A DNA stretch of 64,000 nucleotides from an uncultured delta proteobacterium (GCA_903911145.1 CAIWCD010000023.1:62001-126000); one strand, 5' to 3'; positions 1 through 64,000 are shown, counted from the first letter of the stretch. Notes: generated by a model not told the origin, from the sequence alone. Numbers and translations: made by a program.

Positions 1-2
1 CG

Positions 3-3000
3 CCCGTCGCTGCGAGCGCCAGCATCTCGACGATGACAGTCGCGCCCGGTTCGGTGATCGCGGACGGCGTGACGACGACGACGATCGTGATTCTCGCCAA
101 TGACGTCGACGGCAATCCCATTCCCGGCGAGGCAGTGGCGGTCTCCGTCTCGGGGAATGAAAATCTGCTGGTTGTGCCGGGCGCGGCTCCGAGCGCAGTC
201 GCGAGCGGTGCGACGGGCCCCGATGGTTCGTTCACTGCAGTGCTCTCGTCGACGCGGGCCGAGACGAAAATCATCACGGCGACGCTGGGTGCGGATGGTG
301 TGAGCGCGACGCTCAGCGGTTCGGTCCTCTTCGTCGCGGGGCCCCCGAGCGCAATCGGTTCCATTCTGGTGGCGAGCCCCAATGTGGTCGCGGCAGATGG
401 CAACGCCACGTCGTCGCTCTTCGTGCTCGCGGCCGACGCGAGCGGAAACCCGCTCTCCGCGCTGCCCATCGCGTTTTCCTCGACGGGCAGCGGCAATCAT
501 TTCTCGGCCGCGATCGGCATGACCAACGCGAGCGGCAGCTTCTCCTCGACGCTTTCGTCGACGCAGGCGGAGCAGAAGACGGTGAGCGCGAAGCTCGGCA
601 CGGGCGACTCGAGCATCACACTCACGGCCCCCGTCTCGTTCGGCTCGAACGCGGCGGTGGCGACGCGCGTGACGTTGACGGCCAGCCCGACGACAGTCAT
701 CGCCGACGGCACCGCGACGACCATGCTCACCGCCACGGTTGTCGACGCGAATGGAGTCGGCCTGCGCGGCCAGCCGATCACGCTGGGCGCGACCGGCAGC
801 GCGTATGCCTTCTCGCATGGCGGCAACAGCGGGCAGACCGCGAGCGGCACGACGGACGTCGACGGGATGTTCACCGCGACGCTCTCCTCAAGCCGCAGCG
901 GCACGGTCGTCGTGACCGCGACCTCGGGGACGCTCACCGCGTCGACGGGCGTCTCGTTCGTCGCCGGCCCTGCGAGCGCGGCGCAGTCATCGCTCTCGGC
1001 AAGCCCGTCGACCGCGGGCCTCGGCGGTAGCATCACGCTGCTGATCGCGCTCGCAGACGCGCAGGGAAATCCGATCGCGGGTCAGGCCTTCACGCTCTCG
1101 GCGGACGGAACGAACAACACGTTCTCTGCTTCTGGCGCGACCAGCGGCAGCACCCTCGCTGCAACAACCAGCGCGACAGGGATCTTCATCGCGCAGCTCT
1201 CCTCGAGCAAAGCGCAGAGCGAGACGATCAGCCTGACGCTCGCCGGTGGAGGGGGCCCGCTGCTCACGTCATCCGTCACGTTCAGCAACACGACACTGGT
1301 GCTGGCTCTCTCTCTCTCCGCGTCGCCGACGCAGATCACCGCCGATGGCGCGACGACCACCACGCTGACGGCGAAGGTCGTGGATCAGAACGGCAGCGGT
1401 GTCTCGAACAAGACGGTCAGCTTGAGCGCGAGTGGCAGCGGCAACACGTTCACGCACGCGCTGAGCTCGGGCTCGACCGTGAGCGGAACGACTGCCGCGG
1501 ATGGCACGTTCATCGCCACGCTCTCCTCGACGCACGCAGCGACGGAGGTGGTCACGGCGACGCAGGGCGCGCTGTCCGCCTCGACGGCAGTCACGTTCAT
1601 CGCAGGTGCTCCGAGCGTGCCGAACTCGACGCTCACGGCCACCCCCTCGAGCGTCGGCGTCGGCAGTGCGAGCGCGCTCATCGTGCTGCTCGTCGATGCG
1701 AAGGGAAACCCGGTCGGTGGCCAGTCGTTCACGCTCTCGGCGAGCGGCACGGGTAACACCTTCTCGGCGCCCGGGATGACCAGCGGGGGCGCGCTCACGG
1801 GCACGACCGACGCGCGCGGGATCTTCCTGGCGCAGCTCACTTCGAGCGACGCACAGAGCGAGACTGTCAGCGTGACTCTCGTTGGTACGCGAGGCGTGCT
1901 GCTCAACGCGACAGTCGTGTTCGTCGCCCCAACGGTCGTCCCGCAGTTGGCGCTCGTGGCCTCACCGACCTCGCTCGTCGCCGATGGCAGCGCGACGACA
2001 AGCGTGACCGCGACTGTCACCGATCAGAACGGCAACGGACTCTCCGGCAAGACGGTCACCTTGAGCGCGAGCGGGAGCAGCAACACCTTCACGCACGCGC
2101 CCAACTCGGGCACGACGGTGACGGGCACCACGAGCGCTGACGGCACGTTCGTCGCGACGCTCTCGTCGACGCGCGCGCAGAGCGAGGTGATCTTCGCGAC
2201 GTCGGATGCGCTCCACGCATCGACGCCGATCTCGTTCAGCGCAGGAGCGGCACTCCCCGCGAACTCCTCGCTCACGGCCACGCCGGCCGCAGTCGTGACG
2301 GGCGGCGCTGTCTCTCTGGTATTGCTGCTCGCCGACGCGAATGGAAATCCGGTCGGCGGCCAGTCGTTCAATCTCTCCGCGAGCGGTGCGGGCAACACAT
2401 TCGCGGCAGTGGGAGCGCAGAGCGGCAGCACGCTCACGGGCACGACTGACGCGAGCGGCATCTTCGTCGCACAGCTCTCCTCGGGCGTTGTGCAGAGCGA
2501 GACGATCAGCGCGACGCTCTCCGGTGCGCACAGCGCGCTGCTGACGACGACGGTGTCCTTCATCGGCGCCGGTGGGGCGCTCGATACGACGTTGACGCAG
2601 GAGCCGCCGAGCCTGACGCATCTGACGAGCGCGACCTTCTCCTTCGTCGGCTCCGGCCAGGTGAGCTTCGTCTGCGCGCTCGACGGCGCGACCGCTTCGG
2701 TCTGCAGCTCGCCGATGACGTTCACTGGACTTACTGTCGGCGCCCACACCTTCGCGGTGGCTTCGGTCGATCCGCTCGGCAACCGCGACGCAAGCCCCGC
2801 GACCTGGTCGTGGACGATCGACACGACAAAGCCCTCGACCATCCTCGACACGACGCCCGCAGCGCAGAGCACATCGCCGGTCGCGACGTTCACGTTCCAC
2901 GCGACGAAGCTGAACTGCACGTTCGCCTGCACCATCGATTCCGGCGCGCCGAGTGCGTGCGCATCGCCCGCCGTCTACAGCAGCCTCGCCGACGGCAGCC

Positions 3001-6000
3001 ACACGTTCACCGTGCAGGCGACCGACCCGGCCGGCAACGTCGAGGTCACGGCGCAGAGCGATTCCTGGAACATCTATACCGGCCCGACGTTCACAACTTT
3101 CTCGCCCTCGAGCGGCGCCAGCGGGACCAGCGTCACGCTCACCGGAACGAACTTCTCGGGCGCGACGGCGGTCGCCTTCAACGGCACGCCCGCGCAGTCG
3201 TTCATCGTCGACAACGCGACGCAGATCCGCGCGGTGGTCGCGGTCGGCACGACGAGCGGAACCATCTCGGTCACAGCGCCGAAGGGCACGGCAACCTCGT
3301 CGACGCGATTCCTTGTCGCGCCCAGCATTGCGAGCTTCACGCCGTCGAACGTGGGGGCTGGAACCAGCGTCGTGATCACCGGACTCAACTTCACCAACGC
3401 GTCGGCCGTCGCCTTCAACGGCAGCGCGGCGCAGTCGTTCACAGTCGACAGCGACACGCAGATCACCGCCGTCGTCGCGGCGGGCACGACGAGCGGAACC
3501 CTCTCCGTGACGACTCCCGTTGGAACTGCGACCTCGTCATCCAGCTTCACGTTCTTCCTCCCGCCGACGATCTCCACGCTCGCACCGGGCGCGCGCATGG
3601 TCGGGTCCGGCGTCACGCTCAATGGCAAGCACCTGCTTGGCGCCACCGCGGTCTTGTTCAACGGCACGCCCGTCACCTGGTTCCATGTCGATAGCGCGGC
3701 GCAGATCCGCGCGGTCGTGCCCACGGGCGCGACGACGGGCGCGGTCTCGGTGACGACGCCCGGAGGCACCGGCACCTCGCCGAGCTTCACCGTCCTCGCG
3801 CCTCCCAATGTCGTGAGTTACTCGGTCGCGAGCAGCGTGAGCGGCTGCACGCCGGTCGCGTATACCGTCAGCCAGGCGCAGTCGTGGCCGGTCGATATCG
3901 ATGTCGAATACGACGCGTCCGGGAACAACTTCAGCGCAATCGGGCCCTATCCGCGCGCGACGCAAGCCGCGAGTGCACCAGCAACGGATGATGGCGTCGC
4001 TCGCGTCGCCACGCTGCCGAACCCGGGAAAGCATCAGACCTTCCTCTGGAACACGAGCGCGGATTTCGGGAAGACGAGCGCAAGCAACGTGGCCATTCGC
4101 GTGGTCGCGTCGATCGATGGGCATCCCGGCACGTCGTCGCTGGCCTCGGTGACCGGACTTACTGTCGGCGACGGTCTCTCGTTCGCGGCGCAGACGAGTT
4201 ACGCCGTGGGGACCTACCCGATTGGCGTCGCGGTCGGGGATTTCAACAGCGATGGGAAGTTGGACGTGATCGTTACCAACGACTCGGACAATACAATCTC
4301 GCTCCTGCTTGGCTCCGGTGCTGGCGCTTTCAACGCGGCTGTTCCCTATGCCGTTGGCTCGAATCCGGTTGCGGCCGCGGTCGGGGATCTCAACGGCGAT
4401 GGCAAGCCTGATGTCGTGACCGTCAATTCCGGCGCCGGAACCGTGTCGGTGCTCCTGGGCGATGGATCGGGCGGCTTTGCAACGGCGGTGAACTATTCCG
4501 CAGGCAGCGTTCCGTATCACGTTGCAATCGGGGACCTGAATGGAGACGGCAAGCCGGACCTCGTCGTCGCGAACGACACTTCCCCTGGTGGTATTTCCGT
4601 TCTGCTCGGAAGGGGAGACGGGACCTTCAATGCTGCGGTCGACTATGCGGTCGGCGGCCATCCATATGCGGTTGCCATTGCCGATCTGTCCGGCGATGGA
4701 AAGCTGGATGTCGTGACGGCAAATACGTCGGACGACACAATCTCGGTGCTGCTCGGCAATGGAGACGGAACCTTCGCAGCCGCGATTGACGTTGCCGTCG
4801 GTGCATTTCCCTACTCTGTGGCAATTGGCGATCTCAATGGAGATGGTATCCCGGATATCGCGACAGCGAGTTTCAATTCGTCCGCCATTTCCGTGCTGCT
4901 TGGCCGAGGGGACGGAAGATTCTCAACGGTCGCGAACTATGCAGCGGGTAGCTCTCCGGTCGGAGTCGTCATCGGGGATATGAACGGCGACGGCAAGCCG
5001 GATCTCGTCGTTTCAAACTACGCGGGGAGCGGCAGTGTGCTTCTCGGCATTGGCGACGGAATGTTCGCTGCTGCCCGGAGCTATGGAGGAGGAGCGAACC
5101 CGTATTCGGTCGCCATTGGCGATATGAACGGTGATGGCAAGCTTGACTTCGTTCTGGCGAACTCGGGCGACAATACCATCTCCGTGTTGCTGAATACCGA
5201 ACCCGGCGCCTGCGAAAGCAGCTTCATGGCGCCGGTCGTTGCGGCAACGGGAACCAATCCGCAGGGGATCGTCGTCGCGGATCTGAATGGCGACGGCAAG
5301 CCGGATCTCATCTCGGCGAATGCGGGCGGCAATACCATCTCCATTGAGTTGGGCAAGGGCAACGGCATGTTCGCGGCAGCGGTGAGTTATGCCTCCGGCG
5401 TGCGACCGGTTGCGGTCGCGGCCGCTGATTTGAATGGCGACGGAATCGTCGACGTCGTGGTCGCCAACGCAACCGGGAATAGTCTCTCGGTGCTGCTCGG
5501 CAACGGCGACGGTACGGTCGCGGCGATGGTCAACTATGCAGTCGGCTCCACGCCCGAGGCGATTGCAATCGCCGATATCAATGGCGATGGAAAACCTGAC
5601 TTGCTGGTCACCAATTCCGACGACAGCAGCGTCTCCGTGCTGATCGGCAACGGGAACGGCACATTTGTCGGCGCGGTCAACTATGTCGTGGAGTCGAGTC
5701 CCTATGGCCTCGCGGTCGGAGATATCAACGAGGATGGATTCCCCGACCTGGTCACGGCGAACTCCGGAGCGAACACGATCTCTGTGCTGCTCGGCAGCGG
5801 AACCGGCACGTTCGGGTCGGCGGTATCTTATTCAGTCGGGACCAGCCCGCGCGCGGTTGCAATCGGTGATTTCAATGGGGATGCCCGCCCCGATATCGCC
5901 GTCGCGAATTCGGGGAGCAATACCGTCTCGCTGCTGGTTGGTGCAGGCGATGGAACCTTCGCGGCGGCAGTCTCCTCGCCCGTCGGTGGTACGCCCGTCG

Positions 6001-7280
6001 CGATTGCAATCGGGGATATCGACGGCGATGGCAACGCCGATATCGTGACCGCGAACAACAGCACCAACGACGAAACCGTCCTGCTCGGCAATGGCAATGG
6101 CACGTTCCGCAGCGCGCTGACGGCGGGCGCGGGAGTGGGGCCGAGTTCAATCGCGATCGGCGACGTGAACGCGGATGGCAAGGCCGATCTGCTCGTCGCC
6201 AATGGCGGCGGAAATGGCATTGCCGTGCTGCTTGGAAATGGCGACGGAACGTTCCGAGGCCGGACGGACGCGCTCGGCGTCACTCCAAGCGGTCCCGATC
6301 AGGTCTGGGTCACCATCGCCGATCTCAACGGGGACGGGCGGCCGGATATGGTCGCGGCGATCTCTGCGAGCAACTCCGTCTCGGTGCGTCTGGGCAATGG
6401 CGACGGCACGTTCGGGACTGCCGTCATCTACGCAGCTGGGTCGACGCCAGAGAACGTCCTGATCGCCGACCTGAACCGCGACGGCAAACCCGACCTCGTG
6501 TTCGCCGATTATAACGACAGCACGGTCACTGTATTGCTCGCGACCGGCGGCGGCGCATTTGCGCCGGCGGTGAGCTATCCCGCGGGTTCGGGTCCGCAAG
6601 CGCTGGCGCTCGGCGACCTCAATGGCGATGGCAAGCTCGATATCGTCGTGGCGAACATCGACGGCCACGTCAACGTGCTTTTCGGCACTGGCACGGGCTC
6701 GTTTGCTGCGGCGACTCAATATGACTTCGGTTCCGACCCGCTGTCGGTGGCCGTTGCCGATCTCAATGGCGATGGGATGCCCGATATCGTTGTCGCCGAC
6801 TGGGTCGCGAATGTCGTCGGCGTCTTGATCAATGCGGGGGCCGGTACATTCAACAGCGCTGTGAACTATGCCGCGGGAAGCGGTCCATTCGCTGTATCGG
6901 TTGGCGATGTCAACGGTGATGGAAAGCCGGATCTCGTCGTCGCGAACAGCAAGAGCAACACGGTCTCGGTGCTGCTCGGCACGGGCACCGGTACGTTCGG
7001 AGCCCAGACGACGTACGCCACCGGGAGCTTTCCAGTTTCGGTGGAAGTCGCAGATCTGAATGCCGACGGGAAGCTCGATCTGGTGGTCGCGAACGCGCAC
7101 GGTTACAGTGCGTCGGTGCTCTACGGAAATGGAAACGGGACGTTTGCGCCCGCGGTCAGTTACGCACTCGGCACGACGCCGGATGCCATCGCCATCGCCG
7201 ATTTGAATGGCGATGGCATCCTCGATTTCGTGGCTGCCAACGAAGGAGGCGCGACCGTCTCCGTGCTGCTCGGGCATTAA
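3..7280 (+). CDS. Giant surface/secreted repeat protein (Big_1 + IPT/TIG + FG-GAP), 5' end outside window
   Basis: The reading frame is open to the left edge of the window, so the N-terminus and any signal peptide are missing. The ATG at 33 falls inside a repeat and is not the true start. From about 33 to 2570 there are eight invasin-like Big_1 Ig repeats of about 100 residues. Two Cys-paired Ig-like repeats follow (about 2580-3070), then three IPT/TIG domains (about 3085-3800, each with a TAVAFNGTPAQSF-like core) and a linker. The last kilobase-scale block is 21 FG-GAP/VCBS repeats carrying the calcium loop DxNGDGxxD. These families build extracellular stalks and integrin-alpha-like beta-propellers, so an adhesin or cell-surface role is inferred. 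There is no C-terminal anchor or sorting domain: the protein ends on the last repeat. The gene faces the minus-strand secreted-protein gene only 14 bases away. Ligand and function are unknown. Confidence 0.85.
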   Translation, partial: PVAASASISTMTVAPGSVIADGVTTTTIVILANDVDGNPIPGEAVAVSVSGNENLLVVPGAAPSAVASGATGPDGSFTAVLSSTRAETKIITATLGADGVSATLSGSVLFVAGPPSAIGSILVASPNVVAADGNATSSLFVLAADASGNPLSALPIAFSSTGSGNHFSAAIGMTNASGSFSSTLSSTQAEQKTVSAKLGTGDSSITLTAPVSFGSNAAVATRVTLTASPTTVIADGTATTMLTATVVDANGVGLRGQPITLGATGSAYAFSHGGNSGQTASGTTDVDGMFTATLSSSRSGTVVVTATSGTLTASTGVSFVAGPASAAQSSLSASPSTAGLGGSITLLIALADAQGNPIAGQAFTLSADGTNNTFSASGATSGSTLAATTSATGIFIAQLSSSKAQSETISLTLAGGGGPLLTSSVTFSNTTLVLALSLSASPTQITADGATTTTLTAKVVDQNGSGVSNKTVSLSASGSGNTFTHALSSGSTVSGTTAADGTFIATLSSTHAATEVVTATQGALSASTAVTFIAGAPSVPNSTLTATPSSVGVGSASALIVLLVDAKGNPVGGQSFTLSASGTGNTFSAPGMTSGGALTGTTDARGIFLAQLTSSDAQSETVSVTLVGTRGVLLNATVVFVAPTVVPQLALVASPTSLVADGSATTSVTATVTDQNGNGLSGKTVTLSASGSSNTFTHAPNSGTTVTGTTSADGTFVATLSSTRAQSEVIFATSDALHASTPISFSAGAALPANSSLTATPAAVVTGGAVSLVLLLADANGNPVGGQSFNLSASGAGNTFAAVGAQSGSTLTGTTDASGIFVAQLSSGVVQSETISATLSGAHSALLTTTVSFIGAGGALDTTLTQEPPSLTHLTSATFSFVGSGQVSFVCALDGATASVCSSPMTFTGLTVGAHTFAVASVDPLGNRDASPATWSWTIDTTKPSTILDTTPAAQSTSPVATFTFHATKLNCTFACTIDSGAPSACASPAVYSSLADGSHTFTVQATDPAGNVEVTAQSDSWNIYTGPTFTTFSPSSGASGTSVTLTGTNFSGATAVAFNGTPAQSFIVDNATQIRAVVAVGTTSGTISVTAPKGTATSSTRFLVAPSIASFTPSNVGAGTSVVITGLNFTNASAVAFNGSAAQSFTVDSDTQITAVVAAGTTSGTLSVTTPVGTATSSSSFTFFLPPTISTLAPGARMVGSGVTLNGKHLLGATAVLFNGTPVTWFHVDSAAQIRAVVPTGATTGAVSVTTPGGTGTSPSFTVLAPPNVVSYSVASSVSGCTPVAYTVSQAQSWPVDIDVEYDASGNNFSAIGPYPRATQAASAPATDDGVARVATLPNPGKHQTFLWNTSADFGKTSASNVAIRVVASIDGHPGTSSLASVTGLTVGDGLSFAAQTSYAVGTYPIGVAVGDFNSDGKLDVIVTNDSDNTISLLLGSGAGAFNAAVPYAVGSNPVAAAVGDLNGDGKPDVVTVNSGAGTVSVLLGDGSGGFATAVNYSAGSVPYHVAIGDLNGDGKPDLVVANDTSPGGISVLLGRGDGTFNAAVDYAVGGHPYAVAIADLSGDGKLDVVTANTSDDTISVLLGNGDGTFAAAIDVAVGAFPYSVAIGDLNGDGIPDIATASFNSSAISVLLGRGDGRFSTVANYAAGSSPVGVVIGDMNGDGKPDLVVSNYAGSGSVLLGIGDGMFAAARSYGGGANPYSVAIGDMNGDGKLDFVLANSGDNTISVLLNTEPGACESSFMAPVVAATGTNPQGIVVADLNGDGKPDLISANAGGNTISIELGKGNGMFAAAVSYASGVRPVAVAAADLNGDGIVDVVVANATGNSLSVLLGNGDGTVAAMVNYAVGSTPEAIAIADINGDGKPDLLVTNSDDSSVSVLIGNGNGTFVGAVNYVVESSPYGLAVGDINEDGFPDLVTANSGANTISVLLGSGTGTFGSAVSYSVGTSPRAVAIGDFNGDARPDIAVANSGSNTVSLLVGAGDGTFAAAVSSPVGGTPVAIAIGDIDGDGNADIVTANNSTNDETVLLGNGNGTFRSALTAGAGVGPSSIAIGDVNADGKADLLVANGGGNGIAVLLGNGDGTFRGRTDALGVTPSGPDQVWVTIADLNGDGRPDMVAAISASNSVSVRLGNGDGTFGTAVIYAAGSTPENVLIADLNRDGKPDLVFADYNDSTVTVLLATGGGAFAPAVSYPAGSGPQALALGDLNGDGKLDIVVANIDGHVNVLFGTGTGSFAAATQYDFGSDPLSVAVADLNGDGMPDIVVADWVANVVGVLINAGAGTFNSAVNYAAGSGPFAVSVGDVNGDGKPDLVVANSKSNTVSVLLGTGTGTFGAQTTYATGSFPVSVEVADLNADGKLDLVVANAHGYSASVLYGNGNGTFAPAVSYALGTTPDAIAIADLNGDGILDFVAANEGGATVSVLLGH
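33..2570 (+). repeat. Eight Big_1-type Ig repeats in two alternating flavours
   Basis: Repeat starts recur as (L/T)xASPT...ADG or LTATPSS motifs. From the third repeat on they alternate. One flavour carries DQNGxGLSGKTVTLSASG-like text, the other DAxGNPVGGQSFTLSASG-like text. The higher-order period is therefore about 640 bases (dimer units starting near 666, 1303 and 1945). This looks like duplication of a two-domain unit. Confidence 0.75.
4177..7277 (+). repeat. 21 FG-GAP/VCBS repeats, probably three seven-bladed propellers
   Basis: I count 21 calcium-loop motifs of the DLNGDGKPD type, spaced about 49 residues apart and each followed by a VLLGxGDGTF strand. Extra linker sequence occurs after the 7th (an insert with a lone Cys, near 5200) and again after the 14th (near 6270). 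This divides the array as 7+7+7. Confidence 0.8.
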
Positions 7281-7294
7281 CGAGCCGGTGCGCG

Positions 7295-7966
7295 TTACTG
7301 CTCCGTCACTACGTCCTCGAACAGGACCGGCGGCTTCTTGCCGATCTTCTGCTTCTCCACGGTGGCCTTGGGCGCGGGCTTGAACTCGTTGCCCTCCTCA
7401 TCGCGCGAGGGCGGGGTGGTCGTGGTGATGCGAGCACCGTTGAGCAGATTGTCGCTGATGAGCGTCGAGCCGCCGACGACTGAATCGGCGTTCGATTGAT
7501 CGAGTCCGATTAAAACGAACTTCCCCGTCGCCTTATCGAGACGGAACTTGTGCGACGTGCCGTAACGCTCGCGAGAGCCACCAGACTGGTCGATCGTCAG
7601 CACGCCCTTTTTAATGGTTAATCTCGGCGCTGCATCTCCAGCGCTCGCGCCGCCGCACTTGAAGCAGGCGGCAAGTCCGCGATTGGCCGCAAGCCGCTTC
7701 CAGTTCGCGCCGTCCTTCACGAGCACCAGAAGGGCACGCCCGCGGTCATCCTTGTTGACGTCCGTCTCGAGGAGCACCAGCACGACATCATCAATGCCAT
7801 CGCCATTGAGATCTCCTGTCGTCGTCGATTCGAGCGACCAGCCCGCGGGCAGGAACTCCGCGGGCGCCGCGCCGGTGTCCTTGGTGGCCAGTGGCGCAGC
7901 GTGCGAGGCCGGTGCGAGCAGGAGCAGCGGGAGGATCAGCAGCAGGCAGCGCGCGATTCGGAGCAT
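7295..7966 (-). CDS. Small exported protein with one FG-GAP-like calcium loop
   Basis: The product is 223 residues. It starts with a basic, Leu-rich signal peptide ending in an ASHAA-type cleavage site, so it is exported. Around residue 52 is a single DLNGDGIDDVVLV motif of the kind found in VCBS/FG-GAP repeats. Similar lone motifs occur in many Myxococcota exported proteins of unknown role. A CFKC pair sits near residue 100. The C-terminus is Lys/Pro rich. It lies 36 bases downstream of the LysM endopeptidase gene on the same strand, so the two are probably co-transcribed. No function can be assigned. Confidence 0.7.
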   Translation of the reverse strand: MLRIARCLLLILPLLLLAPASHAAPLATKDTGAAPAEFLPAGWSLESTTTGDLNGDGIDDVVLVLLETDVNKDDRGRALLVLVKDGANWKRLAANRGLAACFKCGGASAGDAAPRLTIKKGVLTIDQSGGSRERYGTSHKFRLDKATGKFVLIGLDQSNADSVVGGSTLISDNLLNGARITTTTPPSRDEEGNEFKPAPKATVEKQKIGKKPPVLFEDVVTEQ

Positions 7967-8002
7967 GTTCCAGGACCTCGATGGAGAAGAGCGTCGCGAT
8001 CT

Positions 8003-9352
8003 CTACTGCGCGCTGTTCATCGCGCTCGGCCGCGCCGGCGTCAGGCTCGTGCTCGCCCCATTGCTCGTCTTGTTCTGATTCGCCGAGGCGATCAGCGCAG
8101 TCGGCAAGCGGCGCGGAGGCACAATCACCGCGGGCGGGATCGGGCAGTGCGCGGTGCAGGCTCCGCGCAGCGGAATGCTCAGCGTGATCCCAGCGCGAAT
8201 GGCGCTGTTCTTGAGATGATTGGCTTTGCGAATCAGCATCGCCGTCGTTCCATACTTGCGCGCGATCTGTCCGAGGCTATCGCCGGGCCGCACGCGGTGC
8301 ATCGCCACGTTGAACTCCGGCTGCAGCGCAAGCAGCGGCGCAATGCGATGGCCGAGCTCCTGTGCGCGTGGGTTGTAGAAGCGGACGTGGAAATGGTCGC
8401 GGTGGCGCTTGGCGTGCTTGAGCAGCGGGGTCGGGCCGTGAAAGAGAGAGTTGAGCCAGGAGAGCTCCTCTCCATGCCCCCGCGCGTAATCGTAGAGCAC
8501 CTTCTGCACGCGGCGGTCGACGAGGACCACCTGCACGTCGGTCTGCGTGGCGAGCGCTTTAATCAGGGCCCAGTTGAGCGCGACGTCGATCACCTTCTCG
8601 CGAGCGCGCGCGCGGATGGGATCAGCGCCGGGATAATAGAAGGCGAGATCCACATCGCGGCCGTTCTGGTGGCTCTGGTGCGGGCGGATATATCCGCCCT
8701 CCTTCGCGCTGATCTGGTTGACCCGCAGCGGCGGCGCATTGGGATAGGCGCTGCGGACCGCGCGGATGGCGGTCTGGACATATGCGATGGTTTCCGACGT
8801 CGCATAGGTCTTCTCCGGAGAGACCACGCGCCAATCGTCGCTGTCGGGAAAACGAATGCCATTGAGCAATCGTCCGGCGTCGACAAATCCAACCGACACC
8901 GAGCCGAGGTCCGACGGCTTCGTCTTCCAGATACGGGCAAGCTCCGCATCGGAGATCTCTGCGGTGTAGTGAAACCCCGAGTTCGGATCGCCGACTGCGT
9001 CGTGCGATTCCGCTTCTTCGCCGACGTCGGTGTCGTCGTCTGCGTCGTCCTCGTCGTCGCCAGCTTGCGCAGCCTCGGGCGCATCTGCTGGCGTCGCAGA
9101 CGCGACGGCAACTGGAGTTGCATCCGTGGCGCCAGCGGGGCGCGATGCAGCCTGGACACTGTTCGCTGCCTGCGCATCTCTCGAACTGCCAGTCTCTGCG
9201 CGGTCGCTCGAAACGCTCTGCGCGGCCGGCACGGCAGCACCCATCCGCGAGGGCGCGCTGGTGGCGCACGCGGCGAGCAGGAGTGCCAGGGCAATGAAGA
9301 GCGGCAAAAGGCAGGACCTCGAATTTGAGACGGCAATGTTCTTGGCGCGCAT
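8003..9352 (-). CDS. MepA-like murein endopeptidase (M74) lipoprotein with C-terminal LysM
   Basis: The product is 449 residues. The N-terminus is a lipoprotein signal with the lipobox LLAAC. A long Ala/Asp/Glu-rich linker follows, with an acidic DDEDDADDDTD stretch near residue 100. The central part (about 200-330) has the zinc-ligand motifs of penicillin-insensitive murein endopeptidase: HQSHQNGRDVDL near residue 220 and HRDHFHVRF near 315. MepA enzymes cleave the D-Ala-mDAP cross-link in peptidoglycan. A LysM module (HRVRPGDSLGQIARKYG, about 345-395) should bind glycan. The protein would be anchored in the outer membrane and act on the wall. No clear Shine-Dalgarno is visible before the ATG, so the exact start is less certain than the domain call. 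Confidence 0.85.
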   Translation of the reverse strand: MRAKNIAVSNSRSCLLPLFIALALLLAACATSAPSRMGAAVPAAQSVSSDRAETGSSRDAQAANSVQAASRPAGATDATPVAVASATPADAPEAAQAGDDEDDADDDTDVGEEAESHDAVGDPNSGFHYTAEISDAELARIWKTKPSDLGSVSVGFVDAGRLLNGIRFPDSDDWRVVSPEKTYATSETIAYVQTAIRAVRSAYPNAPPLRVNQISAKEGGYIRPHQSHQNGRDVDLAFYYPGADPIRARAREKVIDVALNWALIKALATQTDVQVVLVDRRVQKVLYDYARGHGEELSWLNSLFHGPTPLLKHAKRHRDHFHVRFYNPRAQELGHRIAPLLALQPEFNVAMHRVRPGDSLGQIARKYGTTAMLIRKANHLKNSAIRAGITLSIPLRGACTAHCPIPPAVIVPPRRLPTALIASANQNKTSNGASTSLTPARPSAMNSAQ

Positions 9353-9492
9353 GAGTTGTCGACCATCTGGAGGCGCGCTGCAACTATTTCAACGATGCCG
9401 ATAGCCCGGCGAATCTATGTCAGCATGATGCAGCTGGTTGCGAATTGATTTCACTTCCGCGCGGCGTGGCGTGTTGTTTCTGGAGCAGAGCC

Positions 9493-9500
9493 AAGGAGGG
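9493..9500 (+). promoter_or_regulatory. Ribosome binding site fixing the start of the 9511 gene
   Basis: AAGGAGGG lies 10 bases before ATG 9511, which opens directly into a signal peptide. This favours 9511 over the upstream in-frame ATG at 9445. Confidence 0.75.
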
Positions 9501-9510
9501 CGACGCAGGC

Positions 9511-10695
9511 ATGTCTTTTCGGCAGCGGGTCGACATCGCAGCGCTGGTCCTTCTTTTCACTCTCGCTGCGCCCTCGGCGCGCGCGCAGGAGCCTGTGCCT
9601 TCGGCATCCGTGCAGTCGGCTGCGGTTGTCGCTGTCGAGGCAGCCACAGATGCGGCGCCGTCACCGAAGCCCCGATCGCCCGGCTCAATCTCCGACGAGA
9701 TCGGCACCTCGCAGCCGAGCAGCTCGCCGAGCAATCCCGCAGGCGCGAGTTATCTGAACAGCCTCAACGGCGTGATCAATTTCGGCGAGCACTGGTCGAT
9801 CGATCCCGGATTTCTCTTCACCGAGCAGCTCGGTGCTCCGCCGCCCGCGGGTTCGAATTTCGCGAGCTCCGGAGGTCACGTCTCGCTGTTCTCTCTCGGG
9901 GCGGATTGGGACTCCGGCGATCACTGGAGCCTCGGCCTCTCCTCGTCGTTTTCACCGAAGAGCAGCAATCTGAGCAGCACGTCGATTCAGTTGAACCAGA
10001 CGGTCTGGGCTGCGCGGCTCAACTCGGACAGCTCGAACGTCGAATTGGGATTGAACGCCGGCTACGACACCAACGGCGATTCAAACGTCGAATGGACATT
10101 CGTCGGCTCAGTCACGGGCGGTCATCTCGACAGCGTGCAGAAGATCGACGCGGCGGAGAATCCGAGCACGGGAAAGACGCGGACCGCAGCGGAACTCAAA
10201 GCTGCCTGCGTGGCCAATCCAAAGCGTTGTCGAAAGGCGCTGCTCGCCGCGCTCAACAGCCAGGACGTCGTGCTTGATTCGCTCCGGACCGCGCTGGGCG
10301 CGACGTTGACGCTCTTTGATTCCACCGACATCACCCTGTCCGGCGACGATTATCTCTATCGCCAGGATCCCTCGGCGGTCGGCTATTTCAATGTCGCCAA
10401 GGGCGGCCGGACGGTTTCAGGCGGAGGCGGCGTGCCGATCGCGCCGCTTCGATTCGATGGTCGCCTCGAGCTGGTCCATCGCTTCGGCCCGCTCTCCATC
10501 AAGCTCTGGGGAAGCGTCGGCGAATATGCGGTGGAGGCGTCGGGACTGACGTACAGCGGCGGCGCGAAGATTCAATACAAGTTCACGCGCGCATTCCGGC
10601 TGTGGGTCACCGCTTCGGTGCAGCACGATATCGATGATACCGGCGACGATTTCATGAGCTGGGATGCTGCCCTCGGCGCGGGGTATCGCTTCTGA
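9511..10695 (+). CDS. Outer-membrane beta-barrel protein (family not identified)
   Basis: The product is 394 residues from ATG 9511. It begins with a classical signal peptide cleaved after ARA-Q, then a Pro/Ser/Ala-rich stretch. The rest is Gly/Ser/aromatic-rich with alternating strands (for example HWSLGLSSSFSPKSS and KIQYKFTRAFRLWVTA) and ends in Phe (GAGYRF). That is the usual C-terminal signature of proteins inserted by the BAM complex. One soluble loop (about residues 215-255) contains two Cys in AACVANPKRC. I do not recognise the subfamily, and a role as porin or secretion-linked barrel is open. It is followed 125 bases later by the FecR-domain gene on the same strand. No plug domain or TonB box is visible, so it is not a TonB-dependent receptor. 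Confidence 0.65.
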   Translation: MSFRQRVDIAALVLLFTLAAPSARAQEPVPSASVQSAAVVAVEAATDAAPSPKPRSPGSISDEIGTSQPSSSPSNPAGASYLNSLNGVINFGEHWSIDPGFLFTEQLGAPPPAGSNFASSGGHVSLFSLGADWDSGDHWSLGLSSSFSPKSSNLSSTSIQLNQTVWAARLNSDSSNVELGLNAGYDTNGDSNVEWTFVGSVTGGHLDSVQKIDAAENPSTGKTRTAAELKAACVANPKRCRKALLAALNSQDVVLDSLRTALGATLTLFDSTDITLSGDDYLYRQDPSAVGYFNVAKGGRTVSGGGGVPIAPLRFDGRLELVHRFGPLSIKLWGSVGEYAVEASGLTYSGGAKIQYKFTRAFRLWVTASVQHDIDDTGDDFMSWDAALGAGYRF

Positions 10696-10820
10696 GCAGA
10701 CCTGCGCGCGATCGAGCGCAGGCCTGCATCGTGGGAGCTTCTGTTCCGACATTGACCGAACACGCGCTGGCTGGTTTCGGTTAAACGCGGTGTGCGGTTT
10801 GTCTCGCTGGAGGAGAGCGC

Positions 10821-11594
10821 ATGAACGTTTTGAAATTCATTGGGCGTCGTCCATTTGCCTGCGTGCGACTGGTTTCGTCGCTTCTGAGCGCGTGCGTCTT
10901 TGCGCTCTGGGGAACTGCGCGCGCGGATGCGCCTGGCGAGATCGTGGTTTCGTTTCTCGAGGGGAGCGCGGAAGCGGGCGCGGGCGCGCCGGCCGTGTTC
11001 AAGCCGCTCGCGGTCGGCGATCAGTTGATTGAAGGAGAGCAGATCAAGACGCAGGCCGGCGCGCGGCTCGAGCTCCGATTCGCCTCCGGAACGATCGTGC
11101 GCGTGGGCGAAAACAGCTCGCTGGTTCTGACCGAGGCTCCTCCTGTGGGTGGACGGTTCCGGGCGAAGCTTCTCTTTGGCAACTTCTGGGCGCACGTGCG
11201 CAAGCTGCTGGTCGGCGAGACGTTCGCAGTGGAGACGGAGAACGCAGTCGCGGGTGTGCGCGGCACGATCTTTCGCGTCGAGAGCAGCAGCGATGCGGAG
11301 CTGGTTCGCGTCTACGAAGGGCGTGTGCACGTCGAGAGCCGGCACGCGGCGCACGCGAGCGATCTCGAGGGAAATCACGAGCTGCGCATTGGCAAAGATG
11401 GGGCGCACGGAGTGTCGACGCCGTTTACGCCGGAGTCCGAAAAGAAGAGCCCGTTCATCCAGTGGGTGCACGAGCGGCAGAAGGATGGCGCTGGCGAGGA
11501 GCGGGATCGCGGCAACTCGAAGGAGCGCGAGCACAAGGATCGTGAGCGCAAGGAGCGCGAGCACGATCACGCAGGGACGGTACATAAGGAATGA
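10821..11594 (+). CDS. Exported FecR-domain protein with charged C-terminal tail
   Basis: The product is 257 residues and is preceded by GGAGGAG five bases before the ATG. An N-terminal hydrophobic segment ending in ARADAP suggests export. Residues about 40-165 match the FecR fold, with LAVGDQLIEGEQIKTQAGA, LRFASGTIVRVGENS and AVAGVRGTIFRV. The last 50 residues are almost all Lys/Arg/Glu/His (KEREHKDRERKEREHDH). There is no N-terminal anti-sigma segment and no ECF sigma gene nearby. It is therefore unlikely to be a classical FecR iron regulator; stand-alone periplasmic FecR domains are common in Myxococcota. Its stop overlaps the next start as ATGA, implying translational coupling to the GST gene. 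Confidence 0.75.
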   Translation: MNVLKFIGRRPFACVRLVSSLLSACVFALWGTARADAPGEIVVSFLEGSAEAGAGAPAVFKPLAVGDQLIEGEQIKTQAGARLELRFASGTIVRVGENSSLVLTEAPPVGGRFRAKLLFGNFWAHVRKLLVGETFAVETENAVAGVRGTIFRVESSSDAELVRVYEGRVHVESRHAAHASDLEGNHELRIGKDGAHGVSTPFTPESEKKSPFIQWVHERQKDGAGEERDRGNSKEREHKDRERKEREHDHAGTVHKE

Positions 11595-12379
11595 CGCTGC
11601 GACTGATTACATTTCCCATCAGCCACTTCTGCGAGAAGGCGCGCTGGGCGCTCGATCGCGCTCGCCTCGATTATCGCGAAGAGGGACATCTCCCGCTCTT
11701 CCAGATCGCGGCGGTGCGGCGCGCGGGAGGGAAGCGCCAGGTCCCTGTGCTGGCGCTGCCCGAGGGCGGCGGCATTCCCGATTCGACTCCGATCCTCCAT
11801 TACATCGACACGCTCGTCGCGCCTGCGCTGCGGCTCTTTCCCGAGGAGCCTGCGCAGCGTCGTGAAGTCGAAGCGCTCGAGGAGAGATTCGACAAGACGC
11901 TCGGCCCGGCCGCGCGCCGCGTGGTCTATCTGCATCTGCTGCGCGAGCCTGTGCTGCTCAATCGCTATCTCGTTCACGGCCTTCCGGCGTGGCAGCGTGC
12001 CATCTTTCCCGCATATCGGCCGCTGCTCTCTCGCCTGATTCGCCGCGGATTGAGAGTGACCGAGGAGGCGGCCGCGCGCGACGAGGAGAAGCTGCGCGTG
12101 CTCTTCGCGGAGATCGGCGAGCGGCTCGCGGATGGGCGGCGATATCTCGTTGGCGATCGGTTCACCGCTGCCGATCTGACCTTCGCCGCGCTGGGCGCGC
12201 CCCTGCTGGGCCCGGCTCAATATGGGGTTCCGCTGCCGACGCTCGCCGAGATGCCGCCGCGCCTGCGCGAGAAGATCGAAGGCTACCGCGCGACGGCCGC
12301 GGGAAAGTTTCTGCTCCGTCTCTACGCCGAGGAGCGCGGCACCGCTGCGCTTCGCGCAGTGCCTCCATCGGGCGGATAG
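11591..12379 (+). CDS. Glutathione S-transferase family protein
   Basis: The product is 262 residues. The thioredoxin-like N-terminal domain has LITFPISHFCEKARWALDRA, with a Cys where GSTs carry their catalytic Ser/Cys/Tyr. The glutathione-binding cis-Pro region is QVPVLALPEGG, followed by IPDSTPILHYID. The C-terminal helical domain contains YLVGDRFTAADLTFAA, the conserved N-capping motif of the GST C-domain. It lacks a signal peptide and should be cytosolic. The substrate cannot be predicted. Its coupling to an exported FecR-domain protein by a four-base overlap is odd, because the products would sit in different compartments. Confidence 0.85.
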   Translation: MTLRLITFPISHFCEKARWALDRARLDYREEGHLPLFQIAAVRRAGGKRQVPVLALPEGGGIPDSTPILHYIDTLVAPALRLFPEEPAQRREVEALEERFDKTLGPAARRVVYLHLLREPVLLNRYLVHGLPAWQRAIFPAYRPLLSRLIRRGLRVTEEAAARDEEKLRVLFAEIGERLADGRRYLVGDRFTAADLTFAALGAPLLGPAQYGVPLPTLAEMPPRLREKIEGYRATAAGKFLLRLYAEERGTAALRAVPPSGG

Positions 12380-12467
12380 CTGACCCGGGGGCGCGTCCCG
12401 ACGTGGCCTACTGCGCACTCCGCGCGTCCTGTGAGCGGCCCCGAATCGGGGAAGTGGAGCCATCGTC

Positions 12468-14576
12468 ATGCGCAGCATTCGATTCGTCATCTCCGGACTC
12501 ATCGCTGCTGCGGCGCTCTCGTCGTGCGAAGGCAGCGGCCAGCTCTGGGTGGGCGCGCTCAGCGTCTCTCCCGCGCTGCTCGCGTTTGGTGACGTCGACG
12601 TCGGCCTCTCCAACTCCGTGCGCGTCAGCATCACCAATCCCAGTCGCAACGCCGTTCCCATTCCTTCCATCAAGATCGCCAGCGATCCGAATGGCGAACT
12701 CTCGCTCGCCGACCAGCTCACCACCGATTGCAAGGACGCACCGCGCGCCGCTTCGGCGACGCTCGCAGGTGGCGAGTGTGCGCGCTTCACCGTCGTCTGG
12801 ACGCCGAAGTCCGCGCACACAGCGGCCGGCAGCGTCGAGATCGATCCGAGCCCGTCCACTACGAATCTCAACTTCACGCTTCCTGTTTCAGGCCGTGCGC
12901 TGGGCAGCGATTTTCCTCTGCTGGGCTTCTGCGTTCTCGACGCGACCGGCGCGGTTGATCCCACGCAATGCTCCAATCTCGGCGCGCATCCACCGGTCAT
13001 TCCCTCTCTCGATTTCGGCAGCGGCCAGCTCCATGTCGCCTCGAGCCTGACAGTTCGCTTGACCAATCTGGGCGCGGCCGATCTGCTCTTCACGACGCCG
13101 CCCGCGCTCACGCCTGCGACGGCTCCGCAGTTCGTTCTTCCCTCCTCGACGCTCGCGCTGCTCGCGCCGCATGCGTCCGCCGATCTGACCATCACCGCCA
13201 CGCCCACTGCGCTCGGGACGCTGATCGGCGAACTGGACCTGGCAACAAATGACCCCCGTGCCGCACTCGTCGCGGTCCCGCTCCATCTGGCGACGACCGG
13301 CATCGCCATCTGCGTCGAGCCCTCGCTCGAGGTCGATTTCGGTCTCGCGCTGATCGGTTCGTCGCCCGAGAAGTCGTTCGCACTGACCAATTGCGGGCAG
13401 GACGATATTACCGTTGATTCCTATCTCTTCACGCCCGTCGCGCCGACCACGCAGGAGTTCTCGCTCACGCCTGGCGCGGCTCCGGTGCTCGGCGCCACCG
13501 TGCATCCCAGTGGTCAATTGCAGGCCCGCGTGACCTATTCACCGACGGCCACCGAGAACGATCTGGCAGCGCTCGACCTGAACTTCGCCAATGCCTATGG
13601 GGTAAATCGCACGCGCGTGCGGCTGACCGGTACGGGGGTCACCACGTTCTGCGGGACGCCGATTGAACCCAGGCCTGCTCCCGTGATCACCGCGAGCCAT
13701 GCGGCCAGTTCGGGCGGTCCCTATACCGTCTTTGATCCCACCGCGACGCCGAGCCCGGTTGAACCGCTCGACTATATCAAGCTGGATGGTACCTCCCAGA
13801 TCGTTGGTACTCAAACGATCTCCTGGTCGATTGTCAGCCAGCCCGCAGGCTCGACGGCGTCGTTGAATTCGGAGAGTGCGGCGCACACCTCTCTGCAGAC
13901 GCTGGTCTCCGGCGATTACGTCATTGCCCTCACCATTTCCGATGCGCAGGGGTGCAGCGGCACCTCGCAGATCACCATCCACGTCGTGCCGACAGGCGAT
14001 GTTCATATCGAGCTGACGTGGAAGGAGAGCTGCGGCGATGTCGATCTGCACTACGTCGGGCCGGGCGGGCAGATCTGCGATCAGAACGATACCGCCTATT
14101 ACAATCCGAATCCGGATTGGGGCTGCACGACGGCGAACTGCGGGCATGAGCAGGACCCTGGCGGGCTCTTTCCCGATGGGGTCAGCAACGACGATCCCAC
14201 TCTCGATCGCGACGATCTCTGGGGATATGGCCCGGAGAACATCACGCAGCAGAAGCCGTTCGATTCACCCGTGGGAACGCCTTATCAAATCTGGGTTCAT
14301 TACTATAGCGCCACGCCCGATGGCGGCGGCGGAACAGGCGTCTGCGGCCAGGCCCACCCGACGATCAATATCTATCTCGGTGGAGTTCTCGCCAATACCT
14401 TCACGCTGCCGAGTGGATTGAACGCCGACAATATCTGGCACGCGGCGGATCTCGCGATCAGCAACCAGGGCAAGACGGTGGCGGTGCTGCCGGGTGATAC
14501 CGCGGCAATCAATAGTCATGTCTGCCAGGGCAATACTGCGGGCGGGCGGATGATGGGCAGCAAGAAGAAGCGGTGA
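12468..14576 (+). CDS. Multi-ASH/choice-of-anchor lipoprotein with PKD-like and YfaP/DUF2135-like C-terminus
   Basis: The product is 702 residues with a lipoprotein signal (ALSSC). Three repeats resembling ASPM-SPD2-Hydin/choice-of-anchor D domains follow. Each has an LxFGxVxVGxSxxxxVxxTN pattern: LAFGDVDVGLSNSVRVSITN near residue 40, SLDFGSGQLHVASSLTVRLTN near 185, and VDFGLALIGSSPEKSFALTN near 290. A PKD-like segment (about 420-510, ending in TISDAQGCSGTSQITIHVV) precedes a C-terminal domain. That domain has DVDLHYVGPGGQICDQND and an acidic, Cys-rich calcium-like loop, similar to YfaP/DUF2135 domains of exported proteins. It ends in a basic KKKR. The surface lipoprotein role is inferred and the ligand is unknown. 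Confidence 0.75.
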   Translation: MRSIRFVISGLIAAAALSSCEGSGQLWVGALSVSPALLAFGDVDVGLSNSVRVSITNPSRNAVPIPSIKIASDPNGELSLADQLTTDCKDAPRAASATLAGGECARFTVVWTPKSAHTAAGSVEIDPSPSTTNLNFTLPVSGRALGSDFPLLGFCVLDATGAVDPTQCSNLGAHPPVIPSLDFGSGQLHVASSLTVRLTNLGAADLLFTTPPALTPATAPQFVLPSSTLALLAPHASADLTITATPTALGTLIGELDLATNDPRAALVAVPLHLATTGIAICVEPSLEVDFGLALIGSSPEKSFALTNCGQDDITVDSYLFTPVAPTTQEFSLTPGAAPVLGATVHPSGQLQARVTYSPTATENDLAALDLNFANAYGVNRTRVRLTGTGVTTFCGTPIEPRPAPVITASHAASSGGPYTVFDPTATPSPVEPLDYIKLDGTSQIVGTQTISWSIVSQPAGSTASLNSESAAHTSLQTLVSGDYVIALTISDAQGCSGTSQITIHVVPTGDVHIELTWKESCGDVDLHYVGPGGQICDQNDTAYYNPNPDWGCTTANCGHEQDPGGLFPDGVSNDDPTLDRDDLWGYGPENITQQKPFDSPVGTPYQIWVHYYSATPDGGGGTGVCGQAHPTINIYLGGVLANTFTLPSGLNADNIWHAADLAISNQGKTVAVLPGDTAAINSHVCQGNTAGGRMMGSKKKR

Positions 14577-14653
14577 TTCACGACTTCGCTGTCGCGAATC
14601 ATCGGGGGGCGAAAAATTGGACGGGAATCGGATTTCGTGACCCGGATAGGGCC

Positions 14654-14983
14654 ATGAACCTTCTTGTTACCAATCATGCGCAGGTGCTCGCTTATATCGC
14701 TCGCAATCCCTCCGCGCGGCTGCGCGATGTGGCCGAGAGCGTCGAGCTGACCGAGCGTGCGGTGCAGCGGCTCGTCGCGGAGCTCGAGCTCGGCGGCTTC
14801 CTCCATCGCGTCAAGGTCGGGCGCCGCAATCGCTATGAAGTCGCGGCGCTGCCGCTGCAGAAGCTCGCGCGCTCGCTCGATGCGCTCGCAGGCGAGGCGC
14901 AGTCGGATGAGCTGCGGCAGGCGATCCCGACCGCGCCGCTGGCGGGCGATGGAATCGCGCGGAATCTCTCGTTCATTGATTGA
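14654..14983 (+). CDS. Small winged-helix transcriptional regulator next to lexA
   Basis: The product is 109 residues from ATG 14654. Translation could also begin at GTG 14573, overlapping the previous stop, but the HTH family normally starts just before the NHAQVLAYIARNP helix. The core LRDVAESVELTERAVQRLVAELELGG followed by the wing VGRRNRYEV is a typical MarR/ArsR-like winged helix. No ligand domain follows, only about 50 residues of helix and tail. It sits 52 bases upstream of lexA on the same strand. Its role in the damage response is untested. Confidence 0.7.
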   Translation: MNLLVTNHAQVLAYIARNPSARLRDVAESVELTERAVQRLVAELELGGFLHRVKVGRRNRYEVAALPLQKLARSLDALAGEAQSDELRQAIPTAPLAGDGIARNLSFID

Positions 14984-15019
14984 TTCGTGCAGCACCGCGA
15001 TCCTCCGCGCTTGATCTAA

Positions 15020-15035
15020 ACAGACAGTTGTCTGT
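15020..15035 (+). promoter_or_regulatory. Probable LexA operator, perfect palindrome abutting the lexA start
   Basis: ACAGACA-GT-TGTCTGT is a perfect 7+7 inverted repeat with a two-base centre, ending at the base before ATG 15036. It lies between a possible -35 (TTGATC, 15011-15016) and a possible -10 (TATGGA, 15035-15040), where a bound repressor would block transcription. Autoregulation of lexA and the downstream cassette is inferred. The motif differs from the E. coli CTGT-N8-ACAG and Gram-positive GAAC-N4-GTTC boxes. Confidence 0.65.
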
Positions 15036-15680
15036 ATGGATCCAGGAATGCAGACACGACGCAAGCGAGGCGAGGCGCGGGAGCAGGTCTTCGAGTTCGT
15101 GCGGAGGCGGCTCCTCGAGGGGGAATCGCCGACCGTGCGCGAGGTGCAGCAGGCGCTCGGCTTCTCGGCCGTGCAGAGCGCGCAGCAGCATCTCGAGTCG
15201 CTGGTGGGCGAGGGAAAGCTCGCCCGCACCGAACGTGGAATCGAGCTGCCGCAGATGCCTGCGCCGGCCCAGTTGGTGCCGCTGCTCGGTCGTGTGCAGG
15301 CGGGCGCGCCGGTGCTGGCCGCGGAGAACATCGAGGGATATCTGCCGGCGTCGATTGATGCCTCGCTGCCGGGACGCAAGCGGGCAGGGCAGCTCTTCGC
15401 GCTGCGCGTGCGCGGGCAGAGCATGAAGCTCGCGGGAATTCTCGAGGGCGACGTGGTGATCGTGCGGCGCCAGCAGCGTTGCGAGAGCGGCGATGTGGTG
15501 GTGGCGCTGCTCGGCGACGAGGCGACGGTGAAGACGCTGCGCCTGCGCGGCACGAAGGCGGAGCTGCTCCCGGCCAATCCTGATTTCGCGCCGATTCAAG
15601 TCCGCCTCGGAGAGCTGGTGCTGCTCGGCAAGGTCATCGAACTGCGGCGCGATCTCGAACAGCCGCGCGCGTTGAAGTGA
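15036..15680 (+). CDS. lexA: LexA-type SOS repressor
   Basis: The product is 214 residues. The N-terminal winged helix (about 12-72) contains the LexA signature SPTVREVQQALGFSA. The C-terminal S24 domain keeps the Ala89-Gly90 cleavage site in RVQAGAPV, the nucleophile Ser129 in VRGQSMK, and the general-base Lys166 in DEATVKTL. It should therefore self-cleave on RecA-ssDNA filaments. Translation may instead begin at ATG 15048, because the operator and a possible -10 occupy the region before 15036. The four extra residues are outside any domain. It heads lexA-imuA-imuB-dnaE2, so it may be a cassette-dedicated LexA rather than the only LexA in the genome. Confidence 0.92.
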   Translation: MDPGMQTRRKRGEAREQVFEFVRRRLLEGESPTVREVQQALGFSAVQSAQQHLESLVGEGKLARTERGIELPQMPAPAQLVPLLGRVQAGAPVLAAENIEGYLPASIDASLPGRKRAGQLFALRVRGQSMKLAGILEGDVVIVRRQQRCESGDVVVALLGDEATVKTLRLRGTKAELLPANPDFAPIQVRLGELVLLGKVIELRRDLEQPRALK

Positions 15681-15689
15681 GAGCAGAAG

Positions 15690-16298
15690 ATGTCGTCGCT
15701 GCTCAAGCTGGTCGCGCCACCGCTCGCGCTCGATGAGCCGCAGGAGCGGCCGTGGAGCCACGCGCAGCTCGCGGGAAGGCTCACCGAACTCTCGTCCTCG
15801 CGTGCGGGCGCGCAGCTGACGTTCGCCATGAGTCTGGTGCTCGAGGCGCAGCGCGAGCATGAGCCCGCGGCCTGGCTCTCGTCGCGCAACGCGACGTTTT
15901 TTCCTCCCGATGCGCAGGCCTGCGGCGTCGATCTCGCAGCGCTCGCGGTGGTGCGCCTCGATGCGCCGCAGGAGCTGGGACGCGCGGCCGATCAGCTGCT
16001 GCGCTCGGGCGCCTTCGGGCTGCTCGTCCTCGAACTCGGCGCGAGCAGTCTCGCGGCTCCGCTCGTCACGCGTCTGTTGGGCCTGACGCAGAAGCACAAC
16101 GCCGCGCTCCTTTTTCTCACCACCAAGCCGCGCGAGGCACCGTCGCTCAGCCCGCTCATTTCGTTGCGCGCCGAGGTTTCGCGCACGCGCCGCGCCGACG
16201 GAAAATTTCTCTGCGAGCTGCACGCGCTCAAAGACAAGCGCCGCGCGCCGGGCTGGACGCATCACGAGGAGTGTCGTGGACCGGCTGGCCTGCGTTGA
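15690..16298 (+). CDS. imuA: ImuA, RecA-fold accessory factor for translesion synthesis
   Basis: The product is 202 residues and starts nine bases after the lexA stop. It aligns by eye to the RecA core. LTELSSSRAGAQLTFAMSLV occupies the place of the RecA Walker A helix. SGAFGLLVLELGA matches the Walker B strand region (RecA SGAVDVIVVDSVA), and HNAALLFLTT the following strand. The Walker A GPESSGKT is degenerate here (SSRAGAQL, residues about 36-43), so ATP binding is probably lost. ImuA links ImuB and DnaE2 to sites of damage in other bacteria. Its end overlaps the imuB start by 23 bases. Confidence 0.82.
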   Translation: MSSLLKLVAPPLALDEPQERPWSHAQLAGRLTELSSSRAGAQLTFAMSLVLEAQREHEPAAWLSSRNATFFPPDAQACGVDLAALAVVRLDAPQELGRAADQLLRSGAFGLLVLELGASSLAAPLVTRLLGLTQKHNAALLFLTTKPREAPSLSPLISLRAEVSRTRRADGKFLCELHALKDKRRAPGWTHHEECRGPAGLR

Positions 16299-17775
16299 GG
16301 TCCCCGCGCTGCCGCTGCAGCTGCTCCTGCGCGCGCATCCTGCGTGGGCGGGCGAGCCCGTGGCGGTCGTCGAGAACGATCGTCCGCAAGGTGCAATCCT
16401 CTCGGTCAATCGCAGCGCGCGCCGCCACGGCGTGATGCCGGGAATGCGCGCGGGATCGGCCCGCTCGCTCGCGCCGACGCTCTGCACGGGCATTGTTTCC
16501 GAAGAGGAGATCTCTAGCGCGCAGGAAGAGCTCATCACCCAGCTGCGCCGTTTCAGCTCGCGCGTCGAGCCGAGCGAAGACGAATTGGGCCTCTTCTTCC
16601 TCGATGCTTCAGGGCTGCTGCTGCTCTTCGATTCATTGCCGGCCTGGGCCGAGCAGCTGCGCGCAGCTCTTCTGCAGGCAAAGTTCCAGAGCGGGATCTC
16701 GGTGGGGTTCAAACGATTCGCGTGCAGCGTGGTCGCGAAATCAGTGCGCGGCACGAGGGCTCTCGTCCTGGCGAATCCAGAGGATGAAGCGCGCGCGGCC
16801 GCGCTGGTGCCGCTCGCGCGCGCAGGCCTTGCGACTGAATCCCGTGCGGCTCTCGAACTGCTTGGTGTTCAAACGATCGGCGATTTTCTCCGCCTGCCCG
16901 CCGACGGAATCCTCCGCCGCTTCGGCCCCGATGCATTCCGCCTGCGCCGTCTCGCCGCTGGTGATCTCGCTGTCCCTCTGCAGCCGCAGGCTCTGCGTGA
17001 GCCGCTGGTGCTCGCACTCGCGTTCGACGAGGCGGAGAGCGATCGCGCACGTCTGACCTTTCTCGCCAAGCAGCTGCTCGATGCGCTCCTCGCAAAACTC
17101 GCGGCGCGCGGTGAGGCCGCGGCGGAGCTCGAGCTGCGACTGGGAATGCACCGCTCGTGCGAGACGGCCGAACTCTGCGAGATCCTGCGCCCGGCAGAGC
17201 CGACGCTCTCTGTGGCGCAGTTGGTGAATCTTCTCCAGCTGCGTCTTGATGCGCTCGCGCTGCCCGCAGGCGTCATGCGCATCGCTCTTTCCTGCACGGG
17301 CACGCCGGCCACGCGCGAGCAGTTGACGATGCACGCGGAGATTCCGAAGCGGGATCTCTCTGCTGCGGCGCGCGCCTTTGCCCGTCTGCGCGCGCTGTTC
17401 GGCGAGAGCGCGGTCGAGCAGGCGAGACTGGAAGAAGGGCACCTCCCCGAGGCCCGTTATTCCTGGGCGCCGCTCGCGCAGCTCCCCGCAGCGCAGCCGC
17501 AGCCGGTCGTGCAGCACCAGCTTATCCGCCGCGTGCAGGCGCAGGTTTCGCAGTTGCCTCCGCGTGAATTGCGCGAGCCGGACGGCTGGCTGATCGGCGG
17601 AATTGCCGGTGGCCGCGTCGAGCGCCTCGACGGCCCGCATCGCATCTCGGGAGGCTGGTGGCAGCGCGAACTGACGCGCGATTACTATTTCGCCGAGACC
17701 TCCCTCGGCGAGCTGCTCTGGATTTTCTACGATCGTCGCCGCCGTGCATGGTGTCTGCAGGGCGCGGTGCTGTAA
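16276..17775 (+). CDS. imuB: ImuB, inactive Y-family polymerase-like protein
   Basis: The product is 499 residues from GTG 16276, inside the end of imuA. It follows Y-family polymerase order: palm ([11 protein letters not shown] at the N-terminus, [15 protein letters not shown]), then [10 protein letters not shown] where active enzymes carry the S-x-DE acidic pair. A helix-hairpin-helix region ([21 protein letters not shown], about residues 195-215) and a little-finger-like domain follow. The catalytic Asp/Glu ligands of Pol IV are absent, as expected for ImuB, which is a non-catalytic hub binding the sliding clamp and DnaE2. It acts in damage-induced mutagenesis. DnaE2 starts 13 bases after its stop. 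Confidence 0.9.
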
Positions 17776-17788
17776 TGGGGAACTATCC

Positions 17789-20700
17789 ATGAGCGCGGGA
17801 TATGCGCCGCTCCTCTGCAAGAGCAACTTCTCGTTTCTCGAGGGGGCGAGCCACCCCGACGAGCTGATCGAAGAGGCGCATCGGCTGGGCATCAATACGC
17901 TCGCGCTCTGCGACCGCGACGGCGTCTATGGAATCGTCCGCGCCTGGGTGAAAGCGAAAGAGCTGGGCGTTCAATTGATCACCGGGACTCAATTCACAAT
18001 ATCGGATCAGTCGACGATCACGCTGCTGGCCGAAACCCGCGACGGCTATTCGAATCTCTGCCAGTTGATCAGTGCGGGGCGATTGCGATCACCAAAGGGA
18101 AGCTCTGTCTCGCACTGGCACGAACTCTGTGCGCGCGCCGATGGGTTGATTGCATTGTGGGGCGGCGAGGAGAGTCTGTTGTGCGCCGCGGCCGCGCCAG
18201 ACAAGGTCGCGCGCGATCTGCGCGATGCCTTCGGTGAGCGGCTCTATGCGCTCGCGACGCGCCATCTGCGCGCCGATGAGGTCGAGACGGAAGCGCGGCT
18301 GCGCTCGCGTGCGCGCCAATATTCCATTCCCGTCGTCGCGGCCAATGAGGTCCTCTATCACTCGCCCGCGCGCCGGCCTTTGCAGGACGTGCTCGCCTGC
18401 ATTCGCAAGGGGATCCCAATTCAGCAGGCGGGCCGCCTGCTCAAGCCCAATGCCGAGCATGCGCTCAAGACGGCGCACGCATTCGCCGAGCTGTTTATTG
18501 ATGATCCAGCCGCGATCTCCCGCACGCTCGAGATCGCCGCGCGCTGCACGTTCTCGCTGTCGGAACTGCGCTATCGATATCCCTCCGAAGAGCTTCCCGA
18601 TGGCACCAGCACGGCCCAGTGGCTGCGCACGCTCTGCGCTCGTGGCGCGGTCTGGCGATATGGCGGCGAGCCTCCTGGCGCAGTATCGGCCCAACTCGAG
18701 AAGGAGCTGCGCTTAATCGAAGAGCTCGATTACTGCGGATACTTCCTCACCATGAAGGAGATCGTCGAGTTCTGCCGCGCGGAGAATATCCTCTGCCAGG
18801 GGCGCGGTTCGGCGGCCAACTCGGTGGTCTGCTTCTGCCTCGGCATTACCGCGGTCGATCCGGTGCAGATGGGGCTGCTCTTCGAGCGCTTCATTTCTCG
18901 CGAACGGCACGAGCCGCCTGATATCGACCTTGATATCGAGCACCAGCGCCGCGAAGAGGTGATTCAACACGTCTATGCGAAGTATGGCCGTGCCCGCGCC
19001 GCAATGGTCGCGAACGTCATCAGTTACCGCTCGCGCTCGGCCATCCGCGATGTCGGTCGGGCGCTGGGGATCCCGGCAACTGAACTCGAGCGCACGGCCA
19101 AGCTCGTCTCGCATTCGCGAGGCGTCGATGAGCCGCTCCTGGCGCAGGCGGGAATCGATCTCGCTTCTCCTGCTTATGCGCAACTGATGGCGCTCTCGAA
19201 GGAGATCCTCGGCTTCCCGCGCCACCTCTCGATTCATCCCGGCGGATTTCTCCTCGGGCACGAAGAGGTCGCCAATCTGGTGCCGATTGAGAACGCGACG
19301 ATGGAGGGGCGCACCGTTATTCAGTGGGACAAGGACGATGTCGAATCACTCGGGCTCTTCAAGGTGGACCTGCTCGGCCTTGGCGCCTTGACCCATCTGC
19401 ATCGCTGCTTTGATTTAATCGAGCAGCAGAGCGGCGAGCGGCTGACGATTGCGACCATTCCCGCTGATGATATCCCGACCTATGACGCCATCTGCCGCGC
19501 CGATACGGTCGGGGTCTTTCAAATCGAGAGCCGCGCGCAGATGGCGATGCTCCCGCGTCTCAAACCGAGGAACTATTACGACATCGTCATCGAGGTCAGC
19601 CTGGTGCGGCCCGGTCCGATCACGGGCGGTATGGTCCATCCCTATCTGCGCCGCCGCGATAAGACCGAAGCGATCGACTATCCGCATGAGTGCTTACGGC
19701 CTGTGCTGGCGAAGACGCTCGGCGTGCCGCTCTTTCAAGAGCAGGTGATGAAGCTCGCGGTGGTGGCGGCCGATTACACGCCGGGCGAGGCCGATCAGTT
19801 GCGCCGCGATATGGCGGCGTGGCGCAAGAGCGGCCGCATCGAGCAGCACCGCGAGCGGTTGATTACCCGGATGGAGAAGAAGGGAATCCAGCGAGAGTTC
19901 GCCGAGCGGGTCTTCAAGCAGATCTGCGGCTTCGGCGAATATGGCTTTCCCGAGAGCCACGCCGCGAGCTTCGCGCTGATCAGCTATGCAGGCGCTTATC
20001 TCAAGCAGCATTACCCGGTCGAGTTTGCCTGCGGCTTAATCAATTCGCTGCCGATGGGCTTCTATTCGCTCTCGACCATCGTCGAAGATACGCGGCGGCA
20101 TGGAATCGACATCCGGCCCATCGATGTGCGCGTGAGCGGCTGGGACTGCGCGGTGGAGCACGATGCGACGAATCCGGCTTCACACGAGACGAATGCGCCG
20201 GGAGCAAAACGCACGCGGGCCGCGCTGCGCATGGGTTTGCGCTGCGTGAAGGGGCTGAGCGAGAGCGACGGCGCGCGGATTGTCGAGGCGCGGGATGCGA
20301 CGAGCCTCGAGGCGTTTGTGCAGCGCGCGCGGCTGAACGAGAAGCAGCTTGCGGCGCTGGCGGAGTCGGGTGCGCTCGATGCGTATTCGCACAATCGTCG
20401 CGAGGCGCTCTGGCAGGTGCGTGGGCTGTCGCGCACGTCGCCCGTGCCGCTCGCGATCGAGTGCGAGCAGCCGCTCGGCTTTCGCGCGCTGACGCCCTTT
20501 GAATCGATCGGCTGGGACTATCGACGCGCCTCGCACAGCGCCAGCGGCCATCTGCTCACGCCGCTGCGTGCGTCTCTGCGCGCGCAGAAACTTCCCACGG
20601 CGCGCGAGGTCTCGGCCATGCGCCACGGCCAGCGCATCCGCTACGCGGGGCTCGTCATCTGCCGCCAGCATCCGGGCACCGCGGCAGGCGTGACCTTCAT

Positions 20701-20911
20701 GACTCTCGAGGACGAGACGGGTTTTGTGAACGCGGTGCTCTGGCGACAGATCTTCGAGCAGCATGAGCTCCTCGCGCGCACGGCGTCGCTCCTGGGCGTC
20801 ACCGGGCGGCTGCAGATCGAGAGCGGAGTGGTGCATCTGGTGGCGGAGCAGCTCTGGGCCCCCTCTCTCGTTGATGCGCCACCAGCGCTGCCGAGCCGCG
20901 ATTTTCACTGA
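17789..20911 (+). CDS. dnaE2: Error-prone DNA polymerase DnaE2
   Basis: The product is 1,040 residues from ATG 17789, with GGGG nine bases upstream, and matches the family length. The N-terminal PHP domain starts [20 protein letters not shown]. The polymerase active-site motif [15 protein letters not shown] is near residue 377. The fingers and thumb include [17 protein letters not shown] and [20 protein letters not shown]. The C-terminal OB fold (about 945-1020, [16 protein letters not shown]) closes the protein. DnaE2 replaces the main polymerase at lesions with ImuA and ImuB and is the catalytic member of the cassette. Expression under LexA is inferred from the operator upstream of the first gene. 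Confidence 0.95.
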
Positions 20912-21067
20912 GCAGCGCGCGCTTTTTCGCGTCCGCCGCCACCTGCCGGCTTGAGATCGCGGCCGCTCTATGGTTACAAGACGCCCCCCGCTGCGCCTTC
21001 ACACCGCGCGGCAGATGCTTTTCATGGACCGCTCCGCGCCGCGGAGCCGCATTTTCAAGGAGAGAAG

Positions 21068-21442
21068 ATGTCCTCGTTGGCCGCGTTTCTCGAGTCGAAG
21101 AAGCTGAAGTCGGAAGCCGTTTACTGGGCGTCGACGCGCATCGAAGCGCGCTCGGAAGAGGACCACAAGCTCGCCACCGCCCGCGCGGCGAAGAAGGAGA
21201 AGAAGGATCCCGCCGCTGAGGCGATCGCCAAGCCGAAGAGCGGCCGTGGCTTCTCGCGCAAGCAGCTCGAGACGGCGCTCGCCGGCAAGGCGATCACCCG
21301 CCGTGCACGCGCGAAGGTGCTCCGCTCGATCAACGCGCTGCTCGAGAAGGCGAAGCAGCCGGCCGCAACGATGAAGGATGTCTTTGGCGAAGAGAAGCCG
21401 CAGGTCGGCAAGTCGAAGGTCGCCGTCAAGAAGGTCGGCTAG
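21068..21442 (+). CDS. Small basic Lys/Ala-rich protein, histone H1-like composition
   Basis: The product is 124 residues from ATG 21068, preceded by AAGGAGAG. It is rich in Lys, Ala and Arg, with runs such as KKEKKDPAAEAIAKPK and a C-terminal KSKVAVKKVG. A more ordered middle section (FSRKQLETALAGKAITRRA) could form helices. The composition resembles histone H1-like or other nucleoid-associated proteins, but no specific family is recognised. It follows dnaE2 after 156 bases and has its own ribosome site. Whether it belongs to the damage regulon is not shown by the sequence. A strong hairpin terminator follows. Confidence 0.65.
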   Translation: MSSLAAFLESKKLKSEAVYWASTRIEARSEEDHKLATARAAKKEKKDPAAEAIAKPKSGRGFSRKQLETALAGKAITRRARAKVLRSINALLEKAKQPAATMKDVFGEEKPQVGKSKVAVKKVG

Positions 21443-21486
21443 CCAGTCGATCTCGCGGGCGACCTGTTCGCCCGGAAAAAGCAAAT

Positions 21487-21524
21487 CGGGCCCCGCGCGA
21501 TGCACGCGCCGGGGCCCGTTTCAT
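21487..21524. terminator. Bidirectional intrinsic terminator between the basic protein and pilX
   Basis: CGGGCCCCG at 21487 pairs with CGGGGCCCG ending at 21518, and an inner CGCG/CGCG pairs with one bulge. TTTCAT follows on the plus strand. On the minus strand the same hairpin is followed by a five-T tract (GCTTTTTCC). It separates two convergent transcription units. Confidence 0.75.
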
Positions 21525-21547
21525 CTCACGCGCTCTTCGACGATCAA

Positions 21548-22111
21548 CTATCGATAGCCTTGCAGCCGCACATAGTTGTTCGTGCCCTGCGTGCCGCCTG
21601 CGCCCTGTGCCGAATAGGTCGTCGAGGTGGGATTGTATTCGAGCGGTGCTGAGATCTCCGCCGTCTTCCCGTCCGGAGTCTGGCAGACCGCGCCGACGAA
21701 GATGCGCAGGTTATTATCGACAGCCGGATTATTCACTGCACCAACCTCATCGATATCGTCGCGCGCAAAGACGACGCAGTTGAATTTCGCGGGCAGCCCC
21801 GGGACGACCAACTCGGGATGCGCAGAGGTCAGCGAGCCGGCATCCGGAATCCCCGCGTAACTCAGCGCCAGATAGTCGCCCCACTGGTGCGACGTGAGAT
21901 AGTTGGAGCCAAACATACTGCGCGCATATTGCAGCGACGTCTCCGCCGCGGCATTGACCGAGGCGTTGCTGATCTCTCTGCCTGCCTGCCCTCGATCCTG
22001 ATTGGACATGGTGATCGCGAAGCTCACCAGCACAGTGAGCATCACCACCATCGAGAGCACGACCACCATCGCCATGCCCCGTTCGGCAGGTCTGAGATTG
22101 ATTGGAGTCAT
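21548..22111 (-). CDS. pilX: PilX-like minor pilin
   Basis: The product is 187 residues. The N-terminus is RPAERGMAMVVVLSMVVMLT: a short basic leader ending in Gly, then a hydrophobic helix. This resembles the PilX N-terminal domain, which like GspK lacks the conserved Glu5. The remainder is a small globular domain (SNYLTSHQWGDYLALSYAG). Its start overlaps the pilW stop as ATGA. It is the last gene of the minor-pilin operon. Minor pilins prime type IV pilus assembly in the inner membrane and may sit at the tip with PilY1. The name rests on the N-terminus and position. Confidence 0.75.
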   Translation of the reverse strand: MTPINLRPAERGMAMVVVLSMVVMLTVLVSFAITMSNQDRGQAGREISNASVNAAAETSLQYARSMFGSNYLTSHQWGDYLALSYAGIPDAGSLTSAHPELVVPGLPAKFNCVVFARDDIDEVGAVNNPAVDNNLRIFVGAVCQTPDGKTAEISAPLEYNPTSTTYSAQGAGGTQGTNNYVRLQGYR

Positions 22112-23427
22112 AGCCTGGTTCCTTGCAGTGCTCGGGGCGTGACGCGAGCGGTGAATGCGCGTCGAGGATAAGGATCGGTCGGGACGCCGGCTCCGCCACC
22201 GCTGCCTCCGCCGCTTCCGCCACCGCTGCCCCCGGTCGCCGACACTCCTTCGAACGAAGGGGTCGTATACCCGATGGTCAACTGGGTCAGGTTGGTGGCG
22301 AGATCGGGCTGGGTGCTGAGGGAAACGATCTGCACGCGCACTTCGCGGAGCAAGCTCACTGCCTGCGGAATGGTGTTGTTGGGGACATCCGCGTTCCCGG
22401 CCGCGCTGAGGTGAGTTGCGGTCTGATATTGCGAAAACCGATTGGTATTATTCGGGTCGAGGACATATCGGATCTGGAGGCTCTGCACTGGCCCAGCGCC
22501 CATCTCCTGCCCTTGAACGCCGCCGGTATATCCCGGGCTCGTCTCATCGGTGAAGCCACCAGACTGCGCGATGATGGCATCAGAAATATAGAGCGACGGA
22601 TCGAAGGTGGGCCGGCTGCGATAGAGGCGCGGCGGCGCGGAGGGGTCGACCTGCTTCAGATACCAGTGAACAATGCGCAGGCGCGAGAGCACTGCACCGC
22701 CCCAATCGGCATAGGGAACCTTGGGGTCGATCTGTGGATTGCCACCCGCAGAGGATTCCTTCGTTGCAATGCGTTCGACCGCGATCGACGGGATACTCGC
22801 CACGGCCACGCCGAATTGAAACGTTCCTGCCGTGATCGCGCTGGGCGTAATGATGGCCGCGTGGCGCAGGTCGCTGAGCAACAAGGGGGCGCCATCGATA
22901 TAGATCGGCGGTTCGCTCGACGTGCCCTTGCAGGAGACCGCCCCGACCAGGTCAAAGCATTTCACGACGATTGCCGCGTTTCGCATGCTGATTACTTCGC
23001 CCTGGATCCCCGGCTCGACCGACGGATCCGCGGGCATTCCCACCGTGGTTGGCTCGGCGCTGAGGAGATAGATCGAGTTGGTGATGATCGACGACGTCCC
23101 GTTCGGTTGCATCACGGTCACGTCGGGGCCCGAGAAAATCACCGGGATCGCGATCTGGGTGTTCTTCGACCAGTCGGGCATGAGGTTGACCATGCCGCCC
23201 GCGATCCCCAAGCCCGCCGAGCGAATATCGTTGGAGAGAAGATCCAGCCCCTGTCGGGCGATCTCCTGCGTCACCCCGACGCGATAGATGCGCTGCGAGG
23301 AGTTATTCGTTGCGATGAGCGCGCCAAACGTCGCGCCGATCATCACAATCAGCAACGCCGCGGCGACCATGATCTCGACCAGCGTGAAACCCCGCGCGGA
23401 GGCCTGTCGATTGCGGATGGTGGTCAT
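22108..23427 (-). CDS. pilW: PilW-like minor pilin
   Basis: The product is 439 residues from ATG 23427, which overlaps the pilV stop as ATGA. Upstream in-frame starts would add about 25 residues before the prepilin leader and are not favoured. The class III leader and helix are ARG-FTLVEIMVAAALLIVM, with Glu at +5, the signature processed by PilD. Residues about 60-390 form a long beta-rich domain with several Cys. A Gly/Ser linker (GGSGGGSGGGSGGG) lies near residue 410, close to the C-terminus. It is larger than many PilW proteins (about 300-350 residues). Confidence 0.82.
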   Translation of the reverse strand: MTTIRNRQASARGFTLVEIMVAAALLIVMIGATFGALIATNNSSQRIYRVGVTQEIARQGLDLLSNDIRSAGLGIAGGMVNLMPDWSKNTQIAIPVIFSGPDVTVMQPNGTSSIITNSIYLLSAEPTTVGMPADPSVEPGIQGEVISMRNAAIVVKCFDLVGAVSCKGTSSEPPIYIDGAPLLLSDLRHAAIITPSAITAGTFQFGVAVASIPSIAVERIATKESSAGGNPQIDPKVPYADWGGAVLSRLRIVHWYLKQVDPSAPPRLYRSRPTFDPSLYISDAIIAQSGGFTDETSPGYTGGVQGQEMGAGPVQSLQIRYVLDPNNTNRFSQYQTATHLSAAGNADVPNNTIPQAVSLLREVRVQIVSLSTQPDLATNLTQLTIGYTTPSFEGVSATGGSGGGSGGGSGGGAGVPTDPYPRRAFTARVTPRALQGTRL

Positions 23428-24131
23428 TGGGCGAACGACTCCTGGAGAACAACGCTCCCGATGTGCCAATCCGTCGTGCCGCCGCGAAGCACGCGCACCC
23501 ATACGTTGAGCATATGGCCCTGCGGGCCACCCCCGTCGGTACCAACCCCCATATCCGCCGGTTCGATATGGATTTCGCGACAGAGCACTGCCGGGTTGCT
23601 GGTCACAAGCGCGCTGTCGCAGCCCTTGCCAACGCCCCCGCTCGTACCCCAGGCGGTGACCGCAGCATATCGTTGGCTAATGGTCTGTGCGGTATCGACG
23701 GCATTGGAATCGCCGAGGACCACGATCGGTCCAGTCATTAAATCATCACCATAGTTCGAATTCCCGGGGTCGCCCGTAACGGGAGGGTTGTTCGGCCAAT
23801 CGATGACATCCATCATCCAGCCGCCGGTGTTCGCAGCAACATCGGGATTGAACGTCCCCGTGGTGACCATCGCGGAGCAGCTGAACGTCCCCTGGATATC
23901 GGTCGCCACCGTGCTGCAGATGGTCCCCTTGTTCTGTCCTGCGAAACGCTCGAGACGGCTCTGCGCAAACTCGGACATCTGTGTTCGCGCAGCCGCCCAG
24001 CCATTGGCGGTCGAGGCAACGGCCAGGCCGCCCATCAGACCGAGCAGCGAAACGGAAAGGATCGCGAACGCGACCATGACCTCGAGAAGCGACATTCCAC
24101 GCGCCGTCGCGGCGCTCCGATTAGTAGTCAT
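23424..24131 (-). CDS. pilV: PilV-like minor pilin
   Basis: The product is 235 residues. The prepilin motif ARG-MSLLEVMVAFAILSVS has Glu at +5 and the hydrophobic helix continues to GLMGGLAVAS. Cys residues recur in the C-terminal domain (GKGCDSALV, NPAVLCREIHIEP). The start overlaps the pilY1 stop by 11 bases and its stop overlaps pilW by four, so the operon is translationally coupled. It would form part of the initiating tip complex of the type IV pilus. Confidence 0.82.
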   Translation of the reverse strand: MTTNRSAATARGMSLLEVMVAFAILSVSLLGLMGGLAVASTANGWAAARTQMSEFAQSRLERFAGQNKGTICSTVATDIQGTFSCSAMVTTGTFNPDVAANTGGWMMDVIDWPNNPPVTGDPGNSNYGDDLMTGPIVVLGDSNAVDTAQTISQRYAAVTAWGTSGGVGKGCDSALVTSNPAVLCREIHIEPADMGVGTDGGGPQGHMLNVWVRVLRGGTTDWHIGSVVLQESFAQ

Positions 24132-27100
24132 GGCCGGTCTGCCGGATGATCCACCCGAGCATGCTGGTTGGACTCAATCCCACGTTGTTGATGGAGTGCT
24201 CCGCTGCCGTGTTGTTGGTGCTCGGGACCACAGTGGTGGCGATCCCCTGCGTGGTCACCGTGACCACCGTCACCTGCCCGGCGGTATTGGTGCTGACCGC
24301 GACCGTTCCACCGATTCCCCCGACTCCAAGATATCCACTCAGCGGACTAATGGCCGTGCTCGTCGAGGTGGACAGCAGATTCAGCGAATAAGTCGTTCCG
24401 TTCAGCGCACTGGCATCGCCACGTTTATCGATATCCGTGACCGTCCCGGACGTACCGCTGAAGTAGAGCTGGTCATTGGTTGCGACAATCGAACCGAACA
24501 CACGCTTGCCACCGGTCAGCCACTGCGGATATCCAGACGGCTCCTTGCCAACTCCCTTCGCCGTCATAATCGCCTTGTCTCCCGTGATGGCAAGATCCGT
24601 TGCTTGATAACGGCCGCTGGCTGCAAGCGGAATCACGTGGATGGCACCGTTGGGAACAACAGGAAGCGCAGAGACGGTATCCGTGCCGGCGGTCCCGTAT
24701 GCGAGCATCGTCTGGCCGGCGTAATTAAAGAAAGTCGTTCCCGCAGGCTGTGACGTGGGGATGAAGAACAGCGTTGACAGGGTGCTGATCGGCTGCGGCC
24801 CGCCATCCTGTGTATATCCATATGCATTGCTGAGCGAGAAGTTGCAGGTGGCCGGAGCCGTCGCGCAGCTGGGCGAGGTGGCATACGAAGTCAGGCTCAC
24901 GCCCGTCGCCGCGTCGAGCTCCCAGAGGTTTCCGGTGTCGTCACCGACATAGACCGTATCGATGAGGTTGTTGCCGGCCTTTGAGAGCAACGTCACGCCA
25001 GCCGGCGGAGTATTTCCGACGCCGCTCGCCTGGCCGGCAGGCATGCTCACCGTATCGTACGGGCTCGCCCACTCCCAGAGCTTCTGTCCCGTGACGATAT
25101 CAATGGAGAAGACATAGACGCCATTGCCTCGCGGCTCGTTTGTGGCGACGAAGGCCGCGAAGACCGGCTGCCCGTTGCGCCGCATTGCCGCGACGCTTAC
25201 CGACTGGCTCGCGCCGAGGTGTCGATAGTTATAGGGTCCGCTGGTTGAAAGGCCCGGGTCCGGAGCCGGGCCGCCCCCGAGTGCAGCCAGCGTCGGCGCG
25301 TTCGTGGGCAGCTGATAGAGCGCGGGGGTGCAGCCCGTCGCTGAGGCACGGCAGTTGTTCTGCCATTGGAGCGCGTAATCGGTGCTCCCGACTGCCGCCG
25401 AATCGGTTGTCAGTCCGGTATCGTCGTCGGTGAGCGGCACGGGAGCATACGCGAGCGACGAGCCATAGGTCGACTGCAGGTCCCAGAGCAGCGTGGGCGC
25501 GAGGGGATTGGTAATATCCAGTGCGAATAGCTCTTGATTGTTACCGCCAGCTGAAGCAACCAGCACGGTGTGCCAGCTGCGACCTGCGGCAATCCCAGCC
25601 GCGCTGAAATTTCCGAAGACATCGATCACGGCTGGCGAAGAGTCCACCGCCGCTGAGTTGCTCGCGAGATACGGCAGCTGGCCAGGCGGAATGAACGACC
25701 AGAGCTCCGTCAGATTGGCCGGAGGAGACGAGAGCGACAACGTGCGCGGGAACACGGTCGCCGCGCTGGGATTGAGGCCGCCGACCGTTGATACCGGCCC
25801 CGTATACCCGACGTCTGCTCCATCGCTGCGCGTGACGTAGAAGGCATGCAGCTGGCCATCGAGCGCGCCCGCATAGGCCACTGTGGGCCGCGCCTTCCCG
25901 CCGATATTGGCCACATATGGGGTATCAGGAATGACCGCCACCTGGGAGTGGACGAACCCACCGAGCGACGAGAGATTGGCTGTGGCAACATCGGTCCCAT
26001 ATTGGCGAAGATCGTTGCACTGCGCGTCTGTCGGGTGGGCCTGCACGGCATTGACATCACCGATGGTCGAGTCGAGACCGCTGGTGGTTGCAAAGCAGTA
26101 CCCGCGCACCATCTGCACCAGCTCCATGGCCTTGTTCAGCTGCTCCGGATCGGTCAGCACGTTCGCGATCTGCGTCTGGTCCGCGGCGCTCGCGCCATAG
26201 TCAGCGCCGATGTCGGTCGCCGTCAGATTAACCTCGAGCGCCTCTTGAAGATCGCAGACCGTCGTCTGGCCATTGGCGCCCGCGACGGTATTCGGTCCCT
26301 GAACCATTCCAGCATATGGGCCCGGCTTATTCAGTCCGGCGTCCAATGCGACGTTACCGACGTGATACATGTCGAGACAAGTCGTCGGCGTGACCTGCGG
26401 GACGTCGAAGTTGACCGGCATCCATCCGTGCTGGATCACGTTGCCGGTATAATAGCCGCCGCTTTCGGTATCGACGTGCCCGTCGAGATACGTGAAGAGG
26501 TTTCGCGTCGCGGCAGTCACCGGAGATGCGTTGGTTGCATACTTGGTTGCAAACCGGCCAAACGTGTCCGACGCGCTCGCCACCAGGTCCGTGGCGAAGG
26601 TCTCGTTGACGGTGCTCGTCTGCAACGGATGAATGCGCAAATCGCCCTGGTGATAGGGGAAGTGCCATTTCGATCCAAGTGTAACATTGAGCACGCGCCA
26701 CTCCGCGGGCACGGTGACGTTCGTGACCTCCCGATAGGTCGGGACGAAGACATTGCTTTGATAGAGCGTCGGGCCGATATATGCCGTCTCGGAGGTCGTG
26801 AGCACGAGGCCCAGCGCAAGCAGGGTATTGAGTGCAACGCGAGTGCCGGCGACATCGGACGTATAGTTATGACCGCCCAGATAGACCATCTGCGCCTTCT
26901 GGCTATTATTCCCTCGCTGGATATAGGTGAAGTTATCGACCTTCGCCATCGTGCGCGCCGAGGAAGCGCTGGTCAGCAGGGACTTTGTCAGAGTCCCGAT
27001 CGTATAGGCCAGAGGCAATACGCCCGGTCCGTAGATCGCTCCCGGCTCGGGGAAATAGTTCTGCACCACGCCAGAGAAGGCATACCAACGGAAATCTCCG

Positions 27101-28800
27101 ATCTGTGCGAAGGCATTCCCGGGGGCCGGGTATTGAATGCAGCTGCCTCCCGCGGTGGTGGTGGGATCGGTGCAGTTGTTCAACCGCACGTCACTGAACC
27201 CATTGTTGATGTTCAGCGCAGTCGTATCGATGGTTGTGCTGCAGATTCCCGCGCCTCCATCGAGGCACGCGAGGCTCTGCAGTCGGCCGTCGATCATCGG
27301 AGTTGGGTAGTTACCGCCGCCGTCATTCGCCCCTTCGAACGTTTCAATGCTGGCGCACTCTGCCATCACGCCGTGGTTGGGCTGGTTCATGAACGTCGCG
27401 ATATTCTGCAGGCCGGCGTCCATGCAGTCGGTGTAGCAAGACTTGGCGGGACCAGGTTCAAAGTGTGGTGCCCAGAGGACCTGATATCCACCGCCATCGG
27501 AACGGCCATTGCTGAGCGCCCCGCCGGCGATATCCGCCACGTCGAGCATATCGAAGATCTGACCGCCATCCGCCCCGATCGGGCAGAGCGCGGAGTTACC
27601 AGCGGCGGTGTTATTCAGATTAAATGCATTCGCTGGGCATCCACCGGCAGAGGGAAAGTCCAATCCAGCCGACTTCAAGTAGTATTGGAGCTGCGTCCCC
27701 TTGACTCCGGTCATGCTCGAGGTGAAGCAGGTTGCGCCCGTCTTTCCATGCACCACTCCCCGTTCGTCCAGATAGCAACCGCCGGTTGATTGAAGCAGCG
27801 CGACGACGGGAGGCCGACCATTCATTCGCGAGCTATCGTCTGCCGTGAAGGGAAGCAGCGCCTGGTGAATATTCACGCGGTGCGTGTTGGCGTAGTTGAG
27901 GCCCGAACCCACGCCAGCGTCATTGTCATTGGAGCCGAAGGCCGCAACGACCGTGGTTCCACTGGGAGTCGCAGTCTTGACGGAGCAGTGGCCGACATTG
28001 TGCTCATTTCCATTGATGTTGTTGGTGGCATAGGCGCTGAAGTCGATATAGTTGCCCGAGCTATCCTGAAACTTCGGGGTCAGCGAACTGAGCATTTCAA
28101 TCAACGCGGGCACGTCCGACGCGGAGATCACGAACGCGCCGCCGCCATAGCGCATGACATTCACTCCGTTGGCAGCGTTGGCCGTGACGGAGAGAAAGTT
28201 GGGAAACGCGAGCGCATTGACAAAGTTCTTCATCGTTGTCGATGAGAGAGCGAGACCGCTCGGGTCGACATAGTCCGAGCCCGTGCCGGTCACGGTATCG
28301 AGCGTGACGATATCCTGTGTATTCGACGAGCCGAGGTGGAAGGCCACCTGCGTCGCGGGAGTTGAATTGCTCGCGCTTCCGTCAATGATGATATCGCAGC
28401 CATCGTTCCATGTTGGGTCGTTGGAGGCCGGGGCCGGCGTGACTGCCGTCGCGCCCGCATAGACCGCGCTCACATTGGTCGGAACGCATCGATTGGGCGA
28501 GCCCTTGTTCCCGGAATAGACCCAGTGAACCGTAATGCGCGAGGTGAAGGCTGAACCCGAGACGGGATACGAGGCAATCCCGTCGTCCGCGCGGAGGATA
28601 TCGTAGATGAGTCCGTAGACCGACGGCATGCCGCACGCGTCCTGGTATGGCGACGACGTGGGAATGATGATTGACCCGGCAGGGAAGGTGGTCTGCGCGC
28701 TGGCGGGAGCGGCCCACAGGAGGAGCGCCGCGGCGGCGGCGAACGCGAAGGCGAAACAAACGCGCTCGCGGCGAAGACGATTGTGGCGTGGGCGGAACAT
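24121..28800 (-). CDS. pilY1: PilY1-like type IV pilus tip protein
   Basis: The product is 1,559 residues from ATG 28800. A strong AGGAGG lies five bases upstream. A signal peptide ends at PASAQTT. The N-terminal half (to about 900) is a Cys-containing, Asn/Gly/Thr-rich extracellular region without a recognisable vWA MIDAS motif. From about residue 960 comes the PilY1/PilC beta-propeller: RPTVAYAGALDGQLHAFYV, ELWSFIPPGQLPYL, RSWHTVLVASAGG and DTVYVGDDTGNLWELD (near 1281). The last is in the position where Pseudomonas PilY1 has a calcium-binding Asp-rich loop, but the usual DxDxDGxxD pattern is not seen. PilY1 governs pilus extension/retraction and adhesion. It leads the operon, with the minor pilins after it. 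Confidence 0.88.
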   Translation of the reverse strand: MFRPRHNRLRRERVCFAFAFAAAAALLLWAAPASAQTTFPAGSIIIPTSSPYQDACGMPSVYGLIYDILRADDGIASYPVSGSAFTSRITVHWVYSGNKGSPNRCVPTNVSAVYAGATAVTPAPASNDPTWNDGCDIIIDGSASNSTPATQVAFHLGSSNTQDIVTLDTVTGTGSDYVDPSGLALSSTTMKNFVNALAFPNFLSVTANAANGVNVMRYGGGAFVISASDVPALIEMLSSLTPKFQDSSGNYIDFSAYATNNINGNEHNVGHCSVKTATPSGTTVVAAFGSNDNDAGVGSGLNYANTHRVNIHQALLPFTADDSSRMNGRPPVVALLQSTGGCYLDERGVVHGKTGATCFTSSMTGVKGTQLQYYLKSAGLDFPSAGGCPANAFNLNNTAAGNSALCPIGADGGQIFDMLDVADIAGGALSNGRSDGGGYQVLWAPHFEPGPAKSCYTDCMDAGLQNIATFMNQPNHGVMAECASIETFEGANDGGGNYPTPMIDGRLQSLACLDGGAGICSTTIDTTALNINNGFSDVRLNNCTDPTTTAGGSCIQYPAPGNAFAQIGDFRWYAFSGVVQNYFPEPGAIYGPGVLPLAYTIGTLTKSLLTSASSARTMAKVDNFTYIQRGNNSQKAQMVYLGGHNYTSDVAGTRVALNTLLALGLVLTTSETAYIGPTLYQSNVFVPTYREVTNVTVPAEWRVLNVTLGSKWHFPYHQGDLRIHPLQTSTVNETFATDLVASASDTFGRFATKYATNASPVTAATRNLFTYLDGHVDTESGGYYTGNVIQHGWMPVNFDVPQVTPTTCLDMYHVGNVALDAGLNKPGPYAGMVQGPNTVAGANGQTTVCDLQEALEVNLTATDIGADYGASAADQTQIANVLTDPEQLNKAMELVQMVRGYCFATTSGLDSTIGDVNAVQAHPTDAQCNDLRQYGTDVATANLSSLGGFVHSQVAVIPDTPYVANIGGKARPTVAYAGALDGQLHAFYVTRSDGADVGYTGPVSTVGGLNPSAATVFPRTLSLSSPPANLTELWSFIPPGQLPYLASNSAAVDSSPAVIDVFGNFSAAGIAAGRSWHTVLVASAGGNNQELFALDITNPLAPTLLWDLQSTYGSSLAYAPVPLTDDDTGLTTDSAAVGSTDYALQWQNNCRASATGCTPALYQLPTNAPTLAALGGGPAPDPGLSTSGPYNYRHLGASQSVSVAAMRRNGQPVFAAFVATNEPRGNGVYVFSIDIVTGQKLWEWASPYDTVSMPAGQASGVGNTPPAGVTLLSKAGNNLIDTVYVGDDTGNLWELDAATGVSLTSYATSPSCATAPATCNFSLSNAYGYTQDGGPQPISTLSTLFFIPTSQPAGTTFFNYAGQTMLAYGTAGTDTVSALPVVPNGAIHVIPLAASGRYQATDLAITGDKAIMTAKGVGKEPSGYPQWLTGGKRVFGSIVATNDQLYFSGTSGTVTDIDKRGDASALNGTTYSLNLLSTSTSTAISPLSGYLGVGGIGGTVAVSTNTAGQVTVVTVTTQGIATTVVPSTNNTAAEHSINNVGLSPTSMLGWIIRQTGHDY

Positions 28801-29066
28801 TGAATCCTCCTGCTGCAGTCGGTGCGGCATCAGAGCAGACCTTGGGCTGCCGCGCTCGTTTTTGTCTCGAGGAGCGCAACAGGCCAATCGGGACCATACG
28901 CAAAGCGACGGCCAGATGGAGATGAGTTCAACTCCTCTGGCGGCCCGTGTTTTCGCGACGGCCCGGCCGAGTTGCCCTCTCTTGCTTCGATACTCTTTGC
29001 GTGCTCGGCAAACTGGTGCGTATCGGCGGATGTACGCGTCTATCAGCGATCGAATAGGCTGCAGCG
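28801..29066. other. Divergent intergenic region upstream of pilY1 and the methyltransferase
   Basis: The 266 bases hold the pilY1 ribosome site (CCTCCT on the plus strand, 28806-28811). An imperfect bulged stem lies at 28912-28940 around GAGTTCAACTC. No confident -35/-10 or -24/-12 promoter, riboswitch or coding region is visible to me. Confidence 0.5.
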
Positions 29067-29828
29067 ATGCTCGAACTTGGGAACGCGGAGCTGGTGCCGC
29101 GCGGTCGTTGTGTGCAGGGAGACTCACGCGAGGAGCAGAGCTTCCAGCGCGCGTTGGAAGGGGCGCGGGCAAACCTGCTCCTCACCGACCCGCCATATTG
29201 TCTCCTGCAGCGGCGGCGCAAGGGCGGCGATCTGCGCGATAAGAAAGAGCGCAAGATCGATCATGAGATGGTCGGGCGGTTTCCCGACGTGCGCAGCTAT
29301 CGGGCCTTTACCGAGGGCTGGCTGCCGAAGGCCGTCGCGCGATTACAAGGCAATGCGCCGCTGGTGATCTGGACCAACTTTCTCGGCAAGGAGCCCATTC
29401 GCACGGTCGCGCGCGCGTGCGGATATGGCGCGCTCTGGGGCGAGTTTGCCTGGGCCAAACGAACGCAGCCGGGCGACGGAAATGAGATCCTGTTGCGCGT
29501 GTATGAGGTCGCGCTTGTCCTGGGGCGCGAGCCGTTGCCGCCGCTTGCGCACTCAGCTGCGCCGCGCTGCTGGTCGGTTGTCGCGGGATACGACGACGAT
29601 GGCGAGGCGCAGAAGTTCGGCGGCCATCCCAATCACAAACCATTCGGCGTGATTGAGCCTCTTGTGCGTGCCTATTCGCAGCCGGGCGAGCTGGTTCTCG
29701 ATCCGTTCGCGGGAAGCGGTTCACTGCCCGCGGCCGCGCTGCGCTTGGGGAGGAACGCTGCCTGTATCGAATTGGATCGGGAGTGGGCGGGTCGCGTTCA
29801 ATCGCGACTATCGCGAAGCGCGGGATAG
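29067..29828 (+). CDS. Orphan DNA adenine methyltransferase (beta class)
   Basis: The product is 253 residues. Catalytic motif IV is DPPY (residues 41-44, in LLTDPPYCLL), which points to N6-adenine rather than cytosine-N4 methylation. SAM-binding motif I (DPFAGSGSLPAAAL) comes later, near residue 212, preceded by HPNHKPFGVIEPLVRA. This motif IV-then-I order defines the beta class (CcrM-like enzymes). No restriction endonuclease or specificity subunit is adjacent, so it is either solitary or part of a regulatory methylation system. The target sequence cannot be read from the protein. It converges on the cytochrome oxidase operon across a 15-bp hairpin. Confidence 0.85.
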   Translation: MLELGNAELVPRGRCVQGDSREEQSFQRALEGARANLLLTDPPYCLLQRRRKGGDLRDKKERKIDHEMVGRFPDVRSYRAFTEGWLPKAVARLQGNAPLVIWTNFLGKEPIRTVARACGYGALWGEFAWAKRTQPGDGNEILLRVYEVALVLGREPLPPLAHSAAPRCWSVVAGYDDDGEAQKFGGHPNHKPFGVIEPLVRAYSQPGELVLDPFAGSGSLPAAALRLGRNAACIELDREWAGRVQSRLSRSAG

Positions 29829-29846
29829 TCCACCGCGCTGTTCTGC

Positions 29847-29886
29847 AACTGAAGCAGCGATAGAACGAGCCATCGCTGCTTCAGTT
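29847..29886. terminator. Perfect 15-bp stem-loop between convergent operons
   Basis: AACTGAAGCAGCGAT (29847-29861) and ATCGCTGCTTCAGTT (29872-29886) are exact inverted repeats around a 10-base loop. The stem lies between the methyltransferase stop and the end of the 12-gene respiratory operon. It lacks a T-tract on either side, so it may act as a bidirectional terminator or as an mRNA 3'-end stabiliser. Confidence 0.6.
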
Positions 29887-29904
29887 CAAGGAGCTATCGA
29901 CGAA

Positions 29905-30330
29905 CTATCGCTCGGCCTTCTCGCCAGCAGTCGATGCACCGGTCTCATCGCCAGTCGGGAGAATCACCTTCGCGCCAAACGGCGCGCCCGCCGGAGTCAT
30001 TGGCTTGAATCGCGTCGACACGTCGGTGAGGACCATGCCCATCAGGAGCAGCGCGAACATCACGCTGACGCCGATGATCATCGAGTAGATCCCCTTCTGC
30101 TCCTTGAGGTGCATGAAGAAGGCGAGCACCAGCACGCTCTTCACGGTCGCGATGGTCAGCGCGAGCGGCAGCGCGATGGCACCGAGGTGCTGCTTTCCGG
30201 TCACCACCGTCACGATCGTCAGGATGCCAAGCGCAATCCAGACGAGGACGTAGGGCGTTGCCGAGTGCTCCGCGTGCGGCTTGGTCGTCTTCGGATGCGC
30301 CGGTGCTTCAGGCTTGTAGGTCTCAGACAC
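29905..30330 (-). CDS. ctaF: Cytochrome c oxidase subunit IV (caa3 type)
   Basis: The product is 141 residues with three hydrophobic segments after a 25-residue His/Pro-rich cytoplasmic leader. They are YVLVWIALGILTIVTVV, LPLALTIATVKSVLVLAFFMHL and MIIGVSVMFALLLMGMVL. The TVKSVLVLAFFMHLKE stretch is the signature of the prokaryotic COX4/CyoD-like subunit IV. It stabilises the oxidase core. It is the last gene of the operon, 12 bases after subunit III. Confidence 0.88.
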   Translation of the reverse strand: MSETYKPEAPAHPKTTKPHAEHSATPYVLVWIALGILTIVTVVTGKQHLGAIALPLALTIATVKSVLVLAFFMHLKEQKGIYSMIIGVSVMFALLLMGMVLTDVSTRFKPMTPAGAPFGAKVILPTGDETGASTAGEKAER

Positions 30331-30342
30331 GCTTAGACTCCG

Positions 30343-31012
<670 letters not shown>

Positions 31013-31020
<8 letters not shown>

Positions 31021-32671
31021 GATGAATCCCGTAGGCCGCCGAGTTGTCGTTCGTGCGGTAATCGTGCGGCCCGGTGGTGATGGTGGGGATGACTTCGAAG
31101 TTGCTCGTCGTGGGCGGCGTCTGCGTCATCCACTCGAAGCCCTTCGAGCCCCAGGGATTCTGCTCGCAGCGCTTGCCGGAGACGAGCGCGACGACGAGAT
31201 AGATGAGGACGATGACGAGTCCGAGGGCGAGCACCGCGGCGCCGGTCGTCGAGGCGACGTTGAGCGCCTGGAACTTATCCGGATACTCGTAGTAGCGGCG
31301 CGGCATACCGGCGTTCCCGAGGAGGAACTGCGGAATGAACGTCGCGTTGAATCCCAGGATGATCAGCGTCGCGGCGACCATGCCCCAGCCGTCGTGATAG
31401 GTGCGCGCGAACATCTTCGGGAACCAGTAATGGAGCGCCGCGAGGAATCCCATGATGACCGCGCCGACCATGACGAAGTGGAAGTGCGCGATGACGAAGT
31501 AGGTGTCGTGCCAGTGGACGTCGAGGCCGACCGTCGCGAGTGCGATTCCCGTCATTCCGCCGAAGACGACGAAGTAGAGGAAGCCGCACGCATAGATGAA
31601 CGGCGTGTTCACCTGGATTGAGCCGCGATACATCGTGCCGACCCAGTTGAATACTTTAATCGCGGTGAAGACGCCGACGAGCATCGAGATGACGCCGAAG
31701 ATGCCCGCGTTCACCGACGACTGGCCGGTGACGAACATGTGGTGTCCCCAGGCGAAGAAGCCGACGAACGCGATGCCCAGCGAGCTGTAGGCGATCATGT
31801 TGTAGCCGTAGGCGTTCTTGCGCGAGAAGGCGCAGATGATCTCGCTCATCACGCCCATCGCGGGCAGCACCATGATGTAGACGGCCGGGTGCGAATAGAA
31901 CCAGAAGAGGTGCTGGAAGAGCAGCGGGTCGCCGCCGCGCGTCGGATCAAAGAGTCCGAAGTGCATCGTGTTCTCGACGCCGACCACGAGGAGCGCAAGG
32001 CCGAGCACCGGCGTCGCGAGCACCTGGATGAGGCTTGTTCCGTAGACCGCCCAGACGAAGAGCGGCAGGCGCATCCACGTCATGCCCGGCGCGCGCAGCG
32101 TGTGCACCGTGACGATGAAATTCAAGCCCGTCATGATCGAGGAGAAGCCGATGATGAAGGCGCCGAGGATGACCGGGAACGCGTCGGTCGTCGTCGTGGA
32201 CGAGTAGGGCGTGTAGAATGTCCAGCCCGTATCGACGCCGCCGTGAATCATTCCCCAGAGCGCGATCGAGGCGCCGAGGAGATAGACGTACATCGAGCCG
32301 AGGTTGAGGCGCGGGAATGCGACGTCGCGCGCGCCGATCATCAGCGGCAGGACGAAGTTCCCGAAGCCCGACGGGATCGCCGGGATCATGAAGAGGAAGA
32401 TCATCACGATGCCGTGCAGCGTGAAGAGGCGGTTGTAGGTCATCGCGTCGAAGAGGAACGGACCCGGCTGCAAGAGCTTCACGCGAATCGCGAGCGCGAA
32501 GACGCCGCCGATGAGGAAGCCGATCATCACGAGCGCGAGGAACATCACGCCGACGCGCTTGTGGTCGCGCGTGTTCAGCCACGACATCACCGACGTGCCG
32601 TCCGTCAGATAGGACGCTTGTTCTGTAGGAGCCGCCACGGTCTGTGGCGAGCCATCAGTGGACTGGAGCAT
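31013..32671 (-). CDS. ctaD: Cytochrome c oxidase subunit I, type A2
   Basis: The product is 552 residues with 12 membrane helices and all haem/CuB ligands. The low-spin haem His is in LFTLHGIVMIFLFM. CuB and the Tyr-His region lie in FWFYSHPAVYIMVLP, with the CuB pair in WGHHMFVTG. Haem a3 and a His are in IAHFHFVMVGAV. The D-channel Glu of mitochondrial-type (A1) oxidases is replaced by the Tyr-Ser of YSHP, which defines A2 oxidases such as the Rhodothermus caa3. It reduces O2 to water and pumps protons. Its start overlaps the ctaC stop by 17 bases. Confidence 0.96.
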
Positions 32672-33698
32672 AGAGCGGGCCCTCCGGAGGCGTGGTGCGC
32701 GCGGTGTCGGTCCGCAGCGACTTCATGTACTCGACCAGCGCGGCGATCTCCGGGCCAGCCAACTTGTTCTGGAAGCTCGGCATCACCGGGGCGTAGCCCT
32801 CGACGATCTTCGCGAGCGGGTCCATGATCGACTCGGTCATGTAGGCTTCGTCGACCACGATCTTCTCTCCCGTGATCAACTTCTCGGTGCGGCCGAACAT
32901 GTTCAGCCAGGTCGGCCCGGTGAACTTCGTGCCGTCGATGGTGTGGCACTTGAAGCAGCCCTGCTCGGCGGCGACGCGTCGGCCCTGCTCAGCGAGCGAA
33001 CTGTTGACCGAGACCTTCTCGATATCGGTGTTCAGACCGTCCTGGGGCAGCGGGCTGCGCTTGAGATTGTCGAGCCACGTCTGGTACTCGGCCGGCGGCA
33101 TGACGATGACCTCGCCGCGCATGATCGAGTGGCCCGCGCCGCAGTATTGCGAGCAGAGGATCTCGTACTTGCCCGGCGTGGTTGCATTGAACCAGGTCTG
33201 GGTGTAGCGGCCCGGGTTGACGTCCTTCTTGACGCGGAACTCGGGCACGAAGAAGGAGTGGATCACGTCCTGCGAGGTCATCAGCAGGCGCACCGGACGG
33301 CCAGCAGGAACGCGCAGGACGTTCACGCTGTTGGGGCCGTCGGGATAGTTGAACTTCCACATCCACTTCTTCGCCATCACGTAGACGTCCATCGCGTCTG
33401 CAGGCGGCGTGTCCTGCTCGACGAACTGGCGGAAGCCGACGGCGAACCAGAGCAGGAAGAGGACGAGCGGCACGCTGACGAACGCGGCCTCGATCATCAT
33501 CGTCGGCTCGACGTGCGGCGTGGTCTGCGTCTCGCTCTTGCGCTTGTAGAGCGCAATGAAGACGACCGCGAGCACGCCCACCGCGAGCGCCATGATGAAG
33601 GTCGTGAGCGCGACGAAGTAGTGGAGGTGATCGACGCCGGCGGCGAACGTCGAGGCCTGCTCCGGCAGGAAGAGGAGCTTGCGGAAGAACTCGTTCAT
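32655..33698 (-). CDS. ctaC: Cytochrome c oxidase subunit II with fused cytochrome c (caa3)
   Basis: The product is 347 residues from ATG 33698. Two N-terminal helices (FVALTTFIMALAVGVLAVVF and FVSVPLVLFLLWFAVG) anchor a periplasmic CuA cupredoxin with CSQYCGAGHSIM. After a short linker a monohaem cytochrome c domain contains GCFKCHTIDG and a Met ligand in APVMPSF. The fusion lets the oxidase accept electrons directly from ActE or ActA. An N-terminal extension in frame is a shadow of the Sco gene. The ATG overlaps the sco stop as ATGA. Confidence 0.95.
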   Translation of the reverse strand: MNEFFRKLLFLPEQASTFAAGVDHLHYFVALTTFIMALAVGVLAVVFIALYKRKSETQTTPHVEPTMMIEAAFVSVPLVLFLLWFAVGFRQFVEQDTPPADAMDVYVMAKKWMWKFNYPDGPNSVNVLRVPAGRPVRLLMTSQDVIHSFFVPEFRVKKDVNPGRYTQTWFNATTPGKYEILCSQYCGAGHSIMRGEVIVMPPAEYQTWLDNLKRSPLPQDGLNTDIEKVSVNSSLAEQGRRVAAEQGCFKCHTIDGTKFTGPTWLNMFGRTEKLITGEKIVVDEAYMTESIMDPLAKIVEGYAPVMPSFQNKLAGPEIAALVEYMKSLRTDTARTTPPEGPLYAPVH

Positions 33699-34606
33699 AC
33701 TGCCTTCCCCTTCTGGGATTTGATGTCGCGGTACCAGAGGACGGTGAGCATCGACGCGAGCGCGATGAACACCAGGCCCGCTCCGGCGCGCACAAATCCC
33801 CAGACGTAGAGGTTGTAGCGGCGGCTTGCGGGGTCGTAGCGGAAGCACTTGAGCAGCGCGCGGTCGAGCGTCGTGCCGACCTTGCCCTGCGCGGCTTCCA
33901 CGATGGCGAGACGCAGATCGCGCGTCGGGAACTGCACTCCGTACAGATAGCGGGAGATGCGACCGTCCGGCGTCAGCACGATCGCGACGGCCGGATGCTC
34001 GAACTGCGCGGTGGGCGCGTCCCAGCGGTACTGGAAGCCGATCGCCTGCGCGAGCTTCTTGATCTGCTCGGTCGCGCCGGTGAGGAACAGCCAATCCTGC
34101 GCGTGGGCGTGCTCAGCGCCGCGCAGCGCACGCAGATAGCTCTCCTGGTGAATCGAGGCGTCGCGCGGGGAGTCCTTCGGATTGAAGCTCACGGTCAGCG
34201 CCGTGTACTCCTCGCCCAGCTTCAAGCCGCTCTCTCCCAGGCTCTTGATGAGACCCTGCTCGACCAGATTGCAGAGCATCGGGCAGTCGAAATAGACGAG
34301 CGTGAGGACAATCGGCTTTCCGCGCGAGAACGCGTCGCGCATGTAGAAGCCGTTCTGGAACGCGTCGAGGAAGTGCAGATCTCCCGGGATGCGATCGTTC
34401 AAATGCTCGACAACATCGACCGGCTCGAGCTTGACCTGTGCGCCGTCCTCTGCGCTGTCCGCCGCTGCCTCGGCAGGTGCCTTGACAGTCGCAACCGCCT
34501 GTGGCAGCGGCGCCTGCACCACGGCCGCTGCCGCGGCCGACGAGGGCTTCTCGTCGGGGGCCGCAGTCGGCGTGAGCGCAAGCAGGAGAGCGGCGAGCAG
34601 AATCAC
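33695..34606 (-). CDS. sco: SCO1/SenC-family copper chaperone
   Basis: The product is 303 residues. An N-terminal hydrophobic segment exports or anchors it. The thioredoxin-like domain carries CPMLC (the copper Cys pair, about residue 110) and a later conserved His in FEHPAVAIV. A C-terminal helix (FVRAGAGLVFIALASMLTVLW) and a basic tail make a second membrane anchor. SCO proteins load copper into the CuA centre of subunit II, which is encoded next. Overlap with the preceding gene and with ctaC is four bases each. Confidence 0.92.
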   Translation of the reverse strand: MILLAALLLALTPTAAPDEKPSSAAAAAVVQAPLPQAVATVKAPAEAAADSAEDGAQVKLEPVDVVEHLNDRIPGDLHFLDAFQNGFYMRDAFSRGKPIVLTLVYFDCPMLCNLVEQGLIKSLGESGLKLGEEYTALTVSFNPKDSPRDASIHQESYLRALRGAEHAHAQDWLFLTGATEQIKKLAQAIGFQYRWDAPTAQFEHPAVAIVLTPDGRISRYLYGVQFPTRDLRLAIVEAAQGKVGTTLDRALLKCFRYDPASRRYNLYVWGFVRAGAGLVFIALASMLTVLWYRDIKSQKGKAV

Positions 34607-35001
34607 TTCTTCTGCTCCGCGACCTGGAGTTCCATCGCCCGTTCGATCGGGATGCGAATCGTGCCGGCCTTGCGGTCGACCCAGCCGTAGCTGCCGAGCT
34701 GCTTCGCCGACGCCGCGCGATCGTCCTTCACCCAGTGATTCAGCTCGAACGGGATCTGATCGACGATGCCCTGCTCCTCGGCACCGAAGTTCGCCGGCAG
34801 AGCGATCGGGCCGTGCGGATTCATCGCCGCGATCGTCGCCGTGCGCATACGCAACGCCCAGACCGAGCCGATCGCGAACACGAGCAGCGAGATGACCCCG
34901 ACCGAGATCACCTTGCCGAGCGCGACGTTCTCGGGCTCGGGAATGGTCGTGTCGTGCGCGTGCGACGACGTGTCTGCCTTCGAGTCTGCGTGATCGCTCA
35001 T
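34603..35001 (-). CDS. Small single-TM protein conserved between actF and sco
   Basis: The product is 132 residues from ATG 34999-35001. A His/Asp-rich N-terminus (about 25 residues) precedes one membrane helix (KVISVGVISLLVFAIGSVWAL, about 30-50). A periplasmic domain ends with YGWVDRKAGTIRIPIERAME, a motif I associate with proteins encoded next to alternative complex III and SCO. It has no haem or metal motif. It may be an assembly or accessory subunit of the ACIII-caa3 supercomplex, comparable in position to small ActG-like subunits, but equivalence is not shown. Confidence 0.75.
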   Translation of the reverse strand: MSDHADSKADTSSHAHDTTIPEPENVALGKVISVGVISLLVFAIGSVWALRMRTATIAAMNPHGPIALPANFGAEEQGIVDQIPFELNHWVKDDRAASAKQLGSYGWVDRKAGTIRIPIERAMELQVAEQKK

Positions 35002-36218
35002 GGCTGCGAATACCTCAGCGAGTCGTCCAGGTACGGATCGCCCACCGGCACGCCGTAGCGGCCGCTGGCACGGAAGAGCGCGAGCGAGATGGCGAGCCCA
35101 CCGATTCCGAGGAACGCGGTGATCATCGTCCAGTGGAACGACGGCGCGTCGTGGAATGCCGGCACGATCAGCCAATACGTATCGAGCATTCCGGAGACGA
35201 GGATCCAGGCCGCCACCAGCGCGAGCTTGCCCGGCACCATCTTCAGGTCGCGCGAGAGGAGCGTGAAGAACGGGATGAAGAAGTGGCCGACCACGAGCAT
35301 CCAGAAGATCGGCTTCCACGGCCCGGTCGTGCGCGAGATGAACCAGGGAATCTCGTCGGGGAGGTTCGCGATCCAGATGAGGAGGAACTGCGAGAACGCG
35401 ATGTAGGCCCAGAAAGCAGTGAAGGCGAGCATCAGCTTGCCGAGGTTGTGCCAGTGGTCCTTCTGCATCAGCGCCGCGTGGGCGCCACTGGTGCCGCGGG
35501 CGAGCGCGGAAGCGAGCGCGAGGAACGAAACTGCGCCGAGGAAACTTCCGGCGAAGTAGTAGACGCCGAAGATCGTGCTCGAGAAGCCAGGCTCGAGCGT
35601 CATCAGCCAGTCGACCGCGGCGACCGAAAACGCGATCGCCATGAACGGGAGGATGCCCGCAGAGAACGAGCGCTGCTTGCGGGTCAGCGCGGCAGAACCC
35701 TCGCTGTCCTGCTTCAGTGACCACGAGTAGAGCAGCTGTTGCACTGCGATGAACATGATGAAGTAGACGACCGCGCGGATGGTGAAGCCGTTCGTGTTCA
35801 GCCAGAACTGCTTGGCCGGCATCAGCTTGGTGAGCTCAGGCGAGAGCGAACTCGGCGTCATCCACGAGTAGAGCTGCTTGGCATTGACAAGAATCGGGAT
35901 GAAGAGCAGGGCGAACAGCGGCAGCGGCGCCGCCATCGTCTCCATCGCCCGGCGCAGCACGATCGTCCAGCGCGCACCGGCCGCGTTGAAGATCATCACC
36001 AGGAAGAGTCCGCCCAGCGAGATCCCGACCCAGAAGGCGAATGCCCAGAGGTACGAGATCATCGTCTCGTGGGGTGCCGACGCGATGCCCGCGCCTGTCG
36101 CGATCATTCCGAGCAGGCCCAGAGCTGCGGCGATCTTCATCGCAGAGCCGCTCTTGAGGACCGCGAGTTCGTGCACCGACGGCGTTGCGGCCGCGTGCGT
36201 GTCGTGATTCGCGCTCAC
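34998..36218 (-). CDS. actF: ActF, NrfD-like quinol-binding membrane subunit of alternative complex III
   Basis: The product is 406 residues with about ten membrane helices (for example TMISYLWAFAFWVGISLGGLF and FWMLVVGHFFIPFFTLL). It resembles ActC but is shorter. Both belong to the NrfD/PsrC superfamily, and ActF is the second, quinol-related, membrane subunit of ACIII. The N-terminus (about 30 residues) is cytoplasmic and His-containing. The start overlaps actE by four bases. Confidence 0.9.
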   Translation of the reverse strand: MSANHDTHAAATPSVHELAVLKSGSAMKIAAALGLLGMIATGAGIASAPHETMISYLWAFAFWVGISLGGLFLVMIFNAAGARWTIVLRRAMETMAAPLPLFALLFIPILVNAKQLYSWMTPSSLSPELTKLMPAKQFWLNTNGFTIRAVVYFIMFIAVQQLLYSWSLKQDSEGSAALTRKQRSFSAGILPFMAIAFSVAAVDWLMTLEPGFSSTIFGVYYFAGSFLGAVSFLALASALARGTSGAHAALMQKDHWHNLGKLMLAFTAFWAYIAFSQFLLIWIANLPDEIPWFISRTTGPWKPIFWMLVVGHFFIPFFTLLSRDLKMVPGKLALVAAWILVSGMLDTYWLIVPAFHDAPSFHWTMITAFLGIGGLAISLALFRASGRYGVPVGDPYLDDSLRYSQP

Positions 36219-36817
36219 TTCTGCGCCTCCTTCTCGAGCTGCGCGCGCGCATCGGCGGTCGCATCGGCGATCGTGGTTCCCTGGCTGCGCTGGAGCGCGC
36301 GCACATACGCGACCACCGCCCAGCGTTCCTCTGTCGTCATGTCCGCGGCGTAGCCGGCCATCAGGCCCCAGCCGTTGGTGAGTGCGTTGAAGATGAACCC
36401 GTCCGTGAGCGCGCGCTTGGCGGTGTTGACCAGGCTCGGCGGCAGGATGAGCGACATCTGCGTCGAGACGAGGCTGTGTCCGTCGCCGGTGGCGCCGTGG
36501 CAGATGGCGCAGTGGATGTCGTACTGCTTGCGTCCCGTGGCGAGGAACTGCGCGGAGAGCGGGAAGGGATTGGTCGCGATCATCTGCCCGCTGTCATCGC
36601 GGCCAGAGAAGGTCTGCGCGTTGGCCCGCTCACGCGCGACCGTGTTGGCCGGCGGCGTGCGCATCGCGCGACCATCGGCGAAGAAGGCGTTCTGCGTGAA
36701 CGGCTTGTACTTCGCCTGCTTCGTCATCGGGTCGATGTCCTCCTGCTGGAGGCACGCCGAGAGCGAAACCGCGGCCGCGAGGGCCGAGACGAGAAGCTTT
36801 GCATTCAAACGATTCAT
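36215..36817 (-). CDS. actE: ActE, monohaem cytochrome c lipoprotein of ACIII
   Basis: The product is 200 residues from ATG 36817. The lipobox is SLSAC. A single haem-binding CAICH occurs near residue 105 (YDIHCAICHGATGDG), and Met ligand candidates lie in WGLMAGYAADMTTEE. In ACIII this subunit takes electrons from ActA/ActB and can pass them to the caa3 cytochrome c domain. The upstream in-frame extension is a shadow of actD. Confidence 0.92.
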   Translation of the reverse strand: MNRLNAKLLVSALAAAVSLSACLQQEDIDPMTKQAKYKPFTQNAFFADGRAMRTPPANTVARERANAQTFSGRDDSGQMIATNPFPLSAQFLATGRKQYDIHCAICHGATGDGHSLVSTQMSLILPPSLVNTAKRALTDGFIFNALTNGWGLMAGYAADMTTEERWAVVAYVRALQRSQGTTIADATADARAQLEKEAQK

Positions 36818-37368
36818 GAGATCGGACCCCGGACGATCTCGACCTTGCGGGCGCCGAGATCGCGCAGCTTCTGTGCGACGTCGCCGAGCTCGCCCGGCTG
36901 CTTGTCGCTCTCGATGCTCACCCAGAACGCGTCGATCGATGCCGAGCGGAACGACTCGGCCTCGAAGACCGGGTGGTACGGGCGCGGCAGACGGAAGAGC
37001 GCGATCGAGCCGAAGAAGAGCGTGAGCGCGGTGAGCAGAATTCCGCACTCGAACGTGATGGGAATGTGCGTCGGCCAGCTGTGCAGCGGACGACCGCCGA
37101 TGTTGATCGGATAGTCGATGACGTTGCACCAGTAGATGAGCGAGTAGCCGCCGATGGCTCCGGTGAGCCCCGCGGTGAGCGCCATCTTCGGGACGATGCT
37201 CTTCGGGATGCCGAGCGCCGCTTCGATGCCGTGCACGGGAAACGGCGAGTACGCATCGAGCTTGCCGAGGGCGAGCGCGTGCAGCTTGGCGCCCGCGTCG
37301 ACGAGCTGCTCGGGCGTCGCGAACTCGCCGAGCACGAACGTCTTCTCTGGAGGATGGATCGAGGACAA
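36814..37368 (-). CDS. actD: ActD (DUF3341), membrane subunit of ACIII
   Basis: The product is 184 residues if it starts at TTG 37368. An AGGAGGG ribosome site lies eight bases upstream and actC ends only four bases before. The upstream ATG 37404 would lie inside actC and has no ribosome site. The DUF3341 fold has two helices (VPKMALTAGLTGAIGGYSLIYW and ITFECGILLTALTLFFGSIAL) and the typical GRPLHSWPTHIPITFE segment. The C-terminal tail has DAFWVSIES. ActD contacts ActB on the membrane. The stop overlaps actE as ATGA. Confidence 0.9.
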   Translation of the reverse strand: MSSIHPPEKTFVLGEFATPEQLVDAGAKLHALALGKLDAYSPFPVHGIEAALGIPKSIVPKMALTAGLTGAIGGYSLIYWCNVIDYPINIGGRPLHSWPTHIPITFECGILLTALTLFFGSIALFRLPRPYHPVFEAESFRSASIDAFWVSIESDKQPGELGDVAQKLRDLGARKVEIVRGPIS

Positions 37369-37372
37369 GTGG

Positions 37373-38880
37373 CTAGCCCTCCTTTCCGGAGATGGGCGCT
37401 GCATGAGCCGCCGGGGGAACGCCGCCCGAAGCCGCCGCCATCGTCGCGGTCTCCGCTTCGTGCGCCGCGTGTTCCGCGTGCTCCATCTCGAGACGCAGCT
37501 CCTTGATCTCGCTGACCGCGACGGCGGGCAGGAAGCGCACGAAGAGCAGCATCAGCGTGAGGAAGAGGCAGATGGTGCCGACGTAGAGGGAGATGTCGAC
37601 CCAGGTCGGGTGGAACGCGACCCAGCTCGAGGGGAGGAAGTCGCGGTGAAGCGAGATGACGAAGATGACGAACCGCTCGCACCACATCCCGATGTTGATG
37701 AAGATCGACGCAACCCAGACGGCCCAGAGATTGGTCCGGCCCCACTTCGTCCAGAAGAGGTGTGGCGTGATGCAGTTGCAGAAGACCATCAGGAAGAAGA
37801 TGTGGTTCATCGGCCCGGCGCGCCGGTTGTAGAACGCGAAGTACTCGTACGGGTTCGCCGAGTAGAACGACGCGAAGTGCTCCATCACGTAGCCGTACGT
37901 GACGATCATTCCCGTCAGCAGCATCACCTTGCACATCAGCTCGATATGGCGCGGCGTGATGACATGCTCGATGCCCAGGATCTTGCGGGCCGGCAGCATC
38001 AGCGTGCAGACCATCGCGAAGCCTGAGAAGACGGCGCCGGCGACGAAGTAGGGCGGGAAGATCGTCGTGTGCCAACCGGGGATGACGGCGACGGCGAAGT
38101 CGAAGGAGACGATCGTGTGCACCGAGAGCACCAGCGGCGTCGCGATGCCCGCGAGGAGCAGATAGGCGATCTTGTAGTGGTTCCACGCGCGCGCGGAGCC
38201 CGTCCAGCCGAGCGCGAGCACGCCGTAGATCTTGCGGCGCAGCGTCCCCACCGAGGCGTCGCGCAGCGAGGCGACGTCAGGGATGAGGCCGAGATACCAG
38301 AAGAGCAGCGACGTGGTCAGATAGGTCGAGACAGCGAACACGTCCCACATCAGTGGCGACTTGAAGTTCGGCCAGATCCACATCGTGTTCGGGTAGGGGA
38401 AGAGCCAGTAGATCGCCAGCCACGGGCGGCCCGTGTGGAGGATCGGATAGAGGCCGGCGCAGACGACCGCGAAGAGCGTCATCGCTTCCGCGAAGCGGTT
38501 GATGCTCGTGCGCCACTTCTGCTGGAAGAGGAGAAGGATGGCGCTGATGAGCGTTCCTGCGTGGCCGATGCCGATCCACCAGACGAAGTTGGTGATGCCC
38601 CAACCCCATCCGACGGTCTTGTTGTTGCCCCACATGCCGATGCCCTTCACGACCGTGACGATGATCGCGAACGTGAGGAGCCCGACACCCGCGGAGGTCA
38701 GGCCGAGCATCTTCAGCCAGCCCTGATCGGTGTCCTTCCAGATGTAGCTGAGCAGCGACTTGTTGATGTTGCTGTCATCGTGCTTCGGCTGGTCCTTGAC
38801 CGGCGCGATCCACGGCGTCGGCTCCAGCTCGGCGCGGGCTTTGAGCGCCTTGGCGCGCACCTCGGCGATGGCGACGGTGC

Positions 38881-38884
<4 letters not shown>
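37373..38884 (-). CDS. actC: ActC, NrfD-like quinol-binding subunit of ACIII
   Basis: The product is 503 residues from ATG 38884, overlapping actB as ATGA. Ten membrane helices are visible, for example [20 protein letters not shown] and [14 protein letters not shown], with the conserved His of the NrfD quinol site. The C-terminus is a long Ala/His/Glu-rich cytoplasmic tail (about residues 465-503). ActC oxidises menaquinol or ubiquinol at the periplasmic side and passes electrons to ActB. Confidence 0.95.
37377..37383 (-). promoter_or_regulatory. Strong ribosome binding site that supports a TTG start for actD
   Basis: On the minus strand AGGAGGG is followed after eight bases by TTG 37368, within the end of actC. 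No equally placed ATG exists. Confidence 0.75.
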
Positions 38885-41910
<3,026 letters not shown>

Positions 41911-41919
41911 CGGATCTCT

Positions 41920-42660
41920 CTAGCGGTGGCAGGTGGAGCAGCTCTGGCGCGTGTGCACGCCGTTCACATCTTTCAGCGCCAGCCCGAAGGCGATCTTCGG
42001 GTCGCTGTTGAGCGCCAGCTTCTGCTGCGCATCGGCCGCATCCTTCGCGATGCCGTGGCTCATCAGCTCCTTGACCGCCGCATCCTTCGTCTTCGGCGAT
42101 TCCCACTTGAGGTTGAAGACCTCCTCCTTGGGGCGCAGATAGTTCTCGGGGTTGCGGTGGCACTCGAGGCACCAGCCCATCGTCAGCGACGAGTACTTCT
42201 CGACCGCGGCCATCGTGTCGACCCGCCCGTGGCAGGTGGCGCAGCCGACGCCCTTGGCGACGTGGATGGAGTGATTGAAGAAGACGTAGTGCGGAAGCTT
42301 GTAGACCTTCTCCCACTGGATCGGCGTGTTGCTGAAGAACGCCTCACGCACGGGAGCGAGCTTGGGGCTCTTGTTCCAGATCTGCTCGTGGCAGTTCATG
42401 CAGATCGCGGTGGGAGGGTACCCGGCGGAAGCGGCTTTCTCGACCTGCGTGTGGCAATAGCGGCAGTCGATGCCGACTTCGGCGACGTGGTGGCGGTGAT
42501 CGAACTGCACCGGTTGCTCAATCGGATCGCCGACCTGCGTGAAGAGCGGCGAGCGGACGTAGAGCATCATCCCGCCGAGCGTGCCGACGGCCCCGAGGGC
42601 AACAGCGGCAAGCGAGAGGCGGGCGAGGGTGTTCGACCAGGGCTTGAAGAGAGCGTTCAT
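41920..42660 (-). CDS. actA: ActA, pentahaem cytochrome c of ACIII
   Basis: The product is 246 residues. One N-terminal membrane helix (LAAVALGAVGTLGGMMLYV) precedes five CxxCH haem motifs in order: CRYCH, CMNCH, CATCH, CLECH and CSTCH. Additional His residues (FDHRHH, FNHSIH) can serve as distal ligands. ActA is the periplasmic electron exit of ACIII. It is the first gene of the 12-gene operon, and actB follows after nine bases. The promoter should lie in the 241-base region upstream. Confidence 0.95.
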   Translation of the reverse strand: MNALFKPWSNTLARLSLAAVALGAVGTLGGMMLYVRSPLFTQVGDPIEQPVQFDHRHHVAEVGIDCRYCHTQVEKAASAGYPPTAICMNCHEQIWNKSPKLAPVREAFFSNTPIQWEKVYKLPHYVFFNHSIHVAKGVGCATCHGRVDTMAAVEKYSSLTMGWCLECHRNPENYLRPKEEVFNLKWESPKTKDAAVKELMSHGIAKDAADAQQKLALNSDPKIAFGLALKDVNGVHTRQSCSTCHR

Positions 42661-42718
42661 TCCCGTCCCGATCCGTTGGGTGAGCAGGTGCAGCGATTTC
42701 GAGGCCGCGGCGTGTTAT

Positions 42719-42755
42719 CCGCAAAACTTGCGGGCGACAAGGAACGTTTTGTCGC
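42719..42755. promoter_or_regulatory. Two adjacent dyads in the act operon/Mpo1 divergent promoter region
   Basis: CCGCAA-AAC-TTGCGG (42719-42733) is followed at once by GCGACAA-N8-TTGTCGC (42734-42755), whose centre contains AACGTT. They lie about 60-95 bases upstream of actA and about 150 before the Mpo1 gene. Binding of a regulator is inferred; no known redox box (FNR TTGAT-N4-ATCAA) is present. Confidence 0.4.
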
Positions 42756-42901
42756 ACCCCCGGCATTTTCTGCGCACGATCGGGCTTCGCGCCGCGTCCG
42801 GAGCGGGTTCTGTGGCAGCTTGACGCAGGCACAACAATCTGACAGTGGCGGTTGCTGCGTGCGTCCAACCGGGCGCACCGCACGTCCAAGGAGCGCACCG
42901 A

Positions 42902-43204
42902 ATGCTCGGCAATCGCAGCTCGCAGGAGTGGATCGCGGAGTACGCGCGGGGGCACCAGCACCCGGTCAATCGGGCCTGCCACACGATCGGCATCCCGATG
43001 ATCGCGCTCTCGGTTCTGATGTTCCTTGTCTCGCCGCTCATCGCCGGGCTCTGGAAGGTCGCGCTGGCGCTCTTCGTCGTCGGCTGGACGTTCCAGTTCA
43101 TCGGCCACGGGGTCGAGGGAACGGCGCCCGAGTTCTTCAAGGACTGGCGCTTCCTTCTCGTCGGCCTGCGCTGGTGGTTCGCGAAGATGGCCGGGCGGGC
43201 GTAG
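42902..43204 (+). CDS. Mpo1-like (DUF962) small membrane protein
   Basis: The product is 100 residues from ATG 42902, with AAGGAG eight bases upstream. The family signature NRACHTIGIPM lies near residue 24, followed by two hydrophobic helices (IALSVLMFLVSPLIAGLW and VALALFVVGWTFQFIGHG) and VEGTAPEFFKDW. DUF962 proteins include yeast Mpo1, an iron-dependent 2-hydroxy fatty acid dioxygenase; bacterial members are mostly uncharacterised. It diverges from the actA operon and stands alone. Confidence 0.8.
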   Translation: MLGNRSSQEWIAEYARGHQHPVNRACHTIGIPMIALSVLMFLVSPLIAGLWKVALALFVVGWTFQFIGHGVEGTAPEFFKDWRFLLVGLRWWFAKMAGRA

Positions 43205-43213
43205 CGCGCGTCG

Positions 43214-44743
43214 TCAGTGCGTCGCCGCGCGCGGCTTGCGCGCCAGCTTCAAGTGGGCATAGAGCGCCGCGGGATCTTCTCCTCGGTGCACGTTGTCGCG
43301 CAGGTCGAGAGTGAGAACGCGCGCCCGCGTCTCCTCGGCGGCGCGCGGCTGTCCAGCGAGCTCCTGCGCGGCGGCGAGGCGGACCCGGCATGGCACCTCG
43401 GTGTCGGGGCACATCGAGAGCGCCTCCACTGCGCGGGCCGGGTCGCGCGCCGCGAGCGCTGCCTCTCCGGCGGCGTGATGCATGTCCGATCGGACGTCGT
43501 TGTTCGATGGGGCGCGGCGCAGCTCTTCGGCGAGATCGGCCGCTGCCCGCGCGGCCTGGGCAGGATTCTGCGCGCTCACGCCAAGCGCAGAATCAAGCAC
43601 CAGCAGCGAGCGCCTCACCCGATTCTGCTCATCGCCCGCACCCGCGTCCGCCAGCGACTGCCGACTGAGCTGGACCTGCGCCTGCGCCTCGCCGAGCCGG
43701 CCCAACTCGAGCAGCATCTCGGCCCTCTCGAAGCGAGCCCACGCCAGCGCCAGCGAGCTCTTCTTCTCCGCGCCAGCCTGTTCGAGCGCATCGATGCCGG
43801 CGAGCGCCTCGGCACTCTTGCCTTCTCCGAGATAGCCCCAGGCATCCACCAGCGCGAGTGCGCGCATCTCGGACTCGGCGTGCGGCGTCTTGCGCGCAAC
43901 CGTCATCGCCTCGTGTCCACCGGCGAAATCTCCTCGGTAGAAACGCGCGTACGAGACGCCGACCCAGGCCATCCAGAACTCGGCCTTCATCTCGCCCGCT
44001 TTGCGAAATTGCGCCTCCGCCTCATCGAGCCGCCCGACCAGAAGCAGAACCTCTCCGAGTGAATCGTAGGCGTTCGGCTCGTTCGGCTTGAGCTCGACAA
44101 ACTTGCGCGCGGCCGCGATCCCCTCCTCTGTCATCCCCTGCTGCGCGAGCACGAAGCCGAGATAGTTGTACGCCTCGGCGAGCTGCGGATTGAGCTGGAG
44201 CGCACGGTTGAGATGGAGGATCGCCGCCTGCGACTTGTAGTCATATTGAGACTGCACACCGAGCTGGAACTGGGCGAGCCAGTCGTTGGGCGCGAGGTCG
44301 ACGAGCTGGCGGCGCAGCTTGCGGATCTGCTCGTCATCGCCGCGTCGCTCGGCGGCGAGCACCTCGATCATCATCCGCTCCGTCACGGGCAGACTGCTCG
44401 AGAGCTGGAGCCCTCGCTCGATCTCCCGCGCGCCATCGGGCCCCACGTCGCATTTGCCGAGCCACGCAAGCGCGAGCGCGAAGTCGGGCTCGGCAAGCAG
44501 AGCCTGCTTGAGCAGGAGGGACGCGGCCGGACAGTCCCAGTTGAGCGCCTTGAAGCGCCCTTCGCGAAAGAGCTGCAGCGCTTCGGCCGAGCGCGCCGTC
44601 ACGGGGATCTCTCCTGGAATCCCCTTCGAATCGGCATTGGCAGCGGGCACGGCTGTCGCTGCGGGCGCAACCGTCGTCGGAGCAGGAGATGCGGGAGAGG
44701 TTCCGGGGGCCGCAGCGAGCAGCGCGATTGCAACGAGCAGCAT
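43214..44743 (-). CDS. Exported TPR-repeat protein
   Basis: The product is 509 residues from ATG 44743, chosen because it opens a signal-like segment (MLLVAIALLAAAPGTS). No strong ribosome site is seen, and an upstream extension is probably not translated. A Pro/Ala/Thr-rich linker precedes several TPR-like repeats, for example ALQLNPQLAEAYNYLGFVLAQ, FVELKPNEPNAYDSLGEVLL and GRLDEAEAQFRKAGEMKAEF. Later helices are Ala/Leu rich. TPR proteins of this kind scaffold protein complexes in the periplasm. The partner is unknown. The PAP2 gene diverges from it 121 bases away. Confidence 0.75.
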   Translation of the reverse strand: MLLVAIALLAAAPGTSPASPAPTTVAPAATAVPAANADSKGIPGEIPVTARSAEALQLFREGRFKALNWDCPAASLLLKQALLAEPDFALALAWLGKCDVGPDGAREIERGLQLSSSLPVTERMMIEVLAAERRGDDEQIRKLRRQLVDLAPNDWLAQFQLGVQSQYDYKSQAAILHLNRALQLNPQLAEAYNYLGFVLAQQGMTEEGIAAARKFVELKPNEPNAYDSLGEVLLLVGRLDEAEAQFRKAGEMKAEFWMAWVGVSYARFYRGDFAGGHEAMTVARKTPHAESEMRALALVDAWGYLGEGKSAEALAGIDALEQAGAEKKSSLALAWARFERAEMLLELGRLGEAQAQVQLSRQSLADAGAGDEQNRVRRSLLVLDSALGVSAQNPAQAARAAADLAEELRRAPSNNDVRSDMHHAAGEAALAARDPARAVEALSMCPDTEVPCRVRLAAAQELAGQPRAAEETRARVLTLDLRDNVHRGEDPAALYAHLKLARKPRAATH

Positions 44744-44864
44744 GCGCGCGACTCTGGCATGCGGATCGCGACAGGCCAAGCGGACCTTCGCATCGAGACG
44801 GTGAAGCGCTCGGTGGCGTGAGCGAAAAATTGCATTGGCGGCGCGTTCGCCATAACCGGACCGC

Positions 44865-45821
44865 ATGCACCTCGGGAACTCATGGCTGTCGCGGGTCTTC
44901 GCCGTTGCGCTCTGCCTGCTCGGTCTGGCCGCTCCCGTTCGCGCGCAGAGTTGGCTCGACTGGAGCCGCGCCACCGAGAGCGATTCACTCGGGCTGGTGG
45001 TGCCTGCCGACGCCATCATGATCGGCAGTTCGTTTCTCCTCTGGGGAGGCTCGCAACTCCTGCGGAGCTCGATTGCCCCCGCGTCCTGCAGGCTCTGCGA
45101 TGGCAGCGACAACCGCGGACTCCCCAGCGACGCAGGGGACGGGCGCGGTTCGCTCAATCGTGTCGATGCCTATTTCCATGACGCGCTGGCGGGACGCTTC
45201 GTCTCCCGCAAGACCGCCGACACGACAAGCAACGTCATCGCCTACGGGGCCGTCCCCGTGTTCGCGCTCGCCGGGGCCATCTTCGCCACCGGCCCGCACG
45301 CGAGCGATTGGGCGGGAGCGCGCACGACCGTGATCCTCCTCGAGAGCGTCGCGCTCAACGGGGCGATCGGACAGGCGATGAAGTTCGGCTTCGCCCGCAA
45401 GCGACCGTTCATTCGCTACGGCCACGGAACCGACGGCGCGACCTCGAGCGAAGGGAGCACCTACGACGCCACTGATCCGGACAGCCACTTCAGTTTCGTC
45501 TCCGGGCACACGTCGGAGACGACGTCACTCGCGTTCGGGGTCGCCATGTGCGCGACCCTCGACGATTCGAAGGCCGCACCTTATCTCTGGGCAGGCGCGG
45601 GAACCCTGACCGCGCTCGTCGGCACGCTGCGCATGGTCGCGGAGAAACATTACTTCACCGACGTGGTCGGCGGGGCCGCGCTGGGAGCGGCCGTGGGTGT
45701 GCTGGTTCCGCTTCTGCACCGGACGGGAAGTTGGCTCGGCGGTGAGCGCGACGCCAGCGGGCTGCGGCTCTCTGTGATTGGGACGGACGGCGCGCAGATC
45801 GCATGGGCCGGCACATTCTAG
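44865..45821 (+). CDS. PAP2-family phosphatase, exported
   Basis: The product is 318 residues. An N-terminal signal peptide ends at VRAQSW. The three PAP2 motifs are present: KFGFARKRPF (KxxxxxxRP), FSFVSGHTSE (PSGH-like, here with Val before SGH), and RMVAEKHYFTDVVGG (SR-x5-H-x3-D, with Arg and the His retained). Several membrane helices flank them. PAP2 enzymes dephosphorylate lipid pyrophosphates or phosphatidic acid in the envelope. Cys residues in SCRLCDG are unusual. The substrate cannot be predicted. Confidence 0.85.
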   Translation: MHLGNSWLSRVFAVALCLLGLAAPVRAQSWLDWSRATESDSLGLVVPADAIMIGSSFLLWGGSQLLRSSIAPASCRLCDGSDNRGLPSDAGDGRGSLNRVDAYFHDALAGRFVSRKTADTTSNVIAYGAVPVFALAGAIFATGPHASDWAGARTTVILLESVALNGAIGQAMKFGFARKRPFIRYGHGTDGATSSEGSTYDATDPDSHFSFVSGHTSETTSLAFGVAMCATLDDSKAAPYLWAGAGTLTALVGTLRMVAEKHYFTDVVGGAALGAAVGVLVPLLHRTGSWLGGERDASGLRLSVIGTDGAQIAWAGTF

Positions 45822-45861
45822 GTGCCGACCCCGCGAGTCGTAAACTGCTTGACCAGTTGGC

Positions 45862-46371
45862 CTAGATCCCCAGCGCGCCCGTCCGGATCAGATAGGCAAG
45901 CTGCTTGCGCTGCTCCTCATCGAGTTGCGCGTGGAGCTTTCCGAGCGCCTTGACGAGTGCGTCGCGCAACCGCTCGGCCGCTTTGACGCGCAGAGCACTT
46001 CCCTCCAGCGCTTTCGTCTCGTCGAACTTCTCGGAGGTCAAGGCGTCGGCGAGTGCAGACGTCGTGCGCCGATCATCTACAGCTGCCTGCGCGCGCTCCG
46101 TCTTGAGATCATCAAGCACGCGAGCGAACTCGGCGACCTGCGCGTCGTTCAGATCGAGCTTGTGCGCGAGGAATCGGAGAGGTCGCCGGATGCCGAACGG
46201 GCCACCGCCTGCCTCATCTCCGCCGCCATGCCAGCCTGCGTGCCAGCCGCGAAAGCCGTGGCCATGACCGCGCCCTCCTGAGAGACCGTCTCCCGCTTCA
46301 GCGAACGACTCACCGCTCTCGCATGCCGCGGCTCGACGCATGCGCAACCAATGCAACATTCCCGGGTGCAT
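45862..46371 (-). CDS. Spy/CpxP-like protein without signal peptide, His/Gly-rich N-terminus
   Basis: The product is 169 residues from ATG 46371. GGAGAAGT lies just upstream. A His/Gly-rich segment (GHGHGFRGWHAGWHGG, about residues 35-50) precedes helical text with two LTxxQ-like motifs: LDLNDAQVAEFARVLDDLK and LDEEQRKQLAYLIRTG. Spy/CpxP/heavy-metal-sensor proteins carry such motifs, but they are periplasmic and this sequence has no signal peptide. The family assignment is therefore tentative. It is divergent from the kinase-remnant gene. Confidence 0.6.
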   Translation of the reverse strand: MHPGMLHWLRMRRAAACESGESFAEAGDGLSGGRGHGHGFRGWHAGWHGGGDEAGGGPFGIRRPLRFLAHKLDLNDAQVAEFARVLDDLKTERAQAAVDDRRTTSALADALTSEKFDETKALEGSALRVKAAERLRDALVKALGKLHAQLDEEQRKQLAYLIRTGALGI

Positions 46372-46528
46372 ACTTCTCCTCTCGCCGGGGCTTGTCGCGC
46401 CCAGCGGATTGACTCGTGCGGGCTCCATGCCTCGCACGGAGTTGAAACTAACCAGCACGCGGTCGACGTCAAGCCGGAGTGCTGTCGCAACGATTTCATC
46501 GAGCCGCGAAGGGTGGTAGTTCGCAGCG

Positions 46529-48145
46529 ATGGATTTGAGTCTCAGGCAGATCTTCGATCGCGCCCGTGCTGCGCAGGAGTGGGTGCCTCCGTCTGAGGCG
46601 GAGCTTCTCTTCGCGGTCGCGCTTCGCCTCGCGGTCGAGCAGGCCACGCCGCTCGCAGCGTCGCGGATCATCCTGCACGAAGGAGGCGTGCTCGAGTTGA
46701 CTGTTGACGAGCACGCGGAAGATCCAGCCGATGAGCGGACGCTGGTGCTCGGTGAAGGGGAGGGGGCTCGCCCTGGGGTCGACGGACCTGCGGAGGTCTA
46801 CGCGGCTGGCGCGATCGGCTACGAGCTGTTCACCGGACTGCCTCCTCCGCGGCCGCCGGCGGGGCCGGGACCTGAGCTGACCGGGCCGCTCGGAGATGTC
46901 GTGCGCGTGGCGATGGCGCGCGATCGGCGCGAGCGGTTCGCTGATCTGCGGCAGCTCCTCGACGCTGTGACTGCGATCGAGACGCGTCGCTCTGCGCCAG
47001 AGGAGCGCGGGCTGCTGGCTGCACTCCTGGCGCGCGTGAAGAGGTGGGAAGAGCGGGCCCAGAACGCTGCGGCGCTGGCGGTGCTGCGACACGAGACGGA
47101 GACGCTTGAGGCGCGGCTCTCCCAGCAGGAGGCGCTCACCGACCAGCTTGCGGGGCTTGCTGGGGCGGCAGAGCGGATCGCGATTCTCGAGACTGCGCTG
47201 CAGGCTGTGCGCACGGAGTTCGCGACCGGCCTCGTGCGCCAGCAGCAGAATCTGCGGGAGCTCGTCGAGGATCGACGGCGCGAGGAGGCGAAGGCGCGCG
47301 AGCGCGACGAGCAGCGCGAGGCCCACGCGGCGCTGCATCCTCCGCGGGTTCGTATGCTGCCGGTGATCGGCGCGGCAGTGGTGGCCGCGGCGGCCTCGGC
47401 GATTGTGTCCGTGCTGGTGCTCGACCGGGTTCTCTCCAGTGGGGAGTCCGCTCCCATCGCGCGCGCGGTTGCGCCGCCAGCGGTGGCTGTTCAGGCTCCC
47501 TCTCCGGTGCGCGAACCTGCGCAACCGACCGCGCCAACAGCTGCTGTTGCGGCAGCTCCTGCTACACCGGCGGCACCCGCTGCTGCGACGGCTGTCCCGG
47601 CGGCGACGGAGCTCCCGACCGCGCCTGGTGTGGGCGCGCCGACTGCGGAGCCAGTTCCATCAGCTCCCGCCGCGCCTTCTCCGGCAAAGGCGGCGAGCGG
47701 CTCCGCAGCAGCGCCAATCGCCGTCGCGACACCGAACGCGCCGATTCCTCCCGCTGCCACTGCTGCGCCGCCCGCCGCGTACCTTCCAGCGTCTGCCGAG
47801 CCCGCGACGGCCCCTGTCGCAGCGAAGGCATCTCCTCCGGCGGGGCCCGCGATCGCGCCCAGGAAGCGCGCCCGCCAGCTTCTCGACCGGGGAGATCTCT
47901 CGCTCGAGAAGGGACATGCCGATGCGGCCGTGACGGCGTTTCATGGCGCGCTCGAGGCCGACCCGACTCTCGCCGAGGCCCATCGCGGCCTGGGGATGGC
48001 CTTCGCGCTGCAGGGCAATGACGCGGTCGCCAAGCTCGAGTACGAACGCTACCTCGCGGCGAGTCCGCAGGCCCCCGATGCGACGGAGATTCGCGCGGCC
48101 ATCAACGAGCTGAACGCGCGCTCCAACCTGGGCGAGTCGCATTGA
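46529..48145 (+). CDS. Membrane protein with remnant kinase C-lobe, coiled coil, Pro/Ala linker and TPR
   Basis: The product is 538 residues. Residues about 1-150 resemble only the C-lobe of a Ser/Thr protein kinase. AEVYAAGAIGYELFTGLPP fits subdomain IX (DVYALGxxLYELLTGxPP), and VVRVAMARDRRERFADLRQLLDAV fits subdomain XI. The N-lobe is missing. The HRD loop region (ATPLAASRIILHEGG) and DFG position (LELTVDE) keep none of the catalytic residues. A Glu/Gln/Arg coiled coil (about 170-265) leads to one membrane helix (about 276-302). Then come a 140-residue Pro/Ala linker and a C-terminal TPR pair (about 445-538). It is probably a pseudokinase-derived scaffold spanning the inner membrane, with TPRs in the periplasm. 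A signalling role is inferred only. Confidence 0.7.
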   Translation: MDLSLRQIFDRARAAQEWVPPSEAELLFAVALRLAVEQATPLAASRIILHEGGVLELTVDEHAEDPADERTLVLGEGEGARPGVDGPAEVYAAGAIGYELFTGLPPPRPPAGPGPELTGPLGDVVRVAMARDRRERFADLRQLLDAVTAIETRRSAPEERGLLAALLARVKRWEERAQNAAALAVLRHETETLEARLSQQEALTDQLAGLAGAAERIAILETALQAVRTEFATGLVRQQQNLRELVEDRRREEAKARERDEQREAHAALHPPRVRMLPVIGAAVVAAAASAIVSVLVLDRVLSSGESAPIARAVAPPAVAVQAPSPVREPAQPTAPTAAVAAAPATPAAPAAATAVPAATELPTAPGVGAPTAEPVPSAPAAPSPAKAASGSAAAPIAVATPNAPIPPAATAAPPAAYLPASAEPATAPVAAKASPPAGPAIAPRKRARQLLDRGDLSLEKGHADAAVTAFHGALEADPTLAEAHRGLGMAFALQGNDAVAKLEYERYLAASPQAPDATEIRAAINELNARSNLGESH

Positions 48146-48246
48146 GGGACGCGTTCGCCCGTTCATCCACCGGTTGACGGTCTGGCCGAACGTCGGAGTT
48201 TAGGCGAGCCTCGGACTCTCCCCGACTGGCCCACTTCGAGACGACC

Positions 48247-49287
48247 GTGACCCACTCGCGCCATCTGTCGAATCGCCCTCTGCGATCCTCCGTCGAGCAG
48301 CTCGCGTCGACGCGGCGTCTCGCTCGCTGGGCCGCTCCTCTCCTGCTTGCGGTGGCCGCATGCGGTGGCGGCGCGGATGACCTCGGTACCGAGGCACAGG
48401 ACCTCGGCAGCGCGCGGCTGCGGGTGATGGAGGGCAACCTCACGAGCGGCAACAGCCAGTCGTATGAAGCGTATGGCATTCGCATCTTTCAGGGACTCAA
48501 GCCGGATGTCGCGCTGGTGCAGGAGTGCAACTACTTAACCAGTTCACAGTCGGACATGGATTCGTTCGTCCACACCGCGTTCGGACCCGACTTCAACTAC
48601 TATCGAGAGAGCAACGCCGCCTACCAGATCCCCAACTGCGTGGTGAGCCGATATCCGATTCTCTCCTCGGGCTCCTACGTGGACCCGGCAGTCGCCAATC
48701 GCGGGTTGACCTGGGCGAAGCTCCAGTTGCCGACGGGGAAGCACCTCTGGGCCTTCTCTCTGCACCTCCTGACCTCGACCCCCGGCAATCGCGACACGGA
48801 GGCGAAGGCGCTCGTCGCGGATATCGAGCGCGATATCCCGGCGGACGACTACATCGTCATCGGCGGCGACTTCAACACCGGTTCGCGCACCGAGCCCTGC
48901 GTCTCGGACTTGTCGGCGGTGGCCGTGACGTCGGGGCCATATCCCGTCGATAACAACGGCAACGCGAATACGAGCTCGGCCCGCTCCAAGCCGCACGATT
49001 GGGTGCTGGCCGGCCACGGTCTCGACGCGCTCAAGACTCCGGCGCTCGTCGGCACGTCGACCTTTCCGGACGGGCTCGTGGTCGACACGCGCATCTACAC
49101 TCCGCTCAGCGATATCGCGCCAGCGCAGGTGGGGGACAGCGGTGCCGGCAGCATGCAGCACATGGGCGTCGTGCGCGACTTCCTCCTCTCGGGAACAGTG
49201 GCGCCGCCGCAGACCGCACCGGCGCCGTCACCCACGCGCCACGGTCTCTTCCCGGCCGACAATCCGCGACCGTTGCAGGGCCGGTAG
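48247..49287 (+). CDS. Lipoprotein of the endonuclease/exonuclease/phosphatase (EEP) superfamily
   Basis: The product is 346 residues from GTG 48247. The lipobox is AVAACGGG. EEP motifs occur in order: VMEGNLTSG, DVALVQECN (metal Glu), AFSLHLLTS, GGDFNTGS (catalytic Asp-x-Asn) and KPHDWVLAG. The final SDHxxV is less clear (QHMGVV). Such enzymes hydrolyse phosphodiesters or sphingomyelin and include secreted DNases. As a surface lipoprotein it could be a nuclease or phospholipase. The C-terminus is Pro-rich and unlike the fold. Substrate is not predictable. Confidence 0.8.
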   Translation: MTHSRHLSNRPLRSSVEQLASTRRLARWAAPLLLAVAACGGGADDLGTEAQDLGSARLRVMEGNLTSGNSQSYEAYGIRIFQGLKPDVALVQECNYLTSSQSDMDSFVHTAFGPDFNYYRESNAAYQIPNCVVSRYPILSSGSYVDPAVANRGLTWAKLQLPTGKHLWAFSLHLLTSTPGNRDTEAKALVADIERDIPADDYIVIGGDFNTGSRTEPCVSDLSAVAVTSGPYPVDNNGNANTSSARSKPHDWVLAGHGLDALKTPALVGTSTFPDGLVVDTRIYTPLSDIAPAQVGDSGAGSMQHMGVVRDFLLSGTVAPPQTAPAPSPTRHGLFPADNPRPLQGR

Positions 49288-49387
49288 TCGCGGCTCCAGA
49301 AGCTGCGTTAACCGCTTTACAAACGAGGCTCGCTTCCTTCGTTCATCTGGTGCATCAGATGGGCCCCTTCTCTCGTCTGGAGTCTTC

Positions 49388-50227
49388 ATGCACGCCCGAA
49401 CGCTCGCTCTCCTTTCCGCGCTCTCTCTCTCCTTCATTCCGGCCGCGCACGCCGCAGAGCCGACCAAAGAGGTGGCTGCGCACGTCGCAGGCAAGACGCA
49501 GCTGAACTGGTACGGGCACGCAGCGTTCAAGCTGGTGACACCGAACGGCAAGGTGCTGCTCATTGATCCGTGGTTGCAGAATCCTTCGAACAAGAACGGC
49601 GCGGACGACGTTGCCAAACTCGAGAAAGCTGATTTGATTCTGATCACGCACGGGCATTTCGATCACGTGGGCAATGCAGTCGAGATCGCGAAGAAGACCG
49701 GTGCGAAGTTGGTGGCGACGTTCGATCTCGGCAATGCGCTCGTCGGCGCGGGCTATCCGAAGGATCAGTTCGGCTTCGACACCGGCGGAAATTTCGGCGG
49801 CGAACTGACGCTGCTCGATGGTGAGGTGAAGGTCGCGTTCATTCCGGCGGTGCACGGCTCGACGGTGGCGGCAGGTGACAACGACGTCCGCCAGGGAGGA
49901 AGTCCGGGCGGATTCCTCATCACCATCAAGAACGGTCCGGCCATCTTTCACACGGGAGATACCGACCTCTTCTCGGACATGGCGCTGGTGGCGAAGTTCC
50001 ACAAGGTCGACGTGATGCTGGCCTGCATCGGCGACCACTTCACGATGGGGCCCGCGCGCGCGGCCGCGGCGGTCGCGCTGGTGAAGCCGAGCCTGGTGGT
50101 GCCGATGCACTTCGGGACGTTCCCGGTGCTCACCGGCACGGTCGACGCGTTCACCAAGGAGCTCAAGAAGGTCGGTGGCGCGACGAAGCTCAAGGAGTTG
50201 AAGATCGACGAGCCGATCGAGCTCTGA
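49388..50227 (+). CDS. Exported UPF0173-type metallo-beta-lactamase-fold hydrolase
   Basis: The product is 279 residues from ATG 49388, preceded by GGAG. A signal peptide ends at AAHAAEP, which is unusual since UPF0173 relatives are often cytosolic. The MBL motif HGHFDHVG (residue about 90) and later ligands in VHGS, HTGDTDL (Asp bridging) and MHFGTFPVLTG match the family. It binds two metals and hydrolyses an unknown substrate. Upstream in-frame starts run through the previous gene and are not preferred. Confidence 0.88.
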   Translation: MHARTLALLSALSLSFIPAAHAAEPTKEVAAHVAGKTQLNWYGHAAFKLVTPNGKVLLIDPWLQNPSNKNGADDVAKLEKADLILITHGHFDHVGNAVEIAKKTGAKLVATFDLGNALVGAGYPKDQFGFDTGGNFGGELTLLDGEVKVAFIPAVHGSTVAAGDNDVRQGGSPGGFLITIKNGPAIFHTGDTDLFSDMALVAKFHKVDVMLACIGDHFTMGPARAAAAVALVKPSLVVPMHFGTFPVLTGTVDAFTKELKKVGGATKLKELKIDEPIEL

Positions 50228-50286
50228 GCGATCTCTCCCTGCAGCAGCCTCGAGGGCTGGAGATGAGCGCGGGTTGCGGCAACTGG

Positions 50287-50305
50287 TCAATGCGTTTATC
50301 ATTGA
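50287..50305. promoter_or_regulatory. Candidate MarR operator before marR
   Basis: TCAATG-CGTTTAT-CATTGA is a perfect 6+6 inverted repeat ending three bases before the marR start codon. MarR regulators usually bind such dyads near their own start. Autoregulation is inferred. Confidence 0.5.
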
Positions 50306-50308
50306 AGG

Positions 50309-50863
50309 ATGTCGCCGCTTCCCGTCCCTCCCCGATTCGAGTGCCTCGAGGCCATCGCGCGCCGCTATCCGGTGATTGATCCGACGGCGCTTGCGACCTG
50401 TATCCAGCTTCTCCAGACCTGCGCGGCCGTCAGCGAGGCGTTCGACGCCCAGTACGCCAGACACGGCATCGCGCGCGGTCGCTTCCAGGTTCTCGTGCTG
50501 CTCTATCGTGCTGAAGCAGGCGGGCTGGCTCCCGCGGAGCTCGCCGAGCAGTCGGGTGTGACGCGGGCCGCGATGACCGGTCTCGTGGATGCGCTGGTGG
50601 AAGGCGGGTTGGTGGTGCGCGAGGACGATCCCTCGGACCGCCGGACGTATCACGTGCGTCTCACCGACCGCGGGCACGAGTTCCTCCACGAGATGTTCCC
50701 CGATCATTTCCAGCGCCTCGCGGCGTTCATGGGGAGCCTCACCGCGAGCGAGCAGCGAACGCTGCGGCGGCTTCTCGACAAGGTTGTGCAGCGGCTCCCC
50801 GCCGTTGCTGAAGCGCATCCGCGCTCGCACGAGCGGCGCACTCTGGCCGCGTCGGATCGCTGA
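50309..50863 (+). CDS. MarR-family transcriptional regulator
   Basis: The product is 184 residues. The winged helix (about 60-125) has APAELAEQSGVTRAAMTGLVDALVEGG for the HTH and VREDDPSDRRTYHVRLTDRG for the wing, a textbook MarR pattern. N- and C-terminal helices form the dimer. It directly precedes emrA-emrB, so it most likely represses the efflux pump in response to a drug or phenolic ligand. A perfect dyad lies at its start. Confidence 0.9.
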   Translation: MSPLPVPPRFECLEAIARRYPVIDPTALATCIQLLQTCAAVSEAFDAQYARHGIARGRFQVLVLLYRAEAGGLAPAELAEQSGVTRAAMTGLVDALVEGGLVVREDDPSDRRTYHVRLTDRGHEFLHEMFPDHFQRLAAFMGSLTASEQRTLRRLLDKVVQRLPAVAEAHPRSHERRTLAASDR

Positions 50864-50938
50864 GCGGCACTGCCCAGAATCGTTTCGCTCCTCCAAGCTT
50901 CCAAATCCGCACCATCGTGACACTCCGAGGTTTGCAAC

Positions 50939-52195
50939 ATGGCGTCTGGTCCAACTCCGCTTCGCCCGTCTGATAAACCGGTTGATGGTCTGCCCGCGGC
51001 AGCTGCTGCGCCAACCGTGGTCGTCCCGACACCCAAGTCCTCCAGGGCGCCCAAGGTCTTCGCCGCGCTTCTCGCGGTCGCCGCAGTTGGCTCGGCGACG
51101 ATCTGGCTGTTGGGGCGCGGCAAGGAGTCGACCGACGACGCGCAGGTCGAGGGGCGCATCGTCAGCGTGAGCGCGCGCGTGCAGGGGCAGGTCGCGCGCG
51201 TGCTGGTGCGCGACAATCAAGAGGTGAACGAAGGGGACGTTCTGGTGGAGATCGATCGTCGCGATCTCGAAGCGAAGGACGCTGCGGCCAAGGCGGACGC
51301 GTCGGCTGCCCGAGCCGCACTTGCGGCTGCCCAGTCGCAGCTCGCGCTGACGCGGATCAACGTGGCGGCCACGCTGCGGCAGGCGCGCGGCGGGGTGACC
51401 CAGGCCAGCTCCTCGCTGTCGGCGACGCGGTCGAATCTCGAGCAGGCCCGCGCCGATGTCACCGCGGCGGAGTCGGCCGACAAGCTCGCTGCATCCGATC
51501 TCGAGCGCGCCAAGGAGCTGATCGCGCAGAAGACAGTGCCGCAGGCAGAGCTCGATCTGCGCACGGCCCGTGCCGACCAAGCCCGCGCCCAGCTTGAGCA
51601 GGCGCGCGCCCGGCTCGCGTCTGTCGGCGCGAATATCCAGGCGTCGAGTGGCGGTGTCGAAGTCGCGAATGGTCGTCTGTCCGCGGCGGAGACCGCGCCG
51701 CAGCAGGTGGCCCTGGCGAATGCCGCGGTGGAGCAGGCCAAGGCGCGCGTCGAGTTGGCCGATGCGCAGCAGCGCCTTGCCGATCTGAACCTCAGCTATG
51801 CAGACGTGCGCGCGCCCGTGCGGGGCGTGGTGTCGCGCCGTACGGTGGAGCAGGGCCAGCTCGTCGATCCCTCTCGCCCGCTGCTGGCGCTCGTGCCGCT
51901 CGACGATATCTGGATCGTGGCGAACTATAAGGAAGACCAGATTGGCGGGATGAAGGCGGGCCAGCGCGCGAAGGTTCACGTCGATACCTTCGGTCGCGAT
52001 TTCGATGGGAAGGTCGATAGCATCGCCAGCGCGTCGGGGGCCCGGTTCGCGCTGTTGCCGCCGGATAATGCATCGGGGAATTTCATCAAGGTCGTGCAGC
52101 GCGTGCCGGTGCTCATTCGCTTGAATGAGATCCCGAAGGAGTACCGGCTGCGTCCCGGTATGTCGGCCGATACCACCGTCTATTCCAAAGAATAA
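50939..52195 (+). CDS. emrA: EmrA/HlyD-family membrane fusion protein
   Basis: The product is 418 residues. A cytoplasmic Pro/Ala N-terminus precedes one membrane helix (KVFAALLAVAAVGSATIWLL, about 39-58). The lipoyl half-motif (VSARVQGQVARVLVRDNQEV), a long Ala/Glu/Arg coiled coil (about 110-270), and the second half-motif (DVRAPVRGVVSRRTVEQGQLV) follow. The C-terminal beta-barrel has IVANYKEDQIGGMKAGQRAKV. This is the adaptor of a tripartite efflux system. It starts 75 bases after marR. Confidence 0.93.
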   Translation: MASGPTPLRPSDKPVDGLPAAAAAPTVVVPTPKSSRAPKVFAALLAVAAVGSATIWLLGRGKESTDDAQVEGRIVSVSARVQGQVARVLVRDNQEVNEGDVLVEIDRRDLEAKDAAAKADASAARAALAAAQSQLALTRINVAATLRQARGGVTQASSSLSATRSNLEQARADVTAAESADKLAASDLERAKELIAQKTVPQAELDLRTARADQARAQLEQARARLASVGANIQASSGGVEVANGRLSAAETAPQQVALANAAVEQAKARVELADAQQRLADLNLSYADVRAPVRGVVSRRTVEQGQLVDPSRPLLALVPLDDIWIVANYKEDQIGGMKAGQRAKVHVDTFGRDFDGKVDSIASASGARFALLPPDNASGNFIKVVQRVPVLIRLNEIPKEYRLRPGMSADTTVYSKE

Positions 52196-52206
52196 CGGGC
52201 TCTGCA

Positions 52207-53763
52207 ATGGCTGCCGCCGCGGAGCAGACACAGATCACGGGCAACAAGGTCCTCATCACCATTACGGCGATGATGGCGGCCTTGATGAGCGTGCTCGATA
52301 TCTCGATCGTCAACGTCGCGCTGAGCGATATTCGCGCAAGCTTCGGCACGCCCCTCGATCAGATCGCCTGGGTATCCACCGGATATGCGATGGCCAATAT
52401 CACGGTCATTCCCATCTCCGGCTGGTTCCAGAGGCGCTATGGGTTTCGCAAGTACTTCGCCGCCAGCGTGCTGCTCTTCACTGTCGCGAGTGCGCTCTGT
52501 GGCCTGGCGTGGAATCTCCCCTCGCTGGTCGTCTTCCGAGTCATTCAAGGCATCGGCGGCGGAGCGATTATTCCCACGGCGCAGAATATCCTCTTCGGGA
52601 GATATCCGCAGAAGGAGCACGGAATGGCCGGCGCGCTCTTCGGCCTCGGCTCGATCACGGGGCCTCTGCTCGGACCTACCATCGGTGGATATCTGATCAA
52701 CTGGTTCAGCTGGCACTGGATATTCCTGATTAACGTGCCCATTGGACTTCTCGTCGCGTTCCTCGCGTATCGCTTCATCGAGCAGCCAACCTTCAAGTCC
52801 GATACCGCACCCGTCGATGGGACCGGGATCGCCCTCCTCGGCGTGGGTATGGTTTCGCTCCAATATGTTCTCGAGGAGGGAAATCGAGACGGCTGGTTTG
52901 AGGATCTGCGCATCAGCGTGCTGGCCATTGTCTGCACCGTCAGCCTGATTACCTTCGTCGTGCACGAATTGGAGATCGAACATCCAGTCGTCGATTTCTC
53001 CATCTTCAAAGACCCGACCTATGCCGCTTCGACCGGACTGAATTTTCTCATCGGGACGGCGCTCTTTGGCGGCTCGTTTCTCTTCTCACTCTATTGCGGC
53101 TCAATCATGCGTTATGAGGCGCTTGATATCGGCCTGCTCTTTCTCAAGGGCAGCTGGATTCAGATTTTCGTCATGCCTCTGGTCGGCCGGCTCGTTGGCA
53201 AAGTGGATTCGCGCTTGCTGATTGCCATTGGTCTCCTGGGAAATGCCCTCAGCCTCTGGATGAACGGGCACCTCACGTCGACGGCCGATTCCCACACGAT
53301 GATGATGCCAATCCTTGTGCGATCGCTCTCTCTGGGTCTCTGCTTTGTACCGCTCTCCGTCGTCGCGCTCTCGAATCTCTCGCCGCGCCAGCGCGGCAGC
53401 GGCGCGGGTCTGTTTAATCTCACGCGCGAACTCGGAGGGTCGATCGGGCTGGCCTGGATGAGCACGTTTCTGACCAACCAGGAGAAGCTGTTCCATACTG
53501 CGCTCGCGGGAGATATCAACGTCTACAACCCCATTGCGCAGGAACAACTGGCGGGCGCGCGGGGCGTGCTCGGCACGCGCGTCTTCGACCCTCAACTCGG
53601 GGCGCTCGCGTCGCTCAATCTACGCCTCGCTGCGCAGTCGTTGATGCGCGCCTTCAATCAGAGCTTCCTTACTCTCGCGTTCTTCTTCCTCCTGTCTCTG
53701 GGGCTCGTGCTCATTCTCAAAAAAGAATCGCGCGGAGCGAAGATCGATCCTGCGGCTCATTAA
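52207..53763 (+). CDS. emrB: DHA2-family MFS multidrug exporter (EmrB/QacA)
   Basis: The product is 518 residues with 14 membrane helices. Helix 1 has MSVLDISIVNVALSDIRASF, the DHA2 signature in place of DIA/DxTIVNVALP. Motif A-like text is WFQRRYGFRKYF, and motif C is LGSITGPLLGPTIGGYL. It should export hydrophobic drugs by proton antiport through EmrA and an outer-membrane channel encoded elsewhere. The start is 11 bases after emrA. Confidence 0.94.
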   Translation: MAAAAEQTQITGNKVLITITAMMAALMSVLDISIVNVALSDIRASFGTPLDQIAWVSTGYAMANITVIPISGWFQRRYGFRKYFAASVLLFTVASALCGLAWNLPSLVVFRVIQGIGGGAIIPTAQNILFGRYPQKEHGMAGALFGLGSITGPLLGPTIGGYLINWFSWHWIFLINVPIGLLVAFLAYRFIEQPTFKSDTAPVDGTGIALLGVGMVSLQYVLEEGNRDGWFEDLRISVLAIVCTVSLITFVVHELEIEHPVVDFSIFKDPTYAASTGLNFLIGTALFGGSFLFSLYCGSIMRYEALDIGLLFLKGSWIQIFVMPLVGRLVGKVDSRLLIAIGLLGNALSLWMNGHLTSTADSHTMMMPILVRSLSLGLCFVPLSVVALSNLSPRQRGSGAGLFNLTRELGGSIGLAWMSTFLTNQEKLFHTALAGDINVYNPIAQEQLAGARGVLGTRVFDPQLGALASLNLRLAAQSLMRAFNQSFLTLAFFFLLSLGLVLILKKESRGAKIDPAAH

Positions 53764-53803
53764 TCCTCCGCCGTTCATCAATCGTCATTAGAGTCTGCGC
53801 ACG

Positions 53804-54502
53804 ATGATTCCCTGGCCACCGGTTGAGCCGCCGGCATCCCAAGTCGTGTTTCCCGATCCCAGCCAACTCGGTGACGAGTGGGTCGTTGGCGTAACGCGCA
53901 CGTTGACTCCGGGGATGGTGCTGCAGGCCTATCGAATGGGGATATTTCCCTGGCCGACTCGTCCGGGAATCATTCCCTGGGCCAGTCCAGAGCCGCGGAT
54001 GAACTTTCCGCTCGAGCAAGCGGGGCGCTGGCCGCGCACGGTCCGGCGCGATCTCAAGGCCGCGCAGACGCGCTGGTTGATTACCTTCGACGAGGCCTTC
54101 GCAGACGTGATGCGGGCCTGCGCGAAACGGCCGGGCGAAGGAACGTGGATCATCGACGACCTCTTCGCGGTTTATCTCCAGCTTCATGAAATGGGCTGGG
54201 GCCATAGCATTGAGGTCTGGGAGCAACCGGAGGCGGGCGCGAGGAGATTAATCGGCGGCCTCTATGGTCTCGCGGTCGGCGGGCTCTTCGCGGGCGAATC
54301 GATGTTTCATCGCGAAACCGGCGCTTCAAAGGTTGCCTTTGCGCGAATGGCTGAGCATCTGCGCGCGCGCGGATTTACGCTGTTTGATGTGCAGGCCCAC
54401 TCGGATCATCTCGAGTCTCTCGGCTGCGTCGAGGTCCCGCGTGCGCTCTATCTCGAGAGGCTGCGTGCCGCGCTTGAGGTCAATCCGCGCTTCGGTCCGT
54501 GA
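53804..54502 (+). CDS. aat: Leucyl/phenylalanyl-tRNA-protein transferase
   Basis: The product is 232 residues, the family length. Conserved text includes YRMGIFPWP, IPWASPEPRMNFP, GTWIIDDLFAVYLQLHEMGW, GGLYGLAVGGLFAGESMFH, SKVAFA and FTLFDVQAHSDHLESLG. It transfers Leu or Phe to proteins with N-terminal Lys/Arg, creating N-degrons read by ClpS/ClpAP. It follows emrB by 40 bases but is functionally unrelated. Confidence 0.95.
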   Translation: MIPWPPVEPPASQVVFPDPSQLGDEWVVGVTRTLTPGMVLQAYRMGIFPWPTRPGIIPWASPEPRMNFPLEQAGRWPRTVRRDLKAAQTRWLITFDEAFADVMRACAKRPGEGTWIIDDLFAVYLQLHEMGWGHSIEVWEQPEAGARRLIGGLYGLAVGGLFAGESMFHRETGASKVAFARMAEHLRARGFTLFDVQAHSDHLESLGCVEVPRALYLERLRAALEVNPRFGP

Positions 54503-54521
54503 TTCAATCCAATTGATTGAA
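54503..54521. terminator. Short AT-rich hairpin between convergent aat and propeller lipoprotein
   Basis: TTCAATC and GATTGAA pair around a five-base loop, starting directly after the aat stop. There is no T-tract. It is a weak bidirectional terminator candidate. Confidence 0.4.
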
Positions 54522-54526
54522 CGTGA

Positions 54527-55912
54527 TTAGCGCGCGGCGGGGGACGTCGCGGGCGTGCGCCAGTAGAATCCGCTCGAGCGCCCGAAGATGCTCGCGAGTC
54601 CTGCGATGAGCAGGTCATCTCCGACACGCGCGATTGAATAGCCATAGCTCGCATCAAACGCGCTGCAGCTCTGGAATTCCATCGCGCGCCCATCCGCGCC
54701 CAGCCTGCCCAGGAGTGCTTCGGTGGCCTTGCGCGGCGTGAGTTGTTCACGGTCGAAGCTCACTGCATTGCTCGCGAGACCGCTCGTCCAGATTGTGCCT
54801 TCTGCGTCGAGGAGCAGATCCTGAAGCACCATCTGACCGCCGCTGCTTTCGCGCTGCCAGCGCACGGTGCCATCTGCGCCAACGCGTACCGCGAGCGCGC
54901 GGAACGTCGCCGCTTCGTGCGGATTCCTTCCTTTGTAATTGATGGATGGCTGCGTATGGCCGACGGCGAGCGTGTCACCATCGGCAGCGAGCACGAGGCT
55001 CTGGAGTTCGTCGTTGCCGGTGCCGCCGAAGGTCCGCACCCAGAGCGGATCTCCGCTGGGATTCAACGCCGCGAGAAATGCATCGGTGTCTCCGTGGGTC
55101 GCGATCGGGCCGACGCCGAAATCGATTGCGCCCGCTCCTGGATTCAGTCCCGCGCCGAACTCTCCTGCAATCACGAGCGAGCCATCCGCGCGCACGGCGA
55201 TTGCGCGGCCCTGCTCGTTGCCGAGACCGCCGAACGTGAACGCGGTGCGAATGGCGCCGGACGTGCCTGAGAATTGAATCACAAGCAGATCGTGTTCACC
55301 CTGGCTGACAAACTGGCCGAACGGAAACGCGAGCGTGCCGGCATAGGCACCGATGGCCCAGACATCGCTGTTGCGATCGAACGCGAGCGCGCGAAGGTGC
55401 GAGTCGTTTCCGGGGAGCTGCAGCTGCCAGTGCGGCTCGCCGTCCTCGCCCGCCATGCGCACGGCGAATCCTGCCGAGCGCGAAAGTCCCGCGGCGACCA
55501 GGTCTCCGTCAGCAGTGAAATGCAGCGCGAAGATCGCGTCGGCCTCTCCCCCGCCAAACGCGCGGGCCCATTTCAACTCACCTTGCGCGTCGAATCGCAG
55601 CACGAATCCCTGCCGCAGCGCGCTCGGCTGCAGCGCGTTTCCTCCCGCGCCATCACCGAGCGTACCGCCACGAAACCATCCAGCGAGTGCGAAGCCTCCG
55701 CGCACGTCGGCCGCGATGGCATTGATTCCGCTCTCTCCGCTGCCTCCGAGAGTCGTTGGTGTGCAAACGATCGATCCCGATGGCCGTGAACGCACGGAGG
55801 CGCAGCCACTCGAGAGCGACGCCGCAAACAGCGTTGCGCAGGCGAGCGTCACGCCCAGGAGTTTGCGCGGCGGCGAGGGAAGGTCGGAGAGGATTGGTTC
55901 GCGAGCGGTCAC
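54527..55912 (-). CDS. Beta-propeller lipoprotein (SBBP-like repeats)
   Basis: The product is 461 residues from GTG 55912. A signal peptide with lipobox SSGC precedes a beta-propeller of repeats such as FALAGWFRGGTLGDG, LVIAGEFGAG, ALNPSGDPLWVRTFGG and EGTIWTSGLASNAVSF. Each ends with a G(T/G)GxDE or G-rich turn. This resembles SBBP/delta-60 type propeller lipoproteins that are common in Myxococcota. It probably sits on the outer membrane. Ligand is unknown. It diverges from mgtE by 48 bases. Confidence 0.78.
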   Translation of the reverse strand: MTAREPILSDLPSPPRKLLGVTLACATLFAASLSSGCASVRSRPSGSIVCTPTTLGGSGESGINAIAADVRGGFALAGWFRGGTLGDGAGGNALQPSALRQGFVLRFDAQGELKWARAFGGGEADAIFALHFTADGDLVAAGLSRSAGFAVRMAGEDGEPHWQLQLPGNDSHLRALAFDRNSDVWAIGAYAGTLAFPFGQFVSQGEHDLLVIQFSGTSGAIRTAFTFGGLGNEQGRAIAVRADGSLVIAGEFGAGLNPGAGAIDFGVGPIATHGDTDAFLAALNPSGDPLWVRTFGGTGNDELQSLVLAADGDTLAVGHTQPSINYKGRNPHEAATFRALAVRVGADGTVRWQRESSGGQMVLQDLLLDAEGTIWTSGLASNAVSFDREQLTPRKATEALLGRLGADGRAMEFQSCSAFDASYGYSIARVGDDLLIAGLASIFGRSSGFYWRTPATSPAAR

Positions 55913-55960
55913 GCGCGCGCTTCTACTCCGGAGGCTGATGCCCGTGCTACGAGCGCTGTC

Positions 55961-57316
55961 ATGCCTGACGAAATCAAGCGTCCCTCCTCGACGAATCCGA
56001 CCGCTGGCGATGAGCGTCTCTCGCTCGATGAGTTGCGCGCGCTCGGTCCGCTGCTCTCGACCGCTGAGCGACTCGAGGCGCTCTCCGCGTTGCCACGCGA
56101 TCTCGCTGAGGATTACTTCTTCTCGCTCCCTCCGTTTGATCAGCTCCAGTTAATCCAGGCAATGCCTGCGACCGATCGCCGGTCCTGGTTGCGGCTGCTC
56201 GAACCCGATGACGCCGCCGACCTCATTCAATCCTCGCGCTCCGGCGATCGCGATGCGCTGCTGGCGCTGATCGATGACGCCACTGCGCGCGAGGTGAAGG
56301 CGCTGCTTGCTTATAAGGAGGATCACGCGGGTGGTTTAATGAGCCCGCGCTTTGGTCGCCTGCGTCCGGAGATGACCGCGCAGGAGGCGGTCGCTTATCT
56401 ACGCCAGCAATCGCGCCAATCGGTCGAGACGCTCACGTATGTCTACGTGCTCGACCCGCAGCAGACACTTCTCGGCGTGATTTCGTTTCGCGATCTCTTT
56501 ACCGCCGCGCCCGAAATCCTCGTGCGCGATCTTATGAGGAGCGACGTCCGCACCGTTCCTGTCTCGATGGATCAGGAACACGTCGCGGCGATCTTTCGCG
56601 AGACCGGATTAACCGTCATGCCCGTCATCGACGAGGGCGGGCATATCCAGGGCATTGTGACCCTCGACGATATCGCGCGCGTCATGCGCGAAGAGAACAC
56701 CGAGGATATGCAGAAGATGGGCGGCACCGAGGCGCTCGGTGAGCCTTACCTACGCATCAGCTTCTCGCGCATGGTGAAGAAGCGCGCAGGCTGGCTCTCG
56801 GCGCTCTTCCTCGGCGAGATGCTCACCGCGACCGCAATGGGCTTCTTCGAGAAGGAGCTCGACAAGGCGGTCGTGCTCGCGCTCTTCGTTCCATTAATCA
56901 TTTCTTCGGGCGGTAATTCCGGATCTCAAGCGACGTCTCTCGTCATCCGCGCGATGGCGTTGGGCGAGATCCGATTGCGCGATTGGTTCCGCGTCGTGCG
57001 CCGCGAGCTGTTCGCGGGATTGGCTCTGGGGGCGGTCCTCGGCGTGATCGGCTTCATCCGCATCGCACTCTGGCACCAGCTCTTCGGAACCTATCCCGAG
57101 CACCATTGGTTGATTGGAACGACGGTGTCGCTCGCGCTGGTCGGCGTCGTTACATTCGGTACGATTGCCGGCTCGCTATTGCCGTTCATTCTGCGCGGAT
57201 TGAAGTTCGATCCTGCGAGCGCGAGTGCGCCGTTCGTGGCGACGCTCGTCGATGTGACGGGCTTAATCATCTACTTCACGACGGCGAATATCGTGATGCG
57301 AGGGACGCTGTTGTAG
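55961..57316 (+). CDS. mgtE: Magnesium transporter MgtE
   Basis: The product is 451 residues, the family length. The N-domain (about 35-135) has DYFFSLPPFDQLQLIQAM and SWLRLLEPDDAADLI. Two CBS domains (about 145-260) contain YVLDPQQTLLGVISFRDLF and MPVIDEGGHIQGIVTLDDI. The membrane part has the pore motif SSGGNSGSQATSLVIRAMALGEI. MgtE is a Mg2+ channel closed by Mg2+ bound to the CBS and N domains. It stands alone. Confidence 0.95.
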   Translation: MPDEIKRPSSTNPTAGDERLSLDELRALGPLLSTAERLEALSALPRDLAEDYFFSLPPFDQLQLIQAMPATDRRSWLRLLEPDDAADLIQSSRSGDRDALLALIDDATAREVKALLAYKEDHAGGLMSPRFGRLRPEMTAQEAVAYLRQQSRQSVETLTYVYVLDPQQTLLGVISFRDLFTAAPEILVRDLMRSDVRTVPVSMDQEHVAAIFRETGLTVMPVIDEGGHIQGIVTLDDIARVMREENTEDMQKMGGTEALGEPYLRISFSRMVKKRAGWLSALFLGEMLTATAMGFFEKELDKAVVLALFVPLIISSGGNSGSQATSLVIRAMALGEIRLRDWFRVVRRELFAGLALGAVLGVIGFIRIALWHQLFGTYPEHHWLIGTTVSLALVGVVTFGTIAGSLLPFILRGLKFDPASASAPFVATLVDVTGLIIYFTTANIVMRGTLL

Positions 57317-57717
57317 CGCGCGAACGGGCCGGCACCGCGTCGCGCTCGCGCCTCGCGGTGGCCTCGATTTCGCTCGCTCAAGTGAGGACCGGACGGGCGA
57401 GAGCGATGCACGACGCCTCTTTGTCTCGCTGCGCTCTTGTTCGGTCTCGCACGACCTTCGCCACGACGTGCGTAGCCCGAAGGCGGCGGGGCGCGGACGG
57501 CGAACCTTTCGCTCAGCCCATCACGCCTTGGTTTCGCGTAGCACGCGCACTCGTTTCGAAAGCGTCCAGGTCCGGGACCCAAAGACGCGACCGCTTGCGG
57601 AGAACCGATCACGAAGGAGCAGCCGCGTCTCCGCAAGCTCCACGGCTCGTGTCTTCGCCGCGCCCCGAGACAGAGCAGAGCGTGTTCGCCGCCGCGCCCC
57701 GCCGCCTTCGGGCGCCC
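57317..57717. other. Non-coding 400-base gap between mgtE and the ABC exporter
   Basis: No gene is supported here. Overlapping short reading frames have unlikely, Arg/Pro-rich products. The right two thirds contain a nested inverted-repeat structure. The left third (57317-57474) is Ser/Arg-codon-like low-complexity GC-rich sequence without a recognisable promoter or RNA. Confidence 0.6.
57475..57713. repeat. 239-bp palindromic element with nested inverted repeats
   Basis: The outer arms 57475-57505 and 57684-57713 are inverted copies (GCCCGAAGGCGGCGGGGCGC and its complement, about 30 bases with one indel). An inner pair GCTTGCGGAGA (57593-57603) and TCTCCGCAAGC (57628-57638) is an exact 11-bp repeat around 24 bases. 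The part between is only weakly matched. There is no transposase. It could form a long RNA hairpin or be a small dispersed (MITE- or REP-like) element. Confidence 0.6.
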
Positions 57718-59562
57718 TCAAGTCCCCGCGAACTGCTTCTCCACGAGCCTCTTGTAGAGCCCGTTGCGCGCGAGCAGCTCCGCGTGCGTGCCGTTCTCGA
57801 CCGCCAATCCACCATCGAGCACGACGACGCGGTCCGCGCCCAGCACGGTCGAGAGGCGATGCGCGATGATCAGCGTCGTGCGCCCCTTCATCAATGTCTC
57901 AAGCGCATCGCGCACCAGCGCCTCGCTCTCCGCATCGAGTGCACTGGTCGCCTCGTCGAGAATCAGGATGCGCGGATCCTTGAGCAGCGCGCGCGCGATC
58001 GCCACGCGCTGCTTCTGGCCGCCCGAGAGCTGCACGCCGCGCTCGCCGACCAGCGTGTCGTAGCCCTGCGGAAAGCGCGCGATGAACTCGTGCGCGTGCG
58101 CGGCCTTCGCGGCCTGCTCGATCTCGGCGAGCGTTGCATCGGGGCGCGCATAGCGGATGTTGTCCGCGATCGAGTTGGAGAAGAGCACCGGCTCCTGCGC
58201 GACGGTGCCGATCTGCTTGCGCAGCCACTGCGGATCGAGCTCGCGCACGTCACGTCCGAAGACGGTGACACGGCCCGCGGAGGCGCTGGTGGCAGCGGAC
58301 GCGGAATCGCTCGCATCCGCTCCAGGCAAGGGCGAGAGCGTCGGCAAGGCGGGATCGTAGAAGCGCATCAAGAGCGACGCGATGGTCGACTTCCCCGCAC
58401 CCGAAGGCCCCACCAGCGCGACCGCTTCGTTCTCGCGCAGCGACAGATCGAGACCGCGCAGCACCGGCACATCGAGCCGCGTCGGGTAGGCGAACTGGAC
58501 CTGCTCGAAGGCCACCGCGACCGCTCCTGGCGCAGACGAGAGAGTCAGTGGCGGATTGGGAGATGCTCCCGTTCCCGGCAGAATGCGCGGCGCGCGATCG
58601 AGGATCTCGAAGATGCGCTCGGCAGCTCCGAGCGACTTCATGAAGTCGGCCCAGAGGTCGGCAAGCGTGCCCAGCGAGACGGCGACGAGCAGTGTGTAGA
58701 AGAAGAATGAGGAGAGGCCACCGACGGTGAGCCGGTGCTGCATCACGAGGTGGCTGCCGTACCAGAAGACGAGCACGGCCGCGCCGAACGAGGCGAAGCT
58801 GGTCGCTCCGAAGAATGCGCCGCCGGCCGTGGCCCGCTTGACCGCAAGTTGATACGCGCTCTGCATCGCGACGTTGTAGCGAGCGCTCTCGCCCGCCTCT
58901 CCGACGAACGATCGCACCGTGCGGATCGAGGAGATCGTCTCCTCCGCGACCTCGTTGGCCTTGGCGAGCGCGTCCTGTGCATCCTTCGAGAGCTTGCGGA
59001 TCGAGCGGCCGTAGAGCACCGCTCCGATGGCGATCGCTGGGACGACCGAGAGGATGAGCGCGGTCAGACGCGGAGATGTGTAGAGGAGAAAGCCGATACC
59101 GCCGATGGCGGTGGCGACGTTGCGAAGCACCATCGAGATGTTCGCGGAGACCGCGCTCTGCAGAATCGATGCGTCGCTCGAGAGGCGGCTCGTCAGCTCG
59201 CCCGTGCGGCGCTCGTCGAAGAAGGCGATCTCCTGATCGAGGATGGCGCGGAAGAACTGTTCGCGCAGTCGCGTGACGGCCCGCTCGCCCGCGGTCGAGA
59301 AGAGGAACGCGCGCAGCGAAGTCGCGATCGCTTGCACCGCTGCGATGAGCAGCATCCAGAGTGCGATGGTGTCGATCTCGTGGTTCGAGCGTCCGGCGAG
59401 CGAGTCGTCGATCAGCTTGCCGATGCCCTGCGGATAGAGCAGGCCCGCGAGTGCGCCCACTGCGAGGAAGATGGTGCCGAGGACCAGCCGCGATCGCTCG
59501 GGGCGGGCGATGTCGAGGATGCGGCGGAGAGTGAGCCTGCGTGTTGCGTGGGGCTTGGGCAT
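57718..59562 (-). CDS. Homodimeric ABC exporter (MsbA/ABCB type)
   Basis: The product is 614 residues from ATG 59562. A six-helix membrane domain (about 20-320) contains the EDDRR-like FFDERRTGELTSRLSSD loop. The nucleotide-binding domain has Walker A GPSGAGKST, an ABC signature LSGGQKQR, Walker B ILILDEATSALD and the H-loop IIAHRLST. An unusual 25-residue Ala/Ser/Pro insertion follows YDPALPTLSPLPG, between Walker A and the Q-loop. It may export lipid or a drug. An upstream in-frame extension is not supported. Confidence 0.92.
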   Translation of the reverse strand: MPKPHATRRLTLRRILDIARPERSRLVLGTIFLAVGALAGLLYPQGIGKLIDDSLAGRSNHEIDTIALWMLLIAAVQAIATSLRAFLFSTAGERAVTRLREQFFRAILDQEIAFFDERRTGELTSRLSSDASILQSAVSANISMVLRNVATAIGGIGFLLYTSPRLTALILSVVPAIAIGAVLYGRSIRKLSKDAQDALAKANEVAEETISSIRTVRSFVGEAGESARYNVAMQSAYQLAVKRATAGGAFFGATSFASFGAAVLVFWYGSHLVMQHRLTVGGLSSFFFYTLLVAVSLGTLADLWADFMKSLGAAERIFEILDRAPRILPGTGASPNPPLTLSSAPGAVAVAFEQVQFAYPTRLDVPVLRGLDLSLRENEAVALVGPSGAGKSTIASLLMRFYDPALPTLSPLPGADASDSASAATSASAGRVTVFGRDVRELDPQWLRKQIGTVAQEPVLFSNSIADNIRYARPDATLAEIEQAAKAAHAHEFIARFPQGYDTLVGERGVQLSGGQKQRVAIARALLKDPRILILDEATSALDAESEALVRDALETLMKGRTTLIIAHRLSTVLGADRVVVLDGGLAVENGTHAELLARNGLYKRLVEKQFAGT

Positions 59563-59719
59563 GGAGCGTCTGTTGCTGCCTGCAAGACGAGCTCGGCGCA
59601 AGTAGATGGTCCGACAGGGCGCAGATCGAACGGGTGCTCCGTGCGTCTTGTCGATTGCCACACAGCTCGATGCAGACTTGCTACCGTCGCGCCGCCGCTC
59701 TCCCAACACGAGGTCTCTG

Positions 59720-62700
59720 ATGCATCGTCTCGCTGCTGCGCTGTTCGTTGCGCTGCTGTTCTCTTCCGTCGCTGCTCGCGCAGGTGGGGAGAGCGACAGC
59801 CCGACGGTGGGGCCTGGTCCGCTCTCTCCCTCGCTCGTCCCCGAGGCACTCAAGCCGTGGATCGGCTGGTCGCTGCGCGGCCACGAAGATCGCCTCTGCC
59901 CGGCCCAGCACGGACTCGGGGGCGATGATGAGGATGGGTCGTCGCGCATCTGCCTCTGGCCCGCGCGCCTCTCGCTCGTGCTCGACGCGCACGGTGGAAC
60001 GTTCTCGCAGAGCGTGCGGCTCTATCGCGATGCGCTCGTGCCGCTGCCGGGAGACGAGACGGCGTGGCCACAGGAGGTGCGCGTCGATGGGCAGAGCGCG
60101 CCGGTGGTCGAGGCGGAGGGCGGCCCCGCAGTGTCTCTCTCATCGGGCGAGCACGCGCTCTCGGGGCGCTTCGCCTGGCACGAGCTGCCCGAGTCGATTC
60201 ACGTCCCGAAGGCGACCGGACTCGTCTCGCTCTCTCTGCGCGGGAAGGAAGTCCCGTTCGCCAGCCGCGATGCCGATGGACTGCTCTGGCTGCAGCGTGA
60301 GGAGAGCGAAGAGCAGGGCGAGGCGCGGCTCGACGTGAAGGTCTGGCGGCGCGTGATCGACGAGGTTCCGCTGCGCATCGATGCACGCATTCAGCTCGAG
60401 GTGTCGGGGAAGAATCGCGAGGTGCTGCTCGGGCGCGCGCTGCTCGAGGGCTTCACTGCGATCTCGCTCGACAGCCAGCTGCCTGCGCGGCTCGAGCCGG
60501 ATGGTCGCCTGCGTGTGCAGGTGCGGCCGGGCACGTTCCGCATCGAGCTCATCGCGCGCCATCGCGGGCCGGTCAGCGCCCTTTCGCTCGCAAGCGATTC
60601 CGCGAGCAGTGCGAACCTTCCAGACCGTCAGCAACCTGGACGCTGGGCACCTGAGGAGGTCTGGGTCTTCGCGGCGCAGCCGGAGTTGCGCGTGGCCGAG
60701 ATCTCTGGGGTGCCTGCGGTCGATCCGACACAGACGACCTTGCCGCAAGAGTGGCGAAATCTTCCGGCCTATCGGGTGCGGCCAGGCGACACGATGCAGC
60801 TCGCACAGCAGCGGCGCGGTGACGCCGATCCTGCTCCCGATCAGCTCACGCTCTCGCGCACGCTCTGGCTCGACTTCGACGGCCAAGGCGCCACCGCGCG
60901 CGACCAGTTGAGCGGCACGCTGACCCGCTCCGATCGACTTGAGATGCCCGCGCCCTCGCAGCTTGGTCGCGTGCGTGCGCAGGGAAAGGATCAGCTCATC
61001 ACGCGGCTCGCACCGCAGGCCGCGCCCGGTGTCGAGCTGCGGCAAGGGCAGCTCTTTCTCTCTGCCGAGAGCCGGACCGCGCTCCAGAACGGTATGCTCG
61101 ATGCGGTGGGCTGGGCCCACGGCGTGCGCGCTCTCTCGGCGACGCTGAATCTCCCGCCCGGCTGGCGCCTGTTGCACGCGAGCGGTGTCGATGACGTTTC
61201 GACGACCTGGCTGCAGGGCTGGTCGCTGCTCGATCTCTTCCTGCTGCTCCTCGCGGCGCTCGCCGTCGGCAAGCTGTTCGGCTGGCCGCTCGGACTCGGC
61301 GCGCTCGCGGCTCTCGGTCTGACGCTGCCCGAGGGGGGACCGAAGTGGCTCTGGCTTCTCCCTCTTGCTGCTGAGGCGCTCGTGCGCGTCGTGCCTGCGG
61401 GCCGCGTGCAGACCGGACTGCGCTGGGCGCGGTCGGGAGCGCTTCTGGCTCTGCTCCTCGCGCTGGTTCCGTTCGCCGTGACGCATCTGCGCACGGGGAT
61501 CTATCCGGCTCTCGAGCGCCAGCTGACACTCGAGCGCGAGCCGATGCATGAGGCCTTCGAAGAGCGGGTTGCGAAGGTGGCGAATGCGAGCGAACCGGCG
61601 ACCGCGCAGGCTCCGCCTCCTCCAGCGTTCGAGCAGGAGGATCGCGATGGCGTCTCGGGCTCGGTTGGGCTCGCGATGGGCAGCGGCAGCATGAAGGCGG
61701 ACGCGAAGGTAGCGCGCAGCAAGAAGATGCTTGGCCTCAGCAGCGTGCTCGCCGCAGGGGGAGAACTCCCGGGCGCCGGGTCCGCGAACCTCATGCAGGG
61801 CCAGGCGTATCGGCAGCAGCTCGATCTCTCGCAGATCGATCCGAATGCTGTCGCGCAGACAGGGCCGGGCCTGCCGTCGTGGAGCTGGCGCACTGTCTCG
61901 CTGCGCTGGAGCGGTCCGGTGGAGGCGGGCGCGCGCGTGCATCTCTGGCTGCTCTCGCCGCGCGTGAATCTGATGCTCGCGATCCTGCGCGTGCTCCTGG
62001 TGGCGCTGCTCTGGTTCAAGCTGTTCGCGCCTCGTCGTGGTGGGCTCTCGTCGCTGCTCTCGGGGATTCCTGTTTCGCGCGCTGCCGGGGCTGCTCTGGT
62101 CGTGCTCTCGCTGCTCTCGCCCGCTTCACGCGCGAGCGAGATTCCGACAGACGAGCGTCTCGATCAGCTGCGTGAGCGGCTCACCGCCGCGCCTCTCTGC
62201 GGATCGCACTGCGCTGCGACGCCTCATCTGCTCGTCGAGGCTGCCGGCTCGGCGCTCAAGCTGCACGTGCAGATCGACGCAGCGGCTCCTGTCGCTGTCC
62301 CGCTTCCCGGCGCGCTCGGCCACTGGTCTCCCGAGAGTGTTCTCCTCGATGGAAAGCCGGCGACGGCGCTCTCGCGCAGCGAGGATGGGACGCTCTGGCT
62401 CGCGCTCACCACGGGCACGCATCAACTCCTGCTCGAGGGTGCGCTGCCTGCGCGCGATGAGGTCCAGCTCGCGTTGCCGCTCAAGCCCAAGCAGCTCGAG
62501 GCGCGCCTCTCCGGCTGGACGCTCGATGGTCTGCACGACGACGGCACCGCCGAGGAGAATCTGCAGCTCGTGCGCGTGCAGCGCGGGGCTGCGAAGAGTG
62601 AACGTCTCGAACCCGGGCAGCTGCCGCCCTTTCTCGAGGTGCAGCGCGCGATCCTGCTCGGGCTGACCTGGCAGATCTCGACGCGCGTGACGCGTCGCTC

Positions 62701-64000
62701 GCCCGAGGGCGCGCCGATCACCGTCGAGGTTCCGCTGCTGCCCGGCGAGTCGATCACCTCGGCGGACGTGCGCATGCAGGACGGAAAGGCGCAGGTCGCG
62801 CTGGGCCCGCACACCAACGAGATCAGCTGGACGTCGTCGATACCGGTGAGCGGGAAGCTTGCACTCAAGGCGGCTGACGATCCCGCGTTTACCGAGGTGT
62901 GGCACCTCGAGGTTGCGCCGACCTGGCACGTCGAAGCGAAGGGAATTCCACCGGTGCACCAGGAGCCATCGGCGCAGCGCGTGCCGGCGTATCGGCCGTG
63001 GCCGGGCGAGTCGCTCGAGCTGACCATCTCGCGTCCCGAGCCTGTTTCCGGCGCGACGCTGACCATCCAGTCGACCTCGCTCTCGGCGACGCCGGGCGCG
63101 CGCACGACAGACGCGACGCTCTCGCTCTCGCTGAGCACAGGCCGCGGCGGGCCGACCAGCATCACGCTGCCGGAACAGGCTGAGCTGCAGTCGCTCTCAC
63201 TCGACGGCCGGTCGCTCCCTTTGCACCAGGAGGGCCGCGCTGTTTCGATCGATCTCTCTCCAGGCGAGCATCGTGCGCAGCTTGAGTGGCGCGAGCCGCG
63301 CGGGCTTTCGCTCCTCTACCGGATGCCGACGCCGGATCTCGGCAGAGAGAGCGTGAATGCACTCACCGAGCTGCATCTCCCCGGTCGCTGGGTGCTGCTG
63401 ACGGGCGGTCCTCGTCTCGGTCCCGCCGTGCTCATCTGGGGATTTGCGCTGGTGATGCTGCTGTGCGCATTCGGGCTGTCGCGCCTCGGCACGACTCCTC
63501 TGCGCACGCACCAGTGGGCGCTGCTCGCGCTCGGGCTCACGCAGGTCGATGTGGTCGCGGCCGCCATCGTCGCGGGCTGGCTGCTCGTGCTCGGCTGGCG
63601 TCGCAACGTGGCAGGACGCATCGAAGGCGCGCGCCGCTTCGACCTCATGCAGCTCGCGCTGATCGTCTGGACGCTGGTGACGGCGGGAGTGCTGATCGCG
63701 TCGATCGAGCGCGGGCTCCTCGGCGAGCCGCAGATGCAGGTGGCGGGAAATGACTCGAGCGCGTCGCTGTTGCGCTGGTTCGTCGATCGCAGTGGCCCGT
63801 CGATGCCGGGCGCGTGGGCGCTCACCTTGCCGATGCTCGCGTATCGAATTGCGATGCTCGCGTGGGCGCTCTGGCTCGCGCTCGCGATGGTGCGCTGGCT
63901 CCCGTGGGCGTGGGAGAGCTTCTCGTCGGGCGGGCTGTGGCGAGCGGTTCCGAAGCAGGCGCCGGCGGTCGCCACCGCGACCTCGACATCGCCTGGCTCT
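59720..64000 (+). CDS. Giant exported/membrane protein with two homologous modules, 3' end outside window
   Basis: The frame is open from ATG 59720 to the window end (1,427 residues so far). A signal peptide ends at AARAGGE. The N-module (about 40-480) is beta-rich and contains LKPWIGWSLRGHEDRLCP, then VPLPGDETAWPQEVRVDG and LPAYRVRPGDTMQL. Membrane helices lie at about 496-530 and 570-590. PGLPSWSWRTVSLRWSGPV is near 715 and another helix is at about 752-773. A second signal-like segment (GAALVVLSLLSPASRASEIP, near 790) starts a C-module. It repeats the pattern with VPLPGALGHWSPESVLLDG and VPAYRPWPGESLEL. Several more helices end the visible part (about 1235-1400). The modules are internally homologous, so the gene arose by duplication or fusion. 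I do not recognise a characterised family. Confidence 0.75.
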   Translation, partial: MHRLAAALFVALLFSSVAARAGGESDSPTVGPGPLSPSLVPEALKPWIGWSLRGHEDRLCPAQHGLGGDDEDGSSRICLWPARLSLVLDAHGGTFSQSVRLYRDALVPLPGDETAWPQEVRVDGQSAPVVEAEGGPAVSLSSGEHALSGRFAWHELPESIHVPKATGLVSLSLRGKEVPFASRDADGLLWLQREESEEQGEARLDVKVWRRVIDEVPLRIDARIQLEVSGKNREVLLGRALLEGFTAISLDSQLPARLEPDGRLRVQVRPGTFRIELIARHRGPVSALSLASDSASSANLPDRQQPGRWAPEEVWVFAAQPELRVAEISGVPAVDPTQTTLPQEWRNLPAYRVRPGDTMQLAQQRRGDADPAPDQLTLSRTLWLDFDGQGATARDQLSGTLTRSDRLEMPAPSQLGRVRAQGKDQLITRLAPQAAPGVELRQGQLFLSAESRTALQNGMLDAVGWAHGVRALSATLNLPPGWRLLHASGVDDVSTTWLQGWSLLDLFLLLLAALAVGKLFGWPLGLGALAALGLTLPEGGPKWLWLLPLAAEALVRVVPAGRVQTGLRWARSGALLALLLALVPFAVTHLRTGIYPALERQLTLEREPMHEAFEERVAKVANASEPATAQAPPPPAFEQEDRDGVSGSVGLAMGSGSMKADAKVARSKKMLGLSSVLAAGGELPGAGSANLMQGQAYRQQLDLSQIDPNAVAQTGPGLPSWSWRTVSLRWSGPVEAGARVHLWLLSPRVNLMLAILRVLLVALLWFKLFAPRRGGLSSLLSGIPVSRAAGAALVVLSLLSPASRASEIPTDERLDQLRERLTAAPLCGSHCAATPHLLVEAAGSALKLHVQIDAAAPVAVPLPGALGHWSPESVLLDGKPATALSRSEDGTLWLALTTGTHQLLLEGALPARDEVQLALPLKPKQLEARLSGWTLDGLHDDGTAEENLQLVRVQRGAAKSERLEPGQLPPFLEVQRAILLGLTWQISTRVTRRSPEGAPITVEVPLLPGESITSADVRMQDGKAQVALGPHTNEISWTSSIPVSGKLALKAADDPAFTEVWHLEVAPTWHVEAKGIPPVHQEPSAQRVPAYRPWPGESLELTISRPEPVSGATLTIQSTSLSATPGARTTDATLSLSLSTGRGGPTSITLPEQAELQSLSLDGRSLPLHQEGRAVSIDLSPGEHRAQLEWREPRGLSLLYRMPTPDLGRESVNALTELHLPGRWVLLTGGPRLGPAVLIWGFALVMLLCAFGLSRLGTTPLRTHQWALLALGLTQVDVVAAAIVAGWLLVLGWRRNVAGRIEGARRFDLMQLALIVWTLVTAGVLIASIERGLLGEPQMQVAGNDSSASLLRWFVDRSGPSMPGAWALTLPMLAYRIAMLAWALWLALAMVRWLPWAWESFSSGGLWRAVPKQAPAVATATSTSPGS

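Follow-up and report, generated by a model that had tools for sequence, protein, structure and literature searches.

A duplicated two-module envelope protein with a conserved signal-peptide-like segment at its internal junction

At the end of the analysed window (the whole stretch of 64,000 nucleotides from an uncultured delta proteobacterium) one long reading frame appears to encode two exported membrane proteins in succession, each preceded by a signal-like segment. Does this gene make one protein or two, and are the two halves related? The frame starts with an ATG at 59720 and had earlier been seen to run off the window; the flanking genome sequence (L003) shows that it continues for 72 bases past position 64000 to a stop at 64072, giving 1450 amino acids. 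The gene stands alone at this locus. Upstream lie MgtE (55961-57316) and a divergent MsbA-type ABC transporter (57718-59547), and a convergent MFS transporter follows downstream. Elsewhere the window encodes a 2415 aa protein with many FG-GAP and bacterial Ig-like (Big_1/invasin D3) repeats (33-7280, plus strand) and a 1683 aa candidate ORF without Pfam match (24121-29172, minus strand).

The initial annotation had no function on record for this family, and indeed no relative was found in Pfam, NCBIfam, PADLOC, PHROG or among PDB sequences, nor did a literature search return a paper on it. A match to the TOBE domain at E 0.06 is a chance one, and no PADLOC model for anti-phage defence was matched.

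The two halves had been described as homologous and co-linear, sharing the motifs VPLPG..WP.EV..DG, G.H.L and PAYR..PG(D/E). With profiles built from 84 full-length members, hhalign aligned residues 25-495 to residues 806-1228 over 382 columns (probability 98.1, E 1.3e-13) with these motifs inside the aligned columns, and whole module 1 to whole module 2 at E 2.9e-14, against E values of 0.10-0.55 for the reversed-profile controls. A search of the organism's 5.3 Mb genome with the module-2 profile matched, besides module 2 itself, only the N half of this protein (E 0.0023); in most of the listed homologues the module-1 HMM has an in-register match at the start of module 2. These comparisons, controls and searches together establish that the repeat is real, and by its profile alignments the protein is an ancient internal duplication. 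The module junction is free of stops and frameshifts in 83 homologues.

The extent of the repeat became apparent from two independent AlphaFold2 runs, covering residues 22-800 (pLDDT 82) and 700-1412 (pLDDT 87). Both models have the same topology, with a beta ectodomain, four transmembrane (TM) helices, a two-strand hairpin and a long TM helix in this order. The repeat unit in the models opens with a Cys pair, continues with a beta ectodomain in two parts and four TM helices, and closes with a beta-hairpin and one further TM helix (TM5); it is larger than the initial annotation described, in which the TM bundle at the end of either module had gone unnoticed. The TM parts of the halves compared alone by hhalign have no detectable sequence similarity (probability 0.6%); since they are too diverged for comparison, their equivalence rests on the models. 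The proposed inner-membrane anchor between the modules stands as far as anchoring at that place is concerned, while the single anchor gives way to a set of five TM helices belonging to each module. The QTGPGLP hairpin and TM5 reach a pLDDT of 91-97 when folded with module 1, and of 67-82, with no strands, when folded with module 2; the module border is therefore placed after TM5, at about residue 769. The features on the plus strand are as follows (a slash marks a signal peptidase site).

59720..64000, plus strand: coding sequence of the two-module protein, residues 1-1427 of 1450 (ORF, flanking genome, 83 full-length homologues)
59720..59782, plus strand: predicted N-terminal signal peptide, MHRLAAALFVALLFSSVAARA/GG (sequence, hydropathy, AxA-type site in homologues)
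59897..59953, plus strand: Cys pair C60/C78 at the start of mature module 1 (each position is Cys in 83/84 homologues)
59954..61183, plus strand: predicted beta ectodomain of module 1, residues 79-488 (AlphaFold2, pLDDT mostly 90-97; homologous to module 2)
61226..61501, plus strand: four predicted TM helices of module 1, residues 503-594 (AlphaFold2, hydropathy)
61589..61861, plus strand: variable disordered linker, residues 624-714 (pLDDT mostly <50, length varies)
61838..62026, plus strand: DP.A..QTGPGLP motif, predicted beta-hairpin and TM5 of module 1, residues 707-769 (AlphaFold2)
62027..62134, plus strand: predicted internal signal peptide with basic n-region, h-region and site SRA/SE after residue 805 (SPase I site score, n-region charge, low pLDDT)
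62198..62212, plus strand: Cys pair C827-x3-C831 at the start of module 2 (Cys in 84/84)
62213..63406, plus strand: predicted beta ectodomain of module 2, residues 832-1229 (AlphaFold2)
63434..63721, plus strand: four predicted TM helices of module 2, residues 1239-1334 (AlphaFold2, hydropathy)
63767..63925, plus strand: predicted beta-hairpin and TM5 of module 2, residues 1350-1402 (AlphaFold2)

The alignment stretch that holds the linker (601-702) varies between 49 and 145 aa among homologues. The conserved cysteines are four in number, one pair directly after each signal, with no other conserved Cys in the 84 homologues, a pattern that is consistent with one disulfide per module.

The junction runs from TM5 through a basic stretch, a hydrophobic run and a small-x-Ala site to the Cys-bearing start of module 2. 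That each module has its own signal-like segment, as originally claimed, proved correct: an N-terminal signal and a hydrophobic AxA-type segment (about residues 786-805) are both present, and the latter, which had been called a buried signal peptide with no claim as to its cleavage, is signal-like and conserved in homologues. Counting AxA motifs in a fixed window did not separate the junction (57%) from one TM control (46%), and this count was replaced by a fixed (-3,-1) score for signal peptidase I (SPase I) sites, applied in an anchored 18-residue window to the 84 homologues. The mean best score was 4.63 at the junction, 4.60 at the true N-terminal signal and 1.45 in random windows; ten TM-end controls ranged from -0.07 to 3.46, some being moderately high. 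The site at the junction is AxA in 48 of the 84, VxA in 17, SxA in 8 and TxA in 3. Ala occupies position -1 within this 18-residue window in 82/84; the remaining two have theirs a little further upstream, SYA/DD in Thioploca (L073) and TYA/QE in a gammaproteobacterial sequence (L075). The n-region of the internal segment carries a net charge of at least +1 in 79/84, and its pLDDT is about 47-61 in both models, compared with mostly 85-97 for the TM helices of the modules. In a home-made signal scan of the whole protein the junction ranked first outside the N-terminus in 54/84, the window protein included, most rival top sites lying in ordinary TM helices; the scan is partly supportive of cleavage, as support and not as proof. 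By sequence, then, module 2 is preceded by a signal peptide of canonical n-h-c form, a new finding, and an internal signal of this form with an SPase I site, as expected of a polyprotein, is conserved across the 84 homologues. Given this conservation the internal signal is probably cleaved. With a cutting site for export signals so well conserved at the junction, a single gene may give rise to a pair of partner membrane proteins.

Relatives were found in 26/147 genomes of the class and 34/195 of the phylum, a few of them as short weak matches, and 527 stretches of the GTDB species set encode relatives (80 were kept), among them Methylobacter, Nannocystis, Thiomargarita, Magnetococcales, Desulfobulbaceae, Nitrospira and Holophagales. 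The protein is carried as one ORF in Myxococcota, Acidobacteria, Gamma- and Betaproteobacteria, Desulfobacterota, Nitrospirota and Magnetococcales. In the tree members group largely by lineage, and the window protein stands beside Acidobacteria and other MAGs within a mostly Myxococcota clade. Judged by its relatives, the genome that holds the window probably belongs to the Myxococcota. Among the well-assembled copies examined, every one but L005 is a single ORF of about 1330-1750 aa with both modules; in the exception (L005/L022, G028:C49) an in-frame TAG near the end separates the last TM region. Copies from other lineages are intact. A copy on an Azoarcus megaplasmid is annotated "hypothetical protein"; this plasmid (pAZKH of Azoarcus sp. 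KH32C, L161) is mobilizable, and the family copy adjoins PPIase and L-asparaginase genes.

Genomes with the halves as two separate genes were sought, and none was found among those examined. An apparent half gene (G032, L027) is not such a split version: it starts about 15 residues past the junction behind unrelated upstream DNA, and this, in a fragmented genome, makes an assembly or decay artefact the most likely explanation. The proposal that adjacent genes for exported proteins had fused accordingly holds for its premise, two homologous exported modules in one gene; with no genome found to carry separate halves, the fusion itself is inferred, the alternative being a tandem duplication in frame with retention of the signal peptide. 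Neighbours conserved across lineages were likewise sought in 86 loci and none was found; the neighbours are lineage-local, e.g. mpl-like, or trpG-like and methyltransferase-like in Methylobacter, together with ubiquitous ABC transporters. On the whole the initial observation is confirmed, and its interpretation is partly supported and extended.

We propose, giving it about an even chance, that the gene encodes a duplicated inner-membrane protein that is cut by SPase I into two pairing subunits and acts as a non-enzymatic envelope scaffold or chaperone. Module 2 has kept a conserved signal sequence, which would still be in use. SecYEG would insert the whole chain in one pass, and signal peptidase I would cut after about residue 805, so that equal amounts of two subunits would result, one of about 785 aa and the other of about 645 aa; either would have a large ectodomain and five TM helices. 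In the predicted topology the beta ectodomain and the beta-hairpin of each copy are periplasmic, followed by TM helix 5. The subunits may pair as a pseudo-twofold heterodimer, and their M1N/OST1-like beta domains might hold polypeptides or envelope parts in the periplasm. The near-invariant charges in the 84 homologues lie at or near membrane borders. As neither a conserved catalytic motif nor a conserved acidic residue deep in the TM helices nor a conserved neighbour was found, a stand-alone, non-enzymatic role in the envelope is suggested; a scaffold or chaperone is our best guess, resting mostly on absent catalytic features. Against a cleaved polyprotein speaks that no split-gene genome was found, though occasional splitting might be expected. 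A rival account is a single uncut polytopic protein. Its internal segment would be a signal anchor, an additional TM helix that links the modules, and the AxA-like motif a remnant of ancestry or a motif for helix packing. All 84 members are single ORFs, the crude scan puts other TM sites higher in 30/84, and Ala-rich c-regions are common. However, the -1 Ala and a small -3 residue are kept across phyla at 31-49% overall identity, and the internal segment alone among the hydrophobic helices has a clearly low pLDDT, so an uncut protein seems to us a less likely, though serious, account.

As to function, the best PDB fold match of each half, searched separately, is OST1/ribophorin I (Foldseek E 1e-6 and 7e-8). 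With global TM-scores of 0.12-0.15 over the query and an rmsd of ~20 Å these matches are local similarities and a lead only. It is highly improbable that the protein is a prokaryotic counterpart of an oligosaccharyltransferase (OST) subunit aiding STT3/PglB in protein glycosylation, despite the place of OST1/ribophorin I at the top of the fold matches for both halves, because the STT3 family is absent from the organism's own genome and occurs in 13/147 class genomes, mostly non-carriers, with no co-occurrence. Lower in the fold matches of both halves are M1 aminopeptidase N-domains (150-260 columns, local) and, for module 2, inter-alpha-inhibitor heavy chain; membership in the M1 aminopeptidases was rejected, as HExxH, the zinc site, occurs in none of the 84 homologues. 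A transporter or an export channel made up of two halves with five TMs each would account for the duplicated TM bundle, a typical feature of transporters, but appears quite unlikely given TM parts that are not detectably similar by sequence, charges that are not conserved deep in the membrane, and huge ectodomains. Many lineages that carry the two-module family are known for exosortase/PEP-CTERM systems. A part in such a sorting system is nevertheless close to negligible in probability, since neither the organism's own genome nor most carriers in the class have exosortase, and the two do not co-occur. That the protein belongs, as a remote member, to the CreD family of inner-membrane proteins (anchor, beta domain, C-terminal TMs) is very unlikely as well. 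The layout is similar, module 2 weakly matches Myxococcota CreD-like proteins (E 0.0015-0.0021), and envelope integrity suffers on CreD loss (PMC4689548); yet CreD profiles and E. coli CreD give no significant match (hhalign E 0.05-0.25), the Pfam scan is empty, the TM layout differs and the family is absent from the own genome, so that membership in CreD (PF06123) was rejected.

If the junction is cut, the preferred reading of a cleaved, duplicated protein would add a clear bacterial polyprotein kept as one gene across phyla, an envelope protein of about 1,400 residues in methanotrophs, myxobacteria, giant sulfur bacteria, magnetotactic bacteria and others that has no family entry; should the likeness of its ectodomain to ribophorin I be real, it bears on the origin of that OST subunit. 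Everything joined, this would be a multi-phylum membrane polyprotein with a duplicated OST1/M1-type module, always co-translated, separated by SPase and forming an obligate heterodimer, whose ectodomain may share ancestry with ribophorin I; as a whole we regard this combination as speculative and unlikely.

Module 2 shares one homologous beta-sandwich (about residues 1095-1222) with unnamed exported proteins of Myxococcota (E 6-8e-6; reversed 0.4-0.6). These comprise gene B and a set (L219-L226) of exported proteins, 750-1050 aa long, that have beta domains in tandem and TMs at the C-terminus; they have no Pfam/NCBIfam name and differ from the two-module protein in overall architecture. The beta-sandwich of L219-L226 is common to gene B (E 8e-18) and to module 2 of the window protein. 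Gene B follows a CreD-like gene A in a Myxococcota two-gene unit (L177:3257-5810; L178:1614-4039; L189-L218); it has matches in 66/195 phylum genomes, gene A lies beside it in 30/30 loci checked, and neither gene has a Pfam or NCBIfam match.

Among named systems, CreD resembles each module in having an exported beta domain and then a TM bundle, and differs in its lack of duplication and its TM layout. OST1/ribophorin I likewise is a membrane-anchored beta ectodomain, without a sequence match to its family (PF04597) or PDB chains; unlike OST1, the two-module protein is duplicated, has five TMs per module and no STT3 partner in its genome. The N-terminal beta domain of M1 aminopeptidases and LTA4H is a local fold match to the ectodomains, which come here without a catalytic domain. 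A parallel in gene design is FbcH of Bradyrhizobium japonicum, the cytochrome b/c1 polyprotein, where one gene encodes two membrane proteins that are cut apart at an internal signal peptide. The proteins are unrelated and the halves of FbcH are not duplicates of each other, whereas the single gene, the two membrane proteins and the internal signal peptide are common to both, with cleavage predicted for the two-module protein.
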